Source: Gonocerus acuteangulatus
Taxonomy: Eukaryota > Arthropoda > Insecta > Hemiptera > Coreidae
Assembly: GCA_946811695.1 (NCBI GenBank)
Contig: OX328123.1
Coordinates: forward strand, 38,970,054 to 39,034,053
Length of the DNA stretch: 64,000 nucleotides
Direction of reading: 5' to 3'
A program made the translations under genes and the position numbers. The notes under the pieces were generated by a model. It was not told the DNA's origin, ran no database searches, and saw nothing but the letters and a program-made list of their open reading frames with translations. Shown in pieces: positions 1 to 64,000 of the stretch. Each line of letters begins with the position of its first letter. The stretch's first letter is position 1.

Positions 1-199
1 CATATCCGCACGTCCGCTCCAGCAACCCTTTAGCCCGCCCATTTACCCCCCGAAAACCCAATAGTTTTGAAAATAGACAAAAGTTTGAATAGTTCTCCTA
101 CATGTTGAGATAGGACGCTCATTTCTGCGTCCCTGAACTACAAATGAGGTGCAAAATAAACCCTTAAAATTATGACATCTCAATGTGGGACACCCTGTA

Positions 200-431
200 T
201 AAGGAAGGGACTGCAGCCGTCCTCCCGAAATGTTTATTTAATCGGTAAGAATGTGTCCAAAAACCTTAAAAATAAATTAAATAAGATCACTTAGTTCAGG
301 AAAAATAATTTTTTTGGGTGTATAATAGCGTTTTAGTTGGCTAACTAATCCAAGTTCTAGATTATTAGTATTCCATAACCCCCAAAAGTTCCCAGCCCCC
401 CCCCCAAAATTATTTCCTATATACGCCCATG
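200..431. mobile_element. CATGGGCG-ended MITE, inverted, incomplete left end
   Basis: Reads in the opposite orientation to the copy at 810 (CTAATCCAAGTTCTAGATTATTAG; TTATTTCCTATATACGCCCAT at the right). The left terminal CATGGGCG is missing. Confidence 0.7.
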
Positions 432-809
432 AGTCATTCCTCGTACGCAGGTCCGGAATTTTCCAAAGAGTAATTTTCTCCTTAAAAAGAGGGAGGAAAC
501 TCGCTGAATGTCCAATTCTGATGTGAGGAATACTTAGTGGAAACTTTTCTTTGATTAATGTTCTATGTTTCATTTTTATAAACTTGAGAATAAATGTATT
601 CCACACCAGAAGATTTCAAATAAAGCAAAAGATATTTTGATCTGCTATCTTAACACAACGAACCATATTTCATTTCTGTTAGTTTTTAAAGATAAACAGT
701 GTAAATAAAATGAACTCCATTTATGTAGCTCTAAAATAAGATATGTCTTACACTGGTTTCTTTCTATTTTATGCTACCAATTAGCTAAAAAAATTGTATT
801 CTCGGGATC

Positions 810-1082
810 CATGGGCGTATATAGAAAATAATTTCGGGGTGGGAGGAAACATTTCGGGGGGGGGGGCTGTGACCATTTCCGGTGTATGGAATACTAACAA
901 TTTAGATCTTGGAAGAGTTTTAGCCAACTTAAACGCTATTACACACAAAATAGAATATGTTTTATGAACTAAATGATCTTATTTAATTTATTTTTAAGGG
1001 TTTTATGCAATTTTTACCGATCAAATCAAAATTTCGGGGGGGGGGGCTGCAGCCCACTCAGCTCCCCTTATATACGCCCATG
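810..1082. mobile_element. CATGGGCG-ended MITE, copy with 8-bp duplication
   Basis: Ends CATGGGCGTATATA and TATACGCCCATG, flanked by TCGGGATC at 802-809 and 1083-1090. Internal G runs (9-11 G) follow each TTTCGG. Confidence 0.85.
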
Positions 1083-1362
1083 TCGGGATCTGCGTCTTAT
1101 TAAAATGTTTTCGTTTTTCCAAGAGTGTATTGAGCACTTATGCTCTAATAGAAAAATATAAACAAAAAATTATCGAGCCAATTGGACGTAATAAAGTCCA
1201 ATATGGGGGCAATAAAGTGTTAAAGCGGAATCAAATACATTTTCCGAGAGTTAAAATAAAACCGATTTTTTTTAACAGTACATTTTTTTTTATGGAACTC
1301 GATCTGCCTGCACCATGATAAAACTTTATAAGTATTGATAAGCGGTATACACAAAACAAAAG

Positions 1363-1806
1363 CAGGGCCGCCACATGGGGGGGGGGGGGGGGAAGCGGGT
1401 ACAGTTGTCCCGGGCCCGGCCTCGCTAATTGGAAAAAATGTATAGGTTATGAGCTTGTAAAAAGAACGGGGTATAGAAATATAGGCGGGCGTAGCCTATA
1501 TTTATTGGAATGGGATCTATATTTTTTTAATGTACATAAACGACAAAACAAGTGCAGTCCCAGGATAGTATATTTCATTAGGAGTCGTAATAAACCTACA
1601 AGTACCGAAACTGACCTTTACTGCACCGATTGTCGGCTTTTATTCTCATTTCGCTCAAAACTCAAGATGAAAATAATTTTAAAATGTCCAAAGTCCTATA
1701 GCAAAGTACTAGAATTTTCAGTCTGGCTCTGAAAAGTGGGGGCCCGGCTCTGAGAAGGGGGCCCGTGATCTGGTCCAGGGCCCGGCTCTGAGATGTGGCG
1801 GCCCTG
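1363..1806. mobile_element. hAT-like non-autonomous element
   Basis: The terminal inverted repeats are CAGGGCCGCCACAT and ATGTGGCGGCCCTG. An 8-bp duplication AACAAAAG lies at 1355-1362 and 1807-1814. Inside are GC-rich repeats of GGCCCGGCTCTGAGA. CAGGG ends with 8-bp duplications are the hAT signature. Confidence 0.85.
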
Positions 1807-2394
1807 AACAAAAGTGCCAATGGTCTAAGAAATCGATACAACAAAAATAAATAAATAAACATTACTTACGTCTCCTGAGACAATTGATAACATTATAATT
1901 AAGGCAAATGAAAAATGAATTTTATTCATTATTCTACAATACGGTCTAGTTCTTTTGAAAGACATTAAGAGACATTGATCAAGGCTCTCTGAGTGAATGA
2001 ATAGATACCGATTTACCTGTCTCCGAACTAATAACACAACTGAAGTCAAATGAGAAACCTATTGTTCGTGCTTTATCGATCAAAGGAATAATGGTCTCAT
2101 TGTGATAGATATTACAGAATATTACGGTGTGCAACTAAACATGATATGGGCCTGACATGCGAAAATGGCTGAGGATCTACGTCCAGGATCGTTAATTTCT
2201 TATATTTTTATTTAAATTAAAACAAACATATAATTTATCAACCACTAGTGAGGCTTGGTGCGGATACAAAATAATAAAATGAGGGGTCAGGTGCAAATAA
2301 GATTTGAAGAAGTATATGTTAACGTTAATTGTTATGAATAATTTAAATATTAATAGAATCCAAAACTCATTTTTTATATTAAATCATGGGCGTA

Positions 2395-2630
2395 TATAGA
2401 AAATAATTTCGGAGGGGGCTGAGACCATTTCTGGTGTATGGAATACTAACAATTTAGATCTTGGAAGAGTTTTAGCCAACTAAAACGCTATTTCACCCAA
2501 AATTGAATATTTTTTATGAACTAAATGATCTTACTTAATTTATTTTTAAAGATTTTATGGAATTTTTGCCGATCAACTCAAAATTTCGGGGGGGGGGGGG
2601 GGGCTGCAGTCCCCCTTATATACGCCCATG
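2395..2630. mobile_element. CATGGGCG-ended MITE, second copy
   Basis: Same ends, flanked by TATTAAAT at 2387-2394 and 2631-2638. The G run near the right end has grown to 17. Shares GATCTTGGAAGAGTTTTAGC with the copy at 810. Confidence 0.85.
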
Positions 2631-2693
2631 TATTAAATCATCAAAATTGGCGAGAAACACTCACTCTCTGGGTGTATGCATATGTATGCACAC

Positions 2694-4093
2694 TAGACAT
2701 GCGCGCCGCGCCGGGTTTTGAGTGGCGCGCCGCCGCCGAGCCTAGTCAGTCGGCGCGCCGATTTCGTACTGGCAATACTGGACGAAAGGGTGTAGCGGGT
2801 GGGTTAGGGTAGGAAAACAGCGAGTGTACTGCGTGGTAACCTGCCGCCATTTTTGGCTTACCTTCTCTTCGAGTAAACGCTTGTGTATAGTGCTATTTGA
2901 TTGAAAAAAAAAACGGAAAATAAAATAATTTTAGGTATATAAAAATGGTATTTAACTCAAAAAATAAATCCAGCTTTTGTGGGAGATATTTTGAAAACCT
3001 TAGACATCTTAGCGCGGTTCCGTTCATATCCCTAGTGTCATTAGCTAAGTAGTATGGAGAGAAGATTGCAACAAGACTGAAGCCAAGATGTTATCAAGAC
3101 TACTTTCATTTGCAATAATTTATCCCATCAATTACTAACTCAAAATGTTGTGTTTTATTTTTTTTATTTATTTATTTTTTATATTTATTTTATAGCTGTT
3201 TCCTTTTTAGTTTATAATTTATTTTGTTAATTGTTCCTTAACCATTTGTAAAAAATACGATATGTATTGGTTCAAATAAATATTGATTGATTGATTAGCT
3301 AAGTAGTAGAAGCAGTTGTTGGTAGGTTTTGATCTTTCGTGAAAAATTTAAAATGAATCTCAAAGAGAAAGAAGATTTAAGGCTCCAAAGCTGGAAACTA
3401 TAGTATTCTAAGCGGAAATGACTCCCCCTACCTTCTCAAGGTTTGCCAAGGGAAACACTATTACCAATACGTTTCCCATTTTCATACCTTATTTTATTAA
3501 AATATTAATTTTACTATTAAATGCGATTGAAAAACAAAAACCAATTAAATCGTTTGGTAAGTGACAAAACCCTGTTGAAAAAAAACAAAACAAAATTAAC
3601 AATTTTGAAGTTTGAAGCATCTATTTCTCGGATTGACATCGCCCCATCAAAAATTACATCTGAACCTTTTTTATAAGGAATTTAGTAAGCTTTCGAATTT
3701 CCACCTTCCACGATTTCCCCCCGTTTTCGGCATATGTAAGATATATGAAAATCCCAAATATATTTTATTTCTTGTACTTCCTTAACTCCAAACGGAACCA
3801 AAATGTATCTACCTTAGTTTAGATGAATATCAAACGTCTGGACCAAGTTTCAACTAAATTAAGCGTTTATGAGTACCCAAACTGAAAATTACTTTGGAAA
3901 ACGAGGTGATTTAATGTTTCTCAAAATGGGTACATATATCGCTTTAAAATGGTTTTATACAAGCCTATGTATAGATATATGTATTTAAATTGTAACGTCT
4001 CCCTTGGGGGTTAAAAAAAAAATAGCCCACGCCGCCGACCATTTTAGTCCAGCGCGCCGCCGCCGGAAAATTCAGCCACGGCGCGCATGTCTA
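2694..4093. mobile_element. 1.4-kb element with GC-rich inverted ends and 8-bp duplication
   Basis: The ends are TAGACATGCGCGCCG and GGCGCGCATGTCTA. ATGCACAC flanks it at 2686-2693 and 4094-4101. The two ends (about 110 and 70 bp) are strongly CG-rich while the interior is AT-rich. No open frame of note. Probably non-autonomous hAT-like. Confidence 0.82.
3055..3293 (+). mobile_element. Short LINE 3' fragment with (TTGA)n tail, nested
   Basis: ATTAGCTAAGTAGTA flanks it at 3040-3054 and 3294-3308. The fragment ends AAATAAATATTGATTGATTG, a tail type typical of I or jockey-like LINEs. It sits inside the 2694-4093 element and so is younger. Confidence 0.8.
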
Positions 4094-4143
4094 ATGCACA
4101 CACATAAATATACTCACCATATTGTTCTGATTAGATATGGTGT

Positions 4144-4373
4144 CATATAAGGGGGGGCTGCCCCCCCCCCCTCCCCGAAATTAGGATTTGATCGGTAAAA
4201 ACGTGTCATAAACCCCTTAAAAATAAATCAAATAAGATCACTTAGTTCATACAAATATTTTATGTTGGGTGTAATGGCGTTTTAGTTGGCTAAAAATATT
4301 TCAAGTTCTAGATTGTTAGTATTCCATACCCCAGAAATGACCCCTCGAAATTATTTCTTATATAACGCCCATG
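4144..4373. mobile_element. CATGGGCG-ended MITE, inverted, decayed
   Basis: Begins CATATAAGGGGGGGCTG, contains AAGTTCTAGATTGTTAGTAT and ends TTATATAACGCCCATG. The left terminus has lost GGGCGT. Confidence 0.7.
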
Positions 4374-4426
4374 TATGCTGTCTAATAGTGAGCCAAGAGG
4401 GAAGAGGCACATCAAGCTATAATATA

Positions 4427-4665
4427 TATCGTCCCTGCCATGTCAAACTATCGAATATGAAAAATCTCGTTTTTATATTAGGGACTTAACTCTTGGAATG
4501 TGAACGATACGGCTTGTCCCAACTCTAACCCCTTTACAGAATAGTCTTTAATGCCTTAAATAAACTATCGAATAAGACCATTTTTCAATATATTACTTCG
4601 TCAATGAATAGAATATGTTCGTTCCTATTTTGCTCTGATTTTCATATTCGATAGTTTGTAGGCGA
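4427..4665. mobile_element. MITE with ATCGTCCCTACCATGTCAAA-type ends, decayed copy
   Basis: Left end ATCGTCCCTGCCATGTCAAA then CTATCGAATATG. Right end CATATTCGATAGTTTG, after which the terminal match is lost. Same family as the intact copy at 60957. Confidence 0.65.
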
Positions 4666-5037
4666 AACTGGGGGAATACCACAATATACCCAGTATTCAG
4701 AATGTTTTTGATGTTCTTGTACCCAGAGCAAACCTCCCCCTCCTGACTAAAATTTTTTTTCCTATTTTTATTGAAATGAGAATGTTTTTTATCCATTATA
4801 TTTTTTACTTTTCTAAAATGCTTATGTTATCAAAGCATTTGTATAACATGATAAGTCAAAGCAGTTTTATTTCCTGTTATCAATATTCAGAGCATGCTTT
4901 TTAATTCTGTTTCAAGCTAGCAGGGAAGAGAATAAATATATTTAAAGTGTGAAATGAATTTTCATTGACCTTTACCCAATTTCAAAAATTCTTAAATCAG
5001 AATTCCTGAAGTTATTTAATGTGTTATTACTTAAGTC

Positions 5038-7508
5038 ACAGATTTAATGTGTGATTTAAAGATCACAGACCAATTGCTAATGATATCTCTTTGGATAAGT
5101 GGGAACAGTTTTTCCTTTCGAAATATCCTCTGAATATAAATAATAATGTTCATTTTTTTGGAGTCGGTATCCCTTTTCTGGATGATTGCTTTACTACAGA
5201 AGAAATCGTAGCAAGTATATCTAAATTAAAAAATGGCACTAGCCCAGGCCCTGATAATATCTCCAATGAATTTTACAAAAGTTTTCCGCAAAATTGGATT
5301 TTGTACATTGTGAGCTTATTTAATAAAATAATGTTATCAGAAATATTTCCCAAACAGTGGTCAGAGTCGAAAATGATAATGTTTTACAAAAAAGGGGATA
5401 AAAGTGATCCTGAAAATTACCGTGGGATATCTCTTACAAACTGCATTCTTAAGATATTCTCCCAAGCTATCCTTAACCGCATAGTGACATGGGATGATGA
5501 AGTTAGAGCTCTGCCAGAATGTCAAGCTGGCTTTAGAAAACAACGAGGCTGTATGGACAACATTTTCGTTTTGATGTCGATAGTACAGATACATCTTCGT
5601 CTTCCTAAGAGATCGGTATATGCAGCATTCATAGACTTCAAACAAGCGTTTGACTCAGTACCGCGGTTGAAATTATGGTATAAGCTGCATGATCTAGGTC
5701 TAAGTCCAAAAATAATAAGACTGTTGAAACATTTGTATGAGAAGACTAATTTCCAATTAGTTTCAAAAGGCGAATGTTCCAAATATATAAAAGCTACGAA
5801 AGGAGTAATGCAAGGAGAGGTCTTAAGTCCATATTTATTCTCATTATTTTTATACGATATTAATAACTTCTTCAAAAGCCAAGGTGCTTCAGGTCTTAGC
5901 ATTGATGGCTACAACGAAGTATTGTTACTTCTATACGCAGATGACCTGATAATTCTCTCTGACAACCCAGTCGATTTGAACTCAAAGTTAAGGATTCTGG
6001 AAAAATATTGTGTAAAAAATGATCTCATTGTCAACTCTCTTAAATCGCAGATCTTACACTTCCATAGAGGGAGGCCGCGCAATCATCCAATTAAATGTTA
6101 TTACAGAGGTGTTGAGATCAGTCAGGTGAAGGGTTTTGTATATCTGGGTGTAAAATTCACAACCTCTGGATTATTTTTAGATTCGACTAACTATGCTGTT
6201 TCAAAATTTAAATCGGCATGTGGCTCGGTATTTAAAATTTTAACTAGAGCAAAATCCCATCACTGGCACACAACCCAGAAAATATTCCAAGCACTGACTA
6301 AATCAGTTCTATTATATGGAGCTGAAATATGGGGTCTGAGATATCTAGATCATATAGAACGGGCAGAAACCAATTTCTACAAAAGACTATTTGACCTCAT
6401 CAAAACAACTCCTAGTCACATTGTAAGGCTAGAAACTGGATCCGACTATGCAAGTAGCCAGGTCATTAAAGCTGCTGTGTCTTGGTTAGTAAAACTACTT
6501 AGAATGGAGGGCGACAGGCTACCCAGGCTCTGCTATAACAGGCTCTATTTACTAGATCAAGAATCATCAAATAAATCTAAGTACAACTGGGTAACCCAAA
6601 TTAAACAAATCTTTAACGGTGATTTTCAAAATATCTGGTTAACCCAAAATTCAAATATTATTGAGAACAATCTAAACGCGATAACAACTAAATACAAAGA
6701 CAATCTAATAAAAAATGATTTGTCTAAAAAACAAAACTCAAACTTCAGCTGTTTCTATAAAAATCTTTCAATAATTCCCGGTGTTCCTCAAAACTATTTG
6801 CTACTAGACATACCATTTCCCATTCTCAAAATAATTATCCAACTCAGAACATCCAGCAAATACGCCATAAAATTCTCATCCAAGTCCATCAAATACACCA
6901 TCAACCCCAGACTCTTGTGCACTCTATGTAATAGTACAGCTGAAGAAACCATATACCACATCCTACTCTACTGTCCTGCTTATGACAACATTCGACAACC
7001 ATTATTCCCATCTACCATTCCACCCGCTGAAGAGAATACATTTCTTGCAATTCTCAATAGTAATAGCAAAGAAACGTTTGTCAGATTTGCCAGCTATATT
7101 TTGAAGATCTTACAACTAAGGTCAGAAATTCTGAAAGATTAAAATGTAAATAAAGAATAATTTAGTAATAATTGTAGTATAATAAATAAAAAAAACTATT
7201 ACTATTAAATATTATTTAATTTAAATAAGAGCTAAGAAGAGATATCTATTTTATTTTAATTACTTCATGTATATTTTTTTTTTTTTAATTTTTTATTTCA
7301 CATAATTATATTTAAGAAAAGAAATTATATTTAAGAATAATTATATTATATAAGAAAAGAACTTACATTGTGTTAATGTTTTATATTAGTGTTTTATTTT
7401 TGTAACCTCACCTATGAATAATTTAATATTACTAACGTAGTAACTAACGGAATTATATAAGTGCTATGAGTTGTAACTCAAAAGCAAATAAATAAATTGA
7501 AATTGAAT
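5038..7508 (+). mobile_element. 5'-truncated non-LTR retrotransposon with 16-bp target duplication
   Basis: The direct repeat TGTTATTACTTAAGTC occurs at 5022-5037 and 7509-7524. Between them is a single 3' fragment of a LINE with a long open frame, an AT-rich 3' UTR and a tail of AATAAATAAATTGAAATTGAA. The perfect duplication and uninterrupted frame indicate a recent insertion. Confidence 0.93.
5055..7142 (+). CDS. Reverse transcriptase ORF2 fragment of a non-LTR retrotransposon
   Basis: Open from 5055 (just inside the truncation point) to TAA 7142, about 695 codons; the codon usable as a start at 5091 is TTG, so the real start was lost. Counting from 5091, RT motifs are in order: GDKSDPENYRGISLTN (102-117), AGFRKQRGCMDNIF (146-159), FIDFKQAFDSVP (180-191; catalytic D182), GVMQGEVLSPYLF (238-250), LLYADDLIILS (280-290; D284, D285). 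A thumb and connector follow, then a C-terminal cysteine-histidine motif CTLCNSTAEETIYHILLYC, as in I, jockey and related clades. The N-terminal endonuclease is missing, so this copy cannot move by itself. It has no stop or frameshift. The exact clade is unresolved. Confidence 0.92.
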   Translation, partial: FKDHRPIANDISLDKWEQFFLSKYPLNINNNVHFFGVGIPFLDDCFTTEEIVASISKLKNGTSPGPDNISNEFYKSFPQNWILYIVSLFNKIMLSEIFPKQWSESKMIMFYKKGDKSDPENYRGISLTNCILKIFSQAILNRIVTWDDEVRALPECQAGFRKQRGCMDNIFVLMSIVQIHLRLPKRSVYAAFIDFKQAFDSVPRLKLWYKLHDLGLSPKIIRLLKHLYEKTNFQLVSKGECSKYIKATKGVMQGEVLSPYLFSLFLYDINNFFKSQGASGLSIDGYNEVLLLLYADDLIILSDNPVDLNSKLRILEKYCVKNDLIVNSLKSQILHFHRGRPRNHPIKCYYRGVEISQVKGFVYLGVKFTTSGLFLDSTNYAVSKFKSACGSVFKILTRAKSHHWHTTQKIFQALTKSVLLYGAEIWGLRYLDHIERAETNFYKRLFDLIKTTPSHIVRLETGSDYASSQVIKAAVSWLVKLLRMEGDRLPRLCYNRLYLLDQESSNKSKYNWVTQIKQIFNGDFQNIWLTQNSNIIENNLNAITTKYKDNLIKNDLSKKQNSNFSCFYKNLSIIPGVPQNYLLLDIPFPILKIIIQLRTSSKYAIKFSSKSIKYTINPRLLCTLCNSTAEETIYHILLYCPAYDNIRQPLFPSTIPPAEENTFLAILNSNSKETFVRFASYILKILQLRSEILKD

Positions 7509-7776
7509 TGTTATTACTTAAGTCGAATACAAATCCTTTAATGTTCATAGATGACTACTTTTAGTTATTCTTCTTTTTGAGTATATTTTAGCACATTTTT
7601 ATCTATTTTATCCTGTCTTTAAAAGAACTTTTAGTTTTATTTATAGTCATTTTTTGTTGTTTCAATACATTCAACAGTATATTTAGGTAGATGCATTATC
7701 AATTGCAAAGGAAACTATGGCCCAAGTGATGAATTCCCTTTAAAAAAAATACTAATTAGCATGGTATTGGTATATT

Positions 7777-7964
7777 TTTTTTTTTTTTTTTTTTTTTACA
7801 GCGCATCAACTGTTTGGCTATTAGCGCCGGGCTATCTACAGGTTGCCACCCTTTTCTAATGCCAACAGCACGTGGTCGGTCACCCATTCAGGTACTGACC
7901 ACGCCCGACGTTGCTTAACTTCGGTGATCTACGAGAACCGGTGTATTCAACGTGGCTATGGCCG
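7777..7964 (-). mobile_element. 5S rRNA-derived SINE (SINE3 type) with target duplication
   Basis: On the - strand this starts in a 5S rRNA-like head (7964-7861, with AGATCACCGAAGTTAAGCAA and GTCGGGCGTGGTCAGTACC). It continues into a tail (7860-7799) and ends in a poly(A) run (+ strand T run, 7777-7798). The 14-bp duplication GGTATTGGTATATT flanks it at 7763-7776 and 7965-7978. The head lacks the first few 5S bases. The tail contains AAAGGGTGGCAACCTGTAG and GCGCTAATAGCCAAAC, shared with the tRNA-headed SINE at 27361. Confidence 0.9.
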
Positions 7965-7978
7965 GGTATTGGTATATT

Positions 7979-9196
7979 ATTTTCCATTAAGTAAATGTTT
8001 GGGGGGGGGGATTATTAGTAAGATTAAACAAATATTTAAATATGCATTGGTGCAATGAACTTCAAAGTGTAGTAAAAAAAAAACAATAAAATCATTTGTA
8101 ATGAGGGTTGGGAGTATATAACCTACGTGAATCTTTATAGATCTTCACTTCTTTCAATTCGGTGTTTTTGTACGATTTAGTACTGTTTATAAAATAATTT
8201 GCATCTACTTTTTTTTATTTAAATATTTTCTTTTAAATGAATGGTTTCTTGCTCATTGACCAATGATTGTCAGCGATCCATTTGATGCCATGTCGGAGTT
8301 AATTTAGAGTAAGAAAATGGGAAAATTATATATTTCTTCTCTGTCATAATTTCGGAATACTCTTTTTAAGAAAGAGCATTGATTTGTCAGTCCCTTCGTT
8401 TATAAGTGCAGACAAATGATCTATCCCAATAAGAGATTTATGTATTTTTCACTTAAAAAATAATCTATAACGTTACAAAATTATTAATATTAAGGCTGTT
8501 CCAATTAAGAAAAACATTTATAGGAACATGTAATTTTTGCCTAAAGTGATCTGTTGAAAACAAATATAGTTAACTAACTTGCTTAAATAAAATGTTGATT
8601 TATCTGTAAGTCTTTTATGAAATAAAACACATGCATTTCAGAAGCCTTGGCAAAATACTACACTTTCATTTCAGAAACCAAAGCAAGAAATTAAAAGTAA
8701 ATACTCCTGTTAATACTTGATTGTATTCCTTTTTATAAATATGTTTGTGCTTTGAAAAGAGAAGTATTGTTTTGAGAAAATATATTCTGCAATCTTTGAA
8801 TTAAGGGACTCTATATATGTATATATTTAAAAAAAAAAAAAAAAGGTACTAATATCTTGAATACTTGGCTTAGAAATTAAATACCTTCATTCATACAGCT
8901 TTGAATTAATTGATATTGTTTTAGTACAGTACTTCAGTCATGCCTCAGTCCTCAATGGATTACACTTTCTGATTCACACCCATAGGTAGAAAGATAAGAT
9001 AAGTCGACAGCTCAGATACCTTATTTATTTTGTAGGTTCCATTTGTACAAATATTTTGAATTTAGAGTTGTTTTATATAAAATTTTGAATTGCACAGATG
9101 CAACCTATAGGGTGAGTTTTATATTCAATATAACAATCAGAAGCAATTGTTGCTTTGTAAAAACCATTCTTAAATCTTGAACGTAAACAGAAATTT
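7979..9196. other. Gene-less stretch upstream of the LRR gene
   Basis: AT-rich, with G10 (about 8001) and A15 (about 8829) runs and a TA-rich patch at 8815. I see no gene or repeat of the families listed. The promoter and 5' UTR of the LRR gene should be here but no clear TATA or initiator stands out. Confidence 0.4.
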
Positions 9197-10000
9197 ATGT
9201 TTTTCAGTATTTTTGTGTTTTTTATGGCAGTACACTGCTGTATAGCAGTTTATTGTCCACATTATTGTCGCTGTCTAATATCACAGGGGCTTCGTCATGT
9301 TCAATGTATTGGAAGAGGTCTTATATCCGTCGAATTAGATGTACCTAGAACAGTTCAGTGGCTTGAATTATCAAATAATTCCATATATGAATTAAGAGAC
9401 CACATCTTCGAAGTAAGTAATTCCTGAATTGGCTAAAAAAAACCTTTGATTTAAATAATACATGAATAATAGGATTTTTGAATGAATTTGATTTTATTAA
9501 GATAAAATATGGAACCCTGCTTTACCTCCCTTTTATGAAAGAGCAGTCCTCAAAGAGAATCAAGTGTTTGATTTTAACAAACGTGTCAGTTTCACACACA
9601 ATTGACTTAACATTTCCATGCTTGCCAAACTCACCAACAAAAGCAATTTCCACAGAAATTTGTTTATTGGCTTCAAAAGTCTTTAAAAAATTGTATTTCT
9701 TACTCAGGAAAACTTTTTTATACTTTTGAATCTTTTTGATTTCTCCAAACAAATTAATGAAATTGAATAGAGCCAATTAAAAGGAGATACAAAGTGAAAA
9801 GAACAAACAATAATAAAGTTCATAATAGTACCATAAAATTGTGATAATTCCACTTAAACTTCATTCAATTATTATTTTTTTTTTAAATAAGCTTAATTAT
9901 ATAAGCTTAATATTAATTTATATAAGCTTATTTTTCAACAATGATAGATCTTCAATAGTATCACGGAGATTTTTGAGCATGTGGGAGAGCAAACAGACAG

Positions 10001-10072
<72 letters not shown>

Positions 10073-13000
10073 CTTTGTACCATCGTTTTTTTCATGATTA
10101 TGTGTTCTGAAACCTGAAATTTTCTAGTTGGCACTTCTGGATTGTGACATGAGGTCAACCTCATAAGCAGATTTCCTCCTTATGGAGGGTTGAAGAAAAC
10201 TCGAACAGGAATAAATAAATATCCTGGTTTTTTTTTTATTCTAATAATTTAGATTTATAGGAAACTCAAAATTAAAGGGGGGCGGACCATCCAGTCAGTG
10301 GTTAAGGTTTAAATATGTAGTCTTCCTTGTACAGGCTTTAATGTATTTAATAATGCTAAGTATACAATGTTTTTTTCATGACACCTTTTTCTAAGAATGT
10401 TTATTCTATCAATTTTAAATAGAAGGTAAATAGTACTTCAGTTAATACTTGAACAAATTTCTTTTTTTAGGACCTAGGCCTTGAACATATTATGACATTA
10501 AACTTAGACAATAATGCTATTCAGTCTGTAGCACTGAATGCTTTTTCAGCACTCTCTAAACTTCGTTTTCTTGATTTGAGTGGTAACCATCTTTATCATC
10601 TGCCAAATGGAATATTTGAAAACAATCCTAATCTACAATATCTTTCCTTGCGAGGAAATCCATTACGTTATATGACAGCAAACCAACCTTTCATTATATC
10701 TGATTCTCTAAAGGTATGTTACATTGGATGCTAGGGCAAATAGTTATTTTTTGTTGAGTTTATCATTTATACAAGCTGCTATAACTTTAGGTTCTGGACA
10801 TCAGTAACTGCAGACTAAATTATGTTCACAAGGCTGCGTTTACAGCTTTGCAATCACTAGCAAAGCTAAATCTCTCACAGAATCATATCGGATCTCTTGA
10901 CCTCATCACATTTGAAAATATGACTAAACTTGCTGAACTAGATTTGAACGAGTACGTATTTTGATAGTACTTTACTTTATTTATTTGTTTGGTGAGTTCC
11001 ACAACATTGGTGAAAAACTCATTTCTTTTGTTTGTTATCAAAAAAAGCTAAATAAATAAATTAACAACTTAACCCTTTTATTGCTGGCGAATGAAGGGAC
11101 TTGCAGTGCCAAGTATGCTCGATGCTTATCCATCTAGCTTCCCCATATGCTTGCCAATCTCTCCTCATCTCAACCTCAATACCGTTTGACTTTTTTGTCT
11201 CTCAGCATCCTCTAGTTATATATTTGGAATTATTACCTTATAATATTGTCCTTTATATTGGTAACTTTATACTAAACTAAAAGAAATGTTCTATCATGGA
11301 CTAACTAATCTGAAGAAATAAACTAATCTGAAGAAATACCCCAAAATTTTCTTCTCTTCTCTCCTGGAGCATTTGCCTTATCTCTTCATCAGACCGAAAA
11401 CGAGGTGCATTCTCACTCATATCTAAGGAAGCTATTTATATCGACCGCACTAAACAAGATCCAAATTGTGACTGAAAAATATAAACAGAAACAATACATC
11501 TAAAGACACAAATCTGAGTACAACCCTGCAAAAAGCCGGCGAGGCAAACCAGCTTTAACCTGCAACAATTACCCATAACAATGTGGATTGTAGGGCTTTA
11601 CAATTTTTTTATAGATTTTAATATACTTGCACAATGTTTAATTTCAATTATTATACAAAGAAGATTCGTTGAATTTATAAATTTGAAGAACCGGGTGAAG
11701 CTCTATTCGTAAATAATAAAATCTACAGGTCTAGCAGTTACAAGATATTTGAGATATAAAGCCTCTGTTACTTTGAAATTTAGAGAAAAATTATTAATCA
11801 TTACAGATTCTAAAAATGCTCGGAAAATTTAATGCATTATTTCATTATGACTTCTTTAGATGCCTCAGGGGTAAGACATTGATCTCTGACGTGGATTTAG
11901 TGAAGCTGAGAATGCTCTTTATTCTCGCAAGGTCCCACTGAATTTATACGAGCTAATGAATAGCACGTTAACTCGTGTGGAGTGTCAGGGGTACCGACAG
12001 TGGAACACGAGTTATCTCGTGTGGAGCACCTGGAGCCCTGCAAGTTGAACACGAATCAAATCGTTCAGAGTACCGAAAGGGTTAAAGCTCAACAAAACAT
12101 ACAAAAGAAGATAAAGTAAAAATAAATAATAAAGATTAAAAATATGCAATTTAAATAGTGGCTGTGAATATTAAATGAATTATTTAGTTTGGGTTATAAA
12201 CCAGTAAGAGTATATTTACAGTAAGTGTATACAGGGTGTCTACTACTTTTGTGAAAGCCAATTTCATGACTTGAAATGCAAATTTGGTGCCCAATAATAA
12301 GAAAATAATTTTACTTAAAAAGGAAAAACCTTAACATTTAGGTTTAAAGTATTTGTAATCTTACATGGATCACCGTGATATCTATTAACTTACAATTTTA
12401 CAAACATATAAAACAATTAATTCAACTGGAATAGAAAGGCTACTATTCTAAACAAACAGAAAGGCTACTCTTGATAATTCACTTGCAAGGTTAACAGAAA
12501 ATATAACAAAAAATTTTAATGACAAGAAACATACTGGTATGCTACTGATTGACGTAGAGAAGGCATTCGACACAGTCTGGCACCACAGGCTTATATATAA
12601 ACTCATTAACCTAAATATACCTCCATACCTTATTCACTTAATATACTCATTTCATATTAACGAACATTCTTCATTAATATAAACTCCAGAACCTCAAGCA
12701 TACAATCCATACCAGCATACAATCCATACCATTATTTAATTTATATATTAATGATCAGCCAACACTCACTAGTCTTTCACTATTTGCCAATGATACTGCC
12801 CTGTATACAAGCTCATTCAGACTCGATACAATAGTAAAGAGATTGCAATGTAGTTTTAAAAAGATCCATGCATTTTATTCCAAATGGAAAATAAAAATAA
12901 ATCACGCAAAAACAGAAGCAGTTCTGTTTACCAAAAGAAGACCGTGCCAAGAAATTAATATTAAAATTCACAATAATATAATTCTATGGGCTCACCATTC

Positions 13001-15481
13001 AAAATATTTAGGACTAATTCTAGATAGAGGTCTCACCTTCACCGAGCACATAAACTAGAGGCGGGATAGGTGCATGAAATTGCTATATTCAATGTTCCCA
13101 TATTTTAATAAAAAATGTAAATTAAGTCCTAAAAATATGTATGTATGTATGAATGGGGTTTAAGGACGAAGAACGTCAAAGGTTACCATCGTCCTGTAAA
13201 GTGTTTTTCAATGAAAATTATTTTGTACTATAAAGGTATGCACTACATATATTGTCGAGGATGCTCTTTAGTTGTAATGTTATATAATGTTCAAAAAGGG
13301 TTTTTAAAAATGGTTCTGAAACTGCTATGGCTAATATAATTGTTTTACATGGATACTGCTAAAATAATAATTATGGTGATATGAGCTTGGTCCGTTACGG
13401 CATATTATTTAAAACTATACGCAATCAATGCATCTGCGTTCAAGGTATAGAATATATACAGAAATTATTTATTTTATTTTTTATTATTTTTTTTTTATTT
13501 TTTTTATTTTCTAAAAATAAAACAATTCTTTATAAAAATGATAAAACAATTCTTTATAAAATGATTATACGCCCAGTACTGTTATATGCCAGTCCTGTTT
13601 GGAGTTCAACCTGTTCAACAAACTATAAAAAACTTCGGGTTATCCAAAACATCTGTTTCAGAATTATAAATGACTATCCCAATTACACTAAAATTACTGA
13701 CATGCATGATGAGCTGGAAATGCCGACAATCACAGACTATATACACACACACTCATGACTAAATTCTTTCTTTCAGTACAACTATCAGACAATCCATTAA
13801 TAGCTGAAATAGGCAATTATAACAAAGAAACTCTTAGACAATACACCCACAGACGGACCAAACACATACTTTTGACCTCATCTCAGTAAGTTAAATATTA
13901 TCAGGTGTATGTATTATACTCGTATTTTGCTTGTTTTTTTTTTTTGTTTTTTTTTTTATAATTTTTCCCAAAGTTTCAACATTACTTGTAAAGATCATTG
14001 TGTATGTAGTTTGACAATAATGACATGTAAAATATATAATAGCATGTAAGACTAAATGTAAATATTGTATATTCACTTTGTAAATAAAAATTTCTTCTTC
14101 TTCTTGATAAGTCCATCCCTATTTGTGCGGACGGGAGTAAGGAATTGTACTCCGGAATACTAGTACCTCGTCACAAGGGAAATATTCCTTACAAACTTCC
14201 CCATACCAAATCCCTATCCCTCTGCTTTTCCTGCTTAGAATTGCAGCTCAATCTCACGGTGTTATTCCACACCTGCAGGATCATAAAGCATATTCCCTCA
14301 TGTTGTTTATGTATTTATTACAGTTAACTTTCGTTAAGTCACTCTTCAAGGGAACGTGAGAAATGGTTCGATTTACCTACAGTTCATCGATTCCCACTAG
14401 GGGCGGTGGCTTTTCTTTAGAAACAAGAAAATACATCAGAAAAGGGTGGTGCCCTGTAGATAACCCGTCCTAAAATTCTGAGTTAATTACAATGGACCTT
14501 AAAATTTAAATTAAATTAATAAAACGTACATCATATGTTAATGAGTTACTTTACTTTTAAAAGTGAAGAAACGATGATACTACAAATTTTACAATGCCTA
14601 AGGAATTAGCAGCCTCAAAAATATTGAACAATGGTAGCAGAATTCAAAATTTCTAAAAATATTACTAACTAATTATTTGTAATCTTTGTACACAATTTAG
14701 TAAATTAAAGTCACAATCTCAATATTTTTTGACATTTTCGTGCAGTAGACACCCTGGTATATCGTCAGGCAGCCTCATTGCAGAGTACTTTAACTACTAC
14801 CAGACAATACAATATTAGGTGTAATAGATTGTAATCATTTTCGACCTGTTAAGAAGCATTTAATGTTAGCAAATATATATTATACTGAAAAATTAGAAAA
14901 ATACAATTTTTTAATTTGATGATATATATTGAAGTGCATTTCATTATGTATTTATTTGTGAGCTGTATTTCTGTTGTAGGAACAGACTGTCATGTGATCC
15001 AGGAACAGAAGAACTAGTATCATGGTTGAAATCAAAGAAAATAAAAACGAATGGAACACCTTGCCAACCTCTTTCTAAGACAGTATTACCTGTTGGGCCG
15101 ATGATGGAAAAAATGATGATTTTAGACGGCATGAGACCAGTAGAAAGCGAATTTGATGAGTATTCACTAAATGCTTCCAATGAATGTATCTGCTCCAGTT
15201 CTAAAGATGATTATAAAAATAAAGATAGAGATATTTTTGATGACAATAATAATAATGAAGACAATTTAAAATCAAAAGAGAGTAAAAAAATGTTAAAACA
15301 TTATAATCCTTTATTTTTAATACTTGCTTTTGCAAATGGAGTAATAGTTGGAGTAGCCATAGCTTTATCTTTCTGGGTATGTTCCAGATGGTTGAGAGTG
15401 AGAAGATCTCGTAATAACCTAATATCTTACAATGTTATAGATAATGAAGGGCCTCCCCCAGCTTACAGTGATTTATTTTAA
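9197..15481 (+). CDS. Leucine-rich-repeat single-pass membrane protein, 4 exons, 373 aa
   Basis: Spliced CDS: 9197-9412, 10471-10713, 10791-10951, 14980-15481. All junctions are GT-AG (donors GTAAGT, GTATGT, GTACGT) and the phases fit (0, 0, 2), giving one open frame of 373 codons. Residues 1-18 are a hydrophobic signal peptide. Residues 20-37 form an LRRNT-type cysteine cap (C20, C24, C26, C37). Leucine-rich repeats follow from about residue 53 to 207 (for example LNLDNNAIQSV, LDLSGNHLYHL, LDISNCRLNYV, LNLSQNHIGSL). A short LRRCT-like segment has C212 and C235. An acidic Asn/Asp-rich juxtamembrane stretch leads to a transmembrane helix at about 318-341 and a basic cytoplasmic tail ending GPPPAYSDLF. 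Known of the family: extracellular LRR proteins act in adhesion or ligand recognition. The PPAY motif (366-369) could bind WW domains. The first Met is chosen because it opens the signal peptide. Intron 3 (4 kb) is filled with transposons. AATAAA occurs at about 15914. I cannot name an orthologue. Confidence 0.85.
9950..10190 (+). repeat. Short (AT)n-core repeat in LRR gene intron 1
   Basis: AAACAGACAGACACACACAC then (AT)n (about 10012-10071), then GTTCTGAAACCTGAAATTTT and GGCACTTCTGGATTGTGACA. Same right half as the copies at 36890 and 41300. Confidence 0.72.
11069..12085. mobile_element. piggyBac-like non-autonomous element in LRR gene intron 3
   Basis: Bounded by TTAA: TTAACCCTTTTATTGC at the left and GTACCGAAAGGGTTAA at the right. 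The interior carries repeats of AACACGAGTTA-like palindromic units (11955-12070). TTAA duplication with CCCTTT ends is the piggyBac signature. Confidence 0.72.
12425..14106 (+). pseudogene. Jockey-like reverse transcriptase relic
   Basis: In pieces: TGMLLIDVEKAFDTVWHHRL (about 12536-12595, RT motif with the first catalytic Asp), then FANDTALYTSS in place of FADDTAL (catalytic Asp changed to Asn, about 12784), HSKYLGLILDRGLTFTEHIN (12996-13055), MIIRPVLLYASPVW (13561-13602) and RVIQNICFRIINDYP (13638-13682). A 3' tail of TTCTTCTTCTTC follows at 14091. A segment of about 380 bp starting near 13131 interrupts the frame between two copies of CTAAAAAT, and a short AAACAATTCTTTATAAAAATG unit is duplicated. 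Dead copy in intron 3 of the LRR gene. Confidence 0.82.
14380..14516 (+). mobile_element. SINE family A, 5'-truncated
   Basis: Begins within the box B region (GATTCCCACTAGGGGCGGTG) and runs through GGTGGTGCCCTGTAGATAACC to AAAATTTAAATTAAATTAAT. It lies in intron 3 of the LRR gene. Confidence 0.75.
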
Positions 15482-16570
15482 TATTCGATTCTTCCTGTGA
15501 TAACTTAGAGCACTATCTATACCATGACTATTTTGTAAGATATTTATAAAACATGGAATGTATTAAAAGCATCATTTAACACTCTGTACATCAGTCGGAC
15601 TATGAAATTTTAATAATCAATTTATTTAGAGCTTGTGATCTTTTAAAAAACTAGTTCAACTCATAACTAATAAAAAAATAAGGCAAATCTCACAGTATTG
15701 CCAGGGTGCAAACTTAATATAAAACCACTGAAAAACAAAAAGGTATTTGAATATCAAATTTTTTTTTGGTTTTAAAAAAAAATTAATACGTAAATAAAAA
15801 ACTTAATCATTTAAGTCGCCTATTTTCATGAGTAGACAAACATAACTTTATTTATTGTATTTCATAGAAATTTATTATTATTAAGCTTATGTTATTTTTT
15901 TTTACTATGGAAAAATAAATCAAAAAGCATTATTAGGTGTAGTGTATTATTAAATGTGCTTAAAATTAAATATTAAAGAAACCTTAAATAAATTCTTTGC
16001 ATCACATTTTATATACTGTTCTTACAAATATAATTATTAATAATAATTGCCTTCAATTTGTGGTTCTTCAAGAATTTTAAATTTAATGAAGGCCATCAAG
16101 AATGTGCTATTATTTTCAGAGCTACAAAACCCCTAAAGCTGACAATAACAAAATATATGCTTATGAAATAACAATAATGGCATACCATTTATTTTACATA
16201 CAATAAAGATTTGAACAAATAGTATGAGTATTGTTATTATTTATTACCATTATAAGGCATACAGATCCTAGATTTAATTTATAAGTATTACAACTTGTAT
16301 GTTAACCCCACAATGTAGATATGCATCATCTAATGCCTCTTCAGGAGCCTAGACACTAAATACATCCTAATAGAATGTAGACGAACCATCCGCTAGAATG
16401 GCCACGTCTCAACTGAAGACCATCTACGTAACAAAAATAGCCTGAAGAGGAATTAGATGATTCGAAACATGTAGAGCTATTTTAATAAATGGACTATTAT
16501 GTTAATTTCAAATTTATAATTTTACTTATTTTTTTTTCACTATCTACCCCTGTCAATACTTTTAATTAAA
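15482..16570. other. 3' flank of the LRR gene, no gene seen
   Basis: AT-rich. AATAAA at 15914 and AATAAAG at 16204 are candidate polyadenylation signals. At 16330-16460 GATGCCTCTTCAGGAGCCTA and CCTGAAGAGGAATTAGATGA form a loose inverted pair, a possible MITE remnant. Confidence 0.4.
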
Positions 16571-17646
16571 AGTCCGTCACGCAGGAGCTGCATAACTAAG
16601 CACTTTCCTCAGAATTTGGGTAGTGTAGACTGCTTTCCAGAACAATTTGCTTAAAATATCCTACACAAATAAAATAAAAACATGAATAGTTCTCTTATAA
16701 ATTTGTAATGAGTAACTGATCAATTATTAATTTGCTTCCAGAGTTATGTTTACACATGGTACCTATTACACTACGTAATAAATACAAAAAACCTCATATT
16801 ATCGTATTTTGATCTAACGCAGGAACAGGATACAGTCACTCTAGTGGTAGAAAGCGCTCCTTGCGGAGGCTTTGTGAGCCTACGTCTGGCGGGCTTTTCT
16901 ATTGAAATATATTACAAATTAAACCCCCGCTTTCCGATTGACCGATTCAGCTCATTTTTACAACACTTCTTTCTCATGAGTTACCCACGACGTATACCAC
17001 GTTTCGTTACAATACAGCAGAAATTACGACCGGTATGAGTATAATAGGAATTTGGGTCCGGAGTAAACCCCCCCTTCTAATGAACCGATTCAGTTTATTT
17101 TTACAACACATATTTACCTGTAGATTACCACTACGAATACCGAGTTTCGTCGAAATATACCAAAAATCACGGCTGGTAGTGGCGAAATGGTATTGTGGGT
17201 CCGGAGTAAACCCCCCCTCCTAATGAACCGATTTAGTTTATTTTTACAACACATATTTACCTGTAGATTACCACTACGAATACCGAGTTTCGTCGAAATA
17301 TACCAAAAATCACGGCTGGTAGTGGCGAATTGGTATTGTGGGTCCAGAGTAAACCCCCCCTTCTAATGAACCGATTTAGTTCATTTTTATATCTCAATTT
17401 TCTCTCTATATTAACACAACGAATACCAAGTTTCGTTGAAATATAACAAATATTACGGCTGACATAGTCAAATTAGTGTTATGGGTTCGGGATAAACCCC
17501 CCCTTCTGGTGGACCGACTTTGGTGGTTAACGAACTCGTTCAATCGTTTGCTAATTGAATGCTATATACCAAGTTTCGTGACGAAAAAACAAAAACTCTG
17601 GCCGCTATCGTGTTAACAGACATATATATATATATATATACACATA

Positions 17647-17700
<54 letters not shown>

Positions 17701-17860
17701 TATATATAAATTTTAACGGGGGTCATTTTCGGTGTCTACTAGGTAGGATCGATAAAGATTTGAAGACATTTTTCAAAAATTCCGTCATGAGTCCAACCTC
17801 AATAGCTACTTTCCTTCGGAGGAAAGTGCTAAAAATTAGAACTTATAAAGAAATCTACAC
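16571..17860 (+). repeat. (AT)n-core repeat, long copy
   Basis: A left part of about 1 kb (from AAAGTCCGTCACGCAGGAGC) contains three nested 170-bp subrepeats around AGTAAACCCCCCCTTCTAATG and ACCGAGTTTCGTCGAAATAT. It ends GTGTTAACAGACATATATAT, runs into an (AT)n tract (17623-17710) and continues with a right part AAATTTTAACGGGGGTCATT. The same two halves recur at 47581 and 49371. Confidence 0.82.
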
Positions 17861-18129
17861 CGTCACATTGATCTATCAATTTTATAGAAGAAAAGTCGAA
17901 AATGCGATGTCGTCGTAGAAAGTCAATTTACGTGTCAAAACGTGCTCAAGTCTTCTATTCATTGAAAACAGAACATTTTTTTTAGCTAGTTTAACCCAAA
18001 CCTGTTTAAAACAATAAGGAAGGCAACCATTGCTGGTCACTTGCTGTTGCTCTGCTTAGTCTTGTTCCAACTACGATCTTTGTAAGGTGTGTTGTAAAAA
18101 TTGTGTGCAAATTATAAATTCTTTTCACA

Positions 18130-18847
18130 ATGGATTTATTACCTAGTGGTATGTTCTTTATAAATACATAATGTATATCTAATAACAGAAATACATATCA
18201 AAGAAAAAAAATATTAATGAAATTATTACTAGATTGTTCATATTTTGTTCATTACTCAAGTATGAGTAAGGTTTAAAAAAAAAGTTCCAATTCCAAATAT
18301 TTTTTTTCGATAAGTCTTAAGCTTCTACTTTACTGTCTTGAGACTTTCAGCTCCCCCTTTTAATGCAAATTTAAATTTAGTTTAGGGACTCATATAGAAG
18401 CTGAAGAATCCGCGGCGAAAGACAGTGGGCGAAAATCACCTTTTAGGTGGACAAAATTCAAAAAAATATTTTACAAATCACTTACTAAATACTGAGTATT
18501 AGTAGGATTAAGGTAAAATGTAAATATTTACTTTCTTGGATCATCAACAGGCGACGGAAGGGAATATTAATCGGACTCTAAGAAAGGGAACATTTTTTCC
18601 AGTGTTTATTGCAGTTTTGTTCTTGTAATTACTTTTCCATTTTTTGAACAGAAACTATAAGTGTTTATTTAAATTTCATGTTACCGATGTATATGTAATT
18701 AGCCTATTGAAGTGTAGTTTACCACATGGTCCACTTCAAGAACTGTCATTAGAAAATGAGGCGGACGATACTGACTTGTCAAAAGAAAATGCTGAAGGAT
18801 GTAGCAGTATTGAATCAGACGATGATTGGTGGATATTTCGTTTTTAG
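18130..18847 (+). CDS. Putative small acidic protein, 3 exons, unrecognised
   Basis: Proposed exons: 18130-18148 (ATG, 19 nt, donor GTATGT), 18398-18446 (49 nt) and a last exon ending at TAG 18847. The last exon may start at 18652 (acceptor TTTTGAACAG, good pyrimidine tract, 87 aa in total) or at a downstream phase-compatible acceptor near 18721 that drops a hydrophobic stretch. Phases match at both junctions. The product starts MDLLPS, has a charged middle (EAEESAAKDSGRKSPF) and ends in an acidic segment containing SKEN (a KEN-like tripeptide) and SDDDWWIFRF. The third-exon frame has protein-like composition, unlike the surrounding AT-rich DNA. A 19-nt A run follows at about 18880. It could instead be a decayed transposon gene. 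I do not recognise the family and the model rests on splice logic alone. Confidence 0.42.
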
Positions 18848-19194
18848 TGCATAATATAATGGTATATATTTGTTATTATTAAAAAAAAAAAAAAAAAAAG
18901 TCAGTAAAATTACTTTTTTCTTCAAGTTATTAGTCTATTTTTGTTATTTATTTTTGAATTATAGCCTATGTATTATTTTTTATGAATATATGTATTATGT
19001 TTATGTAAATAATAGATGCAAAAAGGTACTACTTAAATGTTCCATAGATTTACAAAATGTTTTCCCAATTTTTATCTATTATGTCAAAACATTTGTTTGT
19101 TGGATATACTAAAAACTATGGGTCAATGATTTTTTTAAATATTTTTCTCTAACTCAGTGACCATAAAAATATTGAAAAACAAAAAAATAATTTT

Positions 19195-19303
19195 GTCGCC
19201 CTAAAAATGGATTTTTTCCGACTGTGCGGAGGTGGGAATCGAACCCACCATCTCCTGCTTATGAATCCAAGGCGCTAGCCACTAGACCATGGGAGACCCC
19301 TCT
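19195..19303 (-). mobile_element. tRNA-Glu-like SINE head, 3'-shortened
   Basis: The - strand has GGTCTCCCATGGTCTAGTGG (box A region) and GATGGTGGGTTCGATTCCCA (box B). It reads like a tRNA but continues into the same body as the SINE at 27361 (GGAAAAAATCCATTTT) and lacks a proper acceptor-stem match, so it is not a functional tRNA gene. Confidence 0.75.
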
Positions 19304-19756
19304 GGTATTCCTATTGAAAAATTTACAATCAGCTTTTTTAATATGCTCATTATCGGTTCAAAAGTTCTGAAATTAAAAAACAAAACAAAAAATGATAATT
19401 ATTTTCAAGTAGTAATTAATTGAGGGAACAAAAATGAATAAAACTGTTAGTTATCAACACTTTATTGTGATTAGTAGGGAACGGGTGTTCATGTAAAATA
19501 AAATTTTAAATATGTTCATATATATTTAACTATTTATCATGAAATATGTAATAAAAAAATCGAAAATATTTAGTACAAATACCAACCTAAAACACTATAA
19601 AATATTGAAAAGAAAAGCCTAAATAAAAAGTAGGAGCTCTGTACAAATGGAAAGAACAAAATTTCAAAATGTATAGTACAAAATGATTAAAGCTCTATAA
19701 CATATCTATTATATAAAAATGAGATGTATGCAGCGTTATTTGTGGAGTTCTCGATT

Positions 19757-20040
19757 TCGTAGAAGGTAGAAAAATAATGTCTCTCCACTGTTTTTCAAAG
19801 TATTTATTAGCAAAAGCTTTTCGAGAACATGGTTCTCATCGTCAGTGCATCTACAATAGGTAACATTATTTGTCATAGCTTTAGTAATAAGAATACTTAT
19901 AAATATTTCTGTAATTAATATATGCGTGTTTTTGTGAAAATTGTAGATGCACTGACGATGAGAACCATGTTCTCGAAAACCTTTTGCTAATAAATACTTT
20001 GAAAAACAGTGGAGAGACATTATTTTTCTACCTTCTACGA
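19757..20040. mobile_element. Fold-back element with 101-bp inverted repeats
   Basis: 19757-19857 and 19940-20040 are inverse of each other with about one mismatch (TCGTAGAAGGTAGAAAAATA at the outer ends). The loop is 82 bp. Confidence 0.85.
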
Positions 20041-20253
20041 TATAAAAATGAATCGCTAAATGTGTTGGTAAGCGCAAATCTCGAGAACAACTGAACCGAT
20101 TTCGCTAATTCTTTTTTTTAATAATATTCCTTGAAGTACGAGGATGGTTTTTATGGAGAGAAAAATTAAAAAAATTATATTTTTAACAGTTAACGTATTA
20201 GGTTATTTGTGTACAAGCAAAAATTTACTATAACAGTAATTATAAGAACATGT

Positions 20254-20461
20254 GGAGGCCCGGTGGCTGTGAGTGTTAAGGCTTGAGAACTTAACACTCC
20301 GTACCAAGGGTCGTGGGTTCAATTCCCACTATAGGGTGGTGGCTTTTCTTTAGAAAAAAGGAAAGGCATCAGCCCTATCCTGTCTAGAAAGGGTGGTAAC
20401 CTATAGATAACCCGTCCTAAAATTCGTATTGAATAATAATGGACGTTAAAATTTAAATAAA
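20254..20461 (+). mobile_element. tRNA-derived SINE family A, full copy inside a Helitron
   Basis: The head is GGAGGCCCGGTGGCTGTGAG with a box-B-like GGGTTCAATTCCCA. The body GGTGGCTTTTCTTTAGAAAA is followed by AAAGGGTGGTAACCTATAGA and a TTTAAATAAATA tail. The flanks TAAGAACATGT/TAAGGACATGT are the target duplication. The neighbouring Helitron copy (around 21829) has the empty site TAAGAACATGTAATCAC. Confidence 0.85.
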
Positions 20462-21537
20462 TAAGGACATGTAATCACTAGGTGACAATAGAATAACATG
20501 TTAATAATGCAATTTCAATTGATTTATATTTGCGTTAACGAAATAAAAAAGACCCTATTTTTCTATATTCCCCTACAAAAGATTCGTAATAATACTTATA
20601 GGTCAATTTGAACTTTTAATACAATACCATAAAGTTTAAGTGTTAGTGGAGGGGAAATATACCATCGTATATTTATACGATGGTAACGTTACTCAGAAAC
20701 TAATTGTCTATGGTAAAATGTAAATTATCTGTGGCAATATGTCACTTGAAATGTAAACGTCTCTTTCCTGTGCATCTATAATATTACAAATGTGTTGTGT
20801 CTTACTAAATATGCCTCCTATAAGACGGCGGACATATTTATGCAGAAGAACCCGAAATGCAATGAATCAAATTAATTATCAATTTCTAATCATACTGCCC
20901 AGGAACGTGAAGATCGCAATGAACGTGGAAGAATTCGGTTAAGACAGACCCGTGAAGCGCGACATTCGACTAATAATGGTGCAAGTTTGAATCGAGCTGC
21001 TGTCAATTGATTACAGTGCCTACAACTGTGTTGCTATTAGACCTATGAACTCAGATCGACTATAAACAAATCCCAGGGGCAGTCATTAAGTGTTTGTGGT
21101 CTTAATCTAGAAAACCCATGTTTCTCGCATGGTCAATTGTATGTTGCCTGTTACCGGGCTGGAAAACCATCTGCTCTGTTTGTTTACGCGCCAGGTAATC
21201 AAACAAAACATATCGTGTACCATAAAGTACTACAATAAAAATGAAACTTAATTGAGAATAACTAAAAATAAAATTAATTATAATAAGTAGGTGTCATAAT
21301 AAGAAATCTGTTATTGTAATTTTCATTGTGATTTTTTAAGGACTATTAAAAGAATTTTAAGTGTTTTATAATTTTTATTTTTTGGCATAATGTGATTGTT
21401 GAAGTATTAAGTTTCTTTTTTTCTTTTTTTTATCTTAGTTGCTGACCCGGTGTCCCAAATAGCAGAATAAGTATTAAAAGAAAAAAAAAATTAAAGAATC
21501 GACTGTTAGGCGGTACAAAGTTCGCCGGGTCAGCTAG

Positions 21538-22939
21538 TCTATTATATAAAAATGAATCGCTAAATGTGTTGGTAAGCGCAAATCTCGAAAACAACTGAAC
21601 CGATTTTGCTAATTCTTTTTTTATAATATTCCTTGAAGAACGAGGATGGTTCTTACGGAGAGAAAAATTTAAAAAATTGCCTGAAAAAGTCTGAAAACAA
21701 CACTTTTCGGGTCTTTTTCACTTCCTTAACGCAAATTCATTTTTAAATAAAAACATATGTTCTCAATTATAATATTTTTAACAGTTAACCTATTTGGTTA
21801 TTTGCGTATAAGCAAAAAATTTAAATAAATAAGAACATGTAATCACTAGGTGACATTAGAATCACATGTTAATAATGCAATTTAAATTAATTTATATTTG
21901 CATTAACGAAGTAAAAAAGACTCCACTTTTCTATATTCCCATACAAAAGATTCGTAATAATACTTAAAGGTCAATTTGAACTTTAATACCATACCATAAA
22001 GTGTTAGTGGAGGGGTTCTGGGAAGGCAAAACAATTGAGTGACATTAGTATCGTATAAATATTAATGTCAATATTTATACGATGGTAACATTACTCAAAA
22101 ACAAATTGACTATGGTAAAATGTCACTTGAAATGTTAACATCTCTTTGCTGTGCATCTACAATATTACTAAATCTAAAAGCCACAAATTTCTATAAAATT
22201 ACTAAAGTGTTGTGTGTTTGTGACTTACTAAATACGCCTCCTATAAGGCGGCGGACAAATTCAGGCATAAGAACCTGAAATGCACCGCATCAAATTAATT
22301 ATCAATCTAATCGTACTGCCCAGGAACGTGAAGATCGCAATGAACGTGAAAGAATTCGGTTAAGACAGACCCGTGAAGCGTGACATTCGACTAATAATGG
22401 TGCAAGTTTGAATCGAGCTGCTGTGAATTCATTACAATGCCTGCAGCTGTGTTACTATTGGACCTATGAACTCAGTTTGACTATAAAGAAATCCCAGAGC
22501 AGTCATTAAGTGTTTGTGGTATTAATCTAGAAAACCCATGTTTCTCGCATGGTCAATTGTGTGTTGCCTGTTCCCGTGTTGGAAAACCATCTGCTCTGTT
22601 TATTTACGCGTCAGGTAATGAAACAAAAAATATCGTGTACCATTAAGTACTACAATAAAAATGAATCTTAATTTAGAATAAGTAAAAATAAAATGAAATA
22701 TAATAAGTAGGTATCATAATAAGAAAACTGATATTGTGATTTTTAGAGACTATTAAAAGAATTTTAAGTGTTTTATAATTTTTATTTTTTGACAAAATGT
22801 AATTTTTGACTTATTAATTTTCTTTTGTTTATCTTACTAGCTGGCCCGGTTTCCCAAATAGCAGAATAAGTATTAAAAGAAAAAAAAAAAAATTAAAGAA
22901 TCGATTGTTAGGTGGTACGAAGTTCGCCGGGTCAGCTAG
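21538..22939 (+). mobile_element. Non-autonomous Helitron, downstream copy, head-to-tail
   Basis: Starts TCTATTATATAAAAATG directly after the CTAG of the first copy and ends GCCGGGTCAGCTAG followed by T. Same helicase remnant CFSHGQLCVACSRVGKPSAL (about 22550-22610). No SINE at the site occupied in the first copy. Confidence 0.83.
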
Positions 22940-24036
22940 TTGGAAATAAAAATGAAGAACTCATTATAAAAGAAGAAAAAAAGAAGTTGAAAACTTCTAC
23001 AGATGAACATTATTTTGGAAAATTGTTTGCAACAACATGCTTTTTTAAATTCTCCAACGTCGGTCTGATCTCAGTATTTTTTTGAAAAGACCGAATGATC
23101 TTTTACTGGTGTGTATTTGAAAGCTGCTATCTCCATGGGTTTCCACTCGAATTGCTGTTTTGCCACTGTGAGTGTTTCCAATTATCTGAATATCTTTCTA
23201 CCCTGGGATTTTTCCTAGACAGTTGATTAACTTTCTTTTCCCAGTATCTCCTTCTAAAACCTAGATTTTCACTATTTATCCCTGTATGATTGCAATGCTA
23301 TCCATTGAAAATGCCTTTTGTATCTAGTCTAGATATAGTAGGAGACCACAGAGTTTTAACAGCTCCTAAGGCCACTTAGCTTTTTTTGTATCTATTACAT
23401 GTAATATGTTCTTCTTAAATTTTCTTTGAAAATACCTCTTACCTTCATGGTTCATAAGAGCATTTAAGGAAAAAGTGACACACCCTTTTCTACATATGTA
23501 TTATATTGCGAGCATTTTTCTTTTCCCATGGTTGATTACGAGCTCTGTGGGTTCACTGAGAGAATTTTCATTTTATTACCGAAGGGAAGTATTTTATTTC
23601 TGGTTTTTCAGCTACCATATCCAGCGTCAGGTTTTTGTTTTTGTTTAAAGTATAATATTTCACTGGAATCAAATGAGGCTAATTCAGACTGACTAGCATA
23701 CTTTTTTTTGTTATTTTTTATTACACCATTTCTAAGATTTCAATATAATATAAAAATATGACACTCTCTGAGGTTCTTCTTACATTGGGGTCTGTCAGCA
23801 CATTAAGCTGACATGAGCCAGAAGAAAAGGAGAAATGGAAGTTCTTCATCCTTCTGTTTGAGGGGTGCTTGTTTTTTCTTGATCAAACTCTTTTTGATAG
23901 CTTTAAGCAAGGGCTTCCATGATGATGAAGGTGAAAACATATTAAAATATAAGATAACTTATTTTCATAAAGAAGAATCTTGATTAAACCCTTTGACTAA
24001 CCTACATATTCACAGCGAACAATATCATTATGATTT
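22940..24036. other. 3' flank of the SAC3D1-like gene, no other gene seen
   Basis: Unique-looking AT-rich DNA expected to hold the 3' UTR and terminator on the - strand. TTTATT at 23717 (AATAAA on -) is a candidate polyadenylation signal. Confidence 0.4.
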
Positions 24037-27000
24037 TTAACTAATAATTCCCTCAGTTCCATTTAAGAATAAATGTGAAAGATTTATATTTCTAAATTTC
24101 TTCAGAATCCACACTGGACGCTTGAAGGCTTTCTGAAAATAAGATTTGTATGAATAGGAATAAAGTACTACACAAATATTATCAGTAAAAAAATAACCTA
24201 AGTTGATTGAAAAACATCAACTAAATAAAGCAAATTAAAATATTTGATATTTATTTATTTCAATTTCCCTTCTTTGAAAAGCTTTAATTTTAAAAGGGAA
24301 TTCACACATATCAATAAATGCAGGTGTCCTTCCTTAGATAAAATAAAAGATGATGAAAGAAACACAAATATACCAATTTTCCATTGGAATTGAAGCCAGA
24401 TCTCTGAAAAACAATCCCATCTTTCTGAGTAGTAATTCCATAAAAACGACAAGAATCTTCAGCCTCAACTTCTGTTGAAAATAAGTGTGAATGAACTAGA
24501 CAACTTAGAGGTGTAATATTGTTTTTACAGCTGTATGAAGTGGACATCACCTCTAATCCACGCCTAGAACCAAAATAGTTTCATTTAAAGTCACTGATGA
24601 TGAGCTAATAGAAACATTATTGTAGAAAGACATGAATGTGAAATATCATGTAAATTTTAATTGTAGAAGAATAAAGCTCATTTATCGGAATCAAGACAGA
24701 TTGTAATCAAATAACTTATGGTTTGAAATATCATAATCTTCCCAAACTAGCAATGGGAAAAATTACACTGTTCTGCAAAATTTAACTTTTTGTCAGGTGT
24801 TTTTATTTTATTATCCAGAGGCACCATCCCGAAAGAGACGGCAGCTTGTCTCAAGGAAACAGGAATCAGCGAGGAACAACTAGGAGTCATAGCTGAATCT
24901 ATTCTCGTCGATTCCCTGGCAATTATTCAAAATCACATATATGGCTATATGGCTGAAGACTTTTAATTTATTTCTTAGATTCATTCATTCTTTTTATCAT
25001 AATTTTTTATTTCCCATAATTAGCAGTCTTTTCATTTTTTTTTACAATCAATTTTATCATTATTTCCGTAGTTTTATTAGTTTGTTTTTAATTTACATTT
25101 TGATTTTACTTGTTTGAGATATTTTTATAATTATTGCAGTTTGTTGATTAGTAAGTTGTGTACTGAGCAACCCAATATAGTTGGGCAACTAAACTTTGTT
25201 TTTTTCTGTCATTATCTCTAATATTATATCTAATATATAATGACTGTGCTGAATCAGATTATGAACTTAGTTTTTCTCCATCACGTACCATTTTTTTAAC
25301 AATACAGGAAATAGTAAAATACACATTTTTATACTAGCTTCTATTGAATTTATGTTCTATTATTAAATATATGTTAATAAATGCATAACTTTCAACACAA
25401 CACTCCTCAAAATTAACTAATGTTTCACATCATGTCTAAAATTTGAACATTTGAGCAGTTTTTTACATACAGCCTTGAAATGAACGTTTTGTTGAGTTCC
25501 TACTATGGAAACAATTCCATACATCTCTCTTCAGCAACCAGCACTAACCAGCTGTCATATTTATATAACACTTTCCCTCATAGTGTCTTTCAATTTCCTT
25601 TATATCGTGGTAAAATCTTTTACCATGCTGATATAGCCAAGATTTTGTGGGAAAACGTCCAAATGAGAATGCAGGAAAGTGCAGACTCATATCTCAGCCC
25701 AGCTTTCTACAATATGTTTGTAATTTACCAGAAACTGTTTGATGGCAATCTTAAAACCAATCCATTCCTGTTTTTCAGTATCTGTCATAATTTCTTCAAA
25801 TAAGGTATCAGAAATCAACTTTATAATTTGACATTTGCTTGCTGGGACTATTTTTTCAAGAGCTATGTGTGGTTAAAGAAAAGCATTGTTATCTGGTACA
25901 TTTATGTTGATAGGCTTGCAAGCTGGATACACAACTTAAGATGGACAAAATCTCGGTTTAACCTTGGGTTAATTTTATGGAAAATCAGAGTAGTTATCAA
26001 TTTTTGGTGGAATACGAGCTCTCAGAAACCACATACTGTTGACAAGGCAAAAAGAGCAGAGGAAACACCACCAAAAGCTATTATAGTTTTAATCCTTGGG
26101 CCTGTTATAATTTTTGTGAGTTGCATCAGATTTTAAAGTGTTTAATATCTGGTCAGTAATAAATATTAGCTTTTATTGATTTTCTTGACCTTCTGTCGTT
26201 TTAAAAAATTTAAATTTAACAAGAGCTATATTTTTGAATTATGACTCTTAAATAAATTATTATTTGTTACATACTATTTACCAATAATGCTATTCACCTT
26301 CGAACAATCTCCAAATGCTTCACAGAGGTAAGAGCAGCTAATAAAATAGGAAGTTGCTCAATCAAAAGGCAAACTGCAACAAAGTTCCCAAGGAACCATG
26401 ATAGGCTCAATCTGTACGCATAAACCAGAACAGGTTGTCTGAAAAAAGAAAGTGTTAAGTTTCTCATAAGGAAGCATTAGAAAATACTTGTCAAAAATTT
26501 AAAATATAAAATGTTATACAAACATATAAAGGTAGAGTAAAAAGTATTGGAACACCCATAAATGTTTTACAATTTCGACTCAAATAGGGCAGCTTTAAGT
26601 AAGTAGACAGCATCAATAACATGGCCATAAACTATATTTAAAATATTCAATTGAAAAACGACAAAAAATAGCATGTAATTAATTTACGTTATTAACAATT
26701 AAATGCTATTTTCTATGCGTAAAAAGTATTGAAATACTTAAGGTCTATTCACACATATTAGTCACATCACGTCTCTGTTCCATCTAGCATCACTGAAATA
26801 GTTATTTATTTATTTAAATTTTAACGTCCATTATTATTAACTAAGAATTTTAGGACAGGCTATCTGTAGGTTACCACCATTTCCTAACCAGGATAGAGCT
26901 GATGCCTTTCCTTTTTTCTAAAGAAAAGCCACCGCCCATAGTGGGAATCAAACCCACAACCCTTGGCACGGAGTGTTAAGTGCTCACGCTTTAGGAAATG

Positions 27001-27054
27001 GTTGTAGTTTAAAATATGCTTATTTGAAATAAAAGAGAGTAATAACTTTTTAGG

Positions 27055-27117
<63 letters not shown>

Positions 27118-30100
27118 AATAATTAAATTAATTTGGAGAGTGGCAATAATAAATACAGCCACCGGGCCTCCCTGTAATAGTTTATGACCATGTTATTGAT
27201 GCCTTCTGTTTATCTAAAGCAACAAAATTTTAGCCACAATTGTTATAAAGGGAAAACATTTATGAGTGTCCAATACTTTTTACACAAGCTGCTTATATTG
27301 TAATGACATTTTGATATTTATGTAGTAAATAAGCAGCACAGTTCATATATGGAAGCAATTTTTTTTATTGGCGCACCATCTTTAGCACCAGACTATCTAT
27401 TGCTTACCACCCTTCCTAAACATCCATGATGCAGCAGGGAATTCCCTCAACGAGCCCTGAAATGAGAAAAATCCCTGCTACAGACGGGACTCGAACCACC
27501 ATCTCCCACTTGAGAATCCAAGGCATTAGACCCCTGGGAGACCCCACAGAAGCAATTATTTGGTGTAACAATATTTTATCTGACTTCTGGAAGTTTTTAA
27601 TATTCATATGTTGAAAATAATCCAATGCTTGGTTTGAGTATTTTCATATTTCACTTGATTCTATTGTATATGTAATATAGGTTCATAAGTATTTACTCTT
27701 TATCAAGACAAATTTATTAATTATAAATAAATAATTTCCATATCTTTAAAAAAGTAATCTCCATAGTTAAAATTTAACATTTTATTATTATAATTGGATT
27801 ATTTATCTGTCATTTTTCAATGAGAATAATTAGAAACTTTCTTATGAAATAGTCACATATTTTAGTACTGTTGATAATTGGAAATATATTCTGGAATGTT
27901 ACAGTTTGTAGGGGCCAGAGCTTTAAGGCTATTTCTTCGCTTCAGGTATGAAAGCCATGGCCTATAAATATAAAATATATAGGCAATTCTGCAATCAATC
28001 TGAAAACATTACTGAATTCATATTTTTGTTTTCTATTCGGAGGCTAGATTAAAAACATTATCATAAAATGGCTTAAACATAAGTAATACACATTCAAAAA
28101 TAGCATAACTTGGAAGTTTAACTTTCCCAACTCAATTTGAATAGCACTGGAATATCAATAGTAAGAATTGTATCTTGGCACAATAAGAGACTAGAAGCTG
28201 AAATGTAGGCTGTAAGTAACTTCTGATAAAGTAATCAAAGGAAATAAATTAACAAAAACAATTTTTTTTACATAAGTATTAAAGAGGATATACTTTGGAC
28301 TAAATGAAGTTTTTAAAACCCTTAGGAGTGCATCCTGCTCACCTAGGGCATATAAAACATACATGGCCTCTATGTCAAGTGAAGCAGAGAAATTACAATC
28401 TTCAGAAAGTCTTAGGCAATCTTTTAGAGATTCACGTAAGAGTACATCATGATTATAACTGTCAAATGATGCCTCTTCAGAATACCTGAAAAATAAAAAA
28501 AGTGTTGAGTTGAAGGCTTGTTCAATGCAACTGTACTCCATTAATAATAACATAAATGATGTATTTTTTTTTTTTTTTAATATTTAAATTGTAGAAGTAT
28601 AATGTTTCAGAATGAGAATCAACAGGTAGACTCCACAAAGGAAAAGATTTGGGCCTCACCAAAAATGTTCACATGTCCAGACCACTGCACATAAAGCAGC
28701 TACACACGGTCAGGCAGGCCCCCCTTGGGAGATCAGTTTAAGTCCCCCGCTTGATACTCCCCTGGAAGGAAACCATAGGGGGTGCTTTTAACACTTTCGG
28801 GCCAGTGACCATTCTGGAGCTTAGGGGCTCATGGCACGGTCATGAGTGCCAAAATGGTACTACGGTTGGGTTGGTGGCAGGAATCACGTTGTGGTTGCCT
28901 GTCACAGTGTAGTGGTCACATGGTTAGATGCTCCGCTATTGAGTGACCAGAATTTGGAGGTATTCTGTACTAAAGCGAGACTCAAGCACTCTATAGCGGG
29001 GCGGGAGCCACAGTAGTGGGGCCTTTCCTGAGGGCCATCTTGCGATCCCCCGAGGAATGCGAAACTCCACGGGGGATCACAGGGAAGCCCTCATCTTAGT
29101 GAGCGTTAGTAAGGATTGTGTGTTAAGGGAGGGGTTCAGTGAGGGCTTAACATGCTATATACGGACCCCTTTCCGTTTCCACTTTCTGGCGCGCGCACAC
29201 CTGACAAGCCTGCCTAAGGAAAATTCTGTTTCGAATTTGTATGTATGTTCATATTTTAATAAAACAACATTTACACATCAATCTATTCGCATTATTACAC
29301 TTAAGCATCACAAAAATAGTTTCATTTTAACAAAATATTGTTGTAAGAACTTTTTTGTTCAATTTTCAATTAAGGAAATAGTTTGAGATTAATAACAGCA
29401 AACCAATTTTTCCCCAAAATTTGTTAAAAAGTAAATACTAAACTAAAAATATAAATAAAGATTGTTTTGTTAAAATTATGCATTATCAAGATATTTTTTA
29501 TTTAAGTTCCATTTTAACTGAATAAAAGAATATGTAAATAATAAAGAAGTCAGACTCGCAGGAACAGTGTCCTCGAAGTGCGTCAATAACTTATCACTGG
29601 TGTCATTTGGATATCTTGAAAGAAGAGTACATAGTATTTTGTAAAAACGTTAAACACCCACCCTCATGAAATTTTGAATAAAACTGCCAACCGCAGATCC
29701 TATCTGTTTTTGTTTCAGACGTATGCTGCTCTAAAGTTATTTTAAACTACCTCGGTTTTTGTTGGGAAACCCCAATTTTCTGTGCTTTTACGCATTATTA
29801 TCAACATTACATTAATTTTTTGAAATTACTATTAAATTTTCTTTACGACTAATGCATTTTAATGTTCACAAGTGTCTTTTTTTAAACAACAATAATTGTT
29901 CAAAAAGTTGATATAAATAAAAAAGCCTAGTTTGCGTTAAACTTTCGGGAAAACAACTAATAAATAAAACTAATATCATGTTTCTTTTTGTGATCTTATC
30001 AGAAATAAATAAAGCATCCGATGTTGCACCCTCATTATACAGAGTTTTATATTATTTACAGATTCAATACCAGAAATTAGAAATAAATTGGCTTATTTAG

Positions 30101-33100
30101 CAAAGGAACAACCATCAAAATTAAAATTAAAGCCTCAAAATAATTGAATACCTAAGGCCTTTTTGGGAGGATATTTGAAAATATATAAACTAAAACAATT
30201 TAAAAAAATCAGTAATAAAAAAATTTAATTAATTAAAGGAACATTATTCTTATAACTAAAGAAATTTTTGGGTTTACATACCAAAAAGCAGCCCATGCAT
30301 AGTAACGAACAATAGGTTCCAATATCGGCAAAGCAACTTCTGCAGTGCACTGCTGCTTGAAAAGATCTTGTTGGACTGCACGAAATCTATTAGCCAAAAA
30401 ATCATAATTTTCTAATGACTTTTCCTTGAGAAGAACCCTGTATGGAGAGGAACAAAAGTAATTAATTATTTATGTTTTCTTTAACTTATACTAGGCTCTG
30501 AAAGTCTCTCTGTTTTTGTTGTACTTTTAGTAACCCCTCGATTCACTATTAGGATGTACCTACATTGGATTCGATCCGATATGCCCTGACAGACAGATGG
30601 AAAACAAACATAAGCATCTCAACACAGGTGCCTACATTAGTCCTGACTCGATCTGATGACTATTGATACACTGCCATTTCCAGACAGATATTCCCCCCCC
30701 CCCCCCCCCCGACACTTCACAGAAGAGTGCAACAGTTGATAAGGAATTATTGATAGAGCTCGTAAGGAATGAGCCTTACATGTGGGATCAACAAAATAAA
30801 TCCTATTGCCACCAAGATGTTAAAATTGATTTAATAATATACAGGGTGTCCCAAATAAGACGGCTCAAACTAATTTTGCGGCCAAACGGTTGGTCTGAGA
30901 AAAAAATGTCAGGGGCAAAAGTTGTAGGGCTTGATCTAAACTTTCTAAATATGTCAACCATTTAACATATTGACTGGGCATGTGCGCTCAGCGCTAGATG
31001 AAATGTTGGGGTTTGCTGATGACCCCTATTATTATGCACATCATTTTAAAGGGAATTAAAAAACAAACCCTTTGCTGCACACCGCACTTCAATATCTTTA
31101 AAATCAAATGAGTTTTGTGCGATTCAAATTTTATTGTTTTAAATTAAAACGATTTTTTGGAAGCACTTACAGAGGTCGGTTATGAATGTGTGATACATGA
31201 CTTTGAGGTATTTTTTCCTCAACTTTCTGAAAAAAATGTGGCCGATCCTCTAAAAGAAATATTTTTCCTAATAACTTTAATAAAATTTAAAATAAGGCAT
31301 ATTTTTAGCACGGTTCCTCCCTCCCTTCATAGGGAGGAACCCCGCTTATAAGGTTGATCTCATGAAACAATCCGGAAGTTTAATAACTACTTAATAATTA
31401 ATTAATAACTTTAATAAAATTGAAAATAAAGCATATTTTTTAAGTATTTATTCTTTAGGGATTAACTAAGCTAAATCAGATCATTCATGTTATCTATCTA
31501 ATCCTTTGGATCCTATATTCCTTATTGGATTATGGTTCAGTATTTTGCTTTTGTTCATTAATAGGGTAATATTCGCTTTCAACCATGAAATTCACAAGTT
31601 GTGAGATTGTGGATATGATTATTTTTTTCGGGGAGTGTAGACGTAAATCTCGGATGGCTGCTCAACTTTACGTGCAGTATTACCCAAACTGAGTTCATCC
31701 GTCTAACAAAACGATTTTATGTCTGGTGTCAAACTCCCGACAAGGACATTTCTCTTTCATCAGAAGACATCGTTGAAGAGACCAGGACATCATCTTGTTA
31801 GGAGAAATCCCCACATCAGTGTTCAGGATATTGCCAGAGAAACACGGATTTCAAGAAGAAATGTTCACCGTACACTTCAGCGCAGTAAGTACCACCCTTA
31901 TCACATATCCTTGCATCAAGACCTTTCAAATAGGGATATGGAAGTGAGGGAGGAATAGTGCAGATGGGGAATCAACTCCTTACGGCAAAACGGGATATTA
32001 ATGAGGCATGTTCTCTTCAGTGATGAAGCCACATTTGTAAGTGATGGGTCCTTGAACAGGCATAACTGACATTATTGGTCCATGAATAACCCTCACTGGA
32101 TAAGGCAGCTGGACCACCAGCATCGGTGGTCAGTAAACGTTTGGTGCGGGATTCTGGGCAGTAATTTTACTACTGCGTTGAAGTGTATGGTGAACATTTC
32201 TTCTTGAAATCCGTGTTTCTCTGGCAATATCCCGAACACTGATGTGGGGATTTCTCCTAACCAGGTCCAAGATGATGTCCTGGTCTCTTCAGCAAATATT
32301 ACCCTAATAATGAACAAAAGCAACATTATGAACCATAATCCAATAAGGAATATCGGATCCAAAAGATTACATAGATAACATGAATGATCAGATTTAGCTT
32401 AGTTAACCCTTTCTGGACGGTGGGCTTCTCCAGCAGCCAGCACAAAGGTGGGCTTCTGTAGAAGCCAGCAGAAAGCCGTTGATGGTGGGCTTCTGTAGAA
32501 GCCACCTCACTCTATATTATATATACCAATTAAAATGTGAGGTAAATAGAGGAAAAACGCCGTTCGTGGTGGTAGAAAATCTTACAAGGCATTTCGCTCA
32601 GAAATCTCCAAAATATTGTTACTAATTTTACGTATCCTGTTTTATAGCCAAATAGAATTATATTCTATAATCAATAAGAAAAAACTACTAGCAATAAAAA
32701 AACTATGGGTAACAGATGAAAATAGGGAATATCAAGAACAATTCTCAAGAACGACATCAACACCAGTACTGTAATCTAGATATTCGTACGGCATCTTCGA
32801 ATTCTAAATAAACGAAACTAACTAAGTTTTAATTTTTTTTTTTTTTTTTTTTTTTATTTTATTATACTGCCTCTACCCTGCTGGGTCATTGGCAGACTAA
32901 GTTTTAAGCACTTATTTCTCTTAATGTGACGACCCCATCAAACATTTCTTCAAAACATTTTTTGTAGAGAATTTAGTAAGCTTTCGAACTGTTACATTTC
33001 AGTTGCCACGATTTCCTAACCCTTTTTGAGATATTAAGGAAAATATACGAATGGGGCCTAATAGATATTCATACGGCATCTGAGAATCCCAAGATTCCGC

Positions 33101-36065
33101 AAAAATAAAATATTGTTTCTAATTACACTTATCCTGTTTTATTGGCAAATACATTTGACTACTATAAGCAATTGCAAATACTAGGGAATATGCCAAAGAA
33201 CTCGGAGTAGGAGCCTCGACAGTTTCAAGACATTTGAACAACATCGGCAAATCCAAAACTGACATTTCATGCGGTACAGCCTGATATATTTCTAACAATG
33301 AATTGTTTTTCTTATTTTAATTAATGTGTTTTATTGTCAAATACATTATCCAACTTTAAGCAATTAAAAAATAACAAGGAATAAAAACAGACAAAAAGAA
33401 CCGTTCGAATAAACAAAATCAATTACTTCAAAATTTAAGCACTTATTTCTCCGATTGACATCGCTTATTCAAAACTTTGTTTGGAACCTTTTTTGTAGAC
33501 CATTTAGTAAGCTTTCGAATGGTAACCTTTCGCTTCCCAAGATTTTCAACCGTTTTCGAGATATTAATGAAAATATATGAAGTTACCAAAACTTTTCATT
33601 ATTTCTAGCAACAGAAAATTGGTCTCATTTTACCTATACTGTTTTACACACAAATACATATACCTTGCAAATATAACATAATAAATTACAAAAATAAAAA
33701 GCAATAAAAAACTAAGGAAAAGAGACGAAAATTACCAATAGAACGACAAAAACCCATTCATAAGAACTAAACACACGTATTTGAAGTTTTAAGCACTTAT
33801 TCCTTCGATTGACATCACCTAATCAAAAATTGCTTCAGAATATTTTTTGTAGAGAATTTAGAAAGCTTTCAAATAGTTTCTATACACTTATCAAAATTTC
33901 CCAACCGTGTTCGAGATATTAATGAAAGTATACGAAGTTCCCAAAACTTTTCATGTCTGTTCATAAAATATTTTATTCTAATCATTCCTTAACTCCAAAC
34001 GTAACCAAAAGATTAACATGTTAGTTTTGATGAAATTCAAACATGCAAAAAATGTTTCAACTGAATCCCATGATTGTAAGTACCCAAACCAAAAACGAGT
34101 GAAGATGGAGATAGTTAGCCGTTGCAGAGATACGAAGACAAGGTTATCGTTGGGATTCGGCTAGGAGAAAAACGTCAGACTTTCAGGAAGAAATCTGTAT
34201 TTGGACGTTTCGGCTGCACATTGGCAGCCTTCTTCAGCTAAAAAAATACAACTTATAAGTAAAAAAATAAATATACAACTTGTAAGTAAAAAACAGGCAG
34301 AAGTGAGCGTAGTATATACATCAAGACAATAAATTTTAACCAATCTTATTCTTAAACAATGAAAATACGGTAGTTGGAAAGTAAACAGCATGTAGAAAGT
34401 AGTAAGTAAGCAGTACAACAAACTAATCAGTACAAAAAAGGAACATTTTTCACATAGCGAGAAAATACAATCTATTCTATAAGTGAATACAATTTATAAA
34501 AATTAATATATAGATATGTACCACTAGAGAATGCCTAGGGGGGAGGGAGGAAGACCTCGAGGACAACTTAGGTAACCATGGTTGAATGTATGAGGGACAG
34601 CAACTACACAGGGGGTTTTATAGTTTTGACTGGGGAAGGGGTGAGGAAGCGGTAAGTCGGTGAAGATGAAAGAAGTGCAATTGCAGGTTGTAAAAGCGGG
34701 TTGTAAAGGTGTTAAGAGTTTTGGGACACACAAGTAGAAAAATTGTCTGGAGCCTGGGAATAAAGATAAAAAGGAGGTCAGGACAATTTATGGAAGACGG
34801 CGGAGTAGGCAGGGGAGATGTTTTGTTTGTCGGTTTTGTAATTAATGTTATTGGGGTTTAAGTTAATGTGGACGCATTCGGAAAGCTGTTGTTTTTTGGT
34901 GTTTCGTTCTGTGGAAAGTATTTTTGTGTCGTCAAAGTTGAAAGTGTGTTTTTTTGTTATGGCGTGTTTTGCGAGGGCGGATTTGTGGATTTCTTTGTTT
35001 TTTATTGTCCGTTTGTGTTGTGTTATGCGGGAGTGAATATAATTTTTGGTTTCACCTATGTATACTGCATTACAGGAGGGGGTTTGGCAGGGTATTTGGT
35101 AAACGCAGTGGATGGTGCAGTCATAGGGGAATGGGATCTTTGAGTTTGGTGTACAATGTAGTTAGTTTGTTAGTGGTTTTTAACCCAAAGTTTAGTGACG
35201 GGATGGCTTTTTTTAAAGTCTTTGTGAGTTTTTCAGTCAGTCCTGGTGTGTATGTCAGGGAACGAAATATCTGGGGGGAGGAGTCAAGGGAGGTATTGGG
35301 GGAGGTGGCATTGAAGGATTGGGATTTTATTTGCTTTATCATAAACCGGCTTATAAACGTATCTATATATTAATTTTTATAAATTGTATTCACTTATAGA
35401 ATAGATTGTATTTTCTCACTATGTGAAAAATGTTCCTTTTTTGTACTGATTAGTTTGTTGTACTGCTTACTTACTACTTTCTACATGCTGTTTACTTTCC
35501 AACTACCGTATTTTCATTGTTTAAAAATAAGATTGGTTAAAATTTATTGTCTTGATGTATATACTACGCTCACTTCTGCCTGTTTTTTACTTACAAGTTG
35601 TATATTTATTTATTTATTTACTTATAAGTTGTATTTTTTTAGCTGAAGAAGGCTGCCAATGTGCAGCCGAAACGTCCAAATACAGATTTCTTCCTGAAAG
35701 TCTGACGTTTTTCTCCTAGCCGAATCCCAACTATACCTTGTCTTCAAACCAAAAACGTTATTCAGCAACTATTTTTCCAATTTTCTCGAAAACGGTTAAA
35801 GCTATCGCCTTAAAAATGGTGTCATTCGTTTTCCTAGGCTAAGAAGCCTATAAAACAAGTACTTACAAGCATATGCACTAAAACGTAAAGCAAAACGTAA
35901 GCGTTACGATTTTTTTTGCGCGAATTTCCCCCCAAACACCATCTTCCAGTGGGCGGATTTTGCTGGTTAACGAACTTGACCTTTCAAATTGGACGACGGA
36001 TTTTTGTACCAAATTTCATCAAAATCGGACCATCAGGGAAGCCAGAAATCCGTGAACAGACAAAT

Positions 36066-36120
<55 letters not shown>

Positions 36121-36811
36121 TAACATAAATTAAAAAGTTTTATTTTTAATAAGTTTATTTACGTTACGCCTCTACGTTAGGAGCCAATATAATAAAAGTT
36201 TTATAATATTTAATTTTAAAAACTCTTTATCTCAGGGGTCGGGTTCGAGTCCAGTAAAGTAAAACAAAGATAATTTTAAATAATAAAAAACCAAAACAAA
36301 AGAAAAAAAACTCATAGATAAGTTACATCCAGGCATAGGAATAAACAAGCATTACCTGATATAAAGCCAGCTCGGTATTAACTGCATAGGACAGGATCTT
36401 TGTTACAACTGTATCTTCATTAACAGGTTGAGCCTAGGCTTCATGAAAACTGATGACTATCTGAGACTAGCTGTGTACTGAACTAGAGCTGCATCAGGAA
36501 TGGCGTTGTTTCTTGGCGGGAGCGTCCTACCGGTCTCCAATGCTACCTATATCGACTGCTAGACAAATATAACAAATAATATTTGCTTATCCCAGCAACG
36601 AATCCAACATATCAATGAGCTTTTTTGGATTTTCAGAATTTTCTGTGTTAGTTTTTTAATTTAAAATTTTTAATTTTTGATGAAAATTAATATAAGAAAA
36701 ATTTATTTGTTTTTTATTTTCCGCAAACCTTGTATTCGTCTTTACCCGCCTTTCTTAACTTTAACGGTTATTCGAATTTAGAACTTTTAATTTCTAATGT
36801 AAAGTATCATT

Positions 36812-36849
<38 letters not shown>

Positions 36850-39800
36850 AATTTGAACCACTTTTATTTTCGGTCTCTAGGGGTTCTGAAACGTGAAATT
36901 TTCTAGTCGGCACTTCCGGATTGTTTCATGAGATCAACCTTATAAGCGGGGTTCCTCCCTATGAAGGGAGGGAGGAACCGTGCTAAAAATATGCCTTATT
37001 TTAAATTTTATTAAAGTTATTAGGAAAAATATTTCTTTTAGAGGATCGGCCACATTTTTTTCAGAAAGTTGAGGAAAAAATACCTCAGTCATGTAACACA
37101 CATTCATAACCGACCTCTGTAAGCGCTTCCAAAAAATCGTTTTAATTTAAAACAATAAAATTTGAATCGCACGAAACACATTTGATTTTAAAGATATCGA
37201 AGTGCGGTGTGCAGCAAAGGGTTTGTTTTTTAATTCCCTTTAAAATGATGTGCATAATAATAGGGGTCATCAGCAAACCCCAACATTTCATCTAGCGCCG
37301 AGCGCACATGCCCAGTCAATATGTTAAATAGTTGACATATTTAGAAAGCTTAGATCAAGCCCTACAACTTTTGCCCCTGACATTTTTGTCTCAGACCAAC
37401 CGTTCGGCCGTAAAATTAGTTTGAGCCGTCTTATTTGGGACACCCTGTATAATCAAAATTTTTAGCATAAATATGCTTTAGCGATGACTAAACTGAAAAC
37501 AAAATAAAAAATGTTACTAAAAAGTGACCGCTGGCATACACGCTGTCGGGGTGGGCATGTACGAAAAAGAAGACTGCATGTTATACAGTACATTACATAG
37601 GTTTGTCGGGTCGAGCTAAAGCATATTCATGTTCCTGAATTTGAGCAGAAGGCTCTAAACAATTTTTTTCTCATAGGATTCCCTTTTTTAAAACACCTAA
37701 AAAAAAAAAAAAAAAAAAATCAGTCCCGTAACAGGCCACAAGGGCCCAGAGGGGCAGATACTGTAGAGGTATCTGATTCTTGACCATACGGCACATTAGG
37801 GAGATAGTGTGGTCAACACTATGCTCCGGCTGCCTGATTTTCCCCTTGGCTGCTTCGACTGCTAGAGTCATTAGCACCCAAGGTACCCATTATTAATTAA
37901 AGGCTGGGTGAGCCTACGGGCGATCTGGGACCCCAAATCCAACCCTCAAACGGCAGCACTAGAAGAAAAAATCTTTAGTGCGCGCTCGGGTTTTGAACCT
38001 GGTCCTCCAGTTCGTTAGTCGAGTGCTCTACCATTGAGCTAACCTCGTCCCCTTAAAACACCTAAACTGCTATAAAATAGTCAATTGATATTTATTTTTT
38101 AGGCAACATTTGTTTTTGTTTTGAGTCATTATTCGTAGGTAAAGATTTTCTTTGTATTAATAATATATACTTACTCCTGATTGATAATTAATTAATTTAT
38201 ATTTTTAATGAAATCAGAGACTATTATTAATATTGGAAAAAAGAAGGAGTACTAATGGTTGTCTTACTGTAGTGCAACATTTAATTTTTCTTCGGGACTG
38301 ATACACGTCCGGAAGTTCGATTTGCTTTTCAAGCCCTCCTTTAACCATCCTACTAAGTATACAAAGGTTCCTATACTCACTTGGTGCTATTTTTTTTTTT
38401 AAATTAATCACTGTGATTTTGCAAATCAATTGAAATTGAAATCATGCAATCAAGCCTTCCTCCCATGACTCTTAAGGAGGACGTTTCCTAACAAAAAATA
38501 GCACAAAAATTCATTGTCAGAATGACTTATCTTTGCTGCACTATGAGTTGTATACTGACAAGTTGAGATTAGATCGCATTGGTCGAGGTTGGGTCCAATG
38601 TAGGAACTCCTGTTGGGACTTGCCGGTTAACTCGGACCGTATTGGGAGAAATACGGCTCCGATGTAGGAGCATTGTGGGTATAGATTAGAGGCTCAAAAT
38701 ATTACAAAGGAATTAACAAACCAAGCCAGATGTAGAGATGTGGGTTTTCCGGAAAATTTTCCAAGCCACATGTTCATGGTATTGTAAAATAAACTTTCAT
38801 TGCTAGATACTTCAATTAAGCAACACTGGAGTATTTTTATTAACTATATTATATTATGGATAGGATGCCCTTTTGATTTTTCCCCCTTCCAACCAAAATG
38901 ATAAGCACAATTATAATGAACGAAGGTTAGAAATGTGATTTATAAGTTTTAATCATGTATATAGCTGAAAAGTTAAAATATAATAATTCTTTAAAAACTC
39001 TTATGCATATATATTTCAGTAATTAATTAAAGAATACCACATTGGACAAAATATATTTTAATGTAACTGCATATTCTCTTCGCTACAAAAACATAAAAAT
39101 GATGTTGTATATATGGCACAGACCCAATTATAAAAAGTCCAACTTGCAGGAACTGCGTCATCTTAGGGCGGTTCCGTTCATATCCCTAGAGTCATTATTA
39201 AAGGAAAGAATCTCCAAGAGGAGGAAGTTTAAGCCACCACAAATGTAAACTGACAGTATCCTAAGCAGAAATGACTCTCCTGCATTCTCTTTATTTGCGC
39301 TATTAAATGGAATTAAAATGTTAGGTAAACGGTGACAAAACCCCGTTGGAATGAACAAAACTAACAATTTCGAAGATTTAAGCACTTATTTCTCCGATTG
39401 ACATCGCCCCATCGAAAATTACTTTAGAAACTTCTTTTCTAGAGAATGTATTGGAACCCTTCGAATGGTTATGTTCCAGTTACTTTAATTTTCTAACCGT
39501 TTTCAAGATATTAAGGATAACATACGAAGATTCCAAAAGGTTTCATGTATGTTAATACATTTTTCTTCTAATATGGAATTAACTCCAAACGTAACAAACA
39601 TTTAAATACTATAAATAAGTATGGATGAATTTCAAACATGTATAAAATATTTCACCTGAGTCTCACAATTCTAAGTAACCAAACCAAAAATGAGTAACAA
39701 AAACTACGTTTCCATTTTTCACGAAAACGGTTACAGATATCGCCTTAAAAGTGGTTTCATTTGTTTTCCTACATTATAGAACCTATTACATGAATACCTG

Positions 39801-39964
39801 CAAGTATATTAACTCTAAACTGTCCGCGTTACAAATTTTCCCATGCGAATTGCATGTTTTAGTCGACAGATTCTAACGGTTAAAAAACTTAAGCTTTTAA
39901 ATTAGACAAAATATGTTTGTACCAAATTTCATCAAATTGTGGCCATTTTTGAGCCTGTTAGACA

Positions 39965-40027
<63 letters not shown>

Positions 40028-41206
40028 AATGATCTAAAAGGGGGTGCTCTAGAAAGAGTCAGTTTCTGGCATAGCAAAGAGTAGTATTCAAAATAAAGGC
40101 TAAGTTATATTCCATAAGTCCATCACAAATATTATCTTTTGTCAACCAATTAAATAAATAAAAGAGTAATAAAAAGGATAGCAATTGGCAGTGCTTAGTT
40201 TGGCAGTATTTATTTTTTTTTAAAAAAAGGCAGTGTTAAATAAAAGAAGAGCCCAAATGTCTCGGCTAGGAGCGATAAGGCATCGAGAGATACAATTTTC
40301 CCAGGAAGATAAGAATAGAGGTGCTTCCAAAAGATGCCCTTTGAACATCGAGGTGGCGATCGCTGAAGACAAACACCCTTGGTGTGGTGGGAGTAACGCC
40401 TCTATAAAAAGGGCCTTCCCCCACCACCCATCCCCATTCGAGCATCAGAGGCGGAGGACACACGACCCTCATTCGAGCACCAGATGCGAAGGGCACACGA
40501 TCTCCTTGCAGAACCAGCTGGTCAGCCGACACCAAGCTCTCACTTCATCTTCACATGATGGCCAGACACCACTCCATGATCTAGCAGCCGACCATCATTC
40601 TCCTCAACATAACTACAACCAGTCTGCCTCTTCACTTCCAGAACATCATCCGTAAAATAAGCTGAGTATACCTCAATAACTGCCAATCTTCAATTAAATT
40701 CAAAAGCTATCTAAAATTTCATAATGGCCAATATTTATATTTTAATATATAAGTTAATATTTTAATTATGTTCTAACTTATCTTTAATAACCAACATTGA
40801 TACAATTATGTGAGTCAAGCAATTTTTCTTTTTTATAATTTTTTATCACAGCCATGCCAAATCTTAAATTATATCTTTTATTCAATATAAGTAAATTATT
40901 TCTAACTCTATTTTATTTATAATGAACCTTTCTCCTGGTATTTAATATGGTCTCAACACATAAAAGGACAGATGGTAAGAAGTGGTTCTAATAATATATT
41001 TCTCATGCTTTTCTTTCAGGAAATTTATTAAATTAATTTAATTATACAAATAGTTTTATTCATAAATCCGTATGCGGTGAGTTTGGTAATTTTAAATGAA
41101 CCCTGAGATATAATGAAAATATAATATAAACTTTTCTAAATCAACTTTTTCTATAATTAACTTTTAAATATATTCAATTTTCTTTTTCTGGCCGAACCAA
41201 AACACC

Positions 41207-41269
<63 letters not shown>

Positions 41270-44200
41270 TTGAACTAAATCATTGAGATCAATGAGTTCT
41301 GAAACGAGAAATTTTATAGTCAGCACTTCCGGATTGCTTCTTGAGGTCAACCTCATAAGCGGGTTTCATCCCTATGGAGAAAGGGAGAAACCATACTAAA
41401 ATCAAAGTTTATACATTCAAGAATTTATGGGAAGAAATCAAATATAATGTATTAAACTTTAGTTCCTATGCCTACTGATTGATAAGTACTCTGTGTGGAA
41501 AGCAACCCAATATAGTTAAGCAACTTTTTTTTTCAAAAATAACGTTTTTCTCTCTCTGCCAAAAGAAGAAGCAGTATTTGAATGGATGACAATGTGAATG
41601 AAGGTTTTGTGAGACTGATATCAGCTTCGCCATGTCAATCTATTTGTATCACAATATTTGCATTTACCTATAATTTTGTTGCCTTTCTGGACTTCTACAA
41701 AATGTAGAACGTCCACACATTTGTTATTTTATGGTTAACCATTATTCCTGACAGAGAGCAGTATTTTTTTTTTTTTTTTTTTTTAATTCCAATCTAGTGT
41801 TGTTTAAATGAGGCGAATTTTCTTAAAATTGTCGCAGCTTGTATAGAGTTGTGGAACTGGTTTCCGCTACAACCTTGTTTATCAAATATTAAGAGAATTG
41901 AGTGATTATATTGACTTTTTTATGAATTATTACATAATAAAGATGACAATTGTTAGGTAAAACATAATCACATTTAATTTTATTCATGTGAATTAAAAAG
42001 TTGAATTATAACCTGTACTTTTTGTTTAAATGGTTCAGAAATTAGCTAATATAAGAAAATATGGATTGCTCATATATGTCCTAAAAAATTTTACCAAAAA
42101 ATAGCCTTTTGTAAATGGAAAATTTTCCGGAAAAACAGCTGAAAATTTTCTACCCCACATCTCTAGCCAGATGTACTACAAAGGTTACAAGGGCTAAATG
42201 TACCAACAAAAATATTGTCATACCCATTTTTACAAAGACAGAGGCTTTGTCATGAGTCTTAAGGATAAAAACTACATGACAGTGAATGCAACTAAGGATC
42301 TCTCTCCTAACACCGAAGATGAGGAGATACTAATGAAAGGGTTTAGGAGTTACTGAATATATTTATTTCTAACTTTCCAGCCCTTCCATGATAATAGTTA
42401 ATATATAGTGTATCTGTTCTTACTATATGAAGGGGTACACTACCAGGTGGAGAGTTAATTTTAGTGCATCTTTAGCAACCAATAAGCACAATTTGTACTC
42501 ACACATTGAATAGATATGTAACTGTTTCCTGTAGTATTTCTGGTGTTCTGATGTCTAAATGTGATTCCTCTCTCATTCCGGCCGCAGATCTTGTAAACTC
42601 TTTTACTGGTTTTAATCCATATCCATTTTCAAGTTTATGAATAAGTCCTTTTTGGGTTCTCCTATTAAGGGAAAAATAATTGAGATTTATTTTAAAATTT
42701 AATATTCATTTTCATTACTTATAAGCAAATTTCACTGACCCACTTCTTTTATGATTTATTAGCCTAACCTAAATGTATGTAAACCATAGGGTTAGAATAA
42801 AATTTATTTATTTAAATTTTAACTTCCATTTGAGTTAATATAATTAACTCAAAATTTTAGGACAGGTTATCTATAGGTCACCACTCTTTTTTAGCCAGGT
42901 TAGGGCTGATGCCTTTTCTTTTTTCGAAAGAAAAGCCACCACCCTTAGTGGGAATCGAACCCACGACCCTTAGCACGAAGTATTAAGTGCTCACGCCTTA
43001 ACACTTATGGCCACCGGGCCTCCAGTGATTAAAATGAAAATAAGACACTTCTGTAGTTACATAAGTTTTAAAACAAGTCCATTCTGAAATCAGCCAGATT
43101 CTTTACAATATTGAAGAGGAATGATCAACTGCTTTGGATGAGTTGGACAAATCTTGGATCAATCTATGCTCAGGACATTAAACACTCCATTCTAACAGAT
43201 AAAATAAACAGGTAATAAATGTGGAACAGCGAAGGGCAATGTCATATTTCTCATCAACTTTTTCGACCTATCATTCATAAACAGCTGCAAACCTGGCACA
43301 AATACCATCAGTCAGTTAAGGAGATTTCATAGCTTTCCAATTGCATTGTAAAATAATAACAAAGGTTCTACAATTGAAGCATCTAGCCGAATAGAGGTAT
43401 ATATTACATATAGTGAATGGTAATTGTGAAGTTTAGGGGCCTCATCAATAATTTTTAAATTTTGCACTATAACGTATTTTGATGCACTAAACATGAACCT
43501 GTTAGAAAAAAAAATTGCTCTCAACCAGGAAAAAAGTTATTAAGCACTGAAGTTCACTGTTATGCAGGTTAGGAAAGCAAGGGTAAACAAAGATAGTTGT
43601 AAACATGCGCATGCACATGGATGAAAATTGGGAAATAAAGAACTATCCTTTGAAATTTTGATAAATTATTTATTGAAAAATAAATATAACATGAACGAAC
43701 ATTGTAGACAATTTTACAAATTAATGAAAAAATTATTTTATAAATACAGCTGCACAACTTTTTAGTACTAACTTACAAAAAATAAGAAGAAATAGTAAAC
43801 TTTTTTGTTGACAATAATCTAATAAAGAGGCCCTTAAACTTTCAAATTTTGCAATATAACACATTTTGATGCACTAAACACGAATCCGCTATGGGCATAC
43901 ATGCTATGTGTTTCTGCTCGCTCAAGAAGATATCTAAACTCTAGTCAATCCAACTTTTAGCAAGTTTGAAACAGTAACATTATTTCTAGTTGAGAGCGAG
44001 GTTTTTTAACAGATCAATGTTTAATGCATCAAAATTAAAAAAAAAAATTAAATTAAAATTGGCAAGAAAGCCCCTAACCTTAACAATTACCACTCCCTAT
44101 TTAGGTAGATGCTTTAATTGTCTTGATCAGGACAAGGAACCATCCACCTGCAATCTTGAACAGGATGGTTGAATATATCGCACATCAAGTCATTATCCTT

Positions 44201-47200
44201 CTCAGCCCCGATTCCCAGATATTTCAAAATTAGTTACTTCCACAATAACATAAGCACAGCAGTTTCCAGTTGAGAGAGGCACTTGCCAGGTGCAACAGAG
44301 TAACCCAAAAATTAATCATTTAAAGAAATAACAGATAGGAATTTTCTTTTGTAATGAAAAATAATAGCTAAGGTTCAAAAAGTGCTCTTAAAGAGCTCAG
44401 CACTTGACATTAAACATACCCTTCACTGTAGCAACTAACAAGTTTTCACTATTCTAAATATACAGCTAATAAATCATACATGTTACAAATATTAAATGAA
44501 AAATATAATGTGCCACAATTTTCATTGAATTCTCAGACAGTGGGGAAAAAGACACTTCTGTTCGGATTTAAGAGTTGTAACGTCCAGAAATTTGAAGTCC
44601 AAATGCTTAATTTTAGCAAGGAAATTATCATGTTGAAGAGTAAAATATCAAATTTTATTTTTCCTTATTTGTTCTAAATATAAATCATCTAGATTCTAAA
44701 ACTAGTCTTGATAAAATCTGCGAAACTCATCTGATGATATTGAAGTCCACCCATTACCATTCCGCATGTACACCTGATAACATCAACAGGATGTATATGT
44801 GGAACGGCAAAGGGAAGTGCAACCTCTAACAAAACATTCTCGAACCAGTGATTTCAGTTAGACTGAAAACATATCTTGAGTATAGTTGGTTTCTTTGAAG
44901 ATTCTACAACTGGTCTTGATAAAGTCTGCAAAACACAGGTGATGATATTGATGTCCACCCATTACCATTCCACATGTACACCTGATAACATCAACAGGAT
45001 GTATATGTGGAACGGCAAAGGGAAGTGCAACCTTTCACATAAACATTCTCAAACGGTGATTTCATGTAGACAGCAAACATATCTTGAGTATAGTTGGTTT
45101 CTTATAAGATTCTACAACTGGTCTTGATAAAGTCTGCGAAACACAGGTGATGATATTGATGTCCACCCATTACCATTCCACATGTACACCTGATAAAATC
45201 AACAGGATGTATATGTGGAACGGCAAAGGGAAGAGCAAACTTTCACATAAACATCCTCGAACCAGTGATTTCAGGTAGACAGAAAACATATCTTGAGTAT
45301 AGTTGGTTTCTTTTAAGATTTGAGAACTGGCCTTGATAAAGTCAGCGAAACACAGGTGATGATATTGATGTCCACCCATTACCATTCCACATGTACACCT
45401 GATAAAATCAACAGGATGTATATGTGGAACGGCAAAGGGAAGTGCAACCTCTAACAAAACATTCTCGAACCAGTGATTTCAGTTAGACTGAAAACATATC
45501 TTGAGTATAGTTGGTTTCTTTGAAGATTCTACAACTGGCCTTGATAAGTCAGCGAAACACAGGTGATGATATTGATGTCCACCCATTACCATTCCACATG
45601 TACACCTGATAACATCAACAGGATGTATATGTGGAACGGCAAAGGGAAGTGCAACCTTTCACATAAACATTCTCAAACGGTGATTTCATGTAGACAGCAA
45701 ACATATCTTGAGTATAGTTGGTTTCTTATAAGATTCTACAACTGGTCTTGATAAAGTCTGCGAAACACAGGTGATGATATTGATGTCCACCCATTACCAT
45801 TCCACATGTACACCTGATAAAATCAACAGGATGTATATGTGGAACGGCAAAGGGAAGAGCAAACTTTCACATAAACATCCTCGAACCAGTGATTTCAGGT
45901 AGACAGAAAACATATCTTGAGTATAGTTGGTTTCTTTTAAGATTTGAGAACTGGCCTTGATAAAGTCAGCGAAACACAGGTGATGATATTGATGTCCACC
46001 CATTACCATTCCACATGTACACCTGATAAAATCAACAGGATGTATATGTGGAACGGCAAAGGGAAGTGCAACCTCTAACAAAACATTCTCGAACCAGTGA
46101 TTTCAGTTAGACTGAAAACATATCTTGAGTATAGTTGGTTTCTTTTAAGATTTGAGAACTGGCCTTGATAAGTCAGCGAAACACAGGTGATGATATTGAT
46201 GTCCACCCATTACCATTCCACATGTACACCTGATAACATCAACAGGATGTATATGTGGAACGGCAAAGGGAAGTGCAACCTTTCACATAAACATTCTCAA
46301 ACGGTGATTTCATGTAGACAGAAAACATATCTTGAGTATAGTTGGTTTCTTATAAGATTCTACAACTGGTCTTGATAAAGTCTGCAAAACTCAGGTGATG
46401 ATATTGATGTCCACCCATTACCATTCCGCATGTACACCTGATAACATCAACAGGTTGTATATGTGGAACGGCAAAGGGAAGTGCAACCTCTAACAAAACA
46501 TTCTCGAACCAGTGATTTCAGTTAGACTGAAAACATATCTTGAGTATAATTGGTTTCTTTTAAGATTCTACAACTGGTCTTGATAAAGTCAGCAAAACAC
46601 AGGTGATGATATTGATGTCCACCCATTACCATTCCACATGTACACCTGATAACATCAACAGGATGTATATGTGGAACGGCAAAGGGAAGTGCAACCTTTC
46701 ACATAAACATTCTCAAACGGTGATTTCATGTAGACAGAAAACATATCTTGAGTATAGTTGGTTTCTTATAAGATTCTACATCTGGTCTTGATAAAGTCTG
46801 CGAAACACAGGTGATGATATTGATGTCCACCCATTACCATTCCACATGTACACCTGATAAAATCAACAGGATGTATATGTGGAACGGCAAAGGGAAGTGC
46901 AACCTCTAACAAAACATTCTCGAACCAGTGATTTCAGTTAGACTGAAAACATATCTTGAGTATAGTTGGTTTCTTATAAGATTCTACAACTGGTCTTGAT
47001 AAAGTCTGCGAAACACAGGTGATGATATTGATGTCCACCCATTACCATTCCACATGTACACCTGATAACATCAACAGGATGTATATGTGGAACGGCAAAG
47101 GGAAGTGCAACTTTTCACATTAACCTTTCTCGAACCAGTGATTCAGGTAGACTGAAAACATATCTTGAGTATAGTTGGTTTCTTATAAGATTCTACAACT

Positions 47201-48491
47201 GGTCTTGATAAAGTCAGCAAAACACAGGTGATTATATTGATGGCCACCCATTACCATTCCGCATGTACACCTGATAACATCAACAGGATGTATATGTGGA
47301 ACGGCAAAGGGAAGTGCAACCCTTCACTTAAACATTTTCAGGTAGACTGAAAACATATCTTGAGTATAGTTGTTTTCTTTTGACACTTCCCTTCTTCTTC
47401 TGACAGAGTGAGAGCCTCATCAGCTCTCTCTGTTCAGTGTTTCCGAGATGATGTAGTTCTCCTTTGACTTAAGTACAATTGGTTTCAGTTGATGTTGGGA
47501 CTAGCTAGGCGAATTAAGAGTCGAAGGAAATTTTATCATTTATTTATAGGATTTTAAGGCTTCCCTCTACGAAAGGAAAAAAGTCCGTCACGCAGGAGCT
47601 GCATAACTAAGCACTTTCCTCAGAATTTGGGTAGTGTAGACTGCTTTCCAGAACAATTTGCTTAAAATATCCTACATAAATAAAATAAAAACATGAATAG
47701 ATCTCTTTTAATTTTGTAATGAGTAACTGATCAATTATTAATTTGCTTCCAGAGTTATGTTTACACATGGTACCTACTACACTACGTAATAAATACAAAA
47801 AAACCTCATATTATCGTATTTTGATCTAATGCAGGAACAGGATATAGTCCCTCTAGTGGTAGAAAGCGCTCCTTGCGGCGGCTTTGTGAACCTACGTCTG
47901 GCGGGCTTTTCTATTGAAATATATTACAAAGTAAACCCCCCCCCCTTTCCGATTAACCGATTCAGCTCATTTTTACAACACTTCTTTCTCATGAGTTACC
48001 CACAACGTATACCACGTTTCGTTACAGTACAGCAGAAATTACGACCGGTATGAGTATATTAGTAATTTGGGTCCGGAGTAAACCCCCCCTCCTAATGAAC
48101 CGATTTAGTTTATTTTTACAACACATATTTACCTGTGGATTACCACTACGAATACCGAGTTTCGTCGAAATATACCAAAAATCACGGCTGGTAGTGGCGA
48201 ATTGGTATTGTGGGTCCGGAGTAAACCCCCCCTCCTAATGAACCGATTTAGTTCATTTTTATGTCTCACTTTTCTCTTTATAGTACCACTACGAATGCCA
48301 AGTTTCGTTGAAATATAACAAATATTACGGCTGACATGGTCAAATTAGGGTTTTGGGTTCGGGGTAAACCCCCCCTTCAGGTGGACCGACTTTGGTGGTT
48401 AACGAACTCGTTCAATCGTTTGCTAATTGAATGCTATATACCAAGTTTTGTGACGAAAAAACAAAAACTCTGGCCGCTATCGTGTTAACAG

Positions 48492-48527
<36 letters not shown>

Positions 48528-51500
48528 TGTTATGATTAATTTTTATAAAATGATTGCGCCACGTTGGGTCGCCATTTAATGTTAAGATTTTATTATTTTA
48601 AAAAGAAATAAAAAGATTTTAATTACTTGAGTAAGTTTTATTATATGAATTTGACTTAATCTCAGGGATTAAAGTTCCGAGTGAATGAACAATATAATAT
48701 TTATTTCCAGACAATCCTGAGATACAAACACCAATATCAAAAATAATACAAATGACAATAAAAGAATTAACAATTACAAAAAAAACAAAACAATTTTTAC
48801 CTCTAAATCAATCCGCTTCCAACAAAGCCTCAATACACTGCGCTTCAGCAATTTCTTCCTCAAGGAGACACGCTCTCTTGCCAGTTCTCGCGCATAGAAT
48901 GGGTATCTTGAAAGTCTGGATTCTTTTGTCTTCTCACTCCGCCTTCTATGATAATTAATAATGGACTGCGCTCTGTATTCCTCGGAGGATCGCTATGGAC
49001 TCTAGCTCCTCACTTTACGAATGCTGGGAATCAACTGACGATCCGCATTCCAGGGCTGCTGGGAATCAACTGACGCCTTCTAGCAGGAAAGCTTGGCATC
49101 CTTGTTTCTTAACTTCCGCATTTTGTGGGTTCATATATAAAAGTAATAATTATATTTTTCGTAACTTCAAATAATTAATTTATTGTTATCTGAATGTAAA
49201 TTTAATATGGATATATTGTATACCAGTATTGTCCAAAAATATTATTAATTTTGATCGTATATAATACGATGTTAATTGTATATATGGTTTGTGATTTGCG
49301 CAGGCTTTTCAAAATATTGATGGTTATTTGAATTTAAAAATATTTTCGTGAATGTAATATATCATTACAATATATATATATAAATTTTAACGGGGGTCAT
49401 TTTCGGTGTCTACTAGGTAGGATCGATAAAGATTTGAAGAAATGTTTCAAAAATTCCGTCATGTTTCCAACCTCAATAGCTACTTTCTTCGGAGGAAAGT
49501 GCTAAAATCAACAAGATAGGAAAACTCAAAATTTGTTATTAAAAACTGGCCTCAACCATTCCACATGAACACTTATGACAAAATGAAGGACTGTAAATGT
49601 GGAATGGCAAACAGAGGTTTAACTGCTCTCGAGATAAGTATATTAGGTTTCACTAAATATGTATTTGATATTGAGTTACTAAAACTTATCATTTAAGGCA
49701 GTAAAGAAATGGAGTATATTTTAATACTTCTTTTCTCTTATAACAAAAAATTACAAAGATTCAAAAAATACTCTCGACATGCACAGGAAATACAAGCTTT
49801 AGTTAACACCTCATTCAACATTCCACACATGATCAGATCAGAAAATATCAGATTATAATGGATAAGAGATGCCATGTGGTACAGCAAAGAGAGTCCAACA
49901 GATCTTTATGGATCAATGTTCTTTTGTTTAATAATTGTCTAACCCCACACATATAGTAAAACGAGAAAATTTTATTAATATGTACACATATATTTACAAT
50001 TATATAATAGACACAAGGACTGAACATTTTAGGGTAAACGTAAGGTTGACCATTTTATGGCACCCCTTAATGCATAAGGAAATAGTTCCAATGAATAATA
50101 CAACATGAGAAGCCAGATTCTTAAGAGTAGATGTAAAGACTCTGCTAGAAGGATAAAAAATACAAATTTTATGAATTTTCTTTTGATGGGTCGGAAAATC
50201 ACTATTGTTGTTCAACTCCTCCTAAAAAGATCAGCTAAACACTAATACAAGGGTGTCTCCTACTTTTGTGAAAGGCAATTTCGGGACTTTTTAATGATTT
50301 GAAAAGCTAATTTCATTGGTCATTAAAAAGAAAATAATTTCAAACAAAATGAAAAAGCCTTAATATTGGCTTGAAATTGGCCCTGTTAATAGAATTTCAA
50401 TATTTAAGTCTGCACATATTTAAAAAATGAATAATTGATTTGTAAATGCATACAAAAAGGGTGACAATTACAAATGCGCCTAAGTACCAGGATTACGTTA
50501 CACTCCGGTAAGAACTGAAATTTCGTGACTTGGTTTCAAAATTCATGACTTTTTTGTGATTTTGGTGCCCTATTTTCAATTTCGTGACATTTTCATGACT
50601 TTTTTGTGCAGTAGACTCCCTGTAATAGTAACATCCATTATAAAATGAAGAGGCTGTAAGAGGAACAGCACAGGGATTTTTAACTCCTCCTGACCAATGG
50701 TTTCCAGGAATGCAGAAAACTTAAACTGATGCTTAACTTCTTATAATAAGTTCATCAGAACAGCTTATGTTGTTGAACACCGCTCTCCACTGTTCCACAG
50801 TAACAGCTGATAAACTAAACAGGCTGTAAATGTGGAACGGCAAAGGGAAGTGCAATGTTTCTCTTGAACTCTTCGTGGATTGAATTTCCAGAATACTGTA
50901 AATAAATTTGATATATTACAATATAATGCATTCATAAGAATAGCGCATGTTGTTGAACACCACTCTCCACTGTTCCACATCAACAGCTGATAAAGTAAAC
51001 AGGTGTAAATGTGGAACGGCAAAGGGTAGTGCAATGTTTCTCTTGAAATCTTTGTGTATTGAATTTCCAGAAAACTGTAAATAAATTTGATGTAGGTATT
51101 ACAATATAATGCATTCATGGGAATAACTCATGTTGAACACCGCCCTCCACTATTCCACATCTACAGCTGATAAAGTAAACAGGCTGTAAATGTGGAACGG
51201 CAGCGGGAATGACATTTCTCAATTTCTATTATTCATTAGATCCTTTAGACTTACTGCGAAATTTACCAATTGAATATGTTATAACATAGGATTTTATGGT
51301 GTACATTTTCATAAGTGAAAGATTCATCAAGTTCCAACTTATAATGCGCTCATCAGATCACAGCTTGACAATAAACACTGCCCTCCACTATTCCGCATCA
51401 ACAGCTGAAATGTAACCAGGTGTAAATGTGGAACGGCAGAGGGAAATGTGAAGTTTCTCATCAGGTCTAGGTGCCCTCTTTTCCCAGAAAACTAAAATGA

Positions 51501-51542
51501 GGTACTTCTGCTGTGGTAAGTGTAGTAGATTCCAGTCTGTTG

Positions 51543-51596
<54 letters not shown>

Positions 51597-51725
51597 ACTA
51601 AACTAAATGATTCATAATTTCCCAACAACTTTTTAAATATGGTATGGCAATGTTTCTTATCAGCTTTCTGTGCACTGAATTCACTGGCAACTGGAAATCA
51701 AATATCCAGATGTTGATGTGCCATA

Positions 51726-51768
<43 letters not shown>

Positions 51769-54700
51769 GAGTTGCTAGATGCTTAACACTTTTGCCGCGG
51801 CAGCTGTAAAAGTGCATCCTCTTCAGTTACAAGCCTTTTAAATCTAATGGGAAAAGTAATGGAGGAGTGCCCTTCCGAAGGGACACTTGTAAGCAGGTAG
51901 GATCGGTAGTGTCCTTCTGGAAGGACACCCGCAGCGAAAGTGTTAAGAGTAGCTGTATAATTTATTAAGTCGAAGGATATATAAGATTTGTTAAACAAAT
52001 TTTCTCAATAGTAGGACATACCAGGTGCTTAAGCCTACCTGGAAAATTGACACTGGAATGCAATAAAATATAGAAATAAATGGCAATACCCAATTATGTA
52101 AAATGTTTGTTAAGGTATAATAACTTTTCATATCATGTTCATCAGAACTATCAACACTTAACACTGTCCCCCACTATTCCACATCAACAGCTGATAAAGT
52201 AAACAGATGTAAATGTGGAACGGCAGAGAGCAACGTTTTTCATCACCTCGTCAAGCTCTAAATACCCAGATAACTTCTTATCTGACGTAAGTGTAGTAAG
52301 GTTAAGTACCCAGTGGGAATAGCAAAATACTTAAGTACAGCTGTAAAATTAATCACTTGTGGAACCGCACTGGAAAATATTAGGGTTTTCACCAGCTGGT
52401 GGACTGTTGGTTCCAAGACAGTAGAAAACAGATAATTCTGCTGTACTAAAAGTATATCATATTTCAGTCAAATAAAGGACTTACAACTCATCATGTATTA
52501 ATCAGATCACAGCTAGAGACATTTAACACCACCCCCCACTATTCCACATCAACAGCTGATAAAGTAAACAGGCTGTAAATGTGGAACGGCAGAGGGAAGT
52601 GCAATGATTCTCTTTAACTCTTTGTTCTCTAAATTTACAGAAAACTGAAAATAAATGTTATGTATTTCAATTTAATGTATTCACGGGAGTAGCTCATGCT
52701 GAACACCACTCTCCACTGTTCCACAGCAACAGCTGATAAAGTAAACAGGCTGTAAATGTGGAACGGCAGAGGGAAGTGCAATGATTCTCTTTAACTCTTT
52801 GTTCTCTAAATTTACAGAAAACTGAAAATAAATGTTATGTATTTCAATTTAATGTATTCACGGGAGTAGCTCATGCTGAACACCACTCTCCACTGTTCCA
52901 CAGCAACAGCTGATAAAGTAAACAGGCTGTAAATGTGGAACGGCAGAGGGAAGTGCAATGATTCTCTTGAACTCTTTGTTCTCTAAATTTACAGAAAACT
53001 GAAAATAAATGTTATGTATTTCAATTTAATGTATTTACGGGAGTAGCTCATGTTGCTGAACACCGCTCTCCACTGTTCCACAGCAACAGCTGATAAAGTA
53101 AACGGGCTGTAAATGTGGAATGGCAGAGGGAAGTGCAATGGTGTCTTGAACGTTTTAAGCTTTGAGTTTCCGGAAAACTAAATAAATTTTATGTATTTCA
53201 ATTTAATGTATTCACAGAGGTAGCTCATGTTGAACACCACTCTCCACTGTTCCACATCTACAGCTGATAAAGTAAACAGGCTGTAAATGTGGAACGGCAG
53301 AGGGAAGTGCAATGTTTCTTTTGAACTTTTTGTGCTCTAAATTTACAGAAAAGTGTAAATACATCTTTTTGATTTCCGTTGTCCTTTTATTAAATGAAAA
53401 AGATTTATTAAGATTCATCTAATCATAATGTTTTGATCAGATCACAACTCAAGACATTAAACACCGCCCCCCGCTATTCCACATCAACAGCTGGTAAAGT
53501 AAACAGGTGTAAATGTGGAACGGCAAAGGGAAGTGCAATGTTTCTATTGAACTCTTTCAGCTCTAAATTTACTGAGCCTTTCTGCATCTCAACAGATTGC
53601 CTTTAAAAGTTGTTTTGGTGTATCTGTATAATTCATCACTTCAAAAAATCTATATATATAAAAATCACGTGTTCTGTCTGTTTTTCTGTTTGTTTGTTCC
53701 TTATACAAATCCACATCGTTTGACTGATATTGACCAAACTTCGCACATAGATACGTCTTGATCCGGGAAATCTCGTAGTCTAGCTCAAAATCTTCTAGGA
53801 TTCACAGTTCGGGAGTTACGCCTTCGAAAATGTCATTTATGAAGGAGTAAATTCTCCGAAATAGCCATTTTCTTCCAGTGTTGCAACTTTTTCAAAGAAG
53901 AACGGCAATATAGATGGAAATTAGCAAGCCAACAAAACTCATTTTTTTTTTAAGTTTTACTTTCTTTTTGTTTTACTTTTTTTAAGTTATACTTATTTTT
54001 AAAGTTTTATTTTAACTTCTTTTAAAGTTTTACCTATTCTCAAAATAGCCTTATATTCTCAGAATTTGGAGAAAAATCATATTTCTGTTTAAGAAGTATA
54101 TATCAAGTAAGGCAACACTGGGCTCCTAGATGTTATTCAGTTTTGCGACAGAATTAAGCTTGCAAATACATTTAAACGGTTTAAGTTTTAAAAAAATCGT
54201 TTTTGAAACATTTCGTTAAAACTTTGTTTTAAAACATTTCAGTTTAAACCTTTGTTTGTTTAATTACAAATTACAATTTAAATTACATTACGTTTGCAAT
54301 CGTGTGTATCAAACTTTTTTAACTTTGAACATTTTTTGTCTACCTTTTAGCCTTTTAAGTCTATCTTAAAGTAATAAAAAGTAAATATATCGTATAACAT
54401 AAATTTATTTCTGTAGGACAACACTGGGCTTAGAAGCCATTTTTCTTTTGCTATAAAACATTTACATTTTAAGCTTGAACATTTTTTCTTTTTTTAGCCT
54501 TAGTGTTTATATCTAACATTCATACATCTAACTTTTTAAGTTTCATGAAACTTTTTTAAGTGTCTGCAAACTTTTTAAGTTTTCAAACGTGCGTTAATCA
54601 AACTTCATAAAGTTTGCAAAAGTGTCTGTATCAAACTTTTTTAAGTTTGGTGTTTTCATTTATCTTATAACCATGTACGTCAAGTAAGTAGAACTATAAG

Positions 54701-57700
54701 TTTAACTTCCATTCCCTTTGTTTACTATTTTTGTTACTATGCTATTTTATTGCTTATTAAAAACTATGCCTTTAATAATTAATTTATGCCTCCGTTTTAT
54801 CACATGCATTTGCTTAGTAAAAGCTTGCAAATACATTTAAACGGTTTATGTTTTTAACAAATCTTTTTCGAAACATTTCGTTAAAACTGTGTTTTAAAAC
54901 ATTTCAGTTTTAACCTTTGTTTGTCTATTTTCATCTTTTAGTTATACCATACATGGTGTTAATATAGAATATAGAAGTGTTTAATTGCTTGGAAAATTAA
55001 CCAATAAGAGAATTAAAATTATGAGATGTGACAATGGTAAGGAATATTTAAATAGTATGATTTATGCTATTACAAAGAATAAGAGTATCTAAATTTATCC
55101 ATGCCCTCATATATTCACAAATTAAAGAGAACAGCTGACCAATTTTTTAGAACAATTATGAATATATGTCATTGTTTACTGGCAGAATCTATTGTTGTAA
55201 AAAAGTTTTGGCCTAAAATTGTTTGTGGAGCAACTTATTTGAAAAATCGCACTTTAGCTAAAACCATTGAGAATAAAACATCCTGTAAAATATATTTGGA
55301 AAGAAACCAGATGTTTCTAAGTTACGTTTATATGGTAGTAAAGTTGTTCTTAAGAAACCAGAACAAATAACGACTTTTATATAGGGGTAAGAATGTGAAT
55401 ATTTGCATTTTAATCCGTTATAGTGAAGCTCGGGAGTACTTTTGAATAATAAAATCATAGTCACTATGCATGTTGATGATGATGATTAGTTAATAGTTAG
55501 GTTAGTGGGAACTGATGAAAAATTTTAATGAAGAAAAGGAACTGGACTTGATTAATTTTTAGATGAAAGCCTTGGATAAATACAAATGTATAGTTTTAAA
55601 CAAAATAATACTTGGGATTTAGTTGAAAATAAGAAAGTTGTAAATGCAAAATGTTGGACATAGAGACTGCATTCTTAAATGGTGAAATCAATTCGGAAGT
55701 GTATATTTGAGGAGATTGGTATCAAAGTTGGACAACTCCATTTTTTTTCAATTGAAAAAAATGGAGTTGTCTAACATTTGAGTCAAATGAATATATTGGA
55801 GACATGCTTACAAACTCATTGTGTAAAGAAACATTTAAGAAATTCAGAAATATGTTAAATTTGATATTTTATATTTCATATATTGTTCATACTTCCTGCC
55901 TTAGGGAGGAACATTTTTGTCGGTTATACAATTTATAATGTAAAGTGATGTACATCTTGCTGTTTGTGTGTGTAATAAATGAATATGAACTTGACATGCT
56001 TTTATGAATCTCCCACACTTTTAAATAATTTCTTATCTCAACAATTTTAATTATAAAAAGGCACATTTAATTTTAAAAAATATGGTAGTAATACCCATTA
56101 TGAATAACTTCCAGAAGGAATCAATTACATTCTCTTCTAGATTTGTACCAAAAATATTTACTTTATCATCATAAATTATTCCTCCAAGCCCTCAATCTTA
56201 GAACCTTTAAAAAAATATGTTCCATTAAGGAGAAGGCAGCAACCATGGAGTTTTATATCATTTTTATTGTTTCATAACGTTTTGTCCATCGCAAGCCTTA
56301 CTTAATTTCACTTTTAATATTTAAATTTATATCATTTTAATTTGCTGTCATGGAATTGTCTTTAAACCATTTCCTTCTTATTAAAATGAATTCTTTCATT
56401 TATCCCCCCCCCCCAGGTGAATTGAATTTTCCATGCAATTTTCTATTAATCTAAATATGCCAAGCCTCTTTATTATTGACATATTTACACCCAGCAGTTT
56501 TATTATATTTTTATATCTGCTTTCTTTTGTCTGAGATATTTATATCCTCTGACTACTCCATTATTTAAATACGCTTGCAATTTGAGCACAATATTGTTGC
56601 AAAATCAAAAAAAAAAAAAAAAAAAGGCCACGAGGACCCTAAGTGGCAGATACTATAGATGAATCTGATTCATGACTGTACAGCACACTAGGGAGATAGT
56701 GTGGTCAGTACAATGCTCCGGCCGCCTGATTTTCCCCTAGGCTGCTTCGACACCTCAAGCCATTAGCACCCAGGGTATCCATTGGTAAATTTATTAAAGG
56801 CTGGGTTGACCTAGGGACTGCCAGTGAGGCCAAATTCAACCCAAGAATGAAGACATTAGAAGAAAAAATCTTTATTGTTTGCTCGAGATTCGATCTCAGG
56901 TGCTCCAGTTTATTAGTCCAGTGCTCTACCACTGAGCTAACCTCGACCCCTCGCCAAATCAAATTAACCCCCCATTAATTTATTTAGTATAAGTCCTTAT
57001 TGAAATTCCCAAATAGCTTTAATTCATTGTTGTCTATAGCTGCAACAAAAATATCTAAATTTGTTTTTCTTAGATAGCCCTATTTCCTATGACAAAAGGG
57101 CTATCCTTAAAGAAGAGCTCATAAACCTTAAGATTTGAAAGAGAAGCTTTAATATAACGGAAAATGTAAACAACAAAATGAGAAAGTTTATTTGGAACAA
57201 AAAGTTTTTAATACTTTCCTTTTGGCTCAATTAACATAAATCCTGCATCAATTACTTTTTCAATCATAGAAAGAAAAACCTTAGTTACAGATTATTACAT
57301 GAAAAGGTATAGAATATAACATATTAATATTATATTTAAAAAAACAAAAACAGTACAAATAAAGAATAGTTTCAGTTATACTAGATTAAAACTTATAACT
57401 AAGTAAGTATAACCTTAATTAAATGCTTCATTTTGTTGCTATTTTTTAATATGTATTTATATATGGACCACACATTATTTTCTTTAAAAAATTATACACA
57501 GGTAGTTTGGTTAGGATTTTCTTTAAAGTGGTACTACAATTACATGATTCCAGTATACTTTTTAAAATAAGGGTTAATTTATTTTCCACCCCACATTCAG
57601 TGAAAATTTGAAAAATAATTTTTTTAACTGAGCTCTCAACTTATAAACTTACTTTCTCATAATTTGAACAAGTGTCATATAATCATTCATTTTAATATAT

Positions 57701-60700
57701 AATATAAAGTAGGAGTACCATGACATGCTGGGTAACAGGTATTTAATATGAAACATGTGTAGCATGCCAAACCCGGTAACACCTATTTAATATAAAGTAG
57801 GTAACAGGATAAGGCACACCGGGTAACAGCTAGTAAATTATAAAATGTTGTAAAGTTTCTTCCAAGGTTACCAGAGTATAAGTACAATGCTTTATGACTA
57901 CCTTATGTAATTTTATACAAAACATTAAGTTTATGAGTAAGCTTTAAGTGACATTTAATGTAAAATGAAACTACCAAAAATCCATACAAAATACAGAAGT
58001 CAACAACAAATTGGATATTGCTTTATGGTTAAATAAAAAAAGTCTTAAATTAAATAATTCAAGTATTTATGGATTTATTCATCAATAACTAATAAAGCAA
58101 AACTATAAAAATATAAGAATGATCTACCAAAAAAGCACTGATAATGAAAGACATAAGTTATTTCCATCAAAATTTACAAGAAATAGGCTAATAACAATAA
58201 GTCCTATAAGTAATTAACCACTCAAAATATCTTATGTAATACATAAAGAATTAAAAACATACCTTATTAGCAGTGGGAGTCTTAATGAGCAGTCTCTAAA
58301 CGACGTAACACATGAAGAGTGGGGAGCAGATGGATGCAGAGTAGGGTACCTGGGAATAGCATAGGACCATTCTAGCTGTGCAGTTTTAGGTTTCCCAGAC
58401 AAAGACAAGCTCTAGATGTCCCAGTCTATTTTTTACATCCTAAGTACTACTAGTGCTCCTGGCATCTAGCGGGAATGTTTTAAACTATTCCGGCAACACT
58501 GGTGCTAAATTGAAAATTTCCTAAACTAAAGCCACTCAATCGGTGATTGCCCGCTAAAGGATTAAATACAGTAAGTGTAATGTATGGGCGATTTCCATAA
58601 TAAACTGAAGATTCAACTACTTCCTAGAATGTGTTTATCAGATCACAGCTCATGACATTAAACACCGCCCTCCACTATTCCACATCTACAGCTGATAAAA
58701 TAAACAGACTGTATATGTGGAACAGCAGAAAGAAGTATTTCTTTTCTTGTGAATTTTCTGTGCTCTGAATTTTCAGACAATTTAAAATGAAATTCTTCTT
58801 TCTCTCGCTTAGAAAAGCCTAATTTATCATTTCAAGGCAGCAGGAAATCAGGCAACGTAAGTATAACGGACTCCAGCCAAGTCAGATAAGCAAGGTGCTT
58901 AAGCGAGTAGAGGATAAATTATCATTTAAAGATATAAAATATAGATAATTCTTATGATAAAGAATCACCAGTTTGATAACAGCTATTAACCCTTTCCATA
59001 CGCAAAGAGTCGCAAGGAGTGTGTTCTGCTGTACGGGATACTCGCACTTGGCTTCGGACCCCCTGTACGGGATACTTTTCCCACTCTTGGTCTCAGCACC
59101 TCGACTTTCAGAGATCTCCTCGCTGTAGTAAAACTCGTATTTTATCATTTCGATTTTTATTTTGGTTACAATGATTATTAATTTTTATTTATGTTAAATT
59201 AGTTTGGTGTTTCAATAATATTTTTTAAGTTGAATAACTTTGTTTAAAAATAAGTTATATTATATAGACATAAAAAAAGAAGGTTTTTCTGTTCATCATT
59301 TGCTCTTTATTTTATGAATAATAAGCAAGGGAATAATATACTCCATAACTACGGCAAAAAGTTTCCCATCTTCCTTTTTGATCCGTGACTTTGTACACTT
59401 GCGGAGCTAAAAACTTATTTTATTTTTTGTATAAAACATATTTACAAAAACAAAAGGATTATTATAAATATTTACAGTACACTTAATGAATTATTCAATT
59501 AAATACGTAATATATTAATCTTATCAATTGAATATTACATTTATTTTTAAATGGAGGACACGCAATAAAAAAACGTTTTTTTTCTAAATTTAACAGAACT
59601 AAATATAAGATCTTAACACTTCAAGACTGAAAGTGAACTAATTTTGCGAAAACAAGTTGTTGGGAATATACAGAGGTGTAAAAACAAACTATAATTTGAA
59701 GAAGGTTGACCGGGTAAATGGGTGGAGAAGGCAACGAGTTCTAATTCGACTGAAAACGACCAAAAACTTCATTCAAATGCCATCTAGTAATAGACAGGAA
59801 TATTAGAAGTACAATACGGTAACGCTAGATACCTCTAAAGTCGAGAAATGAGAAGATAAAGAATGCGAGAGATAAGCCGAGCTCTCGACTGCTGTACAAA
59901 GGAAAGGGTTAATGAGTTCTTCAAATTGGAGGCTATTCCACATTTAAACCTGATACTGGGAGAAAGCTGGAATAAACTATATGTGTAAAACAACTCAAGG
60001 AAGTGCCATGTTATTCGAAAATTATATATTTGAAGAACCGGGTGAAGCTCTATTTGTAAATAATAAAATCAAAACGACTAGCAATTAAAATGTAATTGAG
60101 ATGTAAAGCCTCTGTTACTTTTAGAGAAAAATTATTAGTCATTACAGATTCTAAAAATTCTGAGAAAGTGTAATGTATTATTTCATTGTGACTTCTATAG
60201 ATTCCTCAGGGATAAGACATTGATCTCTGGCATGCATTTAATGAAGCTGAGAGCTCTCCTTATTCTCGCTAGGTCCTGCTGAGTTTATACGTGCAAATAG
60301 CACAAGGCCGGAGAAGCAAAATACGGGCCACGAGTTAATTCGTGTGGAGTGTCAAGGATACCAACAGTAGAACACGAGTTATCTCGTGTGGAGCGTCTGG
60401 GCCCTGCAAGTCGAACACGAGTTAACTCATTCAGAGCAACAATAGGATTAAGGTTAAATCAGATTAAAATTAAATAAGATCAGCGGATAAAATATATCAT
60501 GAGCATATTGCAATTGTCAAAACCCTTAAGGCAGGGTTCTTTCTAATCAACTTTCTTTCTCCTGTGTTGGTGAAAAACATTGCTTTACACAACTTCACTG
60601 TTCCACCACCTGATAAAAACAACAGGTAGTAAATAAATATGGTATGGGAAAGAGCTGTGCTGTTTATACCCGGACTGCTAAAAATCAAGAACTCTTGCTC

Positions 60701-61331
60701 TGACTGAATGTATTAGCTTCCAGTCATTGATGGGACCTACCAAGCATATTTTAGTAAATGGATTATTCGCCATTTGAAGAGATTAAAAATAAATAATTTA
60801 CGCCAAAAGAACTGAGCTAGGAAATCCATGTTAGAAACCATAGGATGGAGTGTAAGAAAAATCATAGTTGCGATAAAGTAACTTTTTTTTTAGCTCTCAT
60901 AGTTTTAAGGAATGACATAGAATGTTTATTTTATCAGTCCTTAACTCTAATAGTCACTATATCGTCCCTACCATGTCAAACTATTGAATATGCAAATCGG
61001 AGCAAACTAGAGAACGAACATATTCTATCCAATTTATATTAGTAATATTTTGAAAAATGTTCTTCTTTGATACTTCATTTAAGGCTATTCTAAAGGGGTT
61101 AGTTGTGACAGTTTACGACAAGCCTTATGGTCCACAATCCAAGCATCTCGAATCTGAAAAAAGAGATTTTGCATATTCGATAGTTTGACATGGTAGGGAC
61201 GATGACGATATAAGGGTATGCTTATTGTCTGGATATTTATCCTCGTTACTGTTTAGTCTGGAGTATACTTACATTCTGACCTCCGCTTCAGGGCACATGT
61301 CCTGACACAGTCCAATGACAGATTCAGCCAT
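24037..61331 (-). CDS. SAC3D1: SAC3/GANP-domain protein (SAC3D1-like), 7 exons, 330 aa
   Basis: Spliced - strand CDS: 61331-61273, 42661-42503, 30437-30282, 28485-28294, 26438-26298, 24563-24374, 24132-24037 (TAA 24039-24037). Every junction is GT-AG and every phase closes, giving 331 codons with stop. The N-terminus has CQDMCPEAEVRMRTQ, matching the CPE-x-E-x-R opening of the SAC3/GANP domain. Residues 53-63 read VKEFTRSAAGM, as in SAC3D1. Exon 3 has YDFLANRFRAVQQDLFKQQ, equivalent to the family's YDF-x-RLRA-x-RQDM-x-Q signature. Exons 4-5 have LDIEAMYVLYALG and YRLSWFLGNFVAVCLLIEQL, the family's Y-x-LG and GN-x-x-x-F helices. Exons 6-7 match the C-terminal segment with its CRFYG and GIVFQRSGF. 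Length is close to vertebrate SAC3D1. Known: SAC3-family proteins act in mRNA export (TREX-2), and SAC3D1 is linked to centrosomes and spindle. Introns 1 (18.6 kb) and 2 (12.1 kb) are transposon-rich, and intron 1 carries the hairpin cluster. The exon 4 donor (AAA|GTATAT) was chosen by phase; a stronger-looking GTGAGC 43 nt upstream breaks the frame. A candidate AATAAA lies at 23722-23717. Confidence 0.88.
24821..24965 (+). pseudogene. Short coding-like segment, unrecognised
   Basis: After TTATTATCCAG an open frame reads RGTIPKETAACLKETGISEE then QLGVIAESILVDSLAIIQNH to GYMAEDF and TAA. Amphipathic and protein-like, but antisense to the host gene in its intron 5 and without a start. Could be the last exon of a decayed transposon gene. 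Confidence 0.35.
25490..25803 (-). pseudogene. Relic of a dispersed arthropod transposon-associated protein
   Basis: On the - strand: FEEIMTDTEKQEWIGFKIAI, QFLVNYKHIVESWAEI, then FLHSHLDVFPQNLGYIS, then a KEIERHYEGKCYINM-like piece. I recognise the pattern F-x-x-N-x-K...HFLHSHLDFFPENLGAVSDEHGERFHQDI from a repeated family common in arthropod genomes. Its transposon class is not clear to me. Several stops. It lies in intron 5 of the SAC3D1-like gene. Confidence 0.6.
26806..27173 (-). mobile_element. SINE family A, interrupted near its head
   Basis: Tail and body occupy 26806 to about 26992 (GGACAGGCTATCTGTAGGTT, AAAGAAAAGCCACCGCCCAT). The head resumes at about 27158 (CAGCCACCGGGCCTCC). About 165 bp with a long (AT)n tract separates them and looks like a later insertion or microsatellite growth. 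Confidence 0.72.
27361..27548 (-). mobile_element. tRNA-Glu-like SINE sharing the 5S SINE tail
   Basis: On the - strand the head reads GGGGTCTCCCAGGGGTCTAA, with a box-B-like GGTTCGAGTCCC, then a middle body. The tail AAGGGTGGTAAGCAATAGAT and GTGCTAAAGATGGTGCGCCA ends in A-rich DNA. GAAGCAATT flanks it (27352-27360, 27549-27557). Length (188 bp) equals the 5S SINE at 7777. It lies in intron 4 of the SAC3D1-like gene. Confidence 0.82.
28690..29220. other. GC-rich stretch in SAC3D1-like intron 3
   Basis: About 530 bp with much higher GC than its surroundings and many short palindromes (GGCACGGTCATGAGTGCC; GATCCCCCGAGGAATG with CATTCC-like inverse nearby). It contains TTAACACTTTCGGGCC at 28787, like a piggyBac-type end. 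Likely a transposon 5' UTR or MITE; no coding sequence recognised. Confidence 0.4.
30700..30838 (+). pseudogene. MADF DNA-binding domain fragment
   Basis: KSATVDKELLIELVRNEPYM then WDQQNKSYCHQDVKIDLI: the first two helices of a MADF (Myb/SANT-like) domain. It is cut at 30839 by the ACAGGGTGTCCC repeat and preceded by a C run (30690-30709). MADF proteins are encoded by PIF/Harbinger transposons and by host regulators. Relic in intron 2 of the SAC3D1-like gene. Confidence 0.65.
30839..31376 (-). repeat. Inverted copy of the GGGACACCCTGTA-ended repeat
   Basis: Begins ACAGGGTGTCCCAAATAAGA and ends AAACAATCCGGAAGT. It matches the reverse complement of about 36910-37451 over its length, including the hairpin CCTCCCTCCCTTCATAGGGAGG. 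It truncates a MADF coding fragment on its left. Confidence 0.8.
31457..32405. repeat. Partial palindrome built from the transposase relic
   Basis: 31457-31580 (TAAGCTAAATCAGATCATTC onward) is repeated in inverse at 32290-32405. 31785-31890 is repeated in inverse at about 32160-32290. Inverted copies joined in the middle, probably from nested insertion or a fold-back rearrangement. Confidence 0.75.
31560..32165 (+). pseudogene. IS630/Tc1-mariner-like DDE transposase relic (DUF4817-type N-terminus)
   Basis: Pieces in order on +: MKFTSCEIVDMIIFFGECRR (about 31585, N-terminal helix-turn-helix region), ISVQDIARETRISRRNVHRT (31812-31871), SKYHPYHISLHQDL (31887-31928), then VLFSDEATFVSD (about 32010-32045, catalytic D and E region) and HYWSMNNPHWIRQLDHQHRW, VNVWCGILG (to 32160). 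Stops and frame changes break it. 32160-32405 is an inverted copy of earlier parts, so the locus is a partial palindrome. Confidence 0.8.
32833..32895 (-). mobile_element. Short poly(A)-tailed retroinsertion
   Basis: The - strand has CTGCCAATGACCCAGCAGGG, then GTAGAGGCAGTATAATAAAA and a poly(A) run. ACTAAGTTTTAA flanks it at 32821-32832 and 32896-32907. It is the truncated 3' end of a SINE or LINE I cannot assign. Confidence 0.7.
32890..34098 (+). repeat. Tandem partial copies of the ATTGACATCGCC repeat
   Basis: Units starting near 32900, 33430 and 33790 share TTTTAAGCACTTATTTCTC, GATTGACATCRCC, TTTGTAGAGAATTTAGTAAG, CTTTCGAAT and GAGATATTAATGAAAATAT. Related single copies occur at about 3600-3990 and 39370-39700. 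These are the left part of the second (AT)n-core repeat type. 32404-32520 just upstream holds three GTGGGCTTCTGTAGAAGCCA-type palindromic units. Confidence 0.72.
34099..35747 (-). mobile_element. Penelope-like element, truncated, with inverted terminal repeats
   Basis: Long inverted repeats of about 370 bp (34134-34518 and 35360-35747) begin GAAGACAAGG and include GCCAATGTGCAGCCGAAACG on one side and its inverse on the other. They surround a - strand coding fragment with a GIY-YIG endonuclease. AAACCAAAAACG at both borders is the likely target duplication. Inverted pLTR-like ends are known in Penelope-like elements. Confidence 0.82.
34793..35342 (-). pseudogene. Penelope-like C-terminal region with GIY-YIG endonuclease
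   Basis: The first part (35342-35121) reads SLTYTPGLTEKLTKTLKKA to KLTTLYTKLKDP. After a frameshift of one base near 35122 it continues CTIHCVYQIPC and NAVYIGETKNYIHSRITQHK (the VYxI...YIG motif with the family's zinc-like cysteines between). It then has HKSALAKHAITKKHTFNF, followed by a tail to a stop near 34793. The reverse transcriptase part is absent. The family identification is firm; the copy is broken by the frameshift and truncation. Confidence 0.85.
35760..37451 (+). repeat. (AT)n-core repeat ending in GGGACACCCTGTA, split by an LTR
   Basis: The left part ends GAAATCCGTGAACAGACAAA then (AT)n. The right part 36845-37451 has TTCTGAAACGTGAAATTTTC and CACTTCCGGATTGTTTCATG, ending TTATTTGGGACACCCTGTAT. 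30839-31376 is an inverted copy of the right part. Confidence 0.75.
36116..36814 (+). mobile_element. Probable solo LTR, related to 48528, inside an (AT)n tract
   Basis: Starts near AGTTATAACATAAATTAAAA and ends TAAAGTATCATTACA, flanked by ATATAT on both sides. Shares the ATCATTACA end and an AC-GCC-ACGTTAGG-GCCA block with the element at 48528. Confidence 0.6.
37702..38052 (-). mobile_element. tRNA-derived SINE family B with poly(T) 3' tail
   Basis: On the - strand a tRNA-like head (GGTTAGCTCAATGGTAGAGC as box A, GGTTCAAAACCCG as box B) begins at 38052. A body of about 260 bp follows and the 3' end is a run of T (A run at 37702-37721 on +). TTAAAACACCTAA(A) flanks it (37689-37701, 38053-38066). 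The relation of promoter to tail shows the element ends in T, not A. Confidence 0.82.
39370..41400 (+). repeat. (AT)n-core repeat, second type, split by an LTR
   Basis: The left part (TTATTTCTCCGATTGACATC onward, ending TACCAAATTTCATCAAATTG) runs to (AT)n at about 39966. The right part after 41276 has GAGTTCTGAAACGAGAAATT and CACTTCCGGATTGCTTC, matching 10106-10190 and 36890-36990. Confidence 0.7.
40025..41209 (+). mobile_element. Probable solo LTR or LTR-like insertion inside an (AT)n tract
   Basis: Starts TGTAATGATCTAAAAGGGGG, ends AAAACACCACA, flanked by ATATAT on both sides. A promoter-like TCTATAAAAAGGGCC lies at 40401. The higher-GC stretch 40230-40660 has a 140-codon frame rich in His, Ser and Pro (SSLPEHHP end), which I regard as LTR or leader sequence, not a gene. 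Confidence 0.55.
42803..43022 (-). mobile_element. SINE family A, full copy
   Basis: Reads (on -) GGAGGCCCGGTGGCCATAAG, then CGTGGGTTCGATTCCCACTA, then the GGTGGTGACCTATAGATAAC central block, ending TTTAAATAAATA. It lies in intron 1, just upstream (gene sense) of exon 2 of the SAC3D1-like gene. Confidence 0.82.
43181..43242 (-). ncRNA. Degenerate hairpin copy nearest exon 2
   Basis: The right arm AAATGTGGAACAGCGAAGGG is well preserved but the left arm reads CTCCATTCTAACAG and no longer forms the TTCCACAT stem. It marks the exon-2 side limit of the family in intron 1. Confidence 0.35.
44700..47390 (-). repeat. 13-unit tandem array, 208-bp period, one stem-loop per unit
   Basis: The landmark CCATTACCATTCC recurs at 44751, 44959, 45167, 45376, 45583, 45791, 46000, 46207, 46415, 46623, 46831, 47039 and 47248, so spacing is 207-209 bp. 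Three unit types differ in the segment after the hairpin: C (CTAACAAAACATTC), A (TTCTCAAACGGTG) and B (CATCCTCGAACCAG). Their order is C-A-B-C-A-B-C-A-C-A-C then two variants, so a 624-bp trimer was itself duplicated before dimers formed. Open frames seen within the units are by-products of the repeat and break in diverged copies. The array lies in intron 1 of the SAC3D1-like gene. Confidence 0.95.
44745..47322 (-). ncRNA. Thirteen pre-miRNA-like hairpins in the tandem array
   Basis: Each 208-bp unit holds a hairpin of about 75 nt. The apical stem pairs TTCCACATGTACA with TGTATATGTGGAA, followed by CCTG/CAGG with a one-base bulge and a loop of about 10 nt. A lower stem pairs CCACCCATTACCA with CGGCAAAGGGAAG. 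Read on the - strand I count about 27 of 30 stem positions paired (several G-U); on the + strand about 25. The - strand is the host gene's strand. The - strand 5' arm (core CTTTGCCGTTCCACAT) is the one most conserved with the dispersed copies. That arm conservation is typical of a mature microRNA. No expression evidence is available from sequence alone. Confidence 0.6.
47581..49510 (+). repeat. (AT)n-core repeat, copy split by an LTR
   Basis: The left part 47581-48527 matches 16571-17640 (first 120 bp almost base for base). The right part 49370-49510 matches 17700-17850 (AACGGGGGTCATTTTCGGTG). Between them is a TG...CA element inserted within the (AT)n tract. Confidence 0.8.
48528..49369 (+). 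mobile_element. Probable solo LTR inside an (AT)n tract
   Basis: Starts TGTTATGATTAATTTTTAT and ends ATATCATTACA, so TG...CA with an inverted TGTTATGAT/ATCATTACA-like terminus. Contains GCGCCACGTTGGGTCGCCA. Both flanks are ATATAT, the parts of one microsatellite. No internal retroviral domain was seen. Confidence 0.68.
49545..49618 (-). ncRNA. Diverged hairpin of the same family
   Basis: ACCATTCCACATGAACA faces TGTAAATGTGGAATGGC. Here both arms changed together: ACGG became ATGG on the right arm while the left arm has CCATT, keeping ATTCCACAT/ATGTGGAAT fully paired. The lower stem is weaker than in the main copies. A further decayed relative lies at about 49807-49895. Confidence 0.45.
50246..50625. 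mobile_element. ACAGGGTGTCTACTAC-ended MITE, short copy
   Basis: TACAAGGGTGTCTCCTACTT at the left, TTTTGTGCAGTAGACTCCCT at the right, with TTGTGAAAGGCAATTTC shared with the copy at 12231. It sits beside a broken hairpin-family remnant at 50632-50680 (GAGGCTGTAAGAGGAACAGC). Confidence 0.7.
50779..51450 (-). ncRNA. Four dispersed hairpins of the same family
   Basis: Stem-loops at 50779-50855, 50959-51034, 51139-51213 and 51377-51450. All have TTCCACA(T/G) then ACAGCTGATAAA or a close variant, a (G)CTGTAAATGTGGAACGGCA right arm and an upstream AACACCGC/CACTC segment that closes the base of the stem. Where the + strand left arm has GTTCC the closing pair is G-C, and where it has ATTCC it becomes G-U on the - strand but A-C on the + strand. 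That exchange keeps pairing only on the - strand. The copy at 51377 has a shortened loop (deletion in TGATAAAGTAAA). Confidence 0.6.
51547..51771. repeat. T52 and A36 homopolymer runs
   Basis: A pure T run at about 51547-51595 and a pure A run at about 51728-51763 face each other 130 bp apart in the hairpin cluster. Possibly tails of two opposite SINE or LINE insertions; no bodies recognised. Confidence 0.6.
51783..51946. mobile_element. piggyBac-like MITE, 164 bp
   Basis: TTAACACTTTTGCCGCGG at the left and CCGCAGCGAAAGTGTTAA at the right with TTAA at both ends. Internal palindrome GTGTCCTTCTGGAAGGACAC at 51909-51928. Confidence 0.75.
52161..53540 (-). ncRNA. Seven dispersed hairpins of the same family
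   Basis: Stem-loops at 52161-52233, 52527-52601, 52703-52783, 52881-52960, 53061-53140, 53234-53314 and 53460-53540. The one at 52527-52601 was paired base by base: arms 52527-52556 and 52572-52601, loop 15 nt. It gives 27 of 30 positions paired on the - strand (6 G-U) against 21 of 30 on the + strand. The copies at 52703, 52881, 53061 and 53234 are spaced about 180 bp and share flanks (GTATTCACGGGAGTAGCTCATG), so this part grew by tandem duplication with a different period from the 208-bp array. Confidence 0.62.
55018..55860 (+). pseudogene. Ty1/copia integrase and reverse transcriptase relic
   Basis: KIMRCDNGKEYLNSMIYAIT (integrase catalytic DNG-x-EY region) at about 55018; then, after frame changes, FFRTIMNICHCLLAESIVVK and FWPKIVCGATYLKNRTLAKT (55149-55270, end of the core domain); and MLDIETAFLNGEINSEVYI (about 55650-55706, RT domain start, D-x-x-TAFLNG). 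Stops between pieces show it is dead. Confidence 0.82.
56608..56951 (-). mobile_element. SINE family B with poly(T) tail, second copy
   Basis: Same layout as the copy at 37702: head GAGGTTAGCTCAGTGGTAGA at the right end, shared body segments (GTGTGGTCAGTACAATGCTC on +, GCTGCTTCGAC, TAGAAGAAAAAATCTTTA) and an A run at the left on +. CAAATCAAA-like sequence flanks both ends. Confidence 0.78.
57834..58640. other. Intron 1 stretch without recognised elements
   Basis: AT-rich to 58260. 58270-58560 is less AT-rich (GGAGCAGATGGATGCAGAG; CACTGGTGCTAAATTG) and ends ATTGCCCGCTAAAGGATTAA facing CATCTAGCGGGAATG, a weak inverted pair. No gene or hairpin copy seen. Confidence 0.35.
58661..58738 (-). ncRNA. 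Isolated hairpin of the same family
   Basis: TTCCACATCTACAG pairs with CTGTATATGTGGAA around the loop CTGATAAAATAAACAGA. The upstream flank (CAGATCACAGCTCATGACA) matches flanks of the 53.46- and 52.53-kb copies. It is 5 kb from the nearest other good copy, the gap being filled by a Helitron and copia relic. Confidence 0.55.
58986..59912. mobile_element. piggyBac-like non-autonomous element in SAC3D1-like intron 1
   Basis: TTAACCCTTTCCATACGC at the left and TACAAAGGAAAGGGTTAA at the right, both with TTAA. It separates hairpin copies at 58.66 and 59.93 kb. Confidence 0.72.
59927..60660 (-). ncRNA. Two decayed hairpin-family copies
   Basis: At 59927-60000 GGCTATTCCACATTTAAACCTGAT faces ATGTGTAAAACAACTCAAGG in part. 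At 60588-60660 CACTGTTCCACCACCTGATAAA faces CAGGTAGTAAAT and ATGGTATGGGAAAGAG. A piggyBac-like relic sits between them. Pairing is poor, so these are probably dead copies. Confidence 0.3.
60017..60445. mobile_element. Decayed copy of the 11069 piggyBac-like element (right half)
   Basis: Shares TTTGAAGAACCGGGTGAAGC, GTAAAGCCTCTGTTACTTT, GATAAGACATTGATCTCTGG and ACACGAGTTATCTCGTGTGG with 11680-12070. The right terminus has decayed from GGGTTAA to GGATTAAG. Confidence 0.65.
60957..61203. mobile_element. MITE with about 35-bp inverted ends next to SAC3D1-like exon 1
   Basis: Left TATATCGTCCCTACCATGTC then AAACTATTGAATATGCAAA; the right arm TTTGCATATTCGATAGTTTG then ACATGGTAGGGACGATGACG is its inverse. 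It lies 70 bp inside intron 1 from the exon 1 donor. Confidence 0.75.
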
Positions 61332-61432
61332 AATGAGTAAAAATACTAATCTGGAAGTAAAATATTGCATTAGTTGGTCATCATAAACATTAAGAAAAAA
61401 AATTAATCATTCTTTGAAAATATATTAATACA

Positions 61433-61825
61433 ATTCTGAAGAAACAAAATTTGTAATTACAGCTCAATAATTTGTCTTGAGAACAATAGGGTGTGCGTAT
61501 GGATTAAATCTTTTTAAGATTTTATTAATAAATTCTGAAGAAACAAAATTTGTAATTACAGCTCAAATAATGTCTTCAGATCAATAGGATGTGTGTATGG
61601 ATTAAATATTTTTAATATTTTATTAATAAATTCTGAAGAAACAAAATTTGTAATTACAGCTCAAATAATGTCTTCAGATCAATAGGATGTGTGTATGGAT
61701 TAAATATTTTTAAGATTTTATTAATAAATTCTGAAGAAACAAAATTTGGAATTTATAATTACAGCTCAAATAACTATCCTTCAGAATAATAGGGTGTGCA
61801 TAAGGATTAAATCTTTCTAAGAAGA
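61433..61825. repeat. Four 98-bp tandem repeats upstream of the SAC3D1-like start
   Basis: Units begin ATTCTGAAGAAACAAAATTT at 61433, 61532, 61630 and 61728, the middle two nearly identical. The array starts 100 bp upstream (gene sense) of the ATG at 61331, so it lies in the 5' UTR or promoter region. Confidence 0.9.
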
Positions 61826-61885
61826 GCTACTTATTAATGAGACTTCTCACAAAAGTTAAATCTCAAACAATAGGACTTTGGTTAT

Positions 61886-62010
61886 ACAGGGTGATTTAGG
61901 TCTAAGTAGCCAAACTCTAGGAGGTGATTTTGGACCAGCAGAAAAGTTCATTTGAAGTATGGTCCGATTCTGAAGGAAAAAGGAGTTATATTTAATTTTC
62001 TGTTTTAATG
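61886..62010. repeat. Transposon terminus ACAGGGTGATTTAGG
   Basis: ACAGGGTGATTTAGGTCTAA followed by a composed non-AT-rich stretch to about 62000. Resembles the ACAGGGTG termini of Tc1-like elements but no partner end was found. Confidence 0.35.
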
Positions 62011-62499
62011 TGGACATATTTTTTATTGAATAAGAAAGGATGGAAACTGTTCAAGATAATTAAATTCTAATTATGCCTTCATAAAATAGAGAACATTTAA
62101 TTTAAGAAAACATTGATTTAATTCAATAAACCCATTGATAGAAGATACTTTCTGGAAGTCAAATAAAGCACTTCTGTTTTTCTCTACGTATCAGAGGTTT
62201 CTCGCAAATTCTTTCCTCAGCCCCTAAATGAACTACAGATTCAGTACATACAGGATAACATCTACTTTTAGTATGCAGCATTAAATCTGCAAATGAAGTA
62301 GAAGTTTATTTAGGGAAAGGTTGAATGATTGACTTCCTTTTGTCAAAAAATATAAAATGGAGTTTTGTTAATTTCAAATACCTTGCATGCAAAAATTATG
62401 GATTACTCATTTTTTATTGGCTAAACTGTGGGAATCCAGTGCTCAGTCCGCAATCAATAAAAAGTATGTATTTATGTTTTGGAGTGATGGTCACTCTTA

Positions 62500-62895
62500 A
62501 ACTAAAAGAGGGATTTAAATAACTTAATGCTTTGATTCTATTTGAACTGCAAAAGTTTGGATTTAGAGCCATCAGTAAAAACCCGACTAGATAGTGGAAT
62601 TTCTTCCATAATATAAGCAGCCTGGTGCCTTTTTTCAAATATTTAGTCAGTTTTAAATTTATGAGAGGAACAAGCAATGTCCAGGAAGGTTTGATATAAA
62701 TGGTCTTTTTCAGAAAAAAAATTCTTGCTACGCATTGGTCATTCGAAAATTCAATAGCTCAACAATTTCCTGCAGTAATTCTAATTTTGTAGCATAGGGT
62801 TGTGCAAAACAATTTGAAGTAACTGGGAATAAGAGGTACAAAGATAAATCTAATAACTAAGTGTTCGGCGCTAATGGCCAAGATGTAGATGCGCC

Positions 62896-62935
<40 letters not shown>

Positions 62936-63112
62936 ACTAAGTGTTAGTTGTTTTCTTCTAAATTGGAGCGGAGGCTCTTCAGACTCTGAGCATATATCCA
63001 TCTCAGGACTGGACAGAAAGGCTCCAGTAGCAATTCTTGATTTTCTGGGATGCAGATCCATAGGCCCTAAATCGAGCTTCGATCTAATGAGGCTACAATA
63101 GAGCATGAGCAT
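62500..63112 (-). pseudogene. I/jockey-like LINE ORF2 relic split by a SINE tail
   Basis: On -: MLMLYCSLIRSKLDLGPMDL (63112-63053), RIATGAFLSSPEMDICSESE and EPPLQFRRKQLTLSY (to about 62946), then the inserted SINE tail, then PVTSNCFAQPYATKLELLQ (about 62825-62770). It matches the post-RT region LYRSLIRSKLDYG...GAFRTSP...EPPL-x-LRR of I/jockey-type elements, with frame changes. Confidence 0.75.
62866..62931 (+). mobile_element. Tail-only SINE copy with perfect target duplication
   Basis: CGGCGCTAATGGCCAAGATG and TAGATGCGCCGT followed by about 34 A. It matches the 3' end of the 5S and tRNA-Glu SINEs. AATAACTAAGTGTT flanks it at 62852-62865 and 62932-62945. The insertion disrupts a - strand LINE relic. 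Confidence 0.85.
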
Positions 63113-63665
63113 ACTTTCTCTCTCTGTTCCTCATAAGGTATTTGCAAGGACTTACGAGTATTTTCTCGACAAAAATACACCGGGATCTCTTAACGTGGAG
63201 GGATCAGTTTAGATGACACAAGGGATCAAATATTAGATCCAAGTATAACCCAAATGCAATCTTTATTCCCCCGTAAATAAATACATTTTTTTTTGGCAAT
63301 TCATAGCAATTAGTGCCCCAACTCCGATTTTTGTAAAACTTCACATACTGATTCATTTCAACCTAAATAAGAATAAAAGGGGGGGGGGGAAATGTCGCAA
63401 AGCACTACAACAGTATTTTTTCCTATGTTTCATTGTTATGATACTCGTATAAATTCCAATTTTTATTTACAAAGTACACTGAAGCTCTGATATATGAAAA
63501 ATTGTGCATACTCAGCACCTAGAACATCTGCGGTGCAAAGTGGGGGGGGGGGGGTGTTCCATGATATGAGAATAGAAAACCCCACCTTATTGGTCATATC
63601 ACGGAATTTATATTCGAGAGGAAGCCCCCTGATATAAGGAATGAATCCATCATGTATTTAACACG

Positions 63666-63740
63666 GGGCCCAGCGTCGTGGCAAATGCGTCATAGAGATG
63701 TGTTCTGAGGGCCCAGCGTCGTGGCATATGCGTCAGCAGA
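63666..63740. repeat. Two 43-bp tandem units
   Basis: GGGCCCAGCGTCGTGGCAAA then TGCGTCA at 63666 and again (GGCATATGCGTCA) at 63709. Confidence 0.7.
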
Positions 63741-63869
63741 TAGCTTGGTTTTCTTTTGATCCCGCAACTCCGGGCCTTGTTCTATACGCTTTGTATTTAA
63801 TTTGGTACCACATTACGTATTCCCGGTTTGGTAGGTTTTGATCTTCATGAAAATTATAAAATAAAATCT

Positions 63870-64000
63870 CAACAAAAAATGGTATTCTTCATATTAAAAA
63901 GTCATGTCTCTAAAAAATGTATTGGATCATATATATACATAATTTGATCTAAATATTCAGAATCAAAAAGAAAAAGTCCGAACTGCAGGAACTACATCAT
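63870..64000 (+). repeat. Dispersed repeat cut by the window end
   Basis: AAAAAGTCCGAACTGCAGGA at the end matches 39136-39160 (AAAAAGTCCAACTTGCAGGA), which leads into TTAGGGCGGTTCCGTTCATA, also found at 3010. Confidence 0.5.

Follow-up and report, generated by a model that had tools for sequence, protein, structure and literature searches.

The stretch of DNA analysed here (the window, 64,000 nucleotides of contig OX328123.1 from Gonocerus acuteangulatus) contains, on its minus strand, coding exons of a SAC3/GANP-family gene that are separated by an intron of 18.6 kb with GT and AG ends. The translations of the joined exons match the Pfam domain SAC3_GANP (E 9.9e-14, and E 2.2e-32 with four exon pieces joined), and the relatives of the product in the PDB are GANP and SAC3D1; none of 45 candidates matches the joined translation of the host gene at E 0.001. 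A preliminary description had placed a family of related hairpins in an intron of a SAC3D1-like gene on this strand, and we can confirm both points, the strand from the exons, the intron ends and the domain match, and the location from the fact that all 26 intact copies lie within 42662..61272. Elsewhere in the window are a LINE reverse transcriptase frame at 5055-7139, for which the named organisms among the best 120 of 1122 matches belong for the most part to the insects or to further arthropod groups, at 30-45% identity, with a Thiodiazotropha bin besides, and a 5S rRNA-like sequence at 7858-7969, which is the sole Rfam match in the window at gathering score. The features of the gene and of the hairpin family are as follows:

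42503..42661, minus strand, next coding exon, with its presumed end at 42503 set by a GTGAGT donor
42662..61272, minus strand, host intron, flanked on each side by a coding exon of the SAC3/GANP-family gene and containing 26/26 intact copies
43175..43243, minus strand, decayed copy (21 bits; fold not significant, z 0.0; similar by BLAST to other copies)
44691..47336, minus strand, array A, 208-bp unit, 13 intact hairpins
49536..49626, minus strand, single hairpin, diverged (58.6 bits; z -3.1 on minus, -3.9 on plus)
50751..51209, minus strand, array B, 180-bp unit, 3 intact hairpins, the last extending to 51219
51368..51455, minus strand, single hairpin (80.2 bits)
52154..52242, minus strand, single hairpin (77.2 bits)
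52525..53361, minus strand, array C, 177-bp unit, 5 intact hairpins, the first beginning at 52519
53454..53542, minus strand, single hairpin (94.7 bits)
58655..58744, minus strand, single hairpin (94.9 bits; z -7.6, the lowest among all copies)
60580..60666, minus strand, doubtful remnant (14.2 bits, E 0.15; without BLAST support)
61273..61331, minus strand, coding exon with the presumed ATG

The motif ATGTGGAA occurs 46 times in the window, always at 43219-59943, against a mean of 2.98 and a maximum of 7 in 100 shuffles of the window; because the copies were first gathered by this motif, the conservation of the ATGTGGAA core is biased. We built a covariance model on the minus strand, using 17 distinct copies; searched with filters off, it gives 26 matches on that strand, scoring 58.6-107 bits at 44737-58744 and all in one orientation. 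The best minus-strand match after these has 21 bits, and the plus-strand scores at the same 26 places are 23.8-47.3 bits. The earlier figure of about 30 copies therefore comes down to 26 intact ones, the remainder being the decayed copy at 43.2 kb, which is 75-79% identical to other copies over about 65 bp (BLAST), and a few doubtful cases. Most copies lie in tandem arrays, a point absent from the preliminary description: 13 are in array A, three in B, five in C and five stand alone, and the tandem repeats of the intron are 208 bp x 12.7, 180 bp x 2.5 and 177 bp x 4.7.

The consensus stem has 32 pairs, and 23 of the 26 predicted folds close with a 10-nt loop. On the minus strand every intact copy is more stable than shuffled sequence (z -3.1 to -7.6), the check that had been proposed for them, and each is a single imperfect hairpin of about 35 bp, the size given for animal microRNA precursor hairpins in an excerpt of PMC6298569. 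Energies are lower on the minus strand, that of the host gene, in 25/26 copies, as the preliminary description would have it; z on the plus strand is -3.3 to -6.0 in 25/26 copies, and five copies have the better z there. At 52527-52601, RNAfold gives 29 pairs (6 G-U) on the minus strand and 23 (2 G-U) on the plus strand, which bears out the direction of the difference reported earlier but not the counts of 27 and 21. We reject the excess of G-U over A-C as a proof, since the 92 to 30 cells reduce to 15 to 9 columns (p 0.31).

Conservation was compared between the arms and the surrounding DNA, using for the arrays only units wholly inside them. Variable sites occupy 2/45 arm columns and 28/131 flank columns in array A (11/13 units; p 0.005), and 4/45 and 29/100 in array C (4/5 units; p 0.005), with p 0.016 and 0.018 respectively when gaps are not counted; the constraint was not found in the two inside units of array B (3/45 and 8/77, p 0.37). 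When a 78-nt window is slid along the unit, the minimum falls at most 15 columns from the stem start in A and at the stem start in C. Compared with array A, nine other copies are 0.75-0.92 identical in the 5' arm and 0.48-0.70 in the flanks, on a background of 0.51 (sd 0.06), whereas the 3' segment, at 0.61-0.71, is clearly less alike than the 5' segment. BLAST matches of array A units to other copies span 53-95 bp over the hairpin, except for four of 271-286 bp at 67-68%. Among the 17 distinct copies the weighted entropy is 0.32 bits in the 5' arm, 0.36 in the 3' arm, 0.61 in the loop and 0.94 and 0.71 in the basal parts, so that the arms are better conserved than the loop and what surrounds them. 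The near-invariant 5' arm and variable loop described previously are thus borne out, but the 3' arm, which had been grouped with the loop, falls only slightly short of the 5' arm in conservation. Twelve 5'-arm columns (23-30 and 32-35) are invariant in the 17 copies, and the longest invariant run lies in this arm: TTCCACAT, followed by TACA after one variable base and one T.

Pairing is conserved as well. Paired cells make up 86.9% of 540, falling to 35-48% when the partners are slid. Two-sided changes number 13 cells, a value as high in 0/500 shuffles, and involve six pairs, a number reached by 27/500; further pair types show no excess over shuffles (163/500). Among nine copies with at least 11 substitutions, eight have no more than 13 of 400 random mutants folding as well, with both references; this represents four of five independent groups, because five of the eight belong to array A. 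Copy 52213 fails (40 and 82 of 400), none of seven less diverged copies passes at 13/400, and on the plus strand 7/9 copies pass. Mismatches and G-U pairs persist across copies. The hairpin is constrained, in its arms in arrays A and C and in its pairing.

Well-kept copies whose arms change less than the surrounding DNA look like a tandemly amplified microRNA precursor, and the most likely reading, in our judgement a probable one, is a microRNA family specific to the lineage that has been amplified in tandem within the intron. Of the intronic microRNA cluster proposed earlier, we confirm the hairpins, their place, the better energies on the minus strand and the conservation of the arms, while we only infer its biogenesis, namely transcription with the host, processing, the choice of guide, targets and dosage. 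In the mechanism we propose, the SAC3/GANP-family pre-mRNA, read from the minus strand, would carry the 26 hairpins, each with its 32-pair consensus stem and 10-nt loop. Drosha would cut each near the base and Dicer would take off the loop to leave a duplex of about 22 nt, the 5' arm of which, beginning near CCGUUCCACAU (a register uncertain by about 2 nt), would guide an Argonaute, and many copies of one guide may give a higher dose. The main difference between groups of copies, AUAUACAUCC versus AUUUACAGCC, falls outside the seed of this proposed guide; differences inside it occur in copies 49597, 53113 and 58715. Of 19 copies inspected among the 26, 16 have UGU or GUG at the loop, three have CNNC spaced as expected and 15 have UG at the base of the stem, although the position of the UG is partly circular because the register was set by it; singles 49597, 51426, 52213 and 58715 lack the basal UG.

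One alternative is that Dicer-2 dices the hairpins into endogenous siRNAs loaded on Ago2, as with fly hp-CG4068. Tandem copies of one conserved arm would fit this too, and excerpts of two papers supply the precedent, in which tandem copies of hp-CG4068 yield Dcr-2-dependent siRNAs (20 copies in D. melanogaster and nine in D. simulans; PMC10317233) that act with Ago2 on mus308 (PMC10355832). However, the stem in the bug is short, with a consensus of 32 pairs in which mismatches and G-U pairs are conserved and with a loop of 10 nt, and seems closer to what Drosha would cut; the UGU and UG signals point weakly the same way, and BLAST finds no similarity between the arms and the rest of the window. 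We regard an hpRNA cluster as unlikely.

We consider it quite unlikely that the hairpins are a satellite or a short palindromic element that has no small-RNA function and owes its intact palindrome to template-switch correction or to being young. The tandem arrays would suit such an element, as would the two units of array B with their unconstrained arms. Against it stand the less variable arms of arrays A and C, the invariant 5'-arm columns, the single orientation and the persisting mismatches and G-U pairs, which correction to a perfect palindrome would erase. An exact stem pattern, matched by 18/26 local copies, was searched in the genome (1.106 Gb, 135 contigs) and found at 41 places, 18 at the intron and 23 elsewhere; diverged copies lie outside the scope of such a pattern. 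All 23 are unrelated hairpins, with at most 32.2 bits against at least 58.6 at the intron, and the best-scoring one is alike on both strands, as any palindrome, so that we see no dispersed transposon. Within the reach of this partial test, neither the dispersed copies of a MITE nor the genome-wide transposon terminus raised earlier as contrary evidence was found, and the 10 kb on each side of the window contain no match above 11.4 bits. A structural pre-mRNA element that serves RNA editing or splicing and yields no mature small RNA would account for intronic hairpins with conserved pairing and lower energy on the host strand, but not readily for sequence conserved besides pairing, the longest invariant run belonging to a single arm, and is very improbable.

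Turning again to the tandemly amplified microRNA family, no Rfam 15 family reaches gathering score within the intron. We rejected mir-367 (RF00735) as a relative: six array A copies align to its model from end to end, with 35.1-40.5 bits and a best E of 1.2e-5, and its gathering score is 54. In the open-licence PMC literature, no title or abstract opening among the matches listed reports the cluster, the arm sequences appear in one DNA form only, in papers with unrelated-looking titles, and SAC3D1 together with microRNA gives only matches unrelated by title.

Most likely the cluster is another case of an already known type, the tandemly amplified intronic microRNA family. According to the abstract of PMC3212979, intron 10 of mouse Sfmbt2, with 65 miRNA genes, is alike in being a coding-gene intron with tens of hairpins in head-to-tail units unique to it, but B1 retroposons and CA/TG repeats abound in that region, whereas we see no transposon origin for the bug cluster. 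Spider and fly microRNA clusters likewise grew by tandem duplication, although those described in excerpts of PMC4987109, PMC3923130 and PMC3763532 have at most six copies per family per cluster, compared with 26 in this intron.

A more specific version, in which a recently amplified, clade-specific intronic family keeps 26 live copies of one guide under selection for dose or through genetic conflict, of the kind described for selfish genes and the fly hpRNAs silencing them, we put forward tentatively and think rather less likely than not to hold in full. Tandem hairpins with their own flanks as control offer a natural test of selection on the precursor of a small RNA. Should small RNAs confirm the family, its cluster would exceed in size the arthropod examples compared here, as far as the excerpts of those papers describe them, and the question would become why 26 copies serve one guide, for dose or in an arms race.

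When the translations of exons 61273-61331 and 42503-42661 are joined, the resulting 73 residues hit Pfam SAC3_GANP (E 9.9e-14, or 2.2e-32 with two further pieces added); PDB relatives are GANP and SAC3D1. The intron between these two exons of the host gene, 42662-61272, is bounded by GT and AG and harbours all intact copies of a recurring hairpin, which had been claimed in the preliminary description and is real. A covariance model, trained on 17 distinct copies on the minus strand (that of the host gene) and run over all 64 kb with filters off, found 26 copies on minus at 44737-58744 (58.6-107 bits), five of them (singles) outside three tandem arrays of hairpin-bearing units:

Tandem arrays in the host intron
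44691-47336, minus strand: array A, 208 bp x 12.7, 13 intact copies
50751-51209, minus strand: array B, 180 bp x 2.5, 3 intact copies
52525-53361, minus strand: array C, 177 bp x 4.7, 5 intact copies

With this model, built on minus, plus-strand scores at the 26 places were 23.8-47.3 bits. The next-best minus match (21 bits, 43175-43243) is a decayed copy supported by BLAST, and below it rank hairpins at 29025 and 55706, unrelated to the family. The motif ATGTGGAA occurs 46 times in the window (expectation 3), all within 43219-59943; copies were initially collected by this core, so its conservation is partly selected for. A 98-bp tandem repeat (four copies, 61423-61822) lies upstream of the host gene's ATG exon.

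As the preliminary description had proposed, candidates (n = 32) were folded in both orientations, with 200 dinucleotide shuffles as controls. All 26 intact copies beat the shuffles on minus (z -3.1 to -7.6); on plus, z was -3.3 to -6.0 in 25, the exception being copy 52213 (-1.8), and in five copies plus z was the better. Candidates 43219, 49874, 50658, 52357, 59973 and 60640 reached only -1.7 to +1.0 on minus. The earlier claim of a minus-strand preference holds in energy, which is lower on minus in every copy except 53113, albeit by merely 0.4-0.5 kcal/mol in three of those 25; the G-U over A-C asymmetry (92 vs 30 on minus, in 544 cells of 17 copies) falls to 15 vs 9 when counted by column (p 0.31). 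The preference is thus supported mainly by the energies and the direction of the host gene.

Predicted folds have a 10-nt loop in 23 of 26 copies, and 21-34 pairs per 92-nt piece on minus. One review (PMC6298569) describes Microprocessor substrates as having about 35 bp, a basal UG, an apical UGUG and CNNC; among 19 copies inspected, UGU or GUG stood near the loop in 16, UG at -14 in 15 (the register had been set to fit UG) and CNNC at +16 to +18 in three. The main rival to a microRNA reading is an hpRNA cluster like fly hp-CG4068 (PMC10317233). The same intron holds another inverted repeat, 55724-55778 (24-nt arms, 92% complementary; z -6.7 plus, -7.2 minus), which could represent either a further hairpin gene or a small element of the inverted-repeat type.

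Pairing is conserved across copies: 86.9% of 540 cells of a 32-pair structure are paired, a level reached by 0/500 shuffles, and 35-48% with partners slid. Two-sided changes were found in 13 cells (0/500 shuffles as high) and six pairs (27/500 reach six), with array A providing the clearest exchange, C-G to U-A at columns 17-75; further pair types showed no excess over shuffles (163/500). We also placed each copy's substitutions at random (400 mutants per copy, two references, both strands). Of the nine copies carrying 11 or more substitutions, eight were matched by at most 13/400 mutants whichever reference was used; array A supplies five of these eight, so that four of five independent groups pass. 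Copy 52213 fails (40 and 82 of 400 mutants fold as well), as do all seven less diverged copies on minus (best 28/400). By the same mark, 7/9 diverged copies pass on plus, and the test speaks for structure, not for strand.

Within arrays, only units wholly inside were compared (A 11/13, B 2/3, C 4/5), with columns treated as independent. Arms vary less than flanks in array A (2/45 vs 28/131 columns, p 0.005) and array C (4/45 vs 29/100, p 0.005), also by substitutions alone (p 0.016 and 0.018); the two units of array B showed no difference (3/45 vs 8/77, p 0.37). A sliding 78-nt window has fewest variable sites at start columns 10-22 in A, where the stem starts at 7, and 3-9 in C; in B, 57/77 windows were as low as the stem.

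When array A is compared with nine other copies, the 36-nt 5' segment has an identity of 0.75-0.92, the 38-nt 3' segment 0.61-0.71 and four 50-nt flank segments 0.48-0.70 (random 50-nt pairs: 0.51, sd 0.06). BLAST matches of array A units to other copies (E 1e-5) extend for 53-95 bp across the hairpin; four exceptions of 271-286 bp (67-68%) span two hairpins. Singles share up to about 170 bp (73-88%) with B members, C members or one another, which speaks for an origin by tandem duplication rather than separate insertions. Elsewhere in the window, 143-bp tandem repeats (17053-17507 and 47955-48376) lie inside longer repeats common to both places (92.5% over 814 bp).

The preliminary description had also considered a transposon terminus. 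Searched exactly (TTCCACAT, 8-30 bases, ATGTGGAA), the 1.106-Gb genome (135 contigs) has 41 places (reversed control 9), 18 in the host intron and 23 elsewhere. None of the 23 places elsewhere exceeds 32.2 bits, and the best of them score alike on the two strands, as a palindrome of any kind would; the 10-kb stretches flanking the window reach at most 11.4 bits. By this pattern, which 18/26 local copies match, the hairpin is therefore no dispersed element. Several of the places elsewhere (L005, L007, L021, L027) share a different palindrome of 31 bp with GGGTTACT or AGTAACCC in its loop and, on visual inspection, form a small repeat family of their own. The window also carries a 5S rRNA-like match (7858-7969 minus; 50.1 bits, cutoff 38), which may be a pseudogene or SINE part, and a LINE reverse transcriptase frame (5055-7139 plus, 695 codons) whose best relatives show about 41-43% identity; this LINE makes an arthropod source likely.

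The arms are conserved in sequence and pairing, loop and flanks are freer, and copies share one orientation and one locus, as would be expected of microRNA precursors kept by purifying selection. Of the microRNA family claimed earlier, hairpins and conserved paired arms stand, and microRNA biogenesis is probable; the putative precursors would have multiplied through tandem duplication, while one copy or more fell into decay. The cluster is not a new kind of system, a precedent being the mouse Sfmbt2 intron-10 microRNA cluster (PMC3212979), and probably represents a new microRNA family and cluster within a known kind.
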